Positions 1 through 51,027 of a stretch of DNA of 51,027 bases are shown here, piece by piece. The notes below the pieces were generated by a model that did no database searches, was not told the origin of the DNA, and saw only the letters and a list, made by a program, of their open reading frames with translations. A program made the position numbers and the translations under genes. Where the stretch lies: positions 1 to 51,027 of the forward strand of contig JALOLB010000032.1 of assembly GCA_025456225.1 (NCBI GenBank), given 5' to 3'. Source of the DNA: Thermoanaerobaculaceae bacterium (GTDB lineage: Bacteria; Acidobacteriota; Thermoanaerobaculia; Thermoanaerobaculales; Thermoanaerobaculaceae). Numbering within the stretch: the stretch's first letter is position 1; the number at the start of each line of letters is the position of its first letter.

Positions 1-11
1 CCCGCCCGCCC

Positions 12-150
12 GGCCTCAGGCCTCAGCTCCCCCACTACCCCTAGATCGTCCTGTAGTACCTGAGGCCTGAGGCCCGAGGTCTGAGGTCTGAGGTCTGAGG
101 TCAGAGTCCTGGGGTCTGTGGTCTGAGGCCTGAGGTCTGAGGCCTGAGGT
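12..150. repeat. Heptamer array, CTGAGGC family, with inverted arms
   Basis: Tandem copies of a 7-nt unit (CTGAGGC, with CTGAGGT variants). A left arm at 12-26 is the exact reverse complement of 60-74 (15 bp), so the block can fold into a hairpin. The loop carries the CTCCCCCAC-type spacer seen in other arrays of this window. The right arm continues as degenerate heptamers to about 150. The rest of 1-327 is G-rich and holds no gene I can support. ORF-track entries here are translations of the repeat. Confidence 0.85.
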
Positions 151-327
151 CGGGTGGTGGGGTGGGGGTCTTCCTGGTGGGAGCGGGGTCCGGGGGGGTG
201 ACGTGGGTCACAGAGCATGCTGCGGGGCGGGGTGTTGGCCTGTGTCCCCTTGACTTTAGCCCGTCCCGCTTGTAACGTGACTTGCAAAGGTGTTTGCGTG
301 ACTGAAATACTGCGAGGAGGCGATGCG

Positions 328-2082
328 ATGCGCAGGACATTCCGGGGAGTAGCTCTGGTTGCAGCCGCTGCGATGGTGGCCGGCACGGCTCTGGCGGGCG
401 GGATCACCAAGCGTGGAAGCGTGACCCCCACGCGTCAGACGATCTTCCGCATCGACACTCCGAAGGCCAACGAGACGGTCTTCGGCATCGTCGACGTTGC
501 CGGGTACGTGTTCGACCTCGAGCGGGGCGTCTCCCAGGTGACGCTGATGCTCGACAACACCGCGATCCACGATGCCGACATCAACCTGCCGCGCGAGGAC
601 GTGCGCCGCAAGTACCCCGGGTTCGACGGCGAGCCGCTGGACGTGGGCTTCGCCACGTCGTTCCTGGCGCGGAGCTACGCCGCGGGGTCGCACACCCTCG
701 CGATCCGGGTGCGCTACTCGAACGGCGACGAGGAGCTGCTCGGGACGCGCACGGTGAACGTCGACGACGCGCGCTACCACGGCCCCATTGGCCATCTGGA
801 CCGGCCGCGGCCGACCGATGCCGGTGATCCGTACGCCTCCAACGACATCGTCTCCGGGCCGTTCGCGGTCACCGGCTGGGTGCTGGACGACGTCGGAATC
901 CGCAAGCGCCTGAGCCCGACGGGCTGCACCGGTGCGCCCAGCATCGACTGCCGGTGGCTGGCCGACATCGAGGTTCTGGTGGACGGGCGTTCGGTCGGGC
1001 AGTCGGTCTTCTACCTGCCGCGGCCCGATGCGCTGCACGCCCACCCGGATGTCCCCGGGGCGCTCAACTCGGGGTTCCAGATGAACCTCGACACGACCCG
1101 GTTCTCCAATGGGCCGCACACCATTGCGGTGCGGGCCTGGGACACCGACCCGGACTACACCAAGAGCGCCATCATCGGCACCCGGGACGTCTGGATCGAC
1201 AACAACTACGCGACCCTGAAGCCGTTCGGCCGCATCGACTTCCCGATGCCCAACGGCTACTTCTTCACCTGCTCCTGCAACAGCATCCCTCCGGTCTCCG
1301 GCATCGAGTACACCCCGGGCAACCACCTGGACTGGGTGGCCGGCTGGGTCATCGATCAGAACGACAACTGGATGTACGAGGGTATCAAGTACGTCGAGCT
1401 GCTGTTCGATGGTGTGCCAGTCAAGAGCACCTGGCTCGACTGCCAGCCGATCTGCATGGCTCCCGGTGGCACGCCGATGTACGCCAACTGCTATGGCATC
1501 GAGCGCAAGGACATCGAGTACCAGTACCCGCAGTTCCTCAACGACGCCAAGATGGCGGGGTACTTCTTCGCCATCGACACCGACTACTGGCTCCGCCAGG
1601 GCAAGCTCCACCGTGGCCTGAACTACGTCTCGGTGCGGGTCGGGACGATGGACCCGACGCGTCCACCCGTCCTCATCGACCAGATCCCCGTCATGGTGCG
1701 CTGCAACGAGGACCTCGTCGAGCCGTCCTTCGGTGAGCTCGATCTTCCGCTGGTCATGCAGGACATGACCGGCGTCGAGCCCGTCAAGGGCTGGGTGTTC
1801 GACTACTCGATCACGGACCTGTACGTGTGGGTCGACGGCGTCCTCGACGGCAAGCTGTCGGGCTGTGACGGCGTGCACCTGTGCGTGCGCCGCGACGACG
1901 TGGCCCTGCGGTACCCGTGGCTGCCCTATCCCAATGTGCTCTACAACGGGTTCACCTACCAGCTCGACACGCGCAAGTACGTGGATGGCATCCACACGCT
2001 GGTGCTCGAGACCCGCGACGTCTCCAACAACCGCAACTTCTGGGTCCAGCGCCAGGTTCGCTTCGACAACTTCAACCGCTGA
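328..2082 (+). CDS. Secreted protein with repeated Ig-like domains
   Basis: 584 residues. I chose the ATG at 328 rather than the ORF-track start at 217 because it follows a GAGGAGG Shine-Dalgarno and begins a clear signal peptide (MRRTFRGVALVAAAAMVAGTALA). The mature part has about four repeats, each with a core like 'VAGYVFD', 'VTGWVLDD', 'VAGWVIDQ' or 'VKGWVFDY' followed by a 'DG..V' strand and a closing 'G.HT.....D' strand. This pattern fits bacterial Ig-like beta-sandwich domains used in extracellular binding or structure. Cysteine pairs (for example 'CSCN') suggest disulphides after export. No catalytic motif is visible. It stands alone, with a strong terminator directly downstream. Secretion and the repeats are well supported; the ligand or role is unknown. 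Confidence 0.8.
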   Translation: MRRTFRGVALVAAAAMVAGTALAGGITKRGSVTPTRQTIFRIDTPKANETVFGIVDVAGYVFDLERGVSQVTLMLDNTAIHDADINLPREDVRRKYPGFDGEPLDVGFATSFLARSYAAGSHTLAIRVRYSNGDEELLGTRTVNVDDARYHGPIGHLDRPRPTDAGDPYASNDIVSGPFAVTGWVLDDVGIRKRLSPTGCTGAPSIDCRWLADIEVLVDGRSVGQSVFYLPRPDALHAHPDVPGALNSGFQMNLDTTRFSNGPHTIAVRAWDTDPDYTKSAIIGTRDVWIDNNYATLKPFGRIDFPMPNGYFFTCSCNSIPPVSGIEYTPGNHLDWVAGWVIDQNDNWMYEGIKYVELLFDGVPVKSTWLDCQPICMAPGGTPMYANCYGIERKDIEYQYPQFLNDAKMAGYFFAIDTDYWLRQGKLHRGLNYVSVRVGTMDPTRPPVLIDQIPVMVRCNEDLVEPSFGELDLPLVMQDMTGVEPVKGWVFDYSITDLYVWVDGVLDGKLSGCDGVHLCVRRDDVALRYPWLPYPNVLYNGFTYQLDTRKYVDGIHTLVLETRDVSNNRNFWVQRQVRFDNFNR

Positions 2083-2104
2083 GCGGCATTCGTCGTGATC
2101 ATGA

Positions 2105-2136
2105 CCGCCCCGGAGCTCCGGGGCGGTTTTCTTTTT
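2105..2136 (+). terminator. Rho-independent terminator
   Basis: A perfect 22-nt palindrome (CCGCCCCGGAG/CTCCGGGGCGG) followed at once by TTTTCTTTTT, starting 22 nt after the stop codon of the secreted protein. The ORF-track start of the next gene at 2135 would overlap the T-tract, which supports the later start chosen for pcnB. Confidence 0.93.
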
Positions 2137-2256
2137 GTGCAGCCTTGCGATACGATGCGCGGCGGCGCGCCTGCCAGCCGCTCCCCGGTCCTCGGGGCTG
2201 CGGCGCCGAGCGGGCGCCGAGCCCCGGTCGGGGTATCGAGAAGGTGCGGTGGGTGA

Positions 2257-7025
<4,769 letters not shown>

Positions 7026-7041
7026 CTCCTCCACCCCCCAT

Positions 7042-7228
7042 CCAGGCTCAAGGCTTCAGGCTCAAGGCTCAAGCTCCCCCACCCGCCCGGGCTACAGGCT
7101 CAAGGCTCAAGGCTTCAGCTCCCCCACCCACCCAGATGGGAGGGGGGTCTTGAGCCCTGAGCCTGGAGCCTTGAGCCTGACCGGGTGGGGGGCGGACTTG
7201 AGCCTTGAGCCTGAAGCCTTGAGCCTGG
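7042..7228. repeat. Heptamer element, CTTGAGC family, with 32-nt inverted arms
   Basis: The left arm (7042-7073) and right arm (7197-7228) are perfect reverse complements over 32 nt. Both are built from the 7-nt unit GCTCAAG/CTTGAGC with fixed variants (GCTTCAG). Inner partial arrays lie at about 7091-7113 and 7149-7178. Two copies of the spacer CTCCCCCACCC occur at about 7075 and 7119. It begins 17 nt after the response-regulator stop. A near copy is at 44268-44429. No T-tract follows, so it is not a classical terminator, although a long RNA hairpin could still end or protect the transcript. Confidence 0.9.
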
Positions 7229-7244
7229 GTGTGCGGTGGGAAGG

Positions 7245-7250
7245 TACAAT
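7245..7250 (+). promoter_or_regulatory. Possible -10 element TACAAT
   Basis: TACAAT lies 23 nt before the ATG of the small protein. The best -35-like hexamer, TTGAGC at 7219, falls within the repeat arm at a 20-bp spacing, which is longer than usual. Tentative. Confidence 0.35.
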
Positions 7251-7273
7251 GGGCGGCAAGTGAGGGCGCGACC

Positions 7274-7489
7274 ATGGAGCTGCCTGCCAAGGTGATGGTG
7301 TACAGCCAGATTCTGGGGCTCTCGGGAACCCAGGGGACGCTGGTGGCGGTTCGACCCGACGGCTGCTACGAGCTGCGCCTGCTCAGCCAGGGTCGCACCC
7401 ACCTGGTGCTCCTGCCGGTCGACCAGACCGGGATCGTCTTCGCCGAGCCCGAGCCCGAGGTGCCGCTGGAGATGGGCATCGAGCGGTAA
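7274..7489 (+). CDS. Hypothetical small protein (71 aa)
   Basis: 71 residues (MELPAKVMVYSQILGLSGTQ...) from ATG 7274, with a weak GTGAGGG upstream. The sequence reads like a small beta-rich domain: 'GTLVAVRPDGCYELRLLSQG' then 'THLVLLPVDQTGIVF', ending acidic (AEPEPEVPLEMGIER). There is no signal peptide or membrane segment, and I do not recognise the family. Codon use is GC3-rich like its neighbours and no strong shadow competes in other frames, so I think it is real. It is separated from the response regulator by the heptamer element, so it is probably transcribed independently. Confidence 0.6.
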   Translation: MELPAKVMVYSQILGLSGTQGTLVAVRPDGCYELRLLSQGRTHLVLLPVDQTGIVFAEPEPEVPLEMGIER

Positions 7490-7869
7490 GGTTGGAGGAG
7501 GCGGGCGTCTCGCAGCTTGGCGCGGCAGGATGGAGAGCACCTCGCAAGACGCTCGATCCGCGGGGGCTCGGGGCGTGTGAAGAAATCGCGAGAGAGCGAT
7601 TGGTTGGGCCGTGAGGGCCCTGACGCGGACCCGGTCCCGTGCGTCGGGGCGTTGTGGGGCCAGAAGTGGTCCCACGAGGTGCTTCGGTGACGGCCATGCG
7701 GTGAACGACAGGCTCGCAGCACGTTCGTCCACGTCCACCTCCACGTCCACGCTGCCGGCGGTCACGATCGGCGCCCCGAACGTCCTCACGCCATTGGGTC
7801 ACGACCTCTCGGGCAGCCCCGGGTTTCGATTCGGACGCGGCGGCGGATTCCTCAGATCGGCACGCAGCG
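7490..7869. other. Gene-free stretch with shared motif and hexamer array
   Basis: A 380-bp region between convergent genes. It holds GCGTGTGAAGAAATCG at 7573-7588 (identical to the complement of 28238-28253), a small hairpin AATCGC/GCGATT at 7584-7601, and four GTCCAC-type hexamers at 7727-7750. The ORF-track entry 7611-8144 (+) runs through the hexamers (STSTSTS) and into the regulator gene, and is not supported. No clear terminator is seen for either flanking gene. Confidence 0.6.
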
Positions 7870-10296
7870 TCAGCTCGCCCCGAGTGCTGGTCGTGCAGCC
7901 TGGGCGATCAGCGAGTAGCCGCACCGGCGGGCCTGCTCCTCCACGACAAGAAGCGTCGTACGCGCGGCACCTTCGTCGCCGGACCTGCGGGCGCACCCGG
8001 CCAGGACGAGCTGCGCTTCCAGCCGCACGCCCAGGGGCGCCTGCGAGGCCTCGGCCAACGCCTGCTCCAGCGCCCGTCGGGCGGCTACCGCGTCGCCCCG
8101 GGCGGATGTCTCCTCTGCCGCGGCCACCGCGACCTGCAGCCTGACGGCGCGGTCGTCGGTGCCTGCCACCAGCCTCATGGCGTGGGCTGACTCGTCCCTC
8201 GCCTCGCCGGATCGGCCGGTCGCGAGGAGCGCCCGCACGAGGAGTGCCCGGGCCTCGACCTCGCCGGCGAGGAAGTGCTCGGCCTGGGAGTCGGCAATGG
8301 CCTGGCGCGCGCGTGCCACCGCTTCGGCCGGCTGACGACGGGCCAGCTCCAGCCGGGCGAGCTCGACTCCCACCATCGCCCGCTTCCCCGCCTGGCCGGA
8401 GCGCTGCGCCCGTGCATCCACCTCGTTCAGGTTCCAGGAGGCGGCGGTCAGCTTTCCCTCGTCCAGGAGCACCGCTCCCAGATCGAGGCGGGCCGTGAAG
8501 ACCTCGGGGTCGTTACCGAGCCGGTCCGAGATCACGATGGCCTTCTCGAGGTGGCGGCGAGCCGACTCGAGGTCCCCGTAGTCCCGATCGGACTTGGCGA
8601 CGTGAGTGAGCGCCTTGGCGACCCCGGCGAGGTCTCCGGCCGCCTGTCGGAGCTCGAGCGCCTCGCGGAATGCGCTCCGGGCCTCGGCTGGCTTGCCGAG
8701 ACCCCGGAAGGCGCGGCCCTGCTGGATGCGGGCTGCGGCCAGCATGAGCCGCGCCCCCAGGACCTGGGCGCGCTCGGCGGCCCGGCTCGCGGCCGCGAGC
8801 TTCCAGGTGAGGTCCGACTCGTGCATCCAGGCCTCGGCCAGGTCGATGCGGGGGTCCCGACCCGCCGGGCCCGGGAGTGCGCGCAGCTCGGTCAAGAGCT
8901 TCTGGGCCTCCTCATCGTGCCCGTGCTGGACGAGCAGCGACACGAGGGACAGCCCGTACTCCAGGTTGTCCGGGTAGAAGGCCCGGAGCGAGCGGGTGAT
9001 CTCGATGGCACGCTCCCACTCGCCCATCTGCTCCCGGTACTCCGCTTCCAGGGCGAGCTGCGGCTCCCGCGGGAGCTTGCCCGCCAGCTTGAGCGCCTCC
9101 TGGAGCTCGGCGCGGCGGCGGGCCTGGTCGCCTGACCAACCCCACGCCGTGGCGAGCGCGACCCGGAGCACAGGGGAGTCCGGCTCGGCCGCCACGGCCT
9201 TGCGGAGGGCATCGAGGGCGGCGGGGAACTCGAACACCCGCAGCCTGGCGAGGCCCTCCGCGTAGAGGCGCGTGGCGTCGAGATTGGTGGGATGGACGGC
9301 TCGCACCCGGGTGGCTTCGGGGGCCGGCAGCTCGGGGACGCCCAGGAGGTGGCGCAGCCGGTCGCCCGCGCGCCCTGCCAGGTCGGGGAGCGCCGACAGC
9401 GGGCCGGCCTCCGTCACGGTCGCCAGCGATGCCCCGCTGTCGGCGGCGCGGATATCGAGATCGACACTAACCTCGGGCAGCGAGCCTGCGGGGCTGGTGC
9501 GGTACCGGCCTGTGACGAGCAGGTCGATCCCCAGAAGCGTGCGCAGGCGGTGCATTTCCTCCTGGCTTGGAAGGTGCCCACCGAGACCGAGCTCACGGCC
9601 AGCCTCGGCCAGGCTGGCCGGGCTCACCGTGCGGAGCGTCCCGCCGGCCGCCAGCTCGGTGGTGAGCATCTCGGCCAGTGCCGTGCCGATCCAGGCCATG
9701 TCGGCCCGTCCGGAGTCGGTGCCGGGCTCGATCACCGCGACCGCGCGGCGGGGCGTGAACGGAGAGGGGGCGGGTGTGGGCGGTGCTGCCGGCGTCCAGA
9801 AGGGTCGTGAGGACCGCCAGGCCACGAGCCCGCCGATAACCACGGCTGCGGCCAGTGCAGCGGCCGGCCACCACCGTCGCCACCCTGACGAGACTGGCGG
9901 GGAAGCCTCGATCTCCGCATGATTCGGAGGCGGGGACGCCGGCTCTCCCGGCGCCGGGGCGTCCACCAGCCGCTCGACCGGAGCGATGAGCCTGTATCCG
10001 CGGCGTGCCACGGTCTCGATGAAACGGGGCGTGCGGGCGTCGTCGCCCAGCGCCTCGCGCAGGTCCCGCACACGCTGGGTCAGGGCTGCTTCCGCCACCA
10101 CCGCTTCCGGCCACACCGTGTCCAGCAGGTGCTCCTTGGCGACCATGCGCGGCGCGGCCTCCACGAGGACGTTGAGGATCGCCAGGACCTTGGGTGTGAG
10201 GTCGACGCGCCGCCCGTCCCGCCAGAGCGTGCCGTCGGCGGGGTCGAAAACCACCTCTCCGAGGCGCCAGCGTTGGTTCGGCGGGTCGCTCGTCAT
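7870..10296 (-). CDS. CadC-like winged-helix transmembrane regulator with TPR domain
   Basis: 808 residues from ATG 10296 (GTG 10305 is an alternative). The N-terminal OmpR/CadC-type winged helix spans about residues 8-106 ('LTPKVLAILNVLVE', recognition region 'ALTQRVRDLREALGD', wing 'IETVARRGYRL'). A proline-rich linker and one membrane segment follow ('WWPAAALAAAVVIGGLVAW', about 140-160). The outer part starts with a TolB/FlgO-like domain ('AVAVIEPG...') and continues as many degenerate TPR repeats. This is a one-component membrane sensor with a cytoplasmic DNA-binding head and no receiver domain. It is divergent from the secreted-protein operon at 10457, which makes that operon its most likely target. 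A paralogue of the same design is at 36948-39095. Confidence 0.88.
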   Translation of the reverse strand: MTSDPPNQRWRLGEVVFDPADGTLWRDGRRVDLTPKVLAILNVLVEAAPRMVAKEHLLDTVWPEAVVAEAALTQRVRDLREALGDDARTPRFIETVARRGYRLIAPVERLVDAPAPGEPASPPPNHAEIEASPPVSSGWRRWWPAAALAAAVVIGGLVAWRSSRPFWTPAAPPTPAPSPFTPRRAVAVIEPGTDSGRADMAWIGTALAEMLTTELAAGGTLRTVSPASLAEAGRELGLGGHLPSQEEMHRLRTLLGIDLLVTGRYRTSPAGSLPEVSVDLDIRAADSGASLATVTEAGPLSALPDLAGRAGDRLRHLLGVPELPAPEATRVRAVHPTNLDATRLYAEGLARLRVFEFPAALDALRKAVAAEPDSPVLRVALATAWGWSGDQARRRAELQEALKLAGKLPREPQLALEAEYREQMGEWERAIEITRSLRAFYPDNLEYGLSLVSLLVQHGHDEEAQKLLTELRALPGPAGRDPRIDLAEAWMHESDLTWKLAAASRAAERAQVLGARLMLAAARIQQGRAFRGLGKPAEARSAFREALELRQAAGDLAGVAKALTHVAKSDRDYGDLESARRHLEKAIVISDRLGNDPEVFTARLDLGAVLLDEGKLTAASWNLNEVDARAQRSGQAGKRAMVGVELARLELARRQPAEAVARARQAIADSQAEHFLAGEVEARALLVRALLATGRSGEARDESAHAMRLVAGTDDRAVRLQVAVAAAEETSARGDAVAARRALEQALAEASQAPLGVRLEAQLVLAGCARRSGDEGAARTTLLVVEEQARRCGYSLIAQAARPALGAS

Positions 10297-10344
10297 CCAG
10301 ATCACCGTAGTCCTGCCACGTTAGCACAGCTCCAGCAAGCGTTT

Positions 10345-10362
10345 GTCACAGTTTCGTCACAG
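10345..10362. promoter_or_regulatory. Candidate operator: 11-bp-period direct repeat GTCACAG
   Basis: GTCACAG at 10345-10351 is repeated exactly at 10356-10362 with a 4-nt spacer (TTTC), giving an 11-bp period on one face of the helix. OmpR/PhoB-type winged helices bind tandem half-sites of this geometry; the pho box is 7+4 bp. It lies in the divergent region between the regulator and its putative target operon. No clear -10/-35 pair was identified here. Confidence 0.5.
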
Positions 10363-10456
10363 CTCCGTTCTGACTCGTCCCTGGCCGGGCCCGATGATGA
10401 GCACAGGTCAATCGACGCGAGTGGCCGGCTCCGGCCGGCCCGAAAGGAAGGTATCC

Positions 10457-12811
10457 ATGGTCCGCATCACGCTAGCAACACTGGTCATCCTGGTGGCGCT
10501 GGTCGGCGCCCCGGCCTGGGGCGGCTTCTCCGGCACCGACGTGTTCCTGCCGTCGGTTGGGGCGAAACCCGGTGTGCCGCCGGCGGTCTGGTACACCACC
10601 GTGTGGGTGCACAACCCCAACGCCACGGCGGCCAACATCACCGTCCACCTCCTGGAGCGCCAGGCCAACCTGGCGCCCAGGACCTACACCGACACGATCC
10701 CCTCCGGGGACACCAGGCGCTACGACAACGCCGTGCTGACGATGTTCGGGGTCGAGACGTTCGGTGCCCTGCGGATCACCTCCAACGTCAAGGTGATCGT
10801 GGGCTCCCGGATCTACTCCCAGTCTGGCACCCTCGACGACTCGGTCGGGCAGTACTTCGCGGGCGTGCCGGCGTCGTTTGCCATCGGCCAGGGCCAGTCC
10901 ACCGAGCTCGTGGGGGTGTGGCAGACCCAGCCCGGCGCCAGCTCGACGTTCCGGTACAACTTCGGCTTCGTGGAGACCACGGGGACCGGCACCTGCACCG
11001 TGCTGGTCACGGTGAAGGACCTCACCGGCGCCACGCTGACCTCGAAGAGCTACACGGTGCGGCAGTGGGAGCAGGTGCAGAAGGGTTTCGTCACGGAGTT
11101 CCCCACCACCTCGACGCAGAACGCGCGGTTGACGGTGGCGGTGACCGGAGGCACGGGCAGGGTGATCGCGTTCGGCTCCCAGGTGGCCCAGGGCTCCCAG
11201 GACCCCTCGACGTTCGAGATGGCGTTCCGGGACGCCCTGCTGGCCGAGAACGGCTCGGGCGGTAGTGGCGACATCACGGCCGTGAGCGCCGGGGCGGGGC
11301 TTTCCGGTGGCGGCACGTCGGGCGACGTGACGCTCTCGGTGGCCGCCGGCGGGATCACCAGCGCGATGATCCAGGACGGGGCGGTGGGCAGCGCGGATCT
11401 CGCCGGCTCCGCGGTGACCAAGGCCAAGCTCGCGGCGACCGGCGGCACCAACGGTCAGGTGCTGGCGACCGACGGCACGGGCCTCAAGTGGCAGACGGCC
11501 GGCTCGGGCGGCAGCGGCGACATCACAGGCGTGAGCGCTGGGGCGGGGCTTTCTGGTGGCGGCACGTCGGGCGACGTGACGCTCTCGGTGGCCTCCGGCG
11601 GGATCACCAGCGCGATGATCCAGGACGGGGCGGTGGGCAGCGCGGATCTCGCTGGCTCCGCGGTGACCAAGGCCAAGCTCGCGGCGACGGGAGGCACCAG
11701 TGGCCAGGTGCTTGCGACCGACGGCACAGGCCTCAAGTGGCAGACGGCCTCTGGTGGGGGCCTCACACTGCCGTACAGCGGTGGCACCGTCGCCGGAGAG
11801 TACGCGTTCACGGTGACAAACACCGGCAGCGGCACTGTCGCCGGCGCCTTCCACGCGATCAGTACCTCGTCGGAGGGGCTGTGGGCTGAGAGCTCAAGCG
11901 GCTGGGCGATACTGGGGGTGACGCAGACCGGAGACCACGGCATCAAAGGTCAGAACAAGGGCTCCGGGCAGGGAGTTCTCGGCCAGAGTACCAACGGAGA
12001 TGGGGTAGTTGGCCAGTCTTTTACCGCGGCCAAGTCCGGGGTGTACGGCGTCAACTCCGCCAGCAATGGGTTCGGCGTCTTCGGTCGCAACACCAGCAGG
12101 AGCAACACCGGCTACCTGGGCGGCGATGTCGGAGCCGCGGGGACGGGCAGCGGCAGCTCGACCGGTGTTTCCGGAACCAGTGACTCGGGCAACGGTGTCG
12201 AGGGCGTGAGCGGCTCGGGTAGAGGGGTGTCGGGCGTATCCAACAACATCGGTGTGTACGGTTGGGGTGGCACGTACGGTGTGTACTCGCTCGGGAACCT
12301 GCACGTCCAGGGTACGCTCTCCAAGACCGGCGGCACGTTCAGGATCGACCATCCGCTCGACCCGGAGCGGCGCTACCTCCAGCACTCGTTCGTGGAGTCG
12401 CCGGACATGATGAACGTCTACAACGGCAACGCCGTGACCGACGCCGACGGGCGGGCGGTCGTGGAGCTGCCGGCGTACTTCGAGGCGCTCAACCGGGACT
12501 TCCGCTACCAGCTCACGGTCATCGGGCGGTTCGCCCAGGCGATCGTGGAGGAGGAGGTCCAGGGCAACCGTTTCGTCATCCGCACGAACCTCGCCGGCGT
12601 CAAGGTCTCCTGGCAGGTGACCGGGATCCGCAAGGACCCGTGGGCGGAGGCCAACCGCTTCCCGGCCGAGCTGGACAAGCCAGCGGCCGAGATGGGGACC
12701 TACCTGCACCCCGAGGTGTACGGCCAGCCGGACGAGAAGAACGTCGAGTGGGTGCGCCACCCCGAGGCCATGAAGGCCCTGCAGGGGCGACGCCACGACG
12801 AGAGCCGATAA
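10457..12811 (+). CDS. Secreted tail-fibre-like repeat protein
   Basis: 784 residues with a good ribosome site (AAAGGAAGG) and a signal peptide ([22 protein letters not shown]). The mature N-terminus is a beta domain (about 23-265) beginning '[17 protein letters not shown]' with a core '[12 protein letters not shown]'. Two nearly identical 83-residue repeats follow ('[16 protein letters not shown]...'), a motif common in phage tail fibres. Next come glycine/serine-rich repeats ('[17 protein letters not shown]'). A C-terminal domain (about 630-784) has '[15 protein letters not shown]' and '[17 protein letters not shown]', again fibre-like. It probably forms an extracellular beta-rich fibre or coat. 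It is first in a co-directional run with the metzincin ORF and shares N- and C-terminal domains with the protein at 18225-20372. No phage structural genes are nearby, so I do not call it prophage. Confidence 0.82.
11252..11749 (+). repeat. Tandem 249-bp in-frame duplication
   Basis: Two adjacent copies (about 11252-11500 and 11501-11749) offset by exactly 249 bp (83 codons), nearly identical at DNA level with mostly silent changes. Each encodes the '[15 protein letters not shown]' fibre repeat. Such similarity implies a recent duplication or ongoing homogenisation, and offers a route to length change by recombination. Confidence 0.9.
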
Positions 12812-12857
12812 CGGGTCACGCGGACTGGTCGTGACAGGGGCCGCGAGGGAGGCTGAG

Positions 12858-15800
12858 ATGCGCACAAGCAGGATTTCAAGTCGGGTGTCTGGTTTCTTCC
12901 CCTTGGCAATGGCCGGTGTCGTGCTGGCCACCCTCGCACCTCTTGCGGCCTCGGCCCGCCAGACGCCGGCGCCGATCCCTGCGTCAGACGTGATGACGGG
13001 GTTTCCCTACCACTTCGAGGGCCATGTCTACGCGGGCCCGGTGGGAGACGAGTCCTCGCCGCTTTCGGGTGTGACCGTCTCGCTGTACGGCTCGAACAAC
13101 CCCTGCCCGGCCGAGGGCGCCTACATGAAGAGCGCCACCACCGACGCGAACGGGTGGTTCCGCCTGAGCTACTTCGACGACGAGTACGGTTGGGAGTTCT
13201 TCGCCATCCGCCAGACCAACCTGCCGGGGTACACGTCGGTCGGGGCGACCAGCATCGCCGGCACCGTGTGCACCTCGGACTGGATCCAGCACGGCCTCCC
13301 GCTCGAAGGGAAGAACCTCACCGGCAACACGTTCTGGGACCAGTCTGCGGCCACGCCGACACCGACACCGACGCCGTGGCGGGTGGTGCTCTCGGGCAAG
13401 GTCTTCGCCGGCGAGCCGCCGTACGAGAGCCAGCCGCGTTCCGGTGTCACGGTCTCGTTGTTCGGCTCGAACCGCCGGTACCCGGATCCCGGCACGTTCC
13501 TGCGCAGCGTCGTCACGGACGCGAGCGGCGACTTCACTCTCGTGGTGCGCGAAGGCGACGGGGCGTACCAGCTCTACGCCATCCGGGAGACCAACCCGCC
13601 AGGCTCCACCTCGACCGGCGCGAGCTCGGTCGGCGGCACGGTGCGGGACGCCGACTGGATCGAGTACCAGCCTCCGCTTGTGGGGAAGGTGCTGTCCGAG
13701 AACAAGTTCTGGGACAAGGTCGCGGCCACCGCAACGCCGACCGCAACGCCGACGACCCTTCCCGATGCGACCCACACGCCGACCCGGACCGCCACGCCGA
13801 CGCGGGTCGCGACGAGCACGCCGACTGCCACTGCACCCGTGGCCACCCGGACGCCCACGCCCACACTGCCCCGCCCCACCTTCACCCCGACACCCACCCG
13901 GACACCCACCACCCCACCGGTGTGCCCGGCGCCGGACCAGGCCGGCAACACCTTCGCGACGGCGGGTGTGCTCACTCCGGGGGTGGCGGTCCAGGAGTAC
14001 CTCTGCCCCTCGGGCGATCTCGACTACTGGAAGCTCCACGTCGTCGCGCCGGCCGAGATCAGGGTCTTTCTCTACGACCTCCCACTCGGCCCGCCGGCCG
14101 ACATGGACATCTTCCTGCTCGATCCCGGCGGAGCGCTGCGCAAGTCCGACGAGCGTTGGGGCGCCGACAAGGGCGGCTACATCTCGTTCGACGCCTGGAG
14201 CGACGGCGAGTGGCGGGTCCTGGTGCGCGGCAAGGGGGTGGCGGACTGGAGCAAGACCCACACCTACACGCTCAGGGTCGAGCTTTCCTACCAGTGCTAT
14301 CAGGCAGACGAGGCGGGCAATACCTTCAGCGCCGCAACGCCGATCCTGCCGAGCTTGCCGCAGGGCAACGTCGTGCGCATGCACACAGGAACGATATGCC
14401 CGGCGGGTGACGTCGACTTCTACAGGCTCTCCGTCGGCGGCAGCCAGACCGTCACGATCAACGCCACCCTCACCAACCTCCCGGCCGACTTCGATCTCAT
14501 CCTGCGCAAGCCCGACGGCTCGATCGCGGACTACTCGAACGCCTCGGGCACCTCGGACGAGCACGTCTCGGCCACCTCGACCAACGAGTGGGGCGACTGG
14601 CGGGTCTCGGTCTACGGCCCCGGCGGGACGGTCTACCACTCCCAGCCGTACACCCTCGAGGTGCGCCTGACGAGCACCGCCGACCTGAGCATCCAGGCGA
14701 TCGAGGTCACGCAGGCGATCCAGGACACCTCCAACACGGTGAAGCTGATCCGCGGCAAGCCGACGCTGGCGCGAGTCTACGTCCACCCGGGATCGGCCGT
14801 GACGTGGGCGGCGCCGGTGGAGGTCGAGCTGGCCGGCTGGTTCCGGGACGGCCTCGCCTGGATGCCGTTCCCCGACTCGCCGCGGACCCTCCCTCCGCAG
14901 AAGACCGGGAACGAACCGGTCGCCAACACCAAGCGCGTGGCGCTGGCCTCGAGCTTCAACTTCCTGCTGCCCGCGAGCTGGACCCAGCACGCCCAGCTCC
15001 GGCTCGAGGCCCGCGCCAACCCCAACAAGACGATTGCCGAGACCAGCTTCGCCAACAACACCCTGGCCACCGGCGACCTCGACTTCCGGACGGCCGCGAC
15101 GGTGAACGTCGGCTTCGTGCCGGTGTCGGTGAGCAACGTCGCCCCGAACCTTGCGACCGACCCCCAGTACGCCCGCATGCTCCCGTACGTGCGCTCGGTC
15201 TTTCCGGCCGCTGCCGTCCAGTACTGGGTCAAGACCGGCGGCCCGCTCGCGGTCACCTACGACTTCTCGGTGCAGGGGAGCGGAGGCGGATGCGGTCCCG
15301 CCTGGGTGAGCCTCCTCGGCGACCTCGAGGACATCTACGACAACTGGAGCAACAGGCCCCCCAACGCCTTCGTCTACGGTCTGATCGACAACGCCGTGCC
15401 GTACTGCGCCCCGCCGCCCGGGACGGGCTGCACCTTCGGGTGTGGGAGCATGAGCCGCCCGGTGTCGGAGGGTGTGCTGTACTCGAAGGCCGCCGAGACG
15501 GTCCCGCACGAGATCGGCCACAACTTCGGCCGCGGCCACGCCCCGTGCGGGTTGACCGGTGCCGACCCCAGCTTCCCGACCTACACCAACCCACTCACCG
15601 GCGCGGCCTACCCGAGTGGGCACATCGGCCAGGTGGGCGTGGACGTGCCGGGGTGGCGGGCGTTCGACCCGGCGGTGATTCCCGACCTGATGTCGTACTG
15701 CGACAACCCAACGGCGTGGATCTCGCCATACACCTGGAACGGGATCCTCGCCAAGATGCCGTTCTCTGCCGCGGCGGCGCCCGGCGCGCTGAAGCCGCAC

Positions 15801-18800
15801 CTCGTGGTGAGCGGGGTCGTCACGGGCGGGGCGCTCGCCGCGCTGCGCCCGCTGTGGATCCTGGACCGGGAGGAGGGGCCGTACTCCGGCGAGGGGGAGG
15901 GCTCCTACTCGATCGAGCTGCTCGACGCCTCGGGGCACCGGCTATTCATCCGGCGGTTCGACGTCGAGGACGGCGGGACGGCCCGCCACGCTGCCGGGAT
16001 GTTCCGCGAGACGATGCCGCTCCCGTCCGGGCTCGGCCGGGTGGTCATTGCCCACGAGAGCCAGGCGCTCGAGACCCTGACCGTGAGCCCGCACGCGCCA
16101 AGCGTTCGGGTTTCGTCGCCCAACGGCGGCGAGAGCTGGGCCGGCGCGGGCCCGTACACCGTCGCCTGGACGGCCAGCGACGCCGATGGCGACACACTCA
16201 CGGCGCAGGTCCACTACTCGGCCGACGGCGGGCGGAGCTGGACGCCGCTGGCGGTGAGCGTCGCCGGGCGCCAGCTCGCCGTCGAGGCCGACGACCTGCC
16301 TGGGGCCGTCGGGGCTCTCGTAAAGGTCAGCGTGACCGATGGCGTCAACACCTCGTCGGACGTGAGCGACGCGGCCTTCTCGGTGGCGCCAAAGCCACCG
16401 CAGCTCGTGCTCCTCGATCTCGAGGAGGGCTCACTCCTGCTGCCCACGGCGCGGCCCGCGCTCGCCGCCGCGGCGTTCGACGCCGAGGACGGTCCTCTCG
16501 ACGAGGGAGGCATGGCTTGGTTGTCCAACCGCGACGGCGAGCTCGGCGGCGGCAACTACCTCCCGGTCGCGGGGCTCTCCGCCGGGGTGCACCGGCTGAC
16601 CGCGACAATCGGGGACTCGAGCGACGCCCTCACATCGAAGCACGTGACCGTCACCGCGCTGGGCGACGGCGACGGGCCGCTGTACCTGCTCTCCGCGGCC
16701 GCCCACACGCCCGGCCTTGGCGGCACGACGTGGGTGTCCGACGTGACGCTCCACAACCCGCACACGGTTCCCGTCACCGCGTTCCTCTACTACGCGGCGC
16801 GGGACACCTCCGAGCCGCCGTCGCGGGGCTTCAAGGTCGAGATGCAGCCCGGGCAGAGCAGGACGTTGCCCGACGCGGTCGCTACCGTGACCGGCAGCGC
16901 CGCGTCGACCGCCGGATCCCTGCTCGTGGGTGCCTCGCAGCCGATCCTGGTTGCGGCGCGCACCTTCAACGACGCCGCCACGGGCACCTACGGCCAGCTC
17001 ATCCCTGGCACGCCGTTGCGCGAGAACGTGCGCGGCAACGACCCGGTGCGGCTCATCCAGCTCACCGGCAACGCCGCGTACCGCACCAATGTCGGCTTCG
17101 CCAACGCTGCTGCCGTGCCCCTGGAGGTTGTCGTGAGGCTCGTACGAGCTGACGGGACCTCGCTCGGGACGCGCACCTTCACGGTGCCGCCACTCGGGTA
17201 CCTGCAGGAGACCGACCTCCTGCGCAAGGTGGCGGGAGGCTCGGTGGACGACGCCTATGCCGTGGTCCAGGCGCTGGCCCCCGAGTCCCGCTACCAGGTC
17301 TATGCCTCGGTCGTCGACAACACTTCCGGCGACCCGATCAACGTCATACCCGCGGCGGTGCTGGAGGGGCCGGCCTGGGTGGCGGGGGTGGCGCACCTCG
17401 AAGGGGCCAACGCCACCAACTGGCGCACCGATGTGGAGGTGCTCAACGCCGGGAGCACCCAGGCAACCTTCACCTTCGAGCTGTACCCCCGCGACCAGGC
17501 CGTGAATCGGGGCGTGCACGCCATGGGGCCCTCGACCCGCACCTTCACCCTCGCCCCGCGCCGGGCCATGCGGTACGTCGACGTCGTCAAGGAGGTGTTC
17601 GGGCACACCGGCGGCGCGGCGCTGCGCGTGGTGGCGGTGGCCGGCGACGTCGCGGTCTCCAGCCGCACCTACAACCAGCTCGCCAATCGCACGTACGGGC
17701 AGTACACGGCGGCGATCGGAGAGTCGGCGGCGGTCACGGCCGGGCGCGAGGTGCGTCTCGTGCAGCTCGCGCATTCCCCGGTGCGGACCACCGGGTTCCG
17801 GACCAACGTCGGGCTCGTCAACACGGTGGCGATCCCGACCACCGTGGATCTGGTCCTGCGTGCCCCGGACGGCGCCGAGCTGGGTCGCCGGCAGGTGGCC
17901 CTGCGGTCCTTCGAGAACACGCAGCTCAACGACGTCTTCGCGTCCGTCGGCGCCCCGGCGCTGACGGGCGCCTGTGTGACGGTTGTGTCGCACACCGAGG
18001 ACGCCCGGTTCCTCGCCTACGCATCGGTGGTGGACAACCGCTCGAGTGACCCGGTGTTCATCCCGGCGCGGGAGGTCGAGACCGCCAACCAGGCGGCCAC
18101 AGCCAACCCCGCGGCTGCCGCGGGGCTGTCGTATCATGGTTTCAGAACCACACAACTCGGCGCGCTGGCCCTGCTTGCGGGCCTGGTCCTGGTCGCAGGT
18201 CGAAAGCGCCTAGGGAGGTATGCCGTGGAGAAGACAGCGCGCATCGTCGCCCTCGCCGCGGTGGCCCTGGCCGCCGCATCCCTCGCACTCGCCGGGTTTT
18301 CCGGCACGGACGTCTTCCTGCCGTCGGTGGGGGCCAAGCCCGGGGTGCCGCCGGCGGTGTGGTACACCACCGTGTGGGTGCACAACCCCAACGCCACAGC
18401 GGCGAACGTGACATTCCACCTGCTCGAGCGGCAGGCGAACCTGGCGCCGCTCACCTACACGGACACCATTCCGTCCGGGGACACGAAGAAGTACGACAAC
18501 GCCATCCAGACCATGTTCGCGCGCCAGACCTTCGGGGCGGTGCGCGTGACCTCGAACGTCAAGGTCATCGCCGGGTCGCGCATCTACTCCCAGGCGGGCA
18601 CCCTCGACGACTCGGTGGGGCAGTTCTTCGCCGGCGTGCCGGCGGGGTTCGCCATCGGCGCCGGGCAGAGCACCGAGCTCGTGGGGGTGTACAGCACCCA
18701 GCCGACCGCCGACTCGACCTTCCGCTACAACTTCGGGTTCGTCGAGGTGACCGGGACCGGGACGTGCACCGTGAAGGTGAGCGTGAAGGACCCGACCGGA

Positions 18801-20372
18801 ACGACGCTGGTGAGCAGGAGCTACACCGTGCGGCAGTGGGAGCAACTGCAGAAGGGGTTCAAGGACGAGTTCCCCACGCTGTCGACGCAGAACGCGCGGC
18901 TGACCGTGGAGGTCACGGCCGGGAGCGGCAAGGTGATCGCGTTCGGCTCGCTGGTGGCGAACGGCTCGCAGGACCCGTCGACCATGGAGATGAGCTTCCG
19001 GGACGAGCTGCTGGGGGCGGGCGGCGGGCTGCAGACCGTGGCCCACGACAGCACGCTGGTGGGGCAGGGAGTCGAGAGCTCCCCGCTCGGGCTCGCGGAC
19101 GACGCAGTGACGGCGGGGAAGATCGCCGACCAGACCGTGGTGCGGAGCGTCAACGGGCTGCGCGACGCGGTGACGCTGGAGGCCGGCTCGAACGTGAGCA
19201 TCGTGCAGTCGGGGCAGACCCTGACCATCGCGGCGACGCCCGGGGGCGGGGGCGGGGACATCACGGCGGTGACGGCCGGGCAAGGGCTGACCGGGGGCGG
19301 CACGAGCGGGGACGTGAGCCTCGGGGTGGCGAGCGGCGGGATCACCTCCGACCTGCTGGCCACGAGCGCCGTGACCCAGACCAACCTCGCCGACGGCGCT
19401 GTGACCACCGGCAAGATCAGCGCCGCCGGTTCCTCGAGCGGCCAGGTGCTGACCGCGAGCGGCGGCGCGGTCTCGTGGCAGACCGCACCGGGAATCACGC
19501 TGCCGTACCAGGGCGTATTCACCCTCACCGACCCAGGCACCGTCCTCTATCTGCGGAATGACGGCCCGGCGGCCGCCCTGATGGGGTTGAGCCAGGGGAA
19601 TGTGGCGATATGGGGGGACAACGGGCCCACATATGCGTTCACCGGTCCTGGGCCGGTTGGTGTTGCAGGCTCCTCGACGAGCGGGTCCGGAGTCTCCGGC
19701 ATGTCACAGACCGGCCCGGGTGTCACGGGCCGTGGCTCTCCAGGGATCTATGGCTTTGGGTCTCCGATTGCAGTGCTCGGCGAGAGCGGCGGCGGCGATG
19801 GCGTGCGGGGTGTGAGCACGAACGCGTACGGCGTGCACGGCATGAGCACCAACGGCGACGGGATCTTCGGGGAGACCAACGCCGCCGGCAAGTCTGGGGT
19901 CTACGCCGTCAACACGAACCCGGCGGGATACGCCGCGGCGTTCAACGGCCGGGTGCAGGTCAACGGCGACCTCAACGTCACGGGCACCAAGAACTTCTAC
20001 ATCGAGCACCCGCTTGAGCCGGGGCGGATGCTGGTGCACGCCGCGGTGGAGTCGTCCGAGGTGCTGAACGTCTACTCCGGGAACGTGCGGCTCGACGCCG
20101 ACGGCGCGGCCACGGTCGAGCTGGCGGCGTGGTTCGAGGCGATCAACGCCGACGTGCGCTACCAGCTCACGCCCGTGGGCGCCGCCGCGCCTGGGCTCCA
20201 TGTCGTCGAGGAGGTCGCGGGCAATCGGTTCCGCATCGCCGGAGGGCCGGCAGGGATCAAGGTCTCCTGGCAGCTCACCGCCGTCCGCAGCGACCGGCGG
20301 ATGCTCGAGCACCCGTTCGCGCCCGAGCGGGACGCAGGGCCGGGGGACCTGGCAGCAGCGCAGCGCCGCTGA
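12858..20372 (+). CDS. Giant ORF: secreted metzincin metalloprotease fused to tail-fibre-like protein
   Basis: 2504 residues from ATG 12858 (GAGGGAGG upstream; signal peptide ending 'LAPLAASA'). Order: two carboxypeptidase-regulatory/prealbumin-like beta domains ('GVTVSLYGSNNP', 'GVTVSLFGSNRR'); a Thr/Pro stalk (about 288-356); two pre-peptidase C-terminal-like domains (about 357-605); a CARDB-like region; a protease domain with zinc motif HEIGHNFGRGH at 884-894 (HExxHxxGxxH) and downstream Met-turn 'LMSYC'; an Ig-like domain; several 'TTWVSDVTLHNPH'-type domains; then a hydrophobic segment plus basic tail ('LGALALLAGLVLVAGRKRL') that looks like a C-terminal anchor or sorting signal near residue 1780. 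Immediately after, with no stop, comes a second signal peptide and a full tail-fibre-like protein. Biologically this looks like two genes, the first ending near 18210, joined by loss of a stop codon. Confidence 0.8.
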   Translation: MRTSRISSRVSGFFPLAMAGVVLATLAPLAASARQTPAPIPASDVMTGFPYHFEGHVYAGPVGDESSPLSGVTVSLYGSNNPCPAEGAYMKSATTDANGWFRLSYFDDEYGWEFFAIRQTNLPGYTSVGATSIAGTVCTSDWIQHGLPLEGKNLTGNTFWDQSAATPTPTPTPWRVVLSGKVFAGEPPYESQPRSGVTVSLFGSNRRYPDPGTFLRSVVTDASGDFTLVVREGDGAYQLYAIRETNPPGSTSTGASSVGGTVRDADWIEYQPPLVGKVLSENKFWDKVAATATPTATPTTLPDATHTPTRTATPTRVATSTPTATAPVATRTPTPTLPRPTFTPTPTRTPTTPPVCPAPDQAGNTFATAGVLTPGVAVQEYLCPSGDLDYWKLHVVAPAEIRVFLYDLPLGPPADMDIFLLDPGGALRKSDERWGADKGGYISFDAWSDGEWRVLVRGKGVADWSKTHTYTLRVELSYQCYQADEAGNTFSAATPILPSLPQGNVVRMHTGTICPAGDVDFYRLSVGGSQTVTINATLTNLPADFDLILRKPDGSIADYSNASGTSDEHVSATSTNEWGDWRVSVYGPGGTVYHSQPYTLEVRLTSTADLSIQAIEVTQAIQDTSNTVKLIRGKPTLARVYVHPGSAVTWAAPVEVELAGWFRDGLAWMPFPDSPRTLPPQKTGNEPVANTKRVALASSFNFLLPASWTQHAQLRLEARANPNKTIAETSFANNTLATGDLDFRTAATVNVGFVPVSVSNVAPNLATDPQYARMLPYVRSVFPAAAVQYWVKTGGPLAVTYDFSVQGSGGGCGPAWVSLLGDLEDIYDNWSNRPPNAFVYGLIDNAVPYCAPPPGTGCTFGCGSMSRPVSEGVLYSKAAETVPHEIGHNFGRGHAPCGLTGADPSFPTYTNPLTGAAYPSGHIGQVGVDVPGWRAFDPAVIPDLMSYCDNPTAWISPYTWNGILAKMPFSAAAAPGALKPHLVVSGVVTGGALAALRPLWILDREEGPYSGEGEGSYSIELLDASGHRLFIRRFDVEDGGTARHAAGMFRETMPLPSGLGRVVIAHESQALETLTVSPHAPSVRVSSPNGGESWAGAGPYTVAWTASDADGDTLTAQVHYSADGGRSWTPLAVSVAGRQLAVEADDLPGAVGALVKVSVTDGVNTSSDVSDAAFSVAPKPPQLVLLDLEEGSLLLPTARPALAAAAFDAEDGPLDEGGMAWLSNRDGELGGGNYLPVAGLSAGVHRLTATIGDSSDALTSKHVTVTALGDGDGPLYLLSAAAHTPGLGGTTWVSDVTLHNPHTVPVTAFLYYAARDTSEPPSRGFKVEMQPGQSRTLPDAVATVTGSAASTAGSLLVGASQPILVAARTFNDAATGTYGQLIPGTPLRENVRGNDPVRLIQLTGNAAYRTNVGFANAAAVPLEVVVRLVRADGTSLGTRTFTVPPLGYLQETDLLRKVAGGSVDDAYAVVQALAPESRYQVYASVVDNTSGDPINVIPAAVLEGPAWVAGVAHLEGANATNWRTDVEVLNAGSTQATFTFELYPRDQAVNRGVHAMGPSTRTFTLAPRRAMRYVDVVKEVFGHTGGAALRVVAVAGDVAVSSRTYNQLANRTYGQYTAAIGESAAVTAGREVRLVQLAHSPVRTTGFRTNVGLVNTVAIPTTVDLVLRAPDGAELGRRQVALRSFENTQLNDVFASVGAPALTGACVTVVSHTEDARFLAYASVVDNRSSDPVFIPAREVETANQAATANPAAAAGLSYHGFRTTQLGALALLAGLVLVAGRKRLGRYAVEKTARIVALAAVALAAASLALAGFSGTDVFLPSVGAKPGVPPAVWYTTVWVHNPNATAANVTFHLLERQANLAPLTYTDTIPSGDTKKYDNAIQTMFARQTFGAVRVTSNVKVIAGSRIYSQAGTLDDSVGQFFAGVPAGFAIGAGQSTELVGVYSTQPTADSTFRYNFGFVEVTGTGTCTVKVSVKDPTGTTLVSRSYTVRQWEQLQKGFKDEFPTLSTQNARLTVEVTAGSGKVIAFGSLVANGSQDPSTMEMSFRDELLGAGGGLQTVAHDSTLVGQGVESSPLGLADDAVTAGKIADQTVVRSVNGLRDAVTLEAGSNVSIVQSGQTLTIAATPGGGGGDITAVTAGQGLTGGGTSGDVSLGVASGGITSDLLATSAVTQTNLADGAVTTGKISAAGSSSGQVLTASGGAVSWQTAPGITLPYQGVFTLTDPGTVLYLRNDGPAAALMGLSQGNVAIWGDNGPTYAFTGPGPVGVAGSSTSGSGVSGMSQTGPGVTGRGSPGIYGFGSPIAVLGESGGGDGVRGVSTNAYGVHGMSTNGDGIFGETNAAGKSGVYAVNTNPAGYAAAFNGRVQVNGDLNVTGTKNFYIEHPLEPGRMLVHAAVESSEVLNVYSGNVRLDADGAATVELAAWFEAINADVRYQLTPVGAAAPGLHVVEEVAGNRFRIAGGPAGIKVSWQLTAVRSDRRMLEHPFAPERDAGPGDLAAAQRR
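18225..20372 (+). CDS. Second tail-fibre-like secreted protein, internal start within the giant ORF
   Basis: Likely an independent 715-residue gene starting at GTG 18225: GGGAGG stands 6 nt upstream and the first residues form a signal peptide (VEKTARIVALAAVALAAASLALAG). The mature protein begins '[19 protein letters not shown]', matching the mature N-terminus of the 10457 protein almost residue for residue. It has one 'GDITAVTAGQGLTGGG' repeat, glycine-rich fibre repeats, and a shorter C-terminal domain ('ESSEVLNVYSG', 'WFEAINADVRYQLTPVG'). It is therefore a paralogue by duplication. It shares the reading frame of the upstream metzincin because no stop intervenes; a TAG at 18211-18213 lies one frame off. 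Reading it as a separate gene is inference from the second signal peptide and ribosome site. Confidence 0.65.
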   Translation: MEKTARIVALAAVALAAASLALAGFSGTDVFLPSVGAKPGVPPAVWYTTVWVHNPNATAANVTFHLLERQANLAPLTYTDTIPSGDTKKYDNAIQTMFARQTFGAVRVTSNVKVIAGSRIYSQAGTLDDSVGQFFAGVPAGFAIGAGQSTELVGVYSTQPTADSTFRYNFGFVEVTGTGTCTVKVSVKDPTGTTLVSRSYTVRQWEQLQKGFKDEFPTLSTQNARLTVEVTAGSGKVIAFGSLVANGSQDPSTMEMSFRDELLGAGGGLQTVAHDSTLVGQGVESSPLGLADDAVTAGKIADQTVVRSVNGLRDAVTLEAGSNVSIVQSGQTLTIAATPGGGGGDITAVTAGQGLTGGGTSGDVSLGVASGGITSDLLATSAVTQTNLADGAVTTGKISAAGSSSGQVLTASGGAVSWQTAPGITLPYQGVFTLTDPGTVLYLRNDGPAAALMGLSQGNVAIWGDNGPTYAFTGPGPVGVAGSSTSGSGVSGMSQTGPGVTGRGSPGIYGFGSPIAVLGESGGGDGVRGVSTNAYGVHGMSTNGDGIFGETNAAGKSGVYAVNTNPAGYAAAFNGRVQVNGDLNVTGTKNFYIEHPLEPGRMLVHAAVESSEVLNVYSGNVRLDADGAATVELAAWFEAINADVRYQLTPVGAAAPGLHVVEEVAGNRFRIAGGPAGIKVSWQLTAVRSDRRMLEHPFAPERDAGPGDLAAAQRR

Positions 20373-20523
20373 AGAGGGGGAGTGCGATGACCGGCGTGAC
20401 TCGTCCTGCTGAGATCGCCAACGCGGATGTGGGCGGGGACCCGTCGGGGCCGTCCCACGGCCTGTGGTCCGTTGAGGAGCCTTTTCCGGCCGGGCAATCG
20501 CCGGCTGCACGAGTCGATGGTCC

Positions 20524-20544
20524 GTCCACGACCACGTCCACGTC
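20524..20544 (+). repeat. Short hexamer array, GTCCAC family
   Basis: Three to four GTCCAC/GACCAC hexamers in the leader just 5' of the beta-helix protein gene. The 21-nt stretch is identical to 36883-36903. The region 20373-20557 otherwise holds an in-frame ATG (20387) that I do not favour, and no clear promoter. Confidence 0.75.
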
Positions 20545-20557
20545 TGGGGGAACACGG

Positions 20558-23203
20558 ATGCGTCGTGCCGAGCTGCTCGTCGGTGCTTGCGCGTTGGGCA
20601 TGTCTCTCGTCCTGGGGGCTGGCGCCGTCTCGCTCGCCCAGCCCGCACCCCCGTCCCGCCACACCCTCCGCCGGCTGCTGCACGGCGTGAGGAGCACCGA
20701 GCTGGCGTGCCCGGGGACGCAGCCGCCGCTGGTGACCGACCTCGATGTGCGGCTGGCGCCGGTTCTCGTCGAGCCGCCGGCCCGCACGCCGTTCCGCGAT
20801 CCCGTGTTCGGCTCGTGCCTCGTGCGCGTCTCCGACCGCACCCGCGACCTGGCGCCGGAGGACGGCTCCGGCGGCCTCAAGAACGAGTACTCGCGCGTGC
20901 AGGCCTTCAACAGCGACGGGACCCGGCTGCTGCTGCGCGGCACCGCCGCGACCTGGTACCTCTACGACGCCTCCACGCTCCGGCCACTCGCGCAGCTCCC
21001 GCTCGACGTGGACCCGCGCTGGAGCGCCACCGACCCCGACCTCGTGTACCACGCGTCGGGCACGCAGTTGAGGTCCTACGACGTGGGGAGCGGGCAGGCG
21101 GCGGTCGTCCACGACTTCGCCGCCGACCTGCCGGGCCACGACCCGGTCGCCGTGTGGACGCGCTACGAGGGCAGCCCGTCCCGCGACGGGCGGTGGTGGG
21201 GGCTCATGGCCCAGGACCAGGACTGGCGGGCCTCCGCCTTCCTCGTCTTCGACCTCGTCCTCGGCCGCGTCACCGCGTCGCTCGACGTGCGCGGCTGGCC
21301 GGCCGAGGCGCGGGAGCTCGACTCGGTGACGATCAGCCCGCTGGGGACCTACTTTCTCGCCTACATGGACCGACATTGCGAGCACGGCACCCTCGGCAGC
21401 GCCGCCAACCCCTGCGGGCTCATGGTCTACGACCGTTCGCTCCAGAACGGCCGCGGGCTGCTGCGCATCGTCGGTCACTCCGACGCCGCCCTCGACGCGC
21501 AGGGGCGCGAGGTGTTGGTGTACCAGGACATCGACACCGACCACATCGCCATGCTCGACCTCGCCTCGGGCGCGGTCACGCCGCTGTGGCCGATCGACTT
21601 CTCGCACACCTCGATCGGCCTGCACCTCTCCGGCCGCGCCTTCGACCGGCCCGGCTGGGCCGTGGTCTCGACCCACGATGGCGACGTCGCCTCGCACACC
21701 TGGATGGACGACCAGGTCTTCCTCGTCGAGCTGCGCGCCGGCGGCCGGGTGGTGCGCCTCGCGCACACCCGCTCCCTCGTGGACGGGGCCCAGGAGCACG
21801 ACTACTGGGCCGAGCCGCAGGCCACCACCAGCCGCGACCTCTCGCGCATCCTGTTCACCACCAACTGGGGCCGCTCGGGCACCGACCAGGTCGAAACGGT
21901 CCTCGTCCAGGTGCCGGCCGAGGCGTTCGCGACCGGGTCGGTGTTCTACGTTGCACCCGGCGGCAACGACGCCGACCCCGGCACCCAGGCGCGGCCGTGG
22001 CGCACCGTGGGCAAGGCGGCAGCGACGCTGCAGCCGGGAGAGACCGTGCTGATCCGCGCCGGCACGTATCACGAGCGCGTGGTGGCCGAGCGCTCGGGCA
22101 CGGCCGGGGCGCCGATCACCTACGCCGCCTACCCGGGCGAGACCGCGACCATCGACGGCAGCGGCATCGACCTGCCGCAGTGGACCGGCCTGTTCGACCT
22201 CTCGGGCCGCGACCACATCACCGTCACGGGCCTGCACGTCGTCAACTCGACGCGAGCCGGCATCCTGGCCGACACCTGCGGGAACATCGTCATCGAGGGC
22301 AACACCACCACCAACACCTACTCCTCCGGGATCGACGTGTGGTCGAGCCACGACGTCATGGTGGCCGGCAACGAGGTGGTGCAGGCGAACAACGGCGGTG
22401 ACCAGGAGAACCTCTCGATCCTCGGCACCGCCCGCTTCGAGGTGCGCGACAACCACGTCCACGACGGCGGCACGACCCCCGCTGGCGGCGAGGGGATCTG
22501 CGTCAAGGACGGCTCCTCGTTCGGCAAGGTGTACCGCAACCACGTCCACCACCTGCCGCGCCTCGGCATCTACCTCGACGGGTGGGACAAGTACACGCAC
22601 GACATCGAGATCTTCGCCAACACCGTGCACGACACGGAGAACGACGGGTTCACCCTCGCCTCCGAGATGGGCGGGCAGGTCGAGCGCGTGTTCCTGTACA
22701 ACAACATCTCGTACAACAACCGCTTCCTGGGCATCAACGTCTCGCCCAACGGCACCAGCGCCACCCACCCGATGCGCGACGTGGTCATCGTCAACAACAC
22801 CGTGGTCGGCAACGGGATCGGCGGCTGGGGCGGCGGCATCGCCGTCGACAGCCTCGAGGTCGAGCGCCTCGTCGTGGCGAACAACATCGTCTCGGACAAC
22901 CTCTCGTTCCAGGTCGTCGTCGGCGCCGCCGTGCCCGCCGCGCAGGTGTCGGTCCACCACAACCTCGTCGACGGCTTCCGCGAGTACGAGGACGAGACGC
23001 GGGGCACGAGCTTCGTGGAGGGCGACCCGCGCTTTGCGAGCCGCGCCGCCTTCGACTTCCACGTGCTCGCGGGCTCCCCGGCGATCGACGCCGGTGACGT
23101 GGCGGCACTGCCGGCCGGCGCCGTCACGGACCGCGACGGCCACCCCCGCGTCGTCGGCCCCGCCGTCGACCTCGGCGCCCACGAGCGGCAGACCGTCCCG
23201 TAA
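20558..23203 (+). CDS. Secreted protein: propeller-like region plus right-handed beta-helix
   Basis: 881 residues. ATG 20558 is chosen because a signal peptide follows directly (MRRAELLVGACALGMSLVLG...SLAQP); the in-frame ATG 20387 would bury that signal 57 residues in. Residues about 50-455 carry WD/TolB-like propeller motifs ('AFNSDGTRLLLRGT', 'VTISPLGTYFLAYMD'). From about 463 there is a DUF1565/parallel beta-helix domain starting 'VFYVAPGGNDADPGTQARPW', with ladder repeats such as 'HITVTGLHVVNS' and 'NIVIEGNTTTN'. Such domains bind or cleave polysaccharides in other proteins, but I cannot assign a lyase activity. It is last of the co-directional secreted set and ends before a GC-rich hairpin. 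Confidence 0.82.
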   Translation: MRRAELLVGACALGMSLVLGAGAVSLAQPAPPSRHTLRRLLHGVRSTELACPGTQPPLVTDLDVRLAPVLVEPPARTPFRDPVFGSCLVRVSDRTRDLAPEDGSGGLKNEYSRVQAFNSDGTRLLLRGTAATWYLYDASTLRPLAQLPLDVDPRWSATDPDLVYHASGTQLRSYDVGSGQAAVVHDFAADLPGHDPVAVWTRYEGSPSRDGRWWGLMAQDQDWRASAFLVFDLVLGRVTASLDVRGWPAEARELDSVTISPLGTYFLAYMDRHCEHGTLGSAANPCGLMVYDRSLQNGRGLLRIVGHSDAALDAQGREVLVYQDIDTDHIAMLDLASGAVTPLWPIDFSHTSIGLHLSGRAFDRPGWAVVSTHDGDVASHTWMDDQVFLVELRAGGRVVRLAHTRSLVDGAQEHDYWAEPQATTSRDLSRILFTTNWGRSGTDQVETVLVQVPAEAFATGSVFYVAPGGNDADPGTQARPWRTVGKAAATLQPGETVLIRAGTYHERVVAERSGTAGAPITYAAYPGETATIDGSGIDLPQWTGLFDLSGRDHITVTGLHVVNSTRAGILADTCGNIVIEGNTTTNTYSSGIDVWSSHDVMVAGNEVVQANNGGDQENLSILGTARFEVRDNHVHDGGTTPAGGEGICVKDGSSFGKVYRNHVHHLPRLGIYLDGWDKYTHDIEIFANTVHDTENDGFTLASEMGGQVERVFLYNNISYNNRFLGINVSPNGTSATHPMRDVVIVNNTVVGNGIGGWGGGIAVDSLEVERLVVANNIVSDNLSFQVVVGAAVPAAQVSVHHNLVDGFREYEDETRGTSFVEGDPRFASRAAFDFHVLAGSPAIDAGDVAALPAGAVTDRDGHPRVVGPAVDLGAHERQTVP

Positions 23204-23234
23204 CCCGTGTCGACGTTGGAGGGGCAAGTCCCTT

Positions 23235-23254
23235 GGGAGGGGCAAGCCCCTCCC
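23235..23254. terminator. GC-rich hairpin between convergent genes
   Basis: GGGAGGGGC/GCCCCTCCC with a very short loop, preceded at 23218 by a partial copy of its left half. It lies between the 3' ends of the beta-helix gene and the queuosine-salvage gene, so it could end both transcripts. There is no T-tract, hence low confidence as an intrinsic terminator. Confidence 0.45.
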
Positions 23255-23365
23255 CTACATGCGCCGGGTGTCGTGTGTACGGTGCATCTCGGACCGGGAC
23301 ATCCGCGGCCACCTCCTTCGGAGGGCGCGGACCTTCGGGCCGCGCCGGGCGGGTGGCCGTCTCGG

Positions 23366-24337
23366 TCAGTAGAACACTGTACGGGTGCGGTGGCGGGGGA
23401 TGGCCTTGTAGTCCGGCTGCTGGCCGCGGTTCCACAGCAGGTAGTCGAGCTGCATCGCCGTCACGACGTGTCCCTGGCGGCCGAGCTCGGCCCGCAGCAG
23501 CTCCACGGCGTGCACGGCGGTGGCGCGGATCTCGATCTCCGCGGGTGAGCCGGCAGCCAGCAGCACCCCGGTGTCGATGCGCGTGGCCAGGTCCGGGGCG
23601 TACTCAAGGATGCCGTCGACGCGCAGCACGTGTGGGACCAGGTTGTCGGCGAAGATCGTCAGCTCGTCGAGGTCCCGGAACCTGCCGAGCCCGTTGCCGC
23701 CGAGCGCCAGCGCCAGGTCCGCGACGGTGAGCTGGGCGCGCTTGAGGAACGGCACCTCGAACCCGCGGTAGGACGCCGCGTCCCGGAAGAGGCGCATGGT
23801 GATCAGGATGCCGATGAGCTCCTGGGACGACCCCCCGGCCGCCGCCACGAGCCGCGCGAAGCTGCCGGCGAACCGCTTCTGCACGAGCTGGCCGAGGTCG
23901 TTGAGGGCAGTCGCGAACAGCCACATCAGCTCCGAGATGGGGTGAGCGGGGTCGTCCTGGCAGAAGATGGCGGCGCAGTCCGTCGGTGTGAGGGCGGCAA
24001 GGTCCTCCGCGGTGAGCGGCCCGTGCTCCCGGAAGAAGCGCGTCAGGTGGGTCGCCACGGTGAAGTACCCGGAGCGGCCCGGCAGCTTCGCGAGGTGGGG
24101 GAAGTAGCCGGAGCCGAAGTTGATGCTGTCGAGCTGCAGGAAGAACGCTGCCGTCGCCTCGGGCGACCCGGAGAAGTGGGCCTCGGGGTTGAGGCTGGGC
24201 GCTCGCGCCAGGTCGAGCGGCAACGAGCCGGCGTAGTCGGCAAGCCGGTCAGTGCGGACCCGGACCGACTCGGCCGCGGCCGCCACCCGCGCGCACCCGG
24301 CGCGCACTCGCTGGCTGAAGCTCACCCTCTGGCCCAT
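23366..24337 (-). CDS. Queuosine salvage hydrolase (Qng1/DUF2419 family)
   Basis: 323 residues from ATG 24337. It resembles the DUF2419 'queuosine salvage protein' family, whose characterised members release queuine from queuosine 5'-phosphate so the base can be reused for tRNA modification. Supporting features are the near family-typical length, 'DSINFGSGYFPHL' in the first third, the ordered 'DYLLWNRGQ' near the end and the C-terminal '.RHRTRTVFY'. It has no signal peptide and should be cytoplasmic. It is monocistronic and convergent with the beta-helix gene; no queuosine synthesis or transport gene is in the window. I am fairly sure of the family from motif memory but could not run a profile search. 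Confidence 0.72.
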   Translation of the reverse strand: MGQRVSFSQRVRAGCARVAAAAESVRVRTDRLADYAGSLPLDLARAPSLNPEAHFSGSPEATAAFFLQLDSINFGSGYFPHLAKLPGRSGYFTVATHLTRFFREHGPLTAEDLAALTPTDCAAIFCQDDPAHPISELMWLFATALNDLGQLVQKRFAGSFARLVAAAGGSSQELIGILITMRLFRDAASYRGFEVPFLKRAQLTVADLALALGGNGLGRFRDLDELTIFADNLVPHVLRVDGILEYAPDLATRIDTGVLLAAGSPAEIEIRATAVHAVELLRAELGRQGHVVTAMQLDYLLWNRGQQPDYKAIPRHRTRTVFY

Positions 24338-24546
24338 GCCGGTCCCCCGCCGCGACCCTACCAACTCGCCACCCCCCGGTCAACGCTGCCCATCGCCCGG
24401 CCGTGGGCGCGGGACGGGTGTCCGCGACGCACCTGCTGTCGTAGGTGCGGCATTCCTGCCGCGACAGGCACCACACTGCACGAACCCTCCCTCTCGGGGC
24501 AGAGCTGTCCCGCCGTCAACGACCAATTCACCACGATCACCCCCTC

Positions 24547-24575
24547 TTCCCAAACACGACATCTGTCGATATACT
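24547..24575 (+). promoter_or_regulatory. Promoter for tRNA-Arg
   Basis: TTCCCA (24547-24552), a 17-bp spacer, then TATACT (24570-24575), placed 17 nt before the tRNA 5' end. This fits a sigma-70-type promoter. Confidence 0.65.
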
Positions 24576-24592
24576 CCCGTTTCCAATTGGGC

Positions 24593-24669
24593 GCGCCGAT
24601 AGCTCAATTGGATAGAGCACCTGACTACGGATCAGGAGGTTGGGGGTTCGAGTCCCTCTCGGCGCGCCA
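24593..24669 (+). tRNA. tRNA-Arg(ACG)
   Basis: A 77-nt cloverleaf with acceptor GCGCCGA/TCGGCGC, a D-arm GCTC/GAGC, anticodon stem CCTGA/TCAGG with loop CTACGGA (anticodon ACG, read as ICG after deamination), a T-arm with TTCGAGT, and encoded CCA. It reads CGN arginine codons. No integrase or attachment-site duplication is seen next to it. Confidence 0.97.
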
Positions 24670-24797
24670 ATCCCTTCAACAACTTGCAGAGCCTCCGCGG
24701 TGCCAAGATCCGACCCTCTTCTCGCTCGTGGTCTCAAGGCAGGCAACAGTGAAGACAGGCATTGCCGCAGGAGTGTCCCGCAGGTCTCCCCGGCTTG

Positions 24798-25277
24798 CTA
24801 CGCGCTCGGTGCAGCGGGCGGCGCGACGGGAGCCAGGTGTGTGTCGGGCTGGGTGGGTGGCGCGAACAGCGCGATCACGGACGGGCGCTGGAGCACGATG
24901 AACGTGAAGATGCCGAGGATCGTCCCGAACGGGATTCCCATGCACGACAGCCCGCCCGCGACCATGCACAGCACGCGATGCCGGCGGCCCCGGATGCACA
25001 GGCCCGCGTACAGCTTCAGCCCCGCGATCACGGCGAACATGACGACGATGAACCCCCCGATGAGCACGAAGATCCAGCCCACCGCGGCTGGCGGAGGGTC
25101 GCCCTGGGTGCCCTGGAACGGCGAGGCAGAGGTCACGAGCAGCAGGCCCATGGCCACGTAGAGGGCCCCGAACAGCGAGAAGAGCGCTGTCGTGCCGGCC
25201 GAGACGAAGTAGAAGATGGCCAGCAGGCGCAGGTGCTCCTCGTCGAGAATCTGCTGTCGGGCGTGAGCGTCGAGCAT
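24798..25277 (-). CDS. Hypothetical membrane protein (159 aa)
   Basis: ATG 25277 follows a GGAGGA ribosome site. The short cytoplasmic N-terminus (MLDAHARQQILDEEHLRLLA) leads into about four hydrophobic segments: 'IFYFVSAGTTALFSLFGALYV', 'VGWIFVLIGGFIVVMFAVIAG', 'VLCMVAGGLSCMGIPFGTILG' and the adjoining 'IFTFIVLQRP'. The C-terminus is Pro/Ala-rich. The basic loop 'CIRGRRHR' between segments supports an inner-membrane topology. It resembles small membrane proteins of unknown function found widely in bacteria; I cannot name a function. It is monocistronic and divergent from menC. Confidence 0.7.
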   Translation of the reverse strand: MLDAHARQQILDEEHLRLLAIFYFVSAGTTALFSLFGALYVAMGLLLVTSASPFQGTQGDPPPAAVGWIFVLIGGFIVVMFAVIAGLKLYAGLCIRGRRHRVLCMVAGGLSCMGIPFGTILGIFTFIVLQRPSVIALFAPPTQPDTHLAPVAPPAAPSA

Positions 25278-25413
25278 CGGTCCTCCGGGGTCGTGAGCTG
25301 CATGCAGTATTGCAGACCCGGCGCGCCACCGGGCCTGGAGCCGGAGCGCGAGGCCTGGCGCGCCCGGCGTTCCCGTCTGACGCACCGCTCCGGACGGGGG
25401 TGACCGGGGCGGC

Positions 25414-25442
25414 TTGACCCGCTCGGGAGCCGGGCCTAGGCT
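25414..25442 (+). promoter_or_regulatory. menC promoter, leaderless arrangement
   Basis: TTGACC (25414-25419), 17 bp, TAGGCT (25437-25442). The menC ATG begins only 11 nt after the -10 box, so the predicted transcript start leaves a leader of about 4 nt and no room for a Shine-Dalgarno. Confidence 0.7.
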
Positions 25443-25452
25443 CGCTGGCGCG

Positions 25453-26577
25453 ATGGTCGAGGAGCTCGAGATCGGGCGGGTCGAGCGCGTGGAGCTGCGG
25501 GTGGTGGGCCTGCCGCTCGTGGCGCCGTTTGCGACGGCCGCCGGAGCCCGCACAACCCGCGATGTCCTTCTGGTCCGGGTGGACGCCGGGGGCGTTGCGG
25601 GCTGGGGCGAGTGTGCGGCGTTCGCCGAGCCGTCCTACACGGCCGAGACCATTGCCACGGCCCGGCACGTGCTGGCGGGGTTCCTCGTCCCGGTGCTCGG
25701 AGGCGTGCGCACAGCCGGCGAGCTTGCGGCTGCGTTCTCGGCCGTCCGGGGGCACCCCATGGCGAGGGCGGCGCTGGAGAGCGCCGTGCTGGATCTGGTG
25801 GGCCGCCGGCACGGCCAGCCGCTGTGGCGGCTGCTGGGCGGCTCTCCCGGGACGCGACCCGCGGGCGTTGCGATCGGGCTGCAGCCCTCCGTCGGGGTCC
25901 TCGTGGATGCCGTCGGCCGAGCTCTCGCCGAGGGGTATCGGCAGGTGAAGCTGAAGGTCCATCCGGGCTGGGATGTGGAGCCTGTCCGGGCAGTGCGGAG
26001 TCATTTCCCTGATCTCGGTCTGTGGGTCGATGGCAACGGATCGTATGGCCCGGGCAATCTTGACGCGCTGCTGGCACTGGACGAGCTCGGGCTGCGGATG
26101 ATCGAGCAGCCGTTGCCCGCCGACGACCTGGTGGGCCTGGCGCGGCTGGGGGCACGCCTGGGGACGCCGCTGGGCCTCGACGAGTCGGTGGAGAGCGTGG
26201 GCGATCTGGAGGCGGCCGCCGCCCTGGGCGCCGCGCGGGTGCTCAATCTCAAGCCGGGTCGGGTCGGTGGCATGCTGGCGGCGCGGCAGCTCGCCCGCCG
26301 CGCCCGCGAGCTGGGGCTGGAGGTGTTCGTGGGTGGCATGCTGGAGAGCGGCCTGGGCCGGACTGGCTGCCTGCACCTGCAGACCCTCGGCGAGGTGACG
26401 CTCGATGGGGACCTCTCGGCTCCGGGGCGGTACCTGCAGGAGGACCTCGTGAAGCCGTCGCCGGGACTGGATGCACGGGGATGCCTGCCCGTGCCCTCGG
26501 GCCCGGGCACCGGGGTCGAGGTGCTGCAGGAGGTCGTCGACCGTCTCACCCTGGCCGTCGAGGTGCTCGTCCCCTGA
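25453..26577 (+). CDS. menC: o-Succinylbenzoate synthase-like enolase-superfamily enzyme (MenC type)
   Basis: 374 residues, typical for the family. The enolase fold has an N-terminal capping domain and a barrel with the MLE-subgroup catalytic set: 'KLKVH' (KxK), metal ligands in 'WVDGNGSY', 'IEQPL' and 'GLDESV', and the second-side lysine in 'NLKPGRVGG'. 'GGMLESGLGR' near the end is typical of type-2 MenC / N-acylamino-acid racemase proteins. The expected reaction is dehydration of SHCHC to o-succinylbenzoate in menaquinone synthesis. The usual men neighbours are absent here, so an N-succinylamino-acid racemase or dipeptide epimerase role cannot be excluded. ATG 25453 is chosen because a 17-bp-spaced promoter lies right before it. 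Confidence 0.78.
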   Translation: MVEELEIGRVERVELRVVGLPLVAPFATAAGARTTRDVLLVRVDAGGVAGWGECAAFAEPSYTAETIATARHVLAGFLVPVLGGVRTAGELAAAFSAVRGHPMARAALESAVLDLVGRRHGQPLWRLLGGSPGTRPAGVAIGLQPSVGVLVDAVGRALAEGYRQVKLKVHPGWDVEPVRAVRSHFPDLGLWVDGNGSYGPGNLDALLALDELGLRMIEQPLPADDLVGLARLGARLGTPLGLDESVESVGDLEAAAALGAARVLNLKPGRVGGMLAARQLARRARELGLEVFVGGMLESGLGRTGCLHLQTLGEVTLDGDLSAPGRYLQEDLVKPSPGLDARGCLPVPSGPGTGVEVLQEVVDRLTLAVEVLVP

Positions 26578-26606
26578 CGAGCAGCCGGATGCGCCGTGAG
26601 GCGAGA

Positions 26607-26612
26607 TAGACT
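26607..26612 (+). promoter_or_regulatory. Possible -10 element TAGACT
   Basis: TAGACT ends 9 nt before the ATG at 26622, so a transcript from it would have a 3-nt leader. No good -35 hexamer is seen at 16-18 bp. The same hexamer precedes the potassium-channel gene at 45645-45650. Confidence 0.4.
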
Positions 26613-26621
26613 TCTCCCAGC

Positions 26622-26939
26622 ATGCGTGACGCGCTCAAGGTCCTGCTGGCTTGCCTCGGTGGGTATGTCGGCTCGCTCGCAGTGGCCTTCGTGCTGACGG
26701 TCATCGGGATCGCGGTGGCCGGACGGGGCGGCGCGACCCGAGCCGGTCACGTCATGATGGCCGTCATCTGGCTCGTCGTGGTGGTCTTCGCGCTGAGCGC
26801 CGCGCTGGTCTGGGTTGCGGTCTCCCGGGCGGTGCCCGGAGTGCTCGGCCGGCTGCTGGTGGTGGGAGCCTACGTGCTGGCGCTCGTGCCAACCCTGCTC
26901 GTGATCGCCACGGTCGAGGCGGTCCTCTTCAATCGCTAG
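26622..26939 (+). CDS. Small membrane protein (105 aa)
   Basis: Three hydrophobic segments ('LLACLGGYVGSLAVAFVLTVIGIAVAG', 'MMAVIWLVVVVFALSAALVWVAV', 'LLVVGAYVLALVPTLLVIATVEAVLF') separated by short basic loops. I do not recognise a family. It lies 44 nt after menC but has its own -10-like TAGACT, so it may be transcribed separately. Its TAG stop shares the CTAG tetranucleotide with the stop of the opposite-strand gene at 26936. Confidence 0.7.
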   Translation: MRDALKVLLACLGGYVGSLAVAFVLTVIGIAVAGRGGATRAGHVMMAVIWLVVVVFALSAALVWVAVSRAVPGVLGRLLVVGAYVLALVPTLLVIATVEAVLFNR

Positions 26940-27127
26940 GTGGATGCCGGCCCACGCAGCAGGCTCAGGCCCGCCGCGGCGGCGATCACTCCGACGACAA
27001 CACCGGTGATCTGCTTCCATCCGAATCCGGGCGCTCCGCCGACGCCGATCGAGTCGGCGGCCGCCGCCACGAGGGCGAGCAGCACACCAGCCACGAGCAC
27101 CACCACACCAGTCGTCTTTCGGTTCAT
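26936..27127 (-). CDS. Very small membrane protein (63 aa)
   Basis: Starts at ATG 27127 with GGAG 8-10 nt upstream; the ORF-track start at 27232 adds a low-complexity extension and is not favoured. Two hydrophobic helices ('TGVVVLVAGVLLALVAAAADSIG' and 'QITGVVVGVIAAAAGLSLL') form a helical hairpin ending 'RGPAST'. Similar two-helix proteins of about 60 residues are common and mostly uncharacterised. It is convergent with the 105-aa membrane protein, overlapping it by 4 nt. Confidence 0.65.
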   Translation of the reverse strand: MNRKTTGVVVLVAGVLLALVAAAADSIGVGGAPGFGWKQITGVVVGVIAAAAGLSLLRGPAST

Positions 27128-27232
27128 CTTCGGCTCCTCACCACCCAGGCGATGCTGCCCGGCCAGACCACGCTGTGGCAAGCAGGGTACTCTCTCCCGC
27201 GGAGGAAGCAACCGCCTCCCCCTCCCTCCCAC

Positions 27233-27369
27233 CCAGGCCTCAGGTTCTCCACCACCCCTGCCGACCGGCCTCAGGCCTCAGCCCCCCACACACCCACCCA
27301 GGCCTCAGACCTCAGCTCCCCCGCCGGTGCAGTCCTGCCTTGTCGTACCTGAGGTCTGAGGCCTGAGGC
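27233..27369. repeat. Heptamer element, CTGAGGC family
   Basis: Arrays of GCCTCAG (about 27237-27315) and CTGAGGC (27349-27369) face each other. The innermost arms, 27299-27315 and 27349-27365, are perfect reverse complements (17 bp). CTCCCCC follows the left arm, as in the block at 12-150, and TCGTACC precedes the right arm. It ends 12 nt from the stop codon of tdk on the minus strand. Confidence 0.88.
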
Positions 27370-27381
27370 CTGTTGGTGGGA

Positions 27382-27981
27382 TCAGATCTCTTCCGGGGGA
27401 AAGAGCTCCGGCTGGGCGGAAGGGCCGCCGGGGTCGAAGCAGCGGCGGCAGCGCGCCTCGTAGATGTCGGCGGCGCCGACCACCACCTGCTCCTGGGCCT
27501 GGGAGAGGCGCTGGGTGTAGGACGCCGCCGCGCCGCACCGGGCGCAGATGGCGTGCATTTTCTCCACGTCCTCGGCCACCGCCATGAGCTCCGGCATCGG
27601 GCCGAACGCCTTGCCACGGAAGTCCATGTCCAGGCCGGCGACGATCACCCGCTTGCCGAGGTCGGCGAGGTGGTTGGCGACCCGCACCAGCTCCTCGTCG
27701 AAGAACTGACCCTCGTCGATACCCACCACCTCGGTTCTGGGGTCCATGCGCTCGAGCATCTCGGAGGCCCGCACCACGCGCTCGGCCTCGAGGCGCCAGC
27801 GCGAGTGTGAGACCACCTGGGTTGCGGCGTAGCGCTCGTCGATGGCCGGCTTGAAGACCTGCACGCGCTGGCGGGCGATGATGGCGCGGCGCAGGCGCCG
27901 GATGAGCTCCTCCGACTTCCCGGAGAACATGCTGCCGGTCACCACCTCGATCCAACCGCCCCAGGGTGCGCGTGGGTGCAT
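27382..27981 (-). CDS. tdk: Thymidine kinase, type II
   Basis: 199 residues. It phosphorylates thymidine using ATP for dTMP salvage. Seen: P-loop '[14 protein letters not shown]' (about residues 16-29), Walker B-like 'GIDEGQFF', '[14 protein letters not shown]' (lasso and substrate region), and a four-cysteine zinc site ('CARC' and 'CRRC'). ATG 27981 is preceded on its own strand by GGGAGG within a 12-bp palindrome TCCCGCGCGGGA, and a TACGAT -10-like box lies at 28001-28006. It is monocistronic, flanked on both sides by CTGAGGC elements. Confidence 0.95.
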
Positions 27982-28016
27982 GGGAACCTCCCGCGCGGGA
28001 ATCGTACCACCCGCCC

Positions 28017-28470
28017 ACCCAGGCCTCAGACCTCAGGCCTCAGACCTCAGGCCTCGGGTACGACGGGGAGAGGCCTCAGGCCTCAGACCTCAGAGTTTGT
28101 GAAAAATCTGCTACGAGGGCGGGTTTGTCCTGATAGGCGGAATCCGATGTCCTGCTGTCGGTTGCCGCGTGCAGATGAGGGGTCAAGTGGCCCAGGCGGG
28201 CGTCCGCCGCGGTATGGAGCCAGTCTGAGACACCTCCCGATTTCTTCACACGCTCTCAGGCCTCAGGTGCGACGGGACAAGGCCTCAGGCACGACAGGGC
28301 AAGAAAGAGCTGGGTGGGCGGTGGAGCTGAGGCCTGTAGTTCCTGAGGCCTCTCTTCCCTGAGGCCTGAGGCCGGTCGGGAGGGAGGGCGGAGAACCTGA
28401 GGCCTGTCTTGTCTGCTGAGGCCTGAGGCCGGGTGGCCGGGTTGGGGGGGAACCTGAGGCCGGGCGGGCG
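28017..28470. repeat. Large compound heptamer block, CTGAGGC family
   Basis: This is the largest repeat block in the window. GCCTCAG/ACCTCAG copies fill 28017-28095 and 28255-28295; CTGAGGC copies on the same strand fill about 28330-28460. 'Loop' phrases recur, such as GGTACGACGGG and GGTGCGACGGG, matching TCGTACC in the 27.3-kb element and GGTATGACGGG at 45.7 kb. A 158-bp non-repeat insert (28096-28253) interrupts the array. The 499-bp gap between tdk and nth holds nothing else, and its ORF-track entries are repeat translations. Confidence 0.88.
28096..28253. other. 158-bp insert with inverted ends inside the heptamer block
   Basis: The left end reads TTTGTGAAAAATC and the right end, on the other strand, GCGTGTGAAGAAATC. 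They match as TGTGAA(G)AAATC allowing one gap. The insert is flanked on both sides by CTGAGGC-family units. Its right end matches 7573-7588 exactly over 16 nt and 36683-36696 over 13 of 14. It contains no credible ORF. It could be a small non-autonomous mobile element or an old composite repeat. Confidence 0.5.
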
Positions 28471-28480
28471 GTTGGGTGGG

Positions 28481-29128
28481 CTACGCGACTCCGACGCGGG
28501 GGCAGAGGGGGGCAAGCGGGCAGCGGTCGCAGGCGGGCTTGCGAGCGGCGCAGACACGGCGGCCGTGCAGGATGAGGCGGTGGCTGAGGGCCACCCAGGA
28601 GGTCTCGGGGACGAGCGCCATGAGGTCCCGCTCGATCTTCTCCGGGTCGTCGTGGCGAGTCAGGCCCAGGCGCGCCGAGAGGCGGGCGACGTGGGTGTCC
28701 ACGACGACGCCGGTCGCCAGGCCGAAGGCCGTGCCGAGCACCACGTTGGCGGTCTTGCGGCCGACCCCCGGCAGGGCGGTGAGGGCCGCCATGTCGGCCG
28801 GGATCTGGCCGCCGTGGCGCTCCACGACGGCGCGGGCCATGCCCAGCAGGGATTTCGCCTTGTTGCGGAAGAAGCCGGTGCTCTTGACGAGCTCCTCCAG
28901 CTCGGTTGGGTCGGCCCCGGCCAGGGCCGGGGCGTCCGGGAAGCGGGCGAACAGCGCCGGGGTCACGAGGTTGACCCGCACGTCGGTGCACTGGGCCGAG
29001 AGGATCGTGGCCACGAGCAGCTCGTACGGGCTGCGATGGGAGAGCTCGCAGGTGGCGTCGGGATAGGCCGCGGTGAGGGCTGCATCGATCGCGACCGCGT
29101 GAACCTGCAGGCTCGGGTCGGGCCTCAT
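28481..29128 (-). CDS. nth: Endonuclease III (DNA glycosylase/AP lyase)
   Basis: 215 residues, a normal Nth length. It removes oxidised pyrimidines and nicks abasic DNA. The helix-hairpin-helix 'LPGVGRKTANVVL' contains the catalytic lysine, the catalytic aspartate is in 'VDTHVARLSARLGL', and a C-terminal Cx6Cx2Cx5C set (CAARKPACDRCPLAPLC) binds a [4Fe-4S] cluster. Its ATG 29128 overlaps the DUF502 stop by 4 nt (ATGA), placing it last in a four-gene minus-strand operon. Confidence 0.96.
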   Translation of the reverse strand: MRPDPSLQVHAVAIDAALTAAYPDATCELSHRSPYELLVATILSAQCTDVRVNLVTPALFARFPDAPALAGADPTELEELVKSTGFFRNKAKSLLGMARAVVERHGGQIPADMAALTALPGVGRKTANVVLGTAFGLATGVVVDTHVARLSARLGLTRHDDPEKIERDLMALVPETSWVALSHRLILHGRRVCAARKPACDRCPLAPLCPRVGVA

Positions 29129-29832
29129 GGCCGAAGCTCCGGCGAGCCGGGAGCGGGCGTCATGATGCGGCGGGGGTCGGGCGACACCAGGCCGCCGGAG
29201 ATCACCATGCGCACGGCCTCCTCCACGGAGATCGCCGTGCTGCGGACCTTCTCGATGGGGTAGAGCATGTAGAAGCCGGTGGTCGGATTGGGTGTGGTCG
29301 GCATGAACACCGAGGCCATCCGCCTCGGCCCCTCGTCGGTGATGGTCTCGAACTCGCCGGTGAGGAACCCCACGACCCACACGTCCTCGATCGGGAACGG
29401 GACCAGCACGACGCGCCGGAAACCCTTGGTGCGGTCGTGGGAGAAGGCGCGGGTGACCTCGCGAGCGCCGACGTAGATGGGGCGCAGGACCGGCACCCGG
29501 GCGAGGATCCGCTCGCCGAGCTTGAGGAAGCGGCGGCCGATGACGTTGTGGCCCAGGACGCCGAGCATGAAGATGATGATCAGCGCCAGGGCGGCGCCGG
29601 CGCCCGGGATGGGCTGGCCGAACAGCTCCTTGGAGATCGGGTAGGACCAACTGTCCAGCAGCCCGAAGATGAACCGCCCGAAGAAGACGGACACCGCCAG
29701 GGGGAAGGCGACGAGCGCGCCGGTGATGAAGCGGCTGCGCAGGAAGCCCATGACGGTCGAGTGCTTGTCCGGCTCGACCTGGGCCATCGGCAGGAACTGG
29801 GAGTCGTTCAGGGGATCGTGGCCGTCACTCAT
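29125..29832 (-). CDS. DUF502 family membrane protein
   Basis: 235 residues. Two membrane helices ('FITGALVAFPLAVSVFFGRFIFGLL' and 'ALALIIIFMLGVLGHNVIG') are followed by a conserved soluble domain with 'RVPVLRPIYVGAREVTRAF', 'VVLVPFPIEDVWVVGFLTGE' and 'VFMPTTPNPTTGFYMLYP', all characteristic of DUF502. The biochemical role of the family is not established. It overlaps acpS (upstream) and nth (downstream) by 4 nt each. A TACAAT box 9 nt before its ATG lies within acpS and may be chance. Confidence 0.9.
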   Translation of the reverse strand: MSDGHDPLNDSQFLPMAQVEPDKHSTVMGFLRSRFITGALVAFPLAVSVFFGRFIFGLLDSWSYPISKELFGQPIPGAGAALALIIIFMLGVLGHNVIGRRFLKLGERILARVPVLRPIYVGAREVTRAFSHDRTKGFRRVVLVPFPIEDVWVVGFLTGEFETITDEGPRRMASVFMPTTPNPTTGFYMLYPIEKVRSTAISVEEAVRMVISGGLVSPDPRRIMTPAPGSPELRP

Positions 29833-30233
29833 GGGACGCCGATTGTAGCGCCAGGCGGCGACACCACCTGGGCCTCCAGGATCACGACGGCGATGGCCAG
29901 CCCGCCGTCGTGGGTGATGGAGAGGTGCGAGCAGCCGACGCCCAGCTCGATCGCACGGCGGGCCGCGACGCCCTCGAGACGGAGGGACGGCTGCCCGTTG
30001 GCGAGGCGCTCGACCACCACCTGCCGCCAGCCCACGCCCTCGCCCCAGCCAGTGCCCAGAGCCTTGAACGCCGCTTCCTTGGCGGCCAGGAGCCCGGACA
30101 CGTGCTGCGCATCGCCGGGGCGGCGCACCTCGCCGGCCGAGAAGCAGTGGGCGAAGAGCCGCTCGGGATGCCTTTCCAGCAGGCGTGCAACCCGCGCCAC
30201 GCCGACCGCATCGATGCCCAGGCCGACGATCAC
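29829..30233 (-). CDS. acpS: Holo-[acyl-carrier-protein] synthase
   Basis: 134 residues. It transfers 4'-phosphopantetheine from CoA to acyl carrier protein. The family signatures are present: 'GLGIDAVGVARV' at the N-terminus (metal-binding Asp), 'HCFSAGEV', and 'LLAAKEAAFKALGTG' (catalytic Glu/Lys). It starts at GTG 30233, overlapping the stop of the upstream small membrane protein by 4 nt; the ORF-track start at 30410 lies inside that gene. The C-terminal tail after 'HLSITHDGGLAIAVVILE' runs about 15 residues longer than I expect. Confidence 0.92.
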   Translation of the reverse strand: MIVGLGIDAVGVARVARLLERHPERLFAHCFSAGEVRRPGDAQHVSGLLAAKEAAFKALGTGWGEGVGWRQVVVERLANGQPSLRLEGVAARRAIELGVGCSHLSITHDGGLAIAVVILEAQVVSPPGATIGVP

Positions 30234-30475
30234 GGGTTCCTCAGGGCGCTGTCCAGCCAGATGAAGGCGACCGCGAAGTGGATCACCCCGAAGCCGGCGA
30301 GGGCGCCGCGGAAGGCGCTGTTGCCGAGCAGTGGCAGGAGCCAGAAGGGGGTGCCGGCGAGCACGCGCTCGGTCCAGAAGTGGCCCCAGGGCGCCAGGAT
30401 GAAGAACCACCCGGCGCCCGTGAGGTACACGGCCACCAGCAGCCCGCCCATCGCCCGCAGCGCCCGCGTCAGCAC
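30230..30475 (-). CDS. Small membrane protein at the head of the acpS operon
   Basis: 81 residues from GTG 30475 (ATG 30451 would give 73). Two to three hydrophobic stretches: 'MGGLLVAVYLTGAGWFFILAPWG', 'FWLLPLLGNSAFRGALAGFGVIHF' and 'AVAFIWLD'. I do not recognise the family. A TACAAT box (30487-30482) puts the predicted transcript start on the G of the GTG, so the mRNA may be leaderless. Its stop overlaps the acpS start, so it is probably co-transcribed and coupled with acpS, DUF502 and nth. Confidence 0.65.
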   Translation of the reverse strand: MLTRALRAMGGLLVAVYLTGAGWFFILAPWGHFWTERVLAGTPFWLLPLLGNSAFRGALAGFGVIHFAVAFIWLDSALRNP

Positions 30476-30712
30476 CCGGGCATTGTACTGCCTCCGCTCA
30501 GGCTGCCCTCGACACGGCCGGACGAGGCTGCCGGCGTGATGCCCCGTCAGCCACGCGGCCTGGGCTCTTGACCTATTGTCTCGCCTGGGACGACGGGCTA
30601 GCATGCCGGAGTCGAAACAAGCGTGCCAGAGGAAGGAGGATGCAGCTCCAGCAGCGAGGATCCTGAGCCCGGTTCCCCAGGCTTCTGACCGATTCCCGGC
30701 AAGGAGGGACAG

Positions 30713-31150
30713 ATGGCGGACACGTATGCGGTGGTTGTGGCAAGGGTGGAGAGAAATCCAGAAACTGCAGAGAGGAAGGTCGTGTGCTACCCGGACGGCG
30801 CGCAGCTCCTCTACAGGGCCGGTCCGACTCTGATCCGGTGGGTGTTCCAGAACGTGCCGGCCGAGATCGACGACGCGCGCGTCGAGTTCTTCGGGTCCCA
30901 GCCGATGGACAAGTACCAGCGGCCGGCAACCAAGCCGGTGTTGGGGAAGCAGGCGCTCGGCGACCACCGGACGAAGCTGGAGGTCTCCACCAGCGGCTCG
31001 CACCTTCGCGACCTCGTCACCATCGCGAACAACCAGGAGGAGGGCTACTTCTTCTACAAGGTGGTGCTGATGCGCGGAGGGGTCGATGTCATCTCGTCGG
31101 ACCCCGGAGGAGGCAACAGCCCTGAAACCCCGCTGCCCTGGCCTCCGTGA
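30713..31150 (+). CDS. Hypothetical protein (145 aa)
   Basis: ATG 30713 has a strong AAGGAGGGA site. There is no signal peptide or membrane segment. The sequence is beta-rich ('TYAVVVARVERNPETAERKVVCYPDG', 'LIRWVFQNVPAEIDDARVEFFG', 'EEGYFFYKVVLMRGGVDVISSDPGG') and ends proline-rich. The 'GYFFYKVVL..GG..V.SDPGG' ending resembles small cytosolic proteins of unknown role in environmental genomes. It is monocistronic, convergent with the pseudokinase gene. TTGACC at 30568 has no matching -10, so the promoter is unclear. Confidence 0.65.
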   Translation: MADTYAVVVARVERNPETAERKVVCYPDGAQLLYRAGPTLIRWVFQNVPAEIDDARVEFFGSQPMDKYQRPATKPVLGKQALGDHRTKLEVSTSGSHLRDLVTIANNQEEGYFFYKVVLMRGGVDVISSDPGGGNSPETPLPWPP

Positions 31151-31189
31151 TCGCCCCACGCTGGACGCAGAGGCAGGCGCCCGGGACGA

Positions 31190-33640
31190 TCAGGAACCGG
31201 GCCGGAGAAGCGCCTCGAATCGCGGCTCCCCCTGGAGACCGGCGAACTCGGGTCCCCGGAACCACGGGACCGGTGCGTTCGCCCTCCGTGCCCGGCCGGC
31301 CCAGGCGATGGCGCCCTCGCGGTCCCTGTTGACGGCCGCAACCAGCGACGCCGTGAACAGCGCCGCCGGATGACGTGGATACGCCGCCAGCAAGGCCTCG
31401 ACGGCCGACGCCGCCTCGGCCCGGCGTCCGAGCTGCGCGAGGCAGACCGGCCGGGTCTCGAGGACACTGCGTTCGGTGCGTGCCGCCTCTGGGAGGGCCT
31501 CGCACTCTGCCAGGGCGGCACTGTAGTGCTCCCTGGCCTCGTCGTGCCGGCCCAGCACGAGGAGCGTGTCGGCGAGGTTCCTGCGGGCCAGGAAGTCCTT
31601 GACGTCCCGGTCGAGGGCCCGTCGATAGTAGGTCTCGGCCTCCTGGAAACGGCCCTGATAGTAGAGGCAGTTCGCCATGTGGATGAGGTCGAGGTGGGTG
31701 CCACGGTCCAGCAACAGATCGCGGTAGAGACGCTCGGCAAGCTCGTGGTTGCCGGCGTACATCTCGACCTCGGCCACCCTTGCTTTGTATGCGGTGTCCT
31801 CGGCTCCACGAGACCTGTACTCGGCAAGCGCCCGGCGCGCCCCATCGTAGTCACCGTGGGCGGCGCGCATATCGGCGAGGGCGAGGTGAGCGGTGGCGTT
31901 GGGAAAGAGCCGAATGCTGCGCTGGAAGGCGATCTCGGCGTCGTCAAAGTGCCCGGCTCGTGACAGGGCATTCCCGAGCGCATGCCAGGTGGCGGGGTTG
32001 CCCGGTGCCGTTCTGGTGAGCTGCTCGGCCAGCTCGATCGCCCTGGTGGTCTGGCCGGTGAGCGTGGCGAGGCCGATCTCGGCCAGACCGACGTTCACCG
32101 GCGAGCCGCCGGCCGCTCGTGCCCGGCTGATGGCATCCTCGCACCTGGCGCGGTCCTCCTCCCGGAAGTGGAACGCGAAACGCCTGCCGTGCTGCTCGGC
32201 GAGCAGGAGCCATGCCTCGGCGAAGCCCGGAGAGTCCGCAAGGGCCGAGGTCAGCAGGCTGATCTCCTCCTCAAGCTCCCGTGAGGTGGCTCTCCTGGCG
32301 GCACGGTCGCGGACGATGAGGTAGGACCGGAAGGCAGCCGGGGATGCGGCCAGCGGGGAGGTACCCCTGGATGCGTAGTCACCACGGTAGGCCCCGCGGA
32401 GGAGCTCGCTCGCCAGCTCCCGGAGGGCAGCCGGCTCCCAGGTGCCGGTCGAGACTCTCTGCGACCAGAGCTCCCTGCCGTCCCGGACGCGGCGCCGGTG
32501 GAGCTCGAGCCATGGCCCTGGCTGTGGGGGCTCCACCGTCAGCTTGATCTCGACCAGCTCGTCGACTGCCAGCTCGCGGGCGATCTCCGCGTCGGTGCGC
32601 CCTGCGGCGTGCAGGCCCAGGACCTCCCGTCGCCCGGCCAGCGTGAGATTGTCCACACCGGCCAGGGCTACCACCACCGTGTCGAAGACCGCTGTGGCGG
32701 CGAGCCGTGCGTCCTCCGTGTCGGCCGGCGCCTCGACAGGCAGGACCGCGACCGCCAGGGGGCGACGGGATCCCCACCACCACCAGCCGGCCGCGGCACC
32801 CGCTACGGCAAGCGCCAGCGCGAGGGCAGCCGGCAGCCACCGGCGGCGGGATGGCGAAGGCCGGGTGACGGTGGGCACGACCTGGGTCGCGGTCTGGCTT
32901 CGGTGGGCCAGCGCATGCAGCTCGGCCGTCGCCTCGTCGAGGCTCTCGTAGGCAGGCACTCCGGGGAGGGCCATCAGGCCGGCGATGAGGCGTTCCAGGG
33001 AGGGCGCCAGCGCGCCACCGTGCGTGCCGATCGCTTCCCGGATCTCTTCGAGCGTCAAGCTCCCGTCCTGGCCCGGTGGGACAGGCTTGCCCAGGAGGGC
33101 GAGGATCGCCCGTCCAAGTGCCCGGAGGTCGGCTGCCGGGCGGTCGGTCGCGATGAGCTCGTGGGGCTCGATGGCAGCCCAGGGGGGCAGGCAGAAGCCG
33201 CCGATCTTCAGGTGTCCGGCATGGGTCACCAGGACCCTGCGGAGTCCGACGCGCCCGCACGTCACGTGGCGGTGGTGCACCGCCGCCAGCGCTTCGGCAA
33301 GCTCGGAGGCCATCCTGACGACCTCGCTGGTCGCGAACGGCTGGCGCGTGGCCAGGTCCTCGAGCGACGCCCCCTCGACCCACTCGCTGATGATCCAGTC
33401 GCTCCCGTCCTGGTGGACGATGTCCAGGATGTGCACGACCGCGGGGTGGGTGACGGCCGCCATGGCTCGCACCTCGCGCCGCCACCGCTCCCGGTCGTCC
33501 ACTCCCACACCTTCGAGGGGCACGCCAACGGCCTGGACCGGGCGCTCGAGCTGCTCGTCCCAGGCTGCGAATCTCTCATGGGTCGTGGAGGTCTCGATCA
33601 CGCGGTCGAGACGGTAGTGGCCGACGCGGGCGGGGCGCAT
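31190..33640 (-). CDS. Pseudokinase-transmembrane-TPR protein
   Basis: 816 residues. Residues 1 to about 240 follow the Ser/Thr kinase fold ('RREVRAMAAVTHPAVVHILD' as helix C/beta 4, 'WIISEWVEGASLEDL' as hinge, 'ADLRALGRAILALL' as the lower lobe). The catalytic residues are missing: no glycine-rich loop in 'RVIETSTTHE', no ATP lysine in 'VQAVGVPL', the HRD loop is 'HRHVTCGRVGLRRVLV', and DFG is 'GGF'. One membrane helix follows ('ALALALAVAGAAAGWWWW', about 272-292), then a TolB-like domain ('LAVAVLPVEAPADTED') and about ten TPR repeats. The architecture matches membrane kinase-TPR proteins of Acidobacteriota, but this copy should signal by binding, not phosphorylation. Confidence 0.85.
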   Translation of the reverse strand: MRPARVGHYRLDRVIETSTTHERFAAWDEQLERPVQAVGVPLEGVGVDDRERWRREVRAMAAVTHPAVVHILDIVHQDGSDWIISEWVEGASLEDLATRQPFATSEVVRMASELAEALAAVHHRHVTCGRVGLRRVLVTHAGHLKIGGFCLPPWAAIEPHELIATDRPAADLRALGRAILALLGKPVPPGQDGSLTLEEIREAIGTHGGALAPSLERLIAGLMALPGVPAYESLDEATAELHALAHRSQTATQVVPTVTRPSPSRRRWLPAALALALAVAGAAAGWWWWGSRRPLAVAVLPVEAPADTEDARLAATAVFDTVVVALAGVDNLTLAGRREVLGLHAAGRTDAEIARELAVDELVEIKLTVEPPQPGPWLELHRRRVRDGRELWSQRVSTGTWEPAALRELASELLRGAYRGDYASRGTSPLAASPAAFRSYLIVRDRAARRATSRELEEEISLLTSALADSPGFAEAWLLLAEQHGRRFAFHFREEDRARCEDAISRARAAGGSPVNVGLAEIGLATLTGQTTRAIELAEQLTRTAPGNPATWHALGNALSRAGHFDDAEIAFQRSIRLFPNATAHLALADMRAAHGDYDGARRALAEYRSRGAEDTAYKARVAEVEMYAGNHELAERLYRDLLLDRGTHLDLIHMANCLYYQGRFQEAETYYRRALDRDVKDFLARRNLADTLLVLGRHDEAREHYSAALAECEALPEAARTERSVLETRPVCLAQLGRRAEAASAVEALLAAYPRHPAALFTASLVAAVNRDREGAIAWAGRARRANAPVPWFRGPEFAGLQGEPRFEALLRPGS

Positions 33641-33649
33641 GCTGCAGGC

Positions 33650-33678
33650 ATTGTAGCGGCCAGTGGGAATCGTGCGAA
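33650..33678 (-). promoter_or_regulatory. Promoter for the pseudokinase gene
   Basis: On the minus strand: TTCGCA, 17 bp, TACAAT, then 9 nt to the ATG. The predicted leader is about 3 nt. Confidence 0.6.
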
Positions 33679-33706
33679 GGGCGGGCTGCAGGGTCGCCTG
33701 CGGCGG

Positions 33707-34399
33707 TCAGCGGCCGAGGAGGCGGTCCACGGTGTCATGCCGGGGCTGGTGGCCGGACTGCTGCGCCCGCAGGGCAAGCCACAGGATCCCGGCCAGGATC
33801 AGCCCGCTGGCCATGAGGATCCAGGCGTCGTAGGTCGTCTGGGTGGCGACCGTGAACGACATCGCCACTCCCCGCAGAAACGCCCCGTCGTGGAGGCGGG
33901 GGTCGCGGCTGCCGACCTCGATGCTGAAGGTGCGGTCGCCCCACGGCACGACGCCGGTATAGCCCAGGCTCGTGACGCGCTCCCCGTCGCGCTGGGTTTC
34001 GAACCACCCCCAGGCATCCCGGCCGCCGATCGACAGGGACTCCACCTCGCCGTAGCCCTGGGAGGTGTATCGGCGCGCGTACTCGTCCCGGGCCTCCTGG
34101 ATCTCGTCGCGGGTGGCGGCGCCGGAGTACTCGGTGATGATCACCGAGGTGGTCCAGTCCGTGCCGCCGGGCTTGAGGTACGCCACCTGCCGGAGCCTCG
34201 CCCGGTGGGGGAGCGGCGCGCGCGCGGACTGCACCGTGCTGGTGTAGGCGAGGCCCGTGGGTGGCTTGCGGAGGATCGGTCCCTCGTTGATCGGGGCGCA
34301 GCCGGCGGTTGTCACGGCGAGGAGCAGGGCGGCCAGCCAGCGGCCCGATGGTGCCAGGCGCCGGATCCCGGTCGTGGGCCCTGCCCCAGGTGTGCCCAT
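33707..34399 (-). CDS. Predicted lipoprotein with C-terminal membrane helix
   Basis: 230 residues from ATG 34399 (in-frame ATGs at 34408 and 34411 are possible). A lipobox 'LAVTTAGC' follows a hydrophobic stretch, placing Cys around residue 33. The periplasmic domain is mixed alpha/beta ('TSVIITEYSGAATRDEIQEARDEYARRY', 'GGRDAWGWFETQ', 'RTFSIEVGSRDPRLHDGAFLRGVAMSF'), reminiscent of small proteins that test for membrane damage or bind a partner. The end has a helix 'WILMASGLILAGILWLALRA' and a basic tail. A lipid anchor plus a C-terminal helix is unusual. Function unknown. A TATGAT box lies 7 nt before the ATG. Confidence 0.68.
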   Translation of the reverse strand: MGTPGAGPTTGIRRLAPSGRWLAALLLAVTTAGCAPINEGPILRKPPTGLAYTSTVQSARAPLPHRARLRQVAYLKPGGTDWTTSVIITEYSGAATRDEIQEARDEYARRYTSQGYGEVESLSIGGRDAWGWFETQRDGERVTSLGYTGVVPWGDRTFSIEVGSRDPRLHDGAFLRGVAMSFTVATQTTYDAWILMASGLILAGILWLALRAQQSGHQPRHDTVDRLLGR

Positions 34400-34447
34400 G
34401 TGCGTCATCATAGCCGGGTGGACATCGGGGCGCACCCAGAGGTGGCG

Positions 34448-35980
34448 ATGAGCGGCGAGCCCGCGCGGTCGTGGGTTGTGCGGATCCCGTGCCCGCAGTG
34501 CGGAGACGGCGTGGTGGTGGCCTCGGCCGCCACCGGCGCCAGATGCCGGAGCTGCGGCTCGGCCCACCTCGTGACGGGGCACGGCGGGCCGACGGTGCTG
34601 GTCGTGCCCGACCGGGTCGCCAATGCGGAGGAGGCGCGGCAGGTGTTCGTGGCCGACCTGCAGGCGCGGCGGGCTGTCGAGCTCGGGCTGGCGCTGGGCC
34701 GCGACCGTGGAGCGAGCTCCGTTGCGACGGGCGCACCGGAGCCTGACACGCGGGCTGCCGACGCGGGGGAGGCCCTGGCCGCCAGATGGGGAGAGCGGCT
34801 GGATGCCGAGACCCGGGTCCTCTCCGACGTGCGCCTGCTGGCGCCCACCTGCCATCTGGCCGGTCGGTTGTGGGAGGGGGTGATCGGGCGCGACCGCGCC
34901 GGCACGAAGGTCCGGCAGGCAAGAGTGCGAGCAGTGGAGGGTGCGGCTCGGGCCTGCGAGGCGTCGCTGCCCCTCCCGGACATGGGCGCCCTGTCCTGGG
35001 TCCAGGAGCTTTGGCCCTGGCCGGCGTCCGGCCAGGACGTGGCGCCGGTACTGGAGCCGGTCGGACTGGACGAGCGGTTTGCGGCCCTGGGGGCCAGACT
35101 GGATCGCGTCTCGCCCTTTGCCGGGGTCGAACCGGCCCTGCGGCACGCCGTGCTCTGGGTCACCGCCAGGGCGGTGGTGATGCGCCCGTTTCACGTCCTC
35201 CGCCTCGCATGCCGCGGCCGATCCCTCGCGGTGCTGGTGGACGGTGGCGCCCGGACCTGTGTCGTCGCGCTCGAGGACGCCGAGGCGCTCCGGATCGAGC
35301 GGGCGCCCCGGTTGGCTCGTCCGGGCTCGCTGCCCGGTGCCCTCGGCCTGCGCCCCATGCGCTGCCCCGAGTGCGGCGGAGACCTGCCGCTGCAGCGGTT
35401 CGAGGAGGTGCGCCTGTGCCGCACCTGTGGACGGGCGTTCAGTCACGAGGGAGGAAGGCTGCACAGGGTCGCGTACCGGGTGGAGGCCAGGGGGCTGTCG
35501 GGGGACACCGCCCTGCTCCCCTTCTGGCGCCTCCGCTTCCGGCTGCAGGAGGTGGGCGGCGAGATCATCACCTCCCTCGGTCAGCTCAGGGGGAAGCTGC
35601 GCCGGCGGCACGCCGAGCCGATCGACGGGTCGGACGGCCGCGACACGCTCGACGTGCCCGCCTTCCGCTCGGGCGGGCGGGCGCGACTGGCGGACGTCCT
35701 GTGGCGCCGGCCTTGCGAGGGCGAGCCCGGGCCTCACCGGACGCTCGACGGACCCGTGAGCCCGGGCTCGGGCCTGCCGCGTCCGGCCCGCCTGATCTCC
35801 ATCGGGCCCGCTGAGGCGACGGCCCTGGCGAGGCTGGCGCTGCTCCTGGGCCTCGGCGAGCGGGACCTGGCGGGCGCCTCGATCCCGAACCTGCGCGCGC
35901 TGCTGGGCGACTCCCGGATCGACGTGTCGGCACCCACGCTTGTGCTCCGCGAGGTGTCGCGGGCGCACCTGCGGGCCTGA
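34448..35980 (+). CDS. Zinc-ribbon protein of unknown function (510 aa)
   Basis: ATG 34448 is chosen; GTG 34418 in the same frame is an alternative, and the ORF-track start 32498 merely reads antisense through other genes. Two widely separated zinc-ribbon-like sets are visible: 'CPQCGDG...CRSCG' at about residues 15-37 and 'CPECGGDLPLQRF...CRTCG' at about 305-328. Between them are hydrophobic helical stretches; the C-terminal third has 'LPFWRLRFRLQEVGGEI' and a Leu-rich end. There is no signal peptide, clear membrane helix or recognisable enzymatic motif. It is divergent from the lipoprotein gene. I cannot name a family. Confidence 0.72.
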   Translation: MSGEPARSWVVRIPCPQCGDGVVVASAATGARCRSCGSAHLVTGHGGPTVLVVPDRVANAEEARQVFVADLQARRAVELGLALGRDRGASSVATGAPEPDTRAADAGEALAARWGERLDAETRVLSDVRLLAPTCHLAGRLWEGVIGRDRAGTKVRQARVRAVEGAARACEASLPLPDMGALSWVQELWPWPASGQDVAPVLEPVGLDERFAALGARLDRVSPFAGVEPALRHAVLWVTARAVVMRPFHVLRLACRGRSLAVLVDGGARTCVVALEDAEALRIERAPRLARPGSLPGALGLRPMRCPECGGDLPLQRFEEVRLCRTCGRAFSHEGGRLHRVAYRVEARGLSGDTALLPFWRLRFRLQEVGGEIITSLGQLRGKLRRRHAEPIDGSDGRDTLDVPAFRSGGRARLADVLWRRPCEGEPGPHRTLDGPVSPGSGLPRPARLISIGPAEATALARLALLLGLGERDLAGASIPNLRALLGDSRIDVSAPTLVLREVSRAHLRA

Positions 35981-36072
35981 TCCGCAGGAACGTGCCTGGC
36001 CGAGGATGGTCGGGGGGGCTGCCCTCACCTGCGCTGCTCGGAGCGCGTGGAGCGGCCAGCGCGCGCCGCAAC

Positions 36073-36417
36073 CTACCGCTCGGGGTGCCGGTCGGGGTGA
36101 TTGGGGTCGTCAAACTCTAGGAACTCGATGGGGGCGCCGTTGTGGACGATGAATGCGACCCGCACGCCGGCGCTTGGAGAGTTGGGGGCGATGAGCACCT
36201 CCTGGCCGGCGATGGCAGCGTCCAGGTCGTCCACCTCGAAGGCGACGTGGGGGACCTTCTGGACCAGCTCCGGGGTCGACGCCCCGGGCTCGAAGCGCAG
36301 CCACTCCACACCGTAAGGGCTGTCGGAGAACCCCTGGACGTACGTCTTGTGGGCGGCCAGGTAGATCTCGCCCTCGCGGGGAAGGGAGGTTGGGATGCCG
36401 ACGTGGTGGTACCTCAC
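36073..36417 (-). CDS. VOC/glyoxalase-fold protein
   Basis: 114 residues, GTG start at 36417, overlapping the stop of the upstream small membrane protein by 4 nt. One vicinal-oxygen-chelate module set is visible: 'YHHVGIPTSLPREGEIYL' at the start, 'PHVAFEVDDLDAAIAGQEVL' in the middle and 'GAPIEFLEFDDP' at the end. The positions fit metal ligands (His, His, Glu) of this fold. The substrate is unknown; relatives act as lyases, dioxygenases or binding proteins. Confidence 0.82.
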   Translation of the reverse strand: MRYHHVGIPTSLPREGEIYLAAHKTYVQGFSDSPYGVEWLRFEPGASTPELVQKVPHVAFEVDDLDAAIAGQEVLIAPNSPSAGVRVAFIVHNGAPIEFLEFDDPNHPDRHPER

Positions 36418-36611
36418 GATGCCCTCCGGGCGAGCAGGCCGGCCAGGGAGAGAACGGCGCCCGACCCGGCTGCCACGCCGGCCAGGAAGCCGGCGAGGAA
36501 CGCCCAGGGGCGGCCGAGCGACCCGACGCCGAGCAGCGGGCCGACGACGATCGCCACCCCTCCCAGGCCCGCCAGGGTGGCGCCGAATGCGAGCTTGTGC
36601 TGTGCGAGCAT
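36414..36611 (-). CDS. Small membrane protein (65 aa)
   Basis: Starts MLAQHKLAFGATLAGLGGVA and contains two hydrophobic segments ('LAFGATLAGLGGVAIVVGPLLG' and 'AFLAGFLAGVAAGSGAVLSLAGLL') with a short loop 'GSLGRP'. There is no family I recognise. It is co-transcribed with the VOC protein by a 4-nt overlap. A TAGGAT box at 36633-36638 on its strand is a possible -10. Confidence 0.62.
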   Translation of the reverse strand: MLAQHKLAFGATLAGLGGVAIVVGPLLGVGSLGRPWAFLAGFLAGVAAGSGAVLSLAGLLARRAS

Positions 36612-36682
36612 CCGCGGGTTCTCCGATCGCCCATCCTACGAGAGGGTGTGACGGCGGGTTTCCCGGTCATGTCGAGGTCCGA

Positions 36683-36912
36683 GCGTGTGAAGGAATGTCG
36701 TGAAGGGCCCGCCCCGCCACCTGCACGCCAACGACAGCGTGGATGTGGACGTGGACGTCGACGTGGTCGTGAAGGCCGCGGGGCACTCCCTGGCCACCCA
36801 CGTCCCACCCTGCGGTCTCGGCCGTGCACGCGACACGTCCGGTTCGAGCCCCTTCCCGAGCTTGGCAACGGTCCACGTCCACGTCCACGACCACGTCCAC
36901 GTCCACGTCCAC
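36683..36912. repeat. Hexamer element, GTCCAC family, with inverted arms
   Basis: The left arm at 36745-36771 (GTGGAC units) and right arm at 36886-36912 (GTCCAC units) are complementary at 26 of 27 positions, including a shared off-pattern GACCAC unit. The full right array is seven hexamers (36871-36912). Upstream at 36683 is a GCGTGTGAAGGAAT motif like those at 7573 and 28253. The 336-bp gap 36612-36947 holds no supported gene. Confidence 0.85.
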
Positions 36913-36947
36913 GGTGCGACGCGTCCGCCCGATACCCTCACAGGTTC

Positions 36948-39095
36948 TCAGCTCCTGGCAGGAATCAGCGCGGCGAGCCGGGGATGGCTGCGCAGGGGTT
37001 TCCACGCCGGGTCGAGGGCGAGGAGCTGGGGCGTCAGCCCGGACGGCTCCTGCAGCAGCTCGGCGACCAGGCCGGCGGCCCGGTCGTGCTCGCCGAGGGC
37101 GACCAGCGCCCGTGCGGCCTGCTCGCGGTCGAAGCAGCGGTTGACGGCGTCCGGGCTCTCGCCCTGGGTGCCGACCAGCCTCTCGACCATGTGCCGCGCC
37201 GCCTCGGTGCGACCGAGCCTGGCGAGCACGGTGCCGACCTCTCTGGAGACGCGGCCGGGAGCGCTCCGGCCGTCCGCATCAATGCCTGCGGCTCGCAGCG
37301 CCCGAAGGTACGCCTCGCGTGCCTCCGGCTGCCGCCCGAGCTGGGTGAGGATGTCGCCACGCAGGACCAGGAAGAGCACGGTGCTGGACACGGTTCCCTC
37401 GTCGCGGCTGCCGGCCGGCCCCAGCCGCTCGAGGGCGGCCTCGGGGTGCCCTTCCAGCATCTCGTGTATCGCCCACATGCTGCGGACCGCGTCGGTGTCG
37501 TCGTGAGGGGTCCTCGCGAGCACGGCCCGGGCCGCCGGCAGGTCCCCCACCTGCCAGTGGACCTCGGCCTGGGCGAGAAACGGCCCCGGGTTGTCGGGAT
37601 CGCACGAGCTGGCCTGCTCGAAGGCGGCCAGGGCGTCCTGGTACCGTCGGACGAGCACGAGGGTGGAGCCGAGCTCGCCGAGGAGGAGGGGATCCTGCGG
37701 GGAGAGGTCGAGTGCCGCCTTGAAGCCGACGATCGACTCCTGCCACCGGCCCTGCCGGCGCTGCACCCAGGCCTCGGCCTCCCACACCCCGGGCAGGTCG
37801 GCCCGGAGCTTCTTCGTCTCCTGCAGCGTTGCCAGCGCCCCGTCGAAGTCCTTGTCGCACCAGTAGGAGACCAGCGCCGAGGCGAGCAGGACGTGCGGCC
37901 GCCTCGGGGCCAGGGCCACCGCCGTCGCCACGGCGCTGGACGCCTGCCGGCACTGCTCGGGCTCGAGGTCGTTCCCGAGGTGGTAGAGGTTGGCGTGGTC
38001 GCGCCCCAGCTCGGCCCAAGCCTCGGCGAAGGCCGGGTCGAGGCCCGTCGCGCGCTCCTGGAGGCGCACCGCGAGTCGCAGGCCCTCCCCCGACGATCGT
38101 GACCGCCGGGCGTGCCAGCGCCCCTCGAGGTAGGCACGGAACGCGTCCAGGTTGGTGGTCGGTGCATGCCGGAGGGTCGCGAGCTCGTGCTGCTCGATCA
38201 CGACCGGGAGGCGGCCGCCCACGGACGCGGCGATCTCACCCTGGACCCCCAGGAGGTCGGTGGCGTCGCGGTCGAAGGTGTCGGCCCACACCTGGGAGCC
38301 GTCGGCGGTCCGCACCACCCTGGGTGTGATCCGAACGCGGTTGACCCGGTGGTCCCAGCGCACGGCGCCTGCCACCACGTAATCTGCCTGCAGCAGCCGG
38401 CCGGTCTCCTCGACGCCCCGGCCGGCGAGCCGGCCCGATCCGGTCGGGCACGCCACGACCTGCATGACCCGCAGTCCCGCCAGGCGGCTGCTGATCTCCT
38501 CGGCCATGCCGACGCCGAGGTACTCGTCTGACGGCTCGCCGAGGTTCTCGAAGGGCAGCACGGCGACCCTGGGCGGTGTGACGGGCTGGATGGACGCGGG
38601 GTCGGCCTTGGGTGAGCTGCCGGACCAGGCGCCGAGGCCCAGCAGGACCAGCGCCGCCGCGGCCACCGGCGCGAGCGCCGGGCGCCACCGCCGGCGGGGC
38701 TCCAGCTCCAGAGGGGGCTCGGCCGCGTTCGGTTTCGGGGTGTCGGGGTTGCCGTCGAGATCCGTGACGGCCGCGGCCAGGCGGTAGCCGCGGCGGGCCA
38801 CCGTCTCGATGTACCGCGGCTGCTGTGCCTGGTCCGAGAGTGCCTCCCGCAGCTCGAACACGGCACGGGAGAGCACGGAGTCGCTCGTCGGCTGGCCGGG
38901 CCACACCGTGTCCAGCAGCGTCTCCTTGGCGACCACTGCTCCGGGTCTCGCAGCGAGCGCCGCCAGCACGTCCATCGCCTTGGGGCGCACGAGGACGACC
39001 ACCCTGTCGCGCTCGATGCGGTTGCGGGTCGGCTGCACCACCCAGTCGCCGAGCTTGAAGGGGCTGCGCCGCGGTTCGAGAAGGACGGCCGCCAT
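36948..39095 (-). CDS. CadC-like winged-helix transmembrane regulator with TPR domain (second copy)
   Basis: 715 residues from ATG 39095; the ORF-track start 40226 runs antisense through the next gene. The winged helix spans about 14-110 ('VRPKAMDVLAALAARPGAVV', 'VLSRAVFELREALSD', 'IETVARRGYRL'). After a membrane segment ('PALAPVAAAALVLLGLGAW') comes a TolB-like domain typical of adenylate-cyclase/CadC-type sensors ('RVAVLPFENLGEPSDEYLGVGMAEEISSRLA'), then TPR repeats ('AFAEAWAELGRDHANLYHL' onward). It is a probable one-component membrane regulator. It is divergent from the secreted hydrolase gene at 39285, its likeliest target. It shares design with the regulator at 7870 but has a clearly different sensor sequence. 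Confidence 0.88.
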   Translation of the reverse strand: MAAVLLEPRRSPFKLGDWVVQPTRNRIERDRVVVLVRPKAMDVLAALAARPGAVVAKETLLDTVWPGQPTSDSVLSRAVFELREALSDQAQQPRYIETVARRGYRLAAAVTDLDGNPDTPKPNAAEPPLELEPRRRWRPALAPVAAAALVLLGLGAWSGSSPKADPASIQPVTPPRVAVLPFENLGEPSDEYLGVGMAEEISSRLAGLRVMQVVACPTGSGRLAGRGVEETGRLLQADYVVAGAVRWDHRVNRVRITPRVVRTADGSQVWADTFDRDATDLLGVQGEIAASVGGRLPVVIEQHELATLRHAPTTNLDAFRAYLEGRWHARRSRSSGEGLRLAVRLQERATGLDPAFAEAWAELGRDHANLYHLGNDLEPEQCRQASSAVATAVALAPRRPHVLLASALVSYWCDKDFDGALATLQETKKLRADLPGVWEAEAWVQRRQGRWQESIVGFKAALDLSPQDPLLLGELGSTLVLVRRYQDALAAFEQASSCDPDNPGPFLAQAEVHWQVGDLPAARAVLARTPHDDTDAVRSMWAIHEMLEGHPEAALERLGPAGSRDEGTVSSTVLFLVLRGDILTQLGRQPEAREAYLRALRAAGIDADGRSAPGRVSREVGTVLARLGRTEAARHMVERLVGTQGESPDAVNRCFDREQAARALVALGEHDRAAGLVAELLQEPSGLTPQLLALDPAWKPLRSHPRLAALIPARS

Positions 39096-39284
39096 ACTCA
39101 ACAGTACGTCGATGATGGTCAGGTAGTTCGCGCGCGCATCCCGCCCCCGGCGCCGTCCGTCACGTCGTCCTGTGCGACTGTCCCAGGGACAGGAGGGCTC
39201 GGCTACACTCGTCGGGGTGCCGGGCGGGTGCACCGACCCGACGCGGTGCGAGAAAGCCCGTGGGCGACCTCGAAGGAGCTCGGC

Positions 39285-40277
39285 ATGAGGAGGCTCGCTG
39301 CAGTCGGCGTCCTGGGTCTTCTGCTGGTTGCCGCATCCGCCGGCGCGGGCGGGAAGGACGCAGTGACGGGGGCCGAAGCCGCGGCCACTGCGTGGCTGGC
39401 GCTCACGGGTGCCGACGGGGCTATCGAGTCGTTGCGCCTGATCATCCGCACCGAGCACTCGGAGTACTTCGCGCTCACCTACTGGAGCGACGAGCTGCGC
39501 GTCAAGGGGTTCCTGGGGCGTCCAAGGGAGGGGACCTGTTTGCCGGCGGTGATCTACAACCGCGGCGGCAACCTGGAGTACGGCGCCCTGAAAGGGTGGG
39601 AGATCATCCCGTATGTCGAGGCGGGGTTCGTGGCGGTAGCTTCGCAGTACCGGGGGAACGGCGGCGGCGAGGGACGGGAGCAGTTCGGTGGCGCCGACGT
39701 CGACGACGTCATGAACCTCCTTCCGTTGCTGAAGGGTCTCCCGGAGGTCGATCCGGAGCGGATCGGGATGACCGGCAACTCCCGCGGCGGGATGATGACC
39801 TACCTGGCTCTCAAGCGGCAGACCCTGACCGGCACTCACGACATCAAGGCCGCGGTCACCATCGGTGGTGTGGCCGACCTCTTCGGGTGGCTCGACGAGC
39901 GTCCGAGCATGATCGACACCTTCCGAGCTCTCATCAGGGGATGGCCTGACAAGGGGCCGTATCGGGCCCGCTCGGCGGTCGAGTGGCCCGAGCTGATCAA
40001 TGTGCCGTTGCTCATCCTCCACGGCGAGTCCGACGACAGGGTTTCCGTGGAGCAATCCCGCCGGCTGGCCGAGCTGCTCACGAAGGCGGGGAAGCCTGTC
40101 CAGCTCATCACGTACCCCGGCGATGACCATTCGCTGTCGGTCAGTCGCTCGGGTTTGGTCGAGGGTCTCGCCTGGTTCGGGCACTACCTTGGCATGCCCG
40201 GCGAGGACAGCTCTCTTGAGCGCCACGGCGACGCCATGCAGCAGGTCCTCAGTACATGGCCCGGTTCGGCAAGATGA
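39285..40277 (+). CDS. Secreted alpha/beta hydrolase, prolyl-oligopeptidase/dienelactone-hydrolase type
   Basis: 330 residues. ATG 39285 follows GAAGGAG and starts a signal peptide (MRRLAAVGVLGLLLVAASAGAGG). The catalytic triad is visible: nucleophile 'GNSRGG', acid in 'LHGESDDRV', histidine in 'YPGDDHSL'. An oxyanion-region 'VIYNRGGNLEYG' and 'ASQYRGNGGGEGREQFGG' match S9-like peptidases and related esterases. It probably acts in the periplasm or outside on a peptide or ester. It is divergent from the second CadC-like regulator. Confidence 0.82.
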   Translation: MRRLAAVGVLGLLLVAASAGAGGKDAVTGAEAAATAWLALTGADGAIESLRLIIRTEHSEYFALTYWSDELRVKGFLGRPREGTCLPAVIYNRGGNLEYGALKGWEIIPYVEAGFVAVASQYRGNGGGEGREQFGGADVDDVMNLLPLLKGLPEVDPERIGMTGNSRGGMMTYLALKRQTLTGTHDIKAAVTIGGVADLFGWLDERPSMIDTFRALIRGWPDKGPYRARSAVEWPELINVPLLILHGESDDRVSVEQSRRLAELLTKAGKPVQLITYPGDDHSLSVSRSGLVEGLAWFGHYLGMPGEDSSLERHGDAMQQVLSTWPGSAR

Positions 40278-40284
40278 GCAGGAG

Positions 40285-40432
40285 GACAGCAGATCAGCGA
40301 ATCAGCAGATCGGTGGATCAGGCAGGCAGCCTCGGATGGTTGGGGGAGCTGACGACCTGATGCGCTGGCTTGCCGGGGGGCTACTGGGGCGGGACGGAGC
40401 CGGACCCCGGACCCCGGACCCCGGACCCCGGA
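40285..40432. repeat. Two heptamer-like arrays with the shared spacer
   Basis: Imperfect GATCAGC/GAATCAGC units lie at about 40285-40322. GGGGGAGCT follows at 40342-40350 (the complement of the AGCTCCCCC spacer seen in other blocks). Four perfect CGGACCC heptamers then occupy 40401-40428. The last array lies inside the 3' end of the ligase-like gene on the minus strand. Confidence 0.8.
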
Positions 40433-41898
40433 TCGTGCGGGCGGGAGAGCAGGGCAATGACCGCGTCCTTGCGGACCTTCCCACGCTCGGAGGTCGGCAG
40501 CTCGTCCACCAGCACCAGCCGCCGGGGCAGCTTGTGGGGGGCGAGCATCCGGCGGCACGCTGCCAGGATCGCGGGGACGGTGAGGCCGGCGGCGCGGTCC
40601 ACTTCCACCACCGCCGCGACGAGCTGGCCGCGGTGCTCGTCGGGGAGCCCTGTGACGACCGCGGCGCGCACACCCGGGATCGCTTCCAGGGTGCGACGCA
40701 CCTCGTCCGGGTGGACCTTCTTGCCCGCCACGTTGAGCAGCTCGGCCACCCGGCCGGTGAGGGTGAGGCACCCGTCCGCGTCGAAGACGCCGGAGTCGCC
40801 GGCCAGAAAGCGCCCTCCGCCGATCAGGCCGCCGCGATCGTGTGCCGGAACGGTGCCGCGTGCCACGGCCCCCGAGCGCACCAGCACGCGGCCCTCCTGG
40901 CCCTGCGGCAGGGGGTTGAGCATCTCGTCAACCACGTCCACCCGCACACCCCGCATGGGGCGTCCGACCTGCCCTGGGCGCCGCGTCGCCGGCGGGCCGG
41001 TCTCGTAGGTGATGCCTCCGCATTCGGACGAGCCATAGAAGACGTTGACCCGGTGCCCGGTGAGCGCCTCGAAGGCCTGGGCGTCGGATGGCATCAGAAG
41101 GGCGCCGGCAGTGAGGCAGACCCGCAGGTCGGGCAGCGGGGGGAGGTGGTCGTCCAGGCTCGTGAGTGCCCGGATGTGCGCCGGCACCGCCGGAAAGTGG
41201 GCGACCCGTGCCCGGGTGAGGGTTTCGGCGAGGGCAGGGGGGAGGTTGGAGACCGGGAACGCCTGGGGCGTGCCGGCCAGCAGCAGCGGCACCAGGCACG
41301 AGCCGATGCCGTAGGAGTGGGTCATGGGGATCGCCGCCAGGGTCACGTCGCCCGGACGCACCTGCATCGTGTGCATGATGTTGGCGGAGTCGGTGGCGAG
41401 CTCGCGAGGGCCGACGGCGACGGCGCGCGGCGTCCCGGTGGAGCCCGAGGTGAGCTTGAGCAGCGCCGTGCGGAGGGGTAGCTCCACTGCCGGCACGTCG
41501 TTGCGCAGCCCCAGTGCGACCGACCCGCTCTCCCACGTGGGTCGCACGGCTCCCAGGCGTCCGGGGCAGGCCAGCACGGCCACCGCACCCACCGCGTCGG
41601 CGGCCCGGGTGAGCTCGGCGGACGGGGCGCCCGTGTCCACGAGGGCCACCGGCAGGCCCAGGGCGCGCAGGGCGCCAAAGGCCGTCACGAGATCGGGGCC
41701 GTTGGGCAGCGAGAGGGCGACGGCGCGATCGGGCGGGAGGAGGGGCGCAAGCACTCCGGCCAGCTCGGTGATCCGGGACGCGAGCTGCCCTCGTGTCGCC
41801 AGCACCTCGCCTCGCGCGCCGAGCAGTGCCGGCGTGTCGGGAGCGAGGGACGCGAGGGAGAGGTACCGCCTCAGAAGCGGGCAGGCGGCTCTACTCAC
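40381..41898 (-). CDS. AMP-dependent synthetase / acyl-CoA ligase-like enzyme
   Basis: 505 residues from GTG 41898, overlapping the upstream gene by 8 nt. Adenylate-forming core motifs are in order: 'LTSGSTGTPRAV' (P-loop-like; Arg replaces the usual Lys), 'FYGSSECGG', 'GDSGVFDADGCLTLTGR', and the C-terminal 'PTSERGKVRKDAV' with the catalytic lysine. It should activate a carboxylate to an acyl-AMP and then a thioester. MenE is a possibility given menC in the window, but the distance is 14 kb and the neighbours differ, so I leave it unnamed. The last 16 or so residues (GSGVRGPGSGSVPPQ) are encoded by CGGACCC repeats, a probable extension. Confidence 0.82.
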   Translation of the reverse strand: MSRAACPLLRRYLSLASLAPDTPALLGARGEVLATRGQLASRITELAGVLAPLLPPDRAVALSLPNGPDLVTAFGALRALGLPVALVDTGAPSAELTRAADAVGAVAVLACPGRLGAVRPTWESGSVALGLRNDVPAVELPLRTALLKLTSGSTGTPRAVAVGPRELATDSANIMHTMQVRPGDVTLAAIPMTHSYGIGSCLVPLLLAGTPQAFPVSNLPPALAETLTRARVAHFPAVPAHIRALTSLDDHLPPLPDLRVCLTAGALLMPSDAQAFEALTGHRVNVFYGSSECGGITYETGPPATRRPGQVGRPMRGVRVDVVDEMLNPLPQGQEGRVLVRSGAVARGTVPAHDRGGLIGGGRFLAGDSGVFDADGCLTLTGRVAELLNVAGKKVHPDEVRRTLEAIPGVRAAVVTGLPDEHRGQLVAAVVEVDRAAGLTVPAILAACRRMLAPHKLPRRLVLVDELPTSERGKVRKDAVIALLSRPHDPGSGVRGPGSGSVPPQ

Positions 41899-42877
41899 GC
41901 CGCCCCCGCAACCGCCCGAGCATGGCCTCCACCGTGGCGTGGGCGCGCTGCTCGTAGAACCGGCGCAGCACCTCGCGCACGACCGGGTGCCGCGTGGCGA
42001 TGCGGTCCAGGTCGTCCCGGTAGATCTCGATGGCGGTCACGGGGCTCGTGGCGACGATCGTCGCGGTGCGCGGGCGGCCGGTGAGGACCGACACCTCGCC
42101 GAAGAACTCGCCGGCGCCCATGCGCCCGAGCACCAGCGGGTGCCCGGCGGGGTCCTTGGTGACGACCTCCACCGAGCCCTCCTCGATGAGGAACAGGGAG
42201 AGCCCGGGGTCGCCCTCGCGGACGATCGTCTCGTCCGCGGCGAAGGAGCGCACGGAGGTGGAGTCCAGCAGCTCCTCCAGCGCCCTGGCGGGAAACTCGG
42301 CGAAGAACTTCGAGGCCTCGCGCTCCTTCTCCGCCTGCTGGGGAGACGGCGGCTCGGGGATCACGGCCGTGGGGGACTCGGGGAGGGGAGTCGGAGCGGG
42401 AGCCTCGGGCGCGGCCGGGGGCTCCGGTTCGGCCAGGACCGCCTCGCTGACCTCGGGCTCCGGAGGCGGCGGTGGTGGTGGAGGGGGTGCCTGGACGGCA
42501 GCCGTGCGGGCGGGCTTGGCCGGCTTGAAGCGCAGCCGCGCGGCCTCCTCCGCTTCCTGCTTGGCGCTGATGAACCCCGCCAGCTCGCGGGTCACCTCGG
42601 GGTGCTCGGGGTCCAGGCGCAGGAGCTTGTTGGTGACCGCGATGGCGCGGGCGTAGAACCCGTCCTCGGCGAACTGGCGGGCCAGCTTCCGGTAGATGGC
42701 GATCGCCGCGTCCCGGTCGCCGGCGAGGCCGAGGATCTCCGCCTGCCGGAGCAGGAGATTGAAGTTCTCGGGCTTGCGCTTGATCTCCTCGACGATCGCC
42801 TCGAGCGCCGCCGTGTAGTCGTGCTGCGCCAGGTACTGGTCCAACATGTCGAACTTGGACTTCGACTTGAAGATCAT
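41891..42877 (-). CDS. TPR protein with cyclic-nucleotide-binding domain
   Basis: 328 residues from ATG 42877, overlapping the amidohydrolase stop by 4 nt. The N-terminal third has TPR-like helices ('YTAALEAIVEEIKRKPENFNLL', 'AAIAIYRKLARQFAEDGFYARAIAV'). A proline/glutamate linker (PPPPPPPPPEPE) leads to a cNMP-binding domain (about 200-310) with 'IVREGDPGLSLFLIEEGSVEVV' and the phosphate-binding cassette-like 'GAGEFFGEVSVLTGRPRTATIVA' ('FGE...R.A'). There is no helix-turn-helix, so it is probably not a transcription factor; a c-di-GMP/cAMP-sensing scaffold role is inference. It is the middle gene of the three-gene operon. Confidence 0.85.
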   Translation of the reverse strand: MIFKSKSKFDMLDQYLAQHDYTAALEAIVEEIKRKPENFNLLLRQAEILGLAGDRDAAIAIYRKLARQFAEDGFYARAIAVTNKLLRLDPEHPEVTRELAGFISAKQEAEEAARLRFKPAKPARTAAVQAPPPPPPPPPEPEVSEAVLAEPEPPAAPEAPAPTPLPESPTAVIPEPPSPQQAEKEREASKFFAEFPARALEELLDSTSVRSFAADETIVREGDPGLSLFLIEEGSVEVVTKDPAGHPLVLGRMGAGEFFGEVSVLTGRPRTATIVATSPVTAIEIYRDDLDRIATRHPVVREVLRRFYEQRAHATVEAMLGRLRGRRE

Positions 42878-44208
42878 GACCACCCCAATCGGCGGGCCAC
42901 GGCGGCGCCCGCTGCCCGGGCGCGGCCGCGAATGTGCGCCGCGTCTCCGGTCAGAAGCTGCCCGTGCTCCACCACGACGGTGCCATCCACCAGCACGTGC
43001 CGCACGCTCTCGACCCCCAGCCCAAACACTACCACGTCGGCCGGGTCGGCGAGGGGCTCCGCGGCCCAGCTCTCGCACCCGAGCACCGTGATGTCGGCGA
43101 GGGTGCCGGGCGCCAGCCGTCCCACCTGCCCCTCGAGACCCAGCACCTGGGCGCCCCGCCAGGTGGCCAGCTCGAGCACCGTCCAGGCGTCCACGGCGCC
43201 CGCGCCGTGCCGGAGATTGTGAAGGGTGCCGGCGAGAGCCATCTCGTGGAAGATCGACAGCCGGTTGTTGCACGGCGGGCCGTCGGCGCCCAGGCCGACT
43301 CGCACCCCTGCCGCCAGCAGCCGCGGCACGTCGGCGATTCCCGACGCCAGCTTGAGGTTGGAGCCGGGGCAGTGGGCGACGCCGGTGCGGGTGGCGGCGA
43401 GGCCAGCCACCTCGTCGTCGTCGAGGTGCACGCAGTGGGCGAGCACCGTGGCCTCGCCGGCCAGGCCGAGCATGGCCAGGTAGGCGACGCTGCCGCGCCC
43501 GGTCAGCTCGCGCACGGCGCGGGTCTCGTCGGGGTTCTCGGAGGCGTGGGTGTGGAGCATGAAGCCGTGCCGGCGGGACAGCTCGGCGGCGCCGCGAAGG
43601 AGCTGCTCGGTGCACGAGAGCACGAAGCGCGGCGCGAGCGCATAGCGCAGCCGGCCGTCGAGCGCGCCGTGCCATCGCCGGCCGAGGCGCTCCGAGTCCT
43701 CCAGGGACCTCGCGGTGTCCTCCTTCAGCGCATCGGGGACCTCGTCTCCCACGTCCATCATCGCCTTGCCCGAGGTGAGCCGGATGCCCATCTCGGCCGC
43801 CGCCTCGAAGACGACGTCCTGGCTGTGGGTGGTGCCCATGTCGAGCGCCGACGTGGTGCCGCCGCCCAGCAGCTCGCCGATGCCCAACCGGGCCGCGGCA
43901 TCCACCTCGTCCGGGGAGAGCGCCGCCTCGTAGGGCCAGATGCGCTCGCGCAGCCAGCGCAGGAGCGGCCGGCCCTCGGCCCGGTGGCGCGCCAGGCTCT
44001 GGACGACGTGGACGTGGGTCTGCACGAACCCCGGCAGCACCAGGGCCTCGCGGGCGTCCAGACGAGTGCATCCGGTGGGGACGGCAACGCCCTGCCCAAT
44101 CTCGGCGATGCGGTTGCCGACCACCAGCACGTCGGCGCGTTGCCACCTCCGCCCGATCATGGGCACGACAGTTCCGCCCGTGATCAGAATCGCCCGGTCT
44201 TCATTCAT
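42874..44208 (-). CDS. Amidohydrolase (TRZ/ATZ, MTA/SAH-deaminase-like)
   Basis: 444 residues. It has the metal-dependent amidohydrolase fold with 'LPGFVQTHVHVVQSL' (HxH), 'HTHASENPDE', 'AHCVHLDDDE' and 'GLGADGPPCNNRLS' as ligand positions. 'NPDET', 'GVAHCPGSNLKL' and the size match 5-methylthioadenosine/S-adenosylhomocysteine deaminase relatives, with guanine-deaminase-like or chlorohydrolase family members as alternatives. It probably deaminates a purine-related compound. The start ATG 44208 is fixed by a consensus promoter ending 9 nt upstream. First gene of the operon. Confidence 0.85.
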   Translation of the reverse strand: MNEDRAILITGGTVVPMIGRRWQRADVLVVGNRIAEIGQGVAVPTGCTRLDAREALVLPGFVQTHVHVVQSLARHRAEGRPLLRWLRERIWPYEAALSPDEVDAAARLGIGELLGGGTTSALDMGTTHSQDVVFEAAAEMGIRLTSGKAMMDVGDEVPDALKEDTARSLEDSERLGRRWHGALDGRLRYALAPRFVLSCTEQLLRGAAELSRRHGFMLHTHASENPDETRAVRELTGRGSVAYLAMLGLAGEATVLAHCVHLDDDEVAGLAATRTGVAHCPGSNLKLASGIADVPRLLAAGVRVGLGADGPPCNNRLSIFHEMALAGTLHNLRHGAGAVDAWTVLELATWRGAQVLGLEGQVGRLAPGTLADITVLGCESWAAEPLADPADVVVFGLGVESVRHVLVDGTVVVEHGQLLTGDAAHIRGRARAAGAAVARRLGWS

Positions 44209-44217
44209 CGCACCCCG

Positions 44218-44246
44218 ATTGTCAGTCGCATGTCACGGGGTGTCAA
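44218..44246 (-). promoter_or_regulatory. Consensus-like promoter of the amidohydrolase operon
   Basis: On the minus strand: perfect TTGACA (44246-44241), 17 bp, GACAAT (44223-44218), then 9 nt to the ATG. The predicted transcript start leaves a leader of about 3 nt. Confidence 0.75.
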
Positions 44247-44267
44247 CGATGGCGTGCCGCCAGGCAA

Positions 44268-44429
44268 CAGGCTCAAGATCCCCCACCCGCCCGGGGAGGC
44301 TCAAGGCTACAGGCTCAAGGCTCAAGGTCCACCGCCCACCCATATCAAGGTAGGAACACTTCAAGGGAGGGTGGGGGAGCCTTGAGCCTTGAGCCTTGAG
44401 CCTTGAGCCTTGAGCCTTGAGCCTGAAGC
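44268..44429. repeat. Heptamer element, CTTGAGC family (copy of 7042-7228)
   Basis: The left arm at 44297-44326 matches 7044-7073 at 29 of 30 positions. The right array is six perfect CTTGAGC units (44381-44422) plus CTGAAGC. CCCCCACCCGCCCGGG occurs both here (near 44280) and near 7076. The complementary spacer GGGTGGGGGAG lies at about 44369-44379. It sits between the amidohydrolase promoter and the terminator of tRNA-Gly. Confidence 0.9.
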
Positions 44430-44453
44430 CCGGTTAAGCGGGGGAGAGGCACG

Positions 44454-44475
44454 AAAAAAGGGTGCCGAGGCACCC
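44454..44475 (-). terminator. Rho-independent terminator of tRNA-Gly
   Basis: On the minus strand: GGGTGC, loop CTCG, GCACCC, then six T. It lies 17 nt past the tRNA CCA end. Confidence 0.92.
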
Positions 44476-44491
44476 CAGGAGCTGGATGAGT

Positions 44492-44566
44492 TGGAGCGGG
44501 AAACGGGAGTTGAACCCGCGACTTCGACCTTGGCAAGGTCGCACTCTACCACTGAGTTATTCCCGC
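44492..44566 (-). tRNA. tRNA-Gly(GCC)
   Basis: 75 nt including CCA. Acceptor GCGGGAA/TTCCCGC, D-arm ACTC..GAGT, anticodon stem CGACC/GGTCG with loop TTGCCAA (anticodon GCC), T-arm with GTTCAACTC. It reads GGC/GGU glycine codons. A strong terminator follows; the gene lies 52 nt downstream of the potassium-channel stop, so read-through from it is possible. Confidence 0.97.
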
Positions 44567-44618
44567 TCGTCGCCCGCGGCGCGAGCGAGGGGGAATCTAC
44601 CAACAAGACTCCGAATCG

Positions 44619-45638
44619 TCAAGAGCCCGCGGCGGCGAGGGGCGCGAGCTCGCGGACGAAGCGGTCGAAGCCCGTGAGCTGCTCGCGGGTCCCGAGCACC
44701 ACCAGGGTGTCGCCGGAGGCGAATCGGAAGCCCGCCTCCGGGTTGGGGTGGAGCGACGCCTCGCGCCACACGGCCACCACGCCGACCCCGCAGCGACGGC
44801 GCAGATCCAGCTCGGCGAGGGTGCGGCCGGCGAGCGGGTTGCCCTCGGCGAGGCGCACCTGCTCGAGCTCGAGCCCCGGGGTCTCGGCGGCGTTGAGCGA
44901 CAGGTCCACGAAGTCGATGACCGTGGGCTTGAGGAGGATGTGGGCGAGGCGCGTGCCGCCGTGCTGGTAGGGGTTGACGGCGCGGTTGGCGCCGGCGCGC
45001 AGGATGCGGGCCTCGGCGCCCTCCTCCCCGGCGCGCGCGACGATGAACAGGTCGGGGTTGAGGGAGCGGGCGGTGAGCACGGTGTAGACGTTGCGCGCGT
45101 CGTCGTTGAGGCAGGCGACCAGGCCGCGGGCGCGCCCGATCCCGGCAGCCAGCAGGGAGGCCTCGGCGGTGGCGTCTCCGGCCACCACCGGCAGGTTCAT
45201 GCCCTGCAGCTTGGCCACCTTGACGGGGTCCTGCTCGATCACGGCCACGGCGCGGCCGGCCCGCCGCAGCTCGGCCACCACGGCGCGCCCCATGCGTCCC
45301 CACCCGCAGACGATCTCGTGCCCGGAGAGATTGCCGATCATGCGTGACCTCCGCACCTGACCCAGGATCTCGCGCAGCTCCCCCTCCAGTACCGTGCGCC
45401 CGATGTGGGTGGCGATGAGGAGGATCAACCCCAGCCCCGAGACCAGGAGGGCGACCGTGAAGGCCTCCCCCGCCGTCGACAGCGGGAACACCTCCCGGTA
45501 GCCGACGGTGGTGAGGGTGATGGCCGTCATGTAGAAGGCGTCCCACAGGGGCGCTCTCTCGATGACCACGTAGCCCACGGTCCCGACGGTGAACACCGCC
45601 GCCAGCATGAGCAGCGACTTGAGGAGTCGGGACTGCAT
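44619..45638 (-). CDS. Potassium channel with TrkA-N/TrkA-C (KTN/RCK) domains
   Basis: 339 residues. Two membrane helices frame a pore loop 'AITLTTVGYREVFPLS': the TVGY filter is intact but the usual GD after it is RE. A KTN domain (about 107-225) has the Rossmann motif 'CGWGRMGRAVVAEL' and 'VVAGDATAEASLLAAGI', and a TrkA-C domain ends the protein ('GDTLVVLGTREQLTGF'). It probably forms a ligand-gated K+ channel. ATG 45638 coincides with the predicted transcript start (TAGACT, 6-nt gap). Confidence 0.9.
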   Translation of the reverse strand: MQSRLLKSLLMLAAVFTVGTVGYVVIERAPLWDAFYMTAITLTTVGYREVFPLSTAGEAFTVALLVSGLGLILLIATHIGRTVLEGELREILGQVRRSRMIGNLSGHEIVCGWGRMGRAVVAELRRAGRAVAVIEQDPVKVAKLQGMNLPVVAGDATAEASLLAAGIGRARGLVACLNDDARNVYTVLTARSLNPDLFIVARAGEEGAEARILRAGANRAVNPYQHGGTRLAHILLKPTVIDFVDLSLNAAETPGLELEQVRLAEGNPLAGRTLAELDLRRRCGVGVVAVWREASLHPNPEAGFRFASGDTLVVLGTREQLTGFDRFVRELAPLAAAGS

Positions 45639-45644
45639 GGGGCA

Positions 45645-45650
45645 AGTCTA
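45645..45650 (-). promoter_or_regulatory. Candidate -10 TAGACT of the potassium channel gene
   Basis: TAGACT on the minus strand lies 6 nt before the ATG, so +1 would be the A of the ATG. No clear -35 hexamer. Confidence 0.45.
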
Positions 45651-45712
45651 CCGCGAGGCGCCCCCTCGATGGTTCCGGGTCGATGGTCGAGGGGGTTCCA
45701 CTTCTGGAGAGG

Positions 45713-45742
45713 GCCTCAGGCCTCGGACCTCAGGCCTCAGGT
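45713..45742. repeat. Short heptamer array, CTGAGGC family
   Basis: Four GCCTCAG-type units (GGCCTCA, GGCCTCG, GACCTCA, GGCCTCA) in a row, ending with GGTATGACGGG, the 'loop' phrase seen in the 28-kb block. It lies between the 5' end of the channel gene and the 3' end of the hydrolase gene. Confidence 0.82.
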
Positions 45743-45825
45743 ATGACGGGAGAATCCACATCCCCGAGGATCTCCCCCGCCTTCGCCGGCCTGGCGGCCC
45801 AGACCGCGGATAGCGACACGACGAA

Positions 45826-46635
45826 TCAGGTGGAGAGGAACTCGACGATCTCGTTGAGCAGGGCGGCGCCGCCCTCGGCCAGGACCGAGTGGGCGGCGTC
45901 GGGGACCTCGCGGAAGCGGGCCTCGGGAATGGCGTCGGCCAGCTCGCGGGTGAGGGCCGAGGGCGCAATGGGGTCCAGCTCGCCCGCGACGACCAGGGTG
46001 GGGCAGGCGATGGCGGCGGCCTGCGGTCGCAGGTCCCAGCCGGCCCGGAGGTGGGCGACGTGCCCCAGCGCCCCGGGAAGGTCCTCCGGGTCGAGGGTCC
46101 ACAGCCGGGCGGCCTGGTCCACGAACCCCGGGAAGCGGTCCGCGAAGCTGCCGCCGAAGGCGAAGGCCATCAGGACCTCGGCGGCCTCGGGCGGAGCGAG
46201 GCGCGTGAACAGGAGCTCGAAGACGCGCAGCACCCGCCGGTGGCCCGGGGTGAGGCGGGCCGCGCACGAGGCGACCACGAGGTGGTCGACCCGGGCGGGG
46301 TGGCGGGCGGCCAGGTGGCAGGCGATGAGGCCGCCCATCGAGACGCCCACCACGCCGGCGGTCGGGAAACCGGCGTCGGCCAGGACGGCCGCGGCATCGT
46401 CAGCGGCGCCCTCGAGCGTGAAGGCGACGCCGCCTCGCGACCCCCCGACGCCGCGGTTGTCCGGCGCGAGGACCGTGAATCGGCCGGCCAGCACCCGCGG
46501 CAGCTCGCCCCACAACCGGGCGCGGGAGCCGAGGCCGGCGAGCAGCAGGAGTGCCGGTCCGCTGCCCCAGCGCTCGTACGCCACGCGCCCGCGCGGTCCT
46601 TCCACGGCGTGCATCTGGGCTGCTATCGTGCTCAT
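45826..46635 (-). CDS. Alpha/beta hydrolase
   Basis: 269 residues from ATG 46635; a second in-frame ATG at 46614 (MHAVEGPRGRVAYERWG) may be the real start. It has 'LLLLAGLGSRARLW' (oxyanion region), nucleophile elbow 'GVSMGGLIAC', acid in 'GELDPIAP' and histidine in 'PDAAHSVL'. The order and length match small esterase/haloperoxidase-like hydrolases. There is no signal peptide, so it is likely cytoplasmic. Substrate unknown. It sits alone between two repeat elements. Confidence 0.82.
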   Translation of the reverse strand: MSTIAAQMHAVEGPRGRVAYERWGSGPALLLLAGLGSRARLWGELPRVLAGRFTVLAPDNRGVGGSRGGVAFTLEGAADDAAAVLADAGFPTAGVVGVSMGGLIACHLAARHPARVDHLVVASCAARLTPGHRRVLRVFELLFTRLAPPEAAEVLMAFAFGGSFADRFPGFVDQAARLWTLDPEDLPGALGHVAHLRAGWDLRPQAAAIACPTLVVAGELDPIAPSALTRELADAIPEARFREVPDAAHSVLAEGGAALLNEIVEFLST

Positions 46636-46786
46636 CACAGGCGCCTTCGCTCCGGCTCACGCGGCCACGGCCCAAGCTTGAACGGGACCCTGGACCTGAG
46701 CTCATGACCGCCGGGGCGCTTCCAAACCGACGCGGATCGAGCTGGCGGGTCCGGGGTTTCTCCTGCGGCCAAGCATCTTGATCGCG

Positions 46787-46886
46787 GTCCAAGTCCAAGT
46801 CCAAGTCCAGGTCCAGGTCCAGGCCCACGAAACTGGAGCGACAGGAGTGGGTGGGGGACTCTCCCCTCTCCCCTCTCCCCTCTCCC
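46787..46886. repeat. Back-to-back hexamer and heptamer arrays
   Basis: Six hexamers (three GTCCAA then three GTCCAG) at 46787-46822, a GGGTGGGGGA spacer near 46849-46858, then four perfect CTCTCCC heptamers at 46859-46886. The array ends 6 nt from the trxA stop codon on the minus strand. Confidence 0.9.
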
Positions 46887-46892
46887 CTGTCT

Positions 46893-47222
46893 CTACAGCA
46901 GGGCCTGCAGCTTCTTCTTGATGTCGTCCTTCTTGTGCTGGCCGCCGACCATGCGGTCGACGACCTGGCCGCCCTGGAAGAACAGCATGGTCGGAATGGA
47001 CTGGATGCCGAACCTGGAGGCCACGCCCCGGTTGGAGTCCACGTCCACCTTGGCCACCACCACCTGGCCGGCCATCTCGGTGGCGACGGCCTCGACGTGC
47101 GGGGCGACCATCTTGCACGGGCCGCACCAGACGGCCCAGAAGTCGACGACGGCCGGCTTGTCGGCCTTCAGGATGATCTGCTCGAACGTCGCATCGGTGA
47201 CCTCGATCGTGTTGCCTGCCAT
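46893..47222 (-). CDS. trxA: Thioredoxin
   Basis: 109 residues, the standard single-domain length, with active site 'WCGPC' preceded by 'VVDFWAV', the cis-proline loop 'GIQSIPTMLFF' and the C-terminal helix 'KKDDIKKKLQALL'. It is a cytoplasmic dithiol-disulphide reductant. ATG 47222 has a GGAGGAAG site; the ORF-track start at 47363 overlaps rsmA. Its promoter is probably the TACAAT at 47340-47335, shared with the divergent rsmA. Confidence 0.95.
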   Translation of the reverse strand: MAGNTIEVTDATFEQIILKADKPAVVDFWAVWCGPCKMVAPHVEAVATEMAGQVVVAKVDVDSNRGVASRFGIQSIPTMLFFQGGQVVDRMVGGQHKKDDIKKKLQALL

Positions 47223-47310
47223 CACTTCCTCCTGCCTGCCACCCCCCCGGGGTGTCGGTTCGGGGCGCATGCGCGATGACCAACCGCGCGGCTGGGTGGT
47301 CTGATTCCTC

Positions 47311-47340
47311 TTCGCGCCGGCGCCAACTGCGGGTATTGTA
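47311..47340. promoter_or_regulatory. Overlapping divergent promoters of trxA and rsmA
   Basis: Plus strand: TTCGCG, 17 bp, TATTGT (47334-47339), 8 nt before the rsmA TTG start. Minus strand: TACAAT (47340-47335), with TTGCTC 17 bp upstream on that strand. The two -10 boxes occupy the same 7 bp, so initiation one way should exclude the other. Confidence 0.5.
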
Positions 47341-47347
47341 GTGGGCC

Positions 47348-48160
47348 TTGGAGGGTGGAGCAACGATCCGCACCAGGCGTCAGAAGCTGGGCCAGCACTT
47401 CCTGCGCGACGCGCGCATCGGCCGCGCCATCGTCGAGGCCCTTCCCGCCTCGCCGGCCCGGGTCATCGAGATCGGGCCCGGCCAGGGCGCCCTGACGGGG
47501 CTGCTGCTCGAGAGGTTTCCCCGGGTGCGGGCGGTGGAGCTCGACCCACGGCTGGCCGCGAGCCTGGCCGGCCGGCTGGGCGGGCCCGCTGGCCTCGAGG
47601 TCGTCACGGCCGACGCCCTCACGGTCGACCTCGATCAGCTCACCGGAGGGGAGCGCTGGTCGGTGGCCGGGAACCTGCCCTACAGCGTGGGCACGCCGAT
47701 CATCCGACGCCTGATCGAGCGGCACGAGGTCGTGGCCGCTGTCGTGGTGATGGTGCAGCTCGAGGTGGCCCGCCGCCTGGTGGCCGGGCCGGGCGACCCG
47801 GACCGCGGCTTTCTCTCCGTGCTGACGGAGATGCACGGTGGCGCCGAGCTGCTCTTCAGCGTGCCGCCCAGTTGCTTCAACCCGCCGCCCAGGGTGACCT
47901 CGGCCGTGGTGCGGATGGCGCCGCGGGCGGCGGCGGCGCCGCCCGAGGTCGTGAGCCGTGCCCTCGCTCTGGCCGCCGACGGGTTCTCGCATCGTCGCAA
48001 GAAGCTCCTCAACGCCCTGCCGATCGCCGCCGCGCGCGGCGACCTCGCAGCGAGCCTGCCTGCCGTGGGTCTCGATGCGGCCATGCGACCCCAGGAGGTC
48101 CCGGTGGCCGGGTGGCTGGCGCTGGCGCGTGCGCTCCCGGGCCCTCCGGAGGGTGCATGA
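47348..48160 (+). CDS. rsmA: 16S rRNA dimethyladenosine transferase RsmA (KsgA)
   Basis: 270 residues. It dimethylates two adjacent adenosines near the 3' end of 16S rRNA. Motifs in order: 'QKLGQHFLRD', SAM-binding 'VIEIGPGQGALTGLL', 'AVELDPRLAASL', catalytic 'VAGNLPYSVGTPII', and the C-terminal 'FSHRRKKLLNAL'. The start is a TTG at 47348; no ATG or GTG fits upstream of the conserved region. It overlaps the next gene by 4 nt (ATGA). Confidence 0.93.
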   Translation: MEGGATIRTRRQKLGQHFLRDARIGRAIVEALPASPARVIEIGPGQGALTGLLLERFPRVRAVELDPRLAASLAGRLGGPAGLEVVTADALTVDLDQLTGGERWSVAGNLPYSVGTPIIRRLIERHEVVAAVVVMVQLEVARRLVAGPGDPDRGFLSVLTEMHGGAELLFSVPPSCFNPPPRVTSAVVRMAPRAAAAPPEVVSRALALAADGFSHRRKKLLNALPIAAARGDLAASLPAVGLDAAMRPQEVPVAGWLALARALPGPPEGA

Positions 48161-49812
48161 CGGTCCGGCTCCGCGGCCTGGGGGGTCTCGGGGAGTTCGG
48201 TGCCAACTCGCTTCTCGTCGACGACGGCGCGGCCGGCCGCGTGCTCGTCGACGCCGGCGCGGCGTTTGCCGACGAGCCGGCGCTGGGGCTCAGCTACGAG
48301 GTGCCCGATTTCTCGGCCGTCGCCGGGCCGTCGCCGGGCCTGCTGGTGCTCTCCCATGCCCACGACGACCACTGCAAGGGCCTCGGGGTGGCGCTGCGCG
48401 CCTGGCCGGGCTGCCGCGTCGCGGCCAGCCGCACCACCCTGGCGTGGTGCCGGCCGGCGCTGAGCGGCGCCGGGGTCCACGGCGCCGAGCTGGGGACGGG
48501 GCCTGCCCTGGCCTCGGGCGGCTGGCAGGTGGACGGCCTGCCGGTCTCGCACTCCATTCCCGGCACGCTCGCCCTGCGCCTGCGCTCGGAGGCTGCAAGC
48601 GTGGTGCTGGCCTCGGACCTGCGAGTGGCTCCCTCGGCGCTGGGGGAGGAGACCTCCCTCGACGAGCTCGGCCGGTGGGGAGGTGAGGGCGTTGACGTGC
48701 TGCTGCTCGACAGCACGAACGCCCTCGTGGCCACCCCACCCCCCACCGAAACAGCGGTGGCCTCGGCCCTCGCGGAGCTCGTCCGGAGCACGCGGGGCAT
48801 GGCGGTGGCCGTCACCTTCGCGTCGCACCTCGGGCGCTTCCGCCAGGTGGCCATGGCCGCCCTGGCGGCGGGCCGGGTCGTCGTGCCGGTGGGCCGGGGC
48901 CTGGTGGAGGCGCTCGCCGTGCAGGCGAGGCTCGGGGGCATCGGCCTGCCGCTGGGCCTCGTGCGGCCGGCCCGCGAGCTGCCGCGGCTGCCGCGTGACG
49001 GGGTGGTGGCCGTGGTGACCGGCTCCCAGGGCGAGTCGGGCTCGGCGTTCATGCGTCTGGCGGCGGGGCACCTGGCCGGTCTGGGTCTGCAGGCCGGGGA
49101 CCGGGTCCTGCACGCGGCACGGGTGATCCCCGGCAACGAGCGGCGGCTCGCCGGTCTGTTCGACCTCTGCGTCCGCCAGGGCGCCGAGGTGGTGACGGCG
49201 GCGGAGGCGCCCATCCACGCCTCGGGTCATCCTCACCGCCAGGAGCTCGAGACGCTCCTGGACGCGGTGCGGCCGCGCTGGGTCGTGCCCGTGCACGGCT
49301 GGCGGCGACACCTGCAGGAAGTGGCGGACCTGGTCCGTCACTTTGGAGCCTCGGCGGCGGTGGCCGAGAACGGCGAGGAGCTGGTCTGGTCGGGAGGGGA
49401 GCTGGAGCTGTCCGGGCAGCGGCAGCCGGTGGGCCGCCTGGCGTTCGGGGACGGCGACAACGAGCTGCTCGACGCAGGCGAGGTCCACACGCGCCGCATC
49501 CTGGCCCGGTTCGGAGCGCTGGTGGCGGTTGTGGTCCAGCACGACGGCAGCTTGCCCTCGGTCCAGCTCCACACGGCGGGCCTGCGCCTCGCGAGCGAGG
49601 AGGTCGAGGAGCTGACGGCCGCGGTGCGCGGTGAAGCCGGGCGGGTGCTGGCCGGTGGGACCATGGATGGCGACGATGCGAGCCTTACAATGGAGCGGTG
49701 GCTACGGCGAGAGCTGCGTCGGCGCTGCGGGCAGCGTCCGGCTGTGGTGGTGAGTGTGGTGACGGGCGCCGATCGGGCGCCTCGACCCGGTGCGGGCCGG
49801 CCGCCGGCATGA
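48157..49812 (+). CDS. RNase J-family metallo-beta-lactamase ribonuclease
   Basis: 551 residues, the usual RNase J length. The MBL core has 'SHAHDDHCKGLG' (HxHxDH at about 66-73; family members more often have H.H.DHIGGL), 'PVSHSIPGTL' and 'VLLLDSTNA'. The beta-CASP region has 'TFASHLGRFRQV', 'GSQGESGSAF', 'VIPGNERR' and 'HASGHPHRQEL', and the C-terminal part 'WVVPVHGWRRHLQE'. It probably has endo- and 5'-exoribonuclease activity in mRNA turnover. It starts within the rsmA stop; FtsK follows 16 nt after its end. The divergent lysine in the core (CKGL) and the many substitutions mean a specialised paralogue is possible. Confidence 0.85.
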   Translation: MTVRLRGLGGLGEFGANSLLVDDGAAGRVLVDAGAAFADEPALGLSYEVPDFSAVAGPSPGLLVLSHAHDDHCKGLGVALRAWPGCRVAASRTTLAWCRPALSGAGVHGAELGTGPALASGGWQVDGLPVSHSIPGTLALRLRSEAASVVLASDLRVAPSALGEETSLDELGRWGGEGVDVLLLDSTNALVATPPPTETAVASALAELVRSTRGMAVAVTFASHLGRFRQVAMAALAAGRVVVPVGRGLVEALAVQARLGGIGLPLGLVRPARELPRLPRDGVVAVVTGSQGESGSAFMRLAAGHLAGLGLQAGDRVLHAARVIPGNERRLAGLFDLCVRQGAEVVTAAEAPIHASGHPHRQELETLLDAVRPRWVVPVHGWRRHLQEVADLVRHFGASAAVAENGEELVWSGGELELSGQRQPVGRLAFGDGDNELLDAGEVHTRRILARFGALVAVVVQHDGSLPSVQLHTAGLRLASEEVEELTAAVRGEAGRVLAGGTMDGDDASLTMERWLRRELRRRCGQRPAVVVSVVTGADRAPRPGAGRPPA

Positions 49813-49828
49813 GCGTGGATGTGAGGCG

Positions 49829-51027
49829 ATGACGCGATCCCGCGAGGAGATCACGCGCGAGGTGGGCGGCTACGTGACGCTGGTCGGGGCCGGGCTGCTG
49901 GTCCTCGCCCTGGTGAGCTTCCACCCGCTCGACCCCTGGCTGCTGGTGGCCGGCAGCGACAGCGTCCACAACTGGCTGGCATCGTGGGGTGCGCACATCG
50001 CCGGCGCCCTGGTCTTCCTCCTCGGCGTGCCGGCGCTCGCGCTGCCGGCTCTCGGATTCCGGCTGGGAGCGCTGTGGCTGCACGGCGAGAAGCTCGAGAC
50101 GCCGCTGCTGCTGACCGCATCCTGGACGGTCGCGCTGGTGGCGGCGGCCGGCCTGCTGGAGGCGCTGGTCGGGCGCGCCCCCTACCGGGGCGGTGTGCTG
50201 GAGTGGGGCGGCGAGATCGGCCGGGTGGTGTCGGGCGGGCTGCGAGACAGCCTCGGGCCGGTCGCCACCGTGGTGATCTGTGCCGCGGCGCTGCTCGCGG
50301 GTACGGTCCTGGGTGTCCGGTCCTCCCTCGCGGCGGTGTTCACCGGCGCCGGCCGCGGGGTGAAGGGGTGGCGCGACCGCCTGCGCACCCGCTGGCATCA
50401 CCGGCGGGACGCCAGGGAGAAGGTCGCCCAGCGCCAGCGGCTCATCGACAACCACGCCCGGAGGCACCCCGTCGCCCGCCCCGCCCTCGTCGTTGAGGAG
50501 CGCCAGGGGCAGGCCGGCTTCTCGATCCGTCGGCTCCACCACGTGGTGGTGGTGGATGGCACCCCCCCGGAGCCCTCTCCGGCGCCGTCGCAGCCTGGGC
50601 CCCCACCCTCCCCGCGCCGCGCGTCGGCCGAGGCTTCCGTCCCCAGGTCCTCCACCTCCCGGGTGAAGTCGATCCCCACCCAGGAGGTCTTCCCCTTCGT
50701 GGACGAGACGCCGGTCGCCTCCCTGCCCGAGAAGACGATGCTCATGCCGGCCATGGCGCCCCCGGAGCTCGACCCCCGCCAGCTCGCCTCGATGAAGGAC
50801 CTGGTGGAGTCCAAGTGCCGGGAGTTCAAGGTCGAGGGCCAGGTCGTGGACGTGCTGCCGGGACCGATCATCACGACCTTCGAGTTCCGCCCGGCGGCGG
50901 GGGTCAAGTACGCCCAGGTCGTCAACCTCGAGGACGACCTGGCGCTCGGCCTGCAGGTCGAGGCGGTGCGCATCGAGCGCATTCCCGGCAAGGCCACGGT
51001 GGGCATCGAGGTCCCCAACCCCGAGCG
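49829..51027 (+). CDS. ftsK: DNA translocase FtsK, N-terminal part (runs off the window)
   Basis: About 399 residues visible, absent from the ORF track because the frame is still open at the right edge. ATG 49829 follows GTGAGGC. The start 'MTRSREEITREVGGYVTLVG' leads into four membrane helices (for example 'GALVFLLGVPALALPALGF', 'WTVALVAAAGLLEALVG', 'VATVVICAAALLAGTVLGV'), then a basic/proline-rich linker and the alpha domain ('ASMKDLVESKCREF', 'VVDVLPGPIITTFEF', 'RIERIPGKATVGIEVPN'). The motor and gamma domains lie beyond the window. It couples chromosome segregation with division. Co-directional with rsmA and the RNase J gene. Confidence 0.92.
   Translation, partial: MTRSREEITREVGGYVTLVGAGLLVLALVSFHPLDPWLLVAGSDSVHNWLASWGAHIAGALVFLLGVPALALPALGFRLGALWLHGEKLETPLLLTASWTVALVAAAGLLEALVGRAPYRGGVLEWGGEIGRVVSGGLRDSLGPVATVVICAAALLAGTVLGVRSSLAAVFTGAGRGVKGWRDRLRTRWHHRRDAREKVAQRQRLIDNHARRHPVARPALVVEERQGQAGFSIRRLHHVVVVDGTPPEPSPAPSQPGPPPSPRRASAEASVPRSSTSRVKSIPTQEVFPFVDETPVASLPEKTMLMPAMAPPELDPRQLASMKDLVESKCREFKVEGQVVDVLPGPIITTFEFRPAAGVKYAQVVNLEDDLALGLQVEAVRIERIPGKATVGIEVPNPE

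Follow-up and report, generated by a model that had tools for sequence, protein, structure and literature searches.

A perfect 32-nt palindrome as one of many heptad-built hairpins next to stop codons in a Thermoanaerobaculaceae genome

How do two arms of a palindrome, each a string of imperfect heptamers, come to carry the same variant units in mirror order? The question is raised by positions 7042-7073 and 7197-7228 of contig JALOLB010000032.1 from a Thermoanaerobaculaceae bacterium, analyzed over its 51,027 nucleotides (hereafter the window). The two arms are indeed exact reverse complements over 32 nt, and the original prediction held that independent slippage would not produce such a match, so that arm-to-arm copying, selection on a stem, or mobility was implied.

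The locus lies downstream of a gene for an NtrC-type sigma-54 response regulator (5607-7025, plus strand, assigned by Pfam), whose best named relatives are just 51% identical and whose TAG stop codon at 7023-7025 is backed by a congener alignment. A C-rich leader linker (7029-7041, plus strand), recognized from the sequence and from C-linker counts at gene 3' ends, connects this stop codon to the first heptad array. The outer forward arm (7042-7073, plus strand) carries the module GGCTCAA-GGCTTCA-GGCTCAA-GGCTCAA, its first GGCT lying 19 nt past the stop, and is followed on the same strand by the C-rich linker CCCCCACCCGCCCGGG (7076-7091) and by a second, inner forward array with the unit string d-a-a-b (7089-7118). 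Sequence and fold then place a C-rich linker, a short loop near AGAT, and a G-rich linker at 7119-7149. On the minus strand, an inner reverse array (7150-7179) pairs imperfectly with 7089-7118, a G-rich linker ACCGGGTGGGGGGCGGA (7180-7196) reads as G4-like on the plus strand, and the outer reverse arm (7197-7228) is the same module as 7042-7073 in the opposite orientation. When folded as RNA, 7020-7250 reaches -180.8 kcal/mol (z = -15.2), a value that none of 200 shuffles equaled. No T-run terminator was found across 6900-7600. Downstream follows a small ORF of 71 aa (7274-7489, plus strand) with no Pfam match, whose position next to the regulator is conserved in relatives. Heptamers of this kind are above chance in the window, with 27 matches to the 14-mer AGGCTCAAGGCTCA at up to three mismatches where 4.7 are expected.

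A second element, at 44268-44429, repeats the left arm at 29 of 30 positions (44297-44326 against 7044-7073) and shares the spacer CCCCCACCCGCCCGGG (44281-44296), as originally described. It folds at z = -7.3 and comprises, on the plus strand, a short first forward unit CAGGCTCAAG (44268-44277), the C-rich linker just named, a forward array of the form a-d-a-a (44297-44326), and the loop ATATCAAGGTAGGAACACTTCAAGGGAGGG (44342-44372), followed on the minus strand by a reverse array grown to about 8 units (44376-44430). This unique loop is common to seven copies in the genome, in which the right arm ranges from about 2 to 11 units, and the sharing of such a loop indicates that whole hairpins have been copied between loci. 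Next to the element, and apart from it, an ordinary hairpin with a T-run, read from the sequence (44449-44480, minus strand, ending in six T), serves as terminator for a tRNA gene (44495-44566); termination at this site therefore does not require the heptad hairpin. The congener has an equivalent of this terminator hairpin. It has no match at the corresponding place to the TrkA/ion-channel gene beside the tRNA (44619-45638), and its next matching stretch begins within about 140 bp of the tRNA counterpart.

The module itself is widely dispersed: the 14-mer occurs 100 times in the 4.88-Mb draft genome, which, together with the seven-copy loop subfamily, bears out the description of the unit as a dispersed element and the view that independent slippage was not the source of the dispersed module. 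Among the 102 arrays collected for this family (family A, consensus GGCTCAA-GGCTNCA-GGCTCAA-GGCTCAA), 56 have four units, and the commonest version of these (22 of 56) is exactly the arrangement found in the outer arms. Two random four-unit arrays of the genome are identical with a probability of 0.20. A perfect palindrome made of the commonest arrangement therefore needs no special mechanism, and the inference drawn from a match that is perfect despite imperfect heptamers, while correct as to the match, is weaker than it looks. Family-A arrays also occur within about 115 bp of the ends of seven contigs (C112, C114, C208, C316, C317, C426, and C435), and these repeats probably break the assembly. 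The module is specific to this lineage, a 23-mer GGCTCAAGGCTTCAGGCTCAAGG being present in 31 copies here but absent from all 148 other class genomes, the congener among them; a related 16-mer was likewise absent from 59 relatives. An origin in a phage or another named genome was rejected, as the exact 25-mer is absent from viral and GTDB contig collections.

If one arm had templated the other, arms should resemble each other more within hairpins than between them. Across 20 forward/reverse pairs, identity within hairpins was 0.9266 against 0.9267 +/- 0.008 with arms shuffled, and 263 of 500 shuffles were as high, which speaks against arm-to-arm copying. Selection acting pair by pair on the stem fares no better: besides this negative shuffle test, compensatory changes were seen at 0 of 30 pairs in the seven loop-sharing copies, a comparison of low power since most pairs are invariant. 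Left-arm variants (TTC, TAC, and TCC) in these copies lack a mirror change on the right, and in an orthologous hairpin of the congener, built from another heptamer family, the arms have by inspection changed independently. Arms diverging independently in other copies, the outcome named in advance as contrary to a pairing constraint, are thus what we observed. In addition, about two thirds of family-A sites (44/64) carry the module in a single orientation, and hence not every site has a matched stem. Equal arm identity within and between hairpins and the lack of compensatory changes point to two draws from one pool: the arms match since both are common copies of one dispersed module, and neither templated the other.

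The palindrome belongs to a class of modular hairpins found throughout the genome. In 626 kb of the genome, noncoding DNA contains 153 arrays at period 7 and 0-1 at periods 4, 5, 8-11, and 13, with 16 and 13 at periods 6 and 12, while coding DNA contains 23 at period 7. Gene calls came from a home-made coding-score caller based on simple codon usage, and since this sample of ~0.63 Mb was partly picked for containing the A module, per-family counts are not genome-wide frequencies. The arrays use at least seven unrelated heptamers (GGCTCAA, GGCCTCA, GGACCCC, CTCTCGA, CCGATCA, CCTTCGA, and CCCCTCT), and the window itself holds arrays of the GGCCTCA (59-151 and 28020-28058), GGACCCC (40396-40437), and CCCCTCT (46856-46894) families. 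A 50-kb stretch of E. coli K-12 contained no heptad arrays. Four units are the mode in families A and D (21 of 46 arrays in the latter); in families B, E, Q, and J, two-unit runs are commoner under the same exact patterns. Very dense mosaics, with several heptamer families per intergenic gap, were seen in L147 at 14870-15700 and 17470-18360.

These arrays are organized into hairpins. An inverted partner lies within 300 bp of 102 of 195 noncoding arrays, against 23.7 expected, and heptad-bearing gaps fold at a median z of -2.9 versus -0.3 in other gaps. Family A shows 35 forward-then-reverse pairs and no reverse-then-forward pair, and the other families with adjacent inverted arrays each keep to one order, with a single exception. 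Linkers CCNCCNCCCNCCC, whose opposite strand is a G-quadruplex-like motif, flank the arrays; as G-linkers GGGNGGGNGGNGG, they number 156 in noncoding DNA versus 6.2 in shuffles (25x) and 20 in six times more coding DNA, and 112 of the 156 lie within 12 nt of an array. Their tracts are fixed, and the single spacer bases vary freely. The family A unit has no G-run of three, G4-like sequence being confined to the linkers and to families of the GGGGTCC type. Each hairpin is built from arrays of about four 7-nt units with 12-16-nt C-rich linkers between them. Read along the mRNA strand, the stop codon is followed by a C-linker, a heptad array, another C-linker, (a second array), the loop, a G-linker, the reverse array, and a final G-linker.

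These hairpins sit against stop codons with a fixed polarity. Family-A sense arrays start at a median of 20 nt past the stop codon, and 38 of 56 lie within 40 nt of it, compared with 2 of 44 in the opposite orientation (Fisher P = 2e-11). The narrow interval of 14-23 nt past the stop alone holds 29 of the 56, against 2.8 +/- 1.6 under uniform placement. The same crowding at stop codons, again in one constant orientation (opposite to the naming orientation used here), is seen in families D, E, Q, and J, and a C-linker occurs in the first 40 nt past the stop at 28 of 106 heptad-bearing 3' ends versus 2 of 102 others. Some arrays (14 of 81) lie between divergent genes and so have no stop nearby. 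In a 216-kb subset (contigs 1-20 and the window, chosen regardless of family A except for the window itself), arrays occur in all four gene-pair contexts, and convergent gaps show no clear excess. Stop anchoring could be a permissive-site effect instead of a function.

Heptamer families are lineage-specific, and the period of 7 and the hairpin layout recur in relatives, which were sampled at up to 20 kb per genome and about 86 kb for the congener. The spacing between regulator and small ORF is about 20-40 bp in four family members, about 90 bp in the congener, and 248 bp here. In the congener, orthologous gaps of contig C324 either carry hairpins whose heptamers differ in part or are much shorter, one such gap measuring 282 bp here and 45 bp in the congener. 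Across the class, we found other heptamers (TGGATGC, CTCTCAG, TGCTGAG, CAGAGAT, and more), some of them inverted and almost only at period 7; one relative (G022; L261, 11181-11916) has long TGGATGC arrays with inverse copies some 600 bp away. The preference for stops is weak among relatives, congener included, with 10 arrays within 40 nt of a stop and 5 within 40 nt of a start. In 528 kb from named bacteria of other phyla, 12 arrays were detected at period 7, and no other period had more than 4. Sequences from Lentisphaerae (L153), Nitrospinae (L183), Limisphaerales (L215), and Desulfobacterales (L160) contain period-7 arrays built from heptamers of their own, with two different heptad families side by side in L153.

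Several known categories were compared with these elements. The heptad hairpin is not a U-tract terminator, and an intrinsic terminator was rejected more generally, with 0 of 46 reverse arms followed by TTTT in the next 15 nt. An Rfam covariance-model search of the window returned two tRNAs only and no known RNA family for the hairpins. At 19 elements, the longest repeat shared by the flanks was 5.3 nt, against 5.3 nt in shuffled flanks, and the elements were rejected as MITEs for this lack of target-site duplication. Six genes in the genome exceed the Y1_Tnp cut-off, in a transposase search that covered this family only, and no heptad array or module lies within about 1.5 kb of any of them; RAYT/REP membership was rejected on these grounds. 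The proposed mobility accordingly holds in part: whole hairpins have spread, as the shared loop attests, and classical transposition, with neither target duplication nor arrays near Y1 genes, has found no support.

We lean towards interpreting these elements as stop-anchored 3'-UTR hairpins, REP-like in placement and heptad-built, that keep their period and position as their sequence is replaced. Such an element would be transcribed as a stem-loop beginning just beyond the footprint of the terminating ribosome; by analogy with E. coli REP/BIME, its stem may act as a road-block and so protect or define the 3' end of the mRNA, and it might also insulate the next gene. Families would spread when hairpins already present at separate loci recombine or undergo gene conversion with each other, and slippage, retained as a cause of unit-number variation only, would alter the number of units. 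A bolder proposal, which we consider improbable, is that a dedicated heptad-writing or -reading machinery, present class-wide, keeps building four-heptad hairpins after stops, period and position being inherited and the heptamer repeatedly replaced. If true, genomes would carry register-only 3'-end elements that are largely sequence-independent.

Among the alternatives, the one we take most seriously, though still unlikely, is a selfish or neutral repeat without host function, multiplied by an unknown copying process and surviving mainly just past stops as the least harmful site. The species-specific burst (31 copies of the 23-mer against none in 148 class genomes), the spread of right-arm lengths among the loop-sharing copies (about 2 to 11 units), and the freely diverging arms all fit this account, and insertion targeting could yield both the 14-23 nt peak and the polarity; neutral tolerance alone predicts neither of these (38/56 versus 2/44), nor linkers with fixed tracts and free spacers. 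An improbable reading is that the arrays are cooperative sites for a protein, nucleoid-associated or RNA-binding, that works in a 7-nt register. The constant period and the recurrence of four-unit arrays whatever the sequence would suit such a protein, and the four- and five-heptad elements of Geobacter metallireducens were proposed as regulator or IHF/HU sites (PMC2700814), but at least seven unrelated heptamers would require seven readers or a sequence-blind one, and no candidate protein was identified. We give slightly less credence still to a G-quadruplex or i-motif function, in which linkers and heptads such as GGGGTCC would be the functional parts and the A heptads spacers: free spacer bases in a G-linker 25 times above shuffles, and the G4-forming heptads of Xanthomonas and Nostoc near stop codons (PMC4692102), are as expected, but arrays that lack G-runs (GGCTCAA, CTCTCGA, and CCGATCA) have this period and placement too, and G4 formation by itself therefore cannot account for the arrays.

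Two further explanations appear very improbable. Arm-to-arm copying by gene conversion or intrastrand correction, or pairing selection through compensatory change, would account for the one perfect 32-bp pair and for long stems of very low folding energy, but meets the equal identity of true and shuffled pairs, the unmirrored variants, and the 0 of 30 compensatory pairs (at low power). To much the same degree, we doubt that these are true REP/BIME elements mobilized by a RAYT (Y1 tyrosine transposase): the elements are palindromic, dispersed, and extragenic near gene 3' ends, close to stops, as REP/BIME are, in a genome with six Y1_Tnp genes, but these genes lack nearby arrays, and where REP/BIME would have a 20-40-nt palindrome, the unit here is a heptad array of about 30 nt.

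Heptameric repeats have long been noted as over-represented in bacteria, with a unifying explanation wanting (PMC4692102). In E. coli, REP hairpins 1-20 nt past the stop are common, those closer than 16 nt stall ribosomes, and REP/BIME influence translation and mRNA stability (PMC12306157 and work cited there); they are extragenic hairpins near stops as here, but are not heptad-based, and their RAYT association was not found in this genome. MITEs are likewise short dispersed inverted repeats without genes, but neither target-site duplication nor, among Y1_Tnp genes, a cognate transposase was found here. TAACTGA direct repeats of Beggiatoaceae, Cyanobacteria, and Bacteroidetes (MacGregor 2015, PMC4679880) resemble the present elements as abundant intergenic heptamer arrays, but lie mostly just upstream of starts, are direct instead of inverted, and use a single heptamer.

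The closest counterparts are the GGGAATC and GGGGA(T/C)T repeats of Xanthomonas and Nostoc (Rehm et al. 2015, PMC4692102) and the GGGACCG elements of Geobacter metallireducens (PMC2700814). The former share with the arrays described here an intergenic location, four units as the commonest number, and a position within 50 bp of stops on the coding strand, and are sometimes inverted between convergent genes; they differ in forming one G4-forming family per genome studied, against at least seven mostly non-G4 families here, and in the C-rich linkers, nested modular hairpins, and fixed polarity seen in this genome. G-run-free families behave alike, which speaks against a general validity of the G-quadruplex account of Xanthomonas-type heptads, and since family A lacks G-runs, heptad quadruplexes are not the common denominator. 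In Geobacter metallireducens, four-heptanucleotide elements in 49 copies and five-heptad opposite-strand pairs are described, and thus, as here, dispersed four-heptad modules, several families per genome, and opposite-strand pairs of others; they are read there as regulator-binding or RNA elements, and stop placement and a C-rich linker are not reported in the available part of that paper. The Xanthomonas/Nostoc and Geobacter elements are the same kind of thing, a kind that this genome extends with its many families, the linkers they share, a nested modular hairpin design, and strict polarity. This genome is an unusually rich case, in which many families have the period, the linker, and the position relative to stops in common, along with a recurrent unit number. 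It also offers concrete, testable loci at which the congener has a different hairpin or much less DNA at the same gene junction.

Follow-up and report, generated by a model that had tools for sequence, protein, structure and literature searches.

Whether a protein kinase domain that has lost its catalytic residues still has a function, and of what kind, is the question raised by a gene of a Thermoanaerobaculaceae bacterium (genome G000, contig JALOLB010000032.1). The gene lies in the window, by which we mean the whole stretch of 51,027 nucleotides that was analysed, and is organized as follows (window positions, with the evidence in brackets):

31190..33640 (-): whole gene, pseudokinase, transmembrane helix, alpha/beta domain and TPR, 816 aa, ATG start
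32891..33640 (-): pseudokinase domain, residues 1-250 (Pfam; AF2, pLDDT 81; Foldseek)
32837..32890 (-): juxtamembrane linker, residues 251-268, predicted disordered and Thr-rich (TATQVVPTVT) (AF2; sequence)
32771..32836 (-): transmembrane helix, residues 269-290, Arg-rich on the kinase side (AF2 helix; hydropathy)
32381..32767 (-): alpha/beta domain, residues 292-420 (AF2)
31205..32359 (-): TPR solenoid, residues 428-812 (Pfam TPR families; AF2)

Kinase fold and domain organization

The original prediction of a kinase domain fused to TPR repeats was borne out by the matches to Pfam TPR families and by the solenoid in the AF2 model. The Pfam profile Pkinase matched residues 50-149 with 39.3 bits (cut-off 31.7) and PK_Tyr_Ser-Thr matched with 42.8 bits, likewise above its cut-off, and because these scores exceed the cut-offs the kinase identity of the ORF goes beyond chance. 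Structure prediction for the kinase half gave a bilobal kinase fold (pLDDT 81), so that the window protein combines the significant profile match and the bilobal fold that characterize the Hanks-type kinase fold. Stk1/PknB and MviN were among the top Foldseek matches of the domain model. The pseudokinase domain would face the cytoplasm. A Pfam search with the alpha/beta domain matched no family, and the domain is TolB-N/FlgO-like by resemblance only.

Elsewhere in the window, two ORFs (36951-39095 and 7873-10305, both on the reverse strand) join an OmpR-type DNA-binding domain to TPR repeats; in these the repeat module has a transcription output in place of a kinase. On the same strand as the pseudokinase gene and ~67 bp upstream of it lies an ORF for a lipoprotein-like protein of 234 aa (33707-34411 (-)) without a Pfam match, a possible operon partner. 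The window also contains a very long ORF of ~2495 aa (12885-20369 (+)), whose start resembles a signal peptide.

Loss of the catalytic motifs

Motifs were called from profile and multiple alignments against active orthologues, with ~18 intact relatives in the comparison; the orthologues of G011 and G015, of which the C-terminal parts alone were seen, fall outside it. The following residues are relevant (all by alignment):

33527..33529 (-): V38, replacing the ATP-anchoring Lys (VAIK to VQAV)
33473..33475 (-): E56, the helix-C Glu, the sole catalytic-network residue retained; Asp in the sister species
33236..33259 (-): CGRVGLRR (128-135), replacing HRDxKxxN; the Asp is R130 and the Asn is R135
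33191..33199 (-): GFC (148-150), replacing DFG; the Asp is G148

The glycine loop, GSGGMG in intact relatives, reads ETSTTH in the window protein. As originally predicted, the glycine loop, ATP Lys, HRD Asp and DFG Asp are thus all replaced, and alignment with active proteins places no Lys or Asp at the catalytic positions. Helix C and the hinge, which were said to be kept, are indeed present (E56 and SEWVEG), as is the alpha-F Asp (D171). A further loss goes beyond that prediction: the activation segment and its SPE/APE motif are deleted, and the DFG position is ~20 residues away from the alpha-F Asp, vs ~45 in orthologues. The protein therefore lacks what is expected of an active Ser/Thr kinase (VAIK Lys, HRD Asp, DFG Asp and an activation segment with APE). 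By sequence and AF2 model it fits the description of a pseudokinase, in which the kinase fold persists, the catalytic motifs are gone and the domain is retained under selection, and we infer that it is a Hanks-type pseudokinase and no longer an enzyme. L33 and D76 of PknB, which we take to be its back-to-back dimer residues, would correspond to L31 and D73 in the window protein, both of them kept.

The claim that kinase-TM-TPR proteins are usual in this genome is consistent with the 47 PF00069 matches in G000, many of them in ORFs of 600-1200 aa, a count that covers kinase matches only. In about 42 of them the motifs are intact or the match is a fragment of a gene of that kind; of the four atypical proteins besides the window gene (on contigs C53, C106, C154 and C392), three keep APE, and the window protein has the most degraded full-length kinase domain of all 47, in a tally that covers G000 alone. 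The atypical proteins (L099 on C53, L100 on C106, L101 on C392 and L102 on C154) carry the motifs HLD/GFG, VWLR-HGF-GFG (twice) and AAIK-HGN-GFG, unlike the window gene.

Origin of the catalytic loss

Two genomes of the genus were compared, both metagenome-assembled: G000 (82% complete) and G001, a Holophagae MAG. The orthologue in G001 (JAAYVZ010000231.1) is 43% identical to the window protein and is also dead, with the motifs VLVT, HGG and GGC and a deleted activation segment. Common to both copies are the change of the HRD Arg to Gly, LD to GG and G to C at DFG, AKW to PPW, and the activation-segment deletion; the remaining positions of the lost motifs differ between them. K, HRD and DFG are intact in the orthologues of G002-G010 and G016, the rest of the family, and in the order. 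Since the G001 copy is dead with common losses and the other readable orthologues are intact, the loss most likely occurred once, on the genus stem. The same observations therefore indicate a genus-level conversion of an active kinase, and not an error or an old pseudokinase family. With two genomes of the genus compared, a single pair is the basis for calling the dead state conserved.

The original prediction had left it to the orthologues whether the losses are shared, and had held that mostly active orthologues would speak against it. Several of the losses are shared by the G001 copy; all other readable orthologues in the family and order look active, so that at family level orthologues are indeed mostly active and deadness is specific to the genus. 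One intact-looking orthologue in G002 (L073, 8569-11106 (-)) is split by a single in-frame TAG just after DFG, either a real break or a sequence error.

Gene neighbourhood

Four neighbouring genes serve to compare the locus between genomes:

30713..31150 (+): small convergent ORF, 145 aa, adjoining the kinase locus in most of the family
30230..30475 (-): 81-aa membrane ORF, syntenic marker
29829..30233 (-): acpS (4'-phosphopantetheinyl transferase), downstream syntenic marker
40381..41898 (-): AMP-binding enzyme, flanking the chemosensory cluster in G002 and G003 and directly preceding the intact kinase in G005

In most family members the kinase gene is followed by the small convergent ORF, a membrane ORF of 81-91 aa and acpS. 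The order in G002 and G003 is AMP-binding enzyme, CheW-like genes, MCP, CheA, CheB, receiver/GGDEF, CheR and kinase, with acpS after the kinase in G003; the Che part is also upstream of the kinase in G008 and others. The intact kinase of G005 sits directly between the AMP-binding enzyme and acpS, and a search for a CheA gene in G005 found none. In the window too, the dead gene lies between acpS and the AMP-binding enzyme, the latter being separated from it by ~6.7 kb of other genes; the neighbours are acpS, DUF502, nth, the AMP-binding enzyme and an amidohydrolase.

The small ORF belongs to a conserved family of ~115-145 aa with the pattern C-x-P-D ... GP-x-x-I-R-W ... SxGSHLPDLVT ... DPGGDN, whose members run convergent to the kinase gene in the window and in L070-L084. 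It was considered as a known partner, and gave no Pfam or PDB match.

A second kinase copy in a chemosensory cluster

The suggestion that an active paralogue exists found support in G001, where the AMP-binding enzyme and chemosensory cluster lie on a separate contig and are followed by a second, intact-looking kinase copy (G001b, P0002). G000 has the chemosensory cluster on C126, where CheA is 72% identical; of the second copy, a C-terminal fragment (48%) lies at the edge of contig C282, and no more of the paralogue was seen in G000. A kinase on C257 of G000 was considered as its N-terminal half and rejected: it lies downstream of an enolase-like gene, and the upstream genes differ.

Che clusters ending in a Hanks-type kinase with a TPR sensor were observed at L072:51-7884, L112:1265-9723 and L087:9641-18131, and comprise CheW-like genes, a dCache MCP, CheA, CheB, a receiver-GGDEF protein and CheR. 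A cluster of this kind together with its kinase could link Che-type sensing, c-di-GMP and Ser/Thr phosphorylation. In G003, a Che-cluster kinase of ~300 aa (L087:8697-9596) has the catalytic motifs and lacks the transmembrane helix and TPR, the opposite of what is seen in the window gene. No publication on Acidobacteria kinomes with TPR came up in a literature search. The case draws attention to a kinase of Acidobacteriota that has been little described and is attached to a chemosensory/diguanylate cyclase cluster.

Evolutionary rates and selection

Trees were compared for the kinase and sensor partitions, and in both the dead pair is nested within the family. In the kinase tree the stem of the dead pair carries 2.05 changes per column, vs 0.03-0.45 on the end branches of intact members; in the sensor tree it carries 0.55, inside the range of intact members. 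The acceleration in the dead pair is limited to the kinase half. The Che-linked copy has branches of 0.45 (kinase) and 2.2 (sensor), and an AU test of an origin of the active copy within the genus gave p values of 0.138 (kinase) and 0.026 (sensor), with long branches.

Between the window gene and its G001 orthologue, identity at codon positions 1/2/3 is 63/66/47% over the dead domain and 68/77/53% over its N-lobe. Third positions are close to saturation, and the pattern points to purifying selection on the protein sequence after the loss of catalysis. GC at the three codon positions of the dead domain follows the same pattern as in the rest of the gene. Protein identity between the dead copies is 43% for the kinase domain, 49% for its N-lobe, 41% for the TPR and 54%, the highest, for the alpha/beta domain. 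Stops are rare in DNA this rich in GC, with 0-1 of them in some of the other reading frames over the dead domain, so that an open frame by itself says little.

Proposed function and alternatives

We propose, at a probability of roughly 60%, that the protein is a non-catalytic membrane receptor or scaffold, derived on the genus stem from an intact kinase, which signals by binding alone. In the rest of the family, the membrane-anchored Hanks-type kinase with its alpha/beta-TPR module is intact, and relatives can still be seen to share a locus with the order AMP-binding enzyme, chemosensory cluster, kinase, small ORF and acpS. Most likely on the genus stem, the acpS-side copy lost the glycine loop, the Lys, HRD and DFG, together with the activation segment, and kept the predicted fold, the frame and a normally evolving sensor. 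The periplasmic alpha/beta-TPR module may recognize a ligand or partner in the envelope. The signal may then be relayed, through protein binding alone, by the cytoplasmic pseudokinase domain, which is expected not to bind ATP. Most likely the domain would dimerize with an active Hanks kinase or dock to it, the Che-cluster paralogue being the first candidate. Alternatively, as with MviN, the domain could serve as a platform that is phosphorylated and bound by FHA-type readers; in that route the juxtamembrane Thr residues (TATQVVPTVT) would be phosphorylated and read by an FHA protein. A scaffold role is plausible, and the binding-only role would fit both the purifying selection on the dead domain and the precedents of MviN and EssB/YukC. 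The acpS-side copy has kept its sensor and lost its kinase, and the Che-cluster copy has kept its kinase and diverged in its sensor, a pattern that looks like complementary degeneration. A more tentative version, which we consider rather unlikely, is that a receptor kinase was divided in this way between the two paralogues, which act in trans, and that the acpS-side pseudokinase regulates the Che-cluster kinase in trans through its N-lobe.

The strong acceleration of the kinase half (2.05 changes per column on the stem), set beside a sensor half evolving as in intact orthologues, would also be expected if only the periplasmic alpha/beta-TPR module mattered and the pseudokinase were an inert folded cytoplasmic cap serving topology or stability. 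The DNA-binding outputs joined to TPR repeats elsewhere in the window are in keeping with this. A cap, however, does not need a kinase domain as conserved between the dead copies as the TPR, nor an N-lobe that is more so, and we regard this explanation as unlikely. Loss of catalysis by drift in a decaying gene whose ORF is still unbroken is less likely still: since the two species separated, over ~1 change per column, both have kept the full-length frame, lengths have changed by whole codons and the codon positions show a bias typical of selection; the catalytic loss is older than the split. In favour of decay stand the fast evolution of the kinase half, the intact copy elsewhere and the rarity of chance stops in GC-rich DNA, which makes the open frame poor proof.

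Enzymatic pseudokinases have precedent (PMC12599244), and the domain might have taken on another chemistry, as SelO or SidJ did. SelO and SidJ, however, have retained ATP/metal residues, K and D among them, whereas the window protein lacks the Lys, HRD Asp, Asn and DFG Asp altogether and its activation segment is deleted, which makes a new chemistry very improbable. An assembly or frame error that mimics a dead kinase is hardly credible, even though both genomes are metagenome-assembled: the independent assembly of G001 has the common losses at 43% identity, neither copy contains a frameshift, and an artefact is thereby contradicted. The case also suggests that selection has maintained a TPR receptor whose kinase had been given up.

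Comparison with known systems

The closest known counterparts are the intact kinase-TM-TPR orthologues in the same Acidobacteriota family (for example L072, L074 and L075), which share the locus (small ORF, acpS) and domain order with the window gene and are 30-37% identical to its product over the full length. Unlike it, they have the glycine loop, VAIK, HRD, DFG, SPE and a full activation segment.

MviN (Rv3910, of the ActPs3 clade) is the best pseudokinase sequence match (1.2e-8) and among the best PDB fold matches. Like the window protein it has lost the three motifs and has a shortened activation loop; its pseudokinase differs in following a polytopic membrane protein, with no TPR described. 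MviN is a PknB substrate that recruits FhaA and does not bind ATP, and ActPs3 is mainly actinobacterial and consists wholly of pseudokinases (PMC12599244). The window protein, in contrast, is derived from active kinases within one family, and descent from ActPs3 was ruled out by the synteny and trees linking the gene to intact Acidobacteriota kinases.

EssB/YukC of T7SSb and TraF of T4SS resemble the window protein in having a cytoplasmic pseudokinase with a short activation loop, one transmembrane region and a helical extracytoplasmic domain, a layout that the window protein shares. They have a scaffold role; YukC/EssB binds FHA domains and does not bind ATP (PMC9600267), and the outer domain of TraF is TPR-like (PMC13037476). 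The extracytoplasmic part of the window protein is much larger, EssB/YukC is absent from its best 50 fold matches and no secretion genes lie next to the window gene, so that membership of EssB was ruled out on gene context.

GLW, DLHK and CP1 are further bacterial Hanks-type pseudokinases, compared here by description. The window protein fits none of the three: it has CGR and not GLW at the HRD position, lacks the retained HRD of the DLHK example and lacks the COG3899 partner domain of CP1. Pseudokinases are already known; this lineage and its dated loss look new. The better-known bacterial pseudokinases (MviN, EssB) belong, to our knowledge, to families in which no intact orthologue occupies the same locus. 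Here an intact same-locus orthologue, a dead pair and an active-looking paralogue are available together, so that the change from enzyme to binding module can be assigned to a single branch and dissected by domain. This makes the gene a clean example from nature of a signalling enzyme that has probably become a part which only binds.
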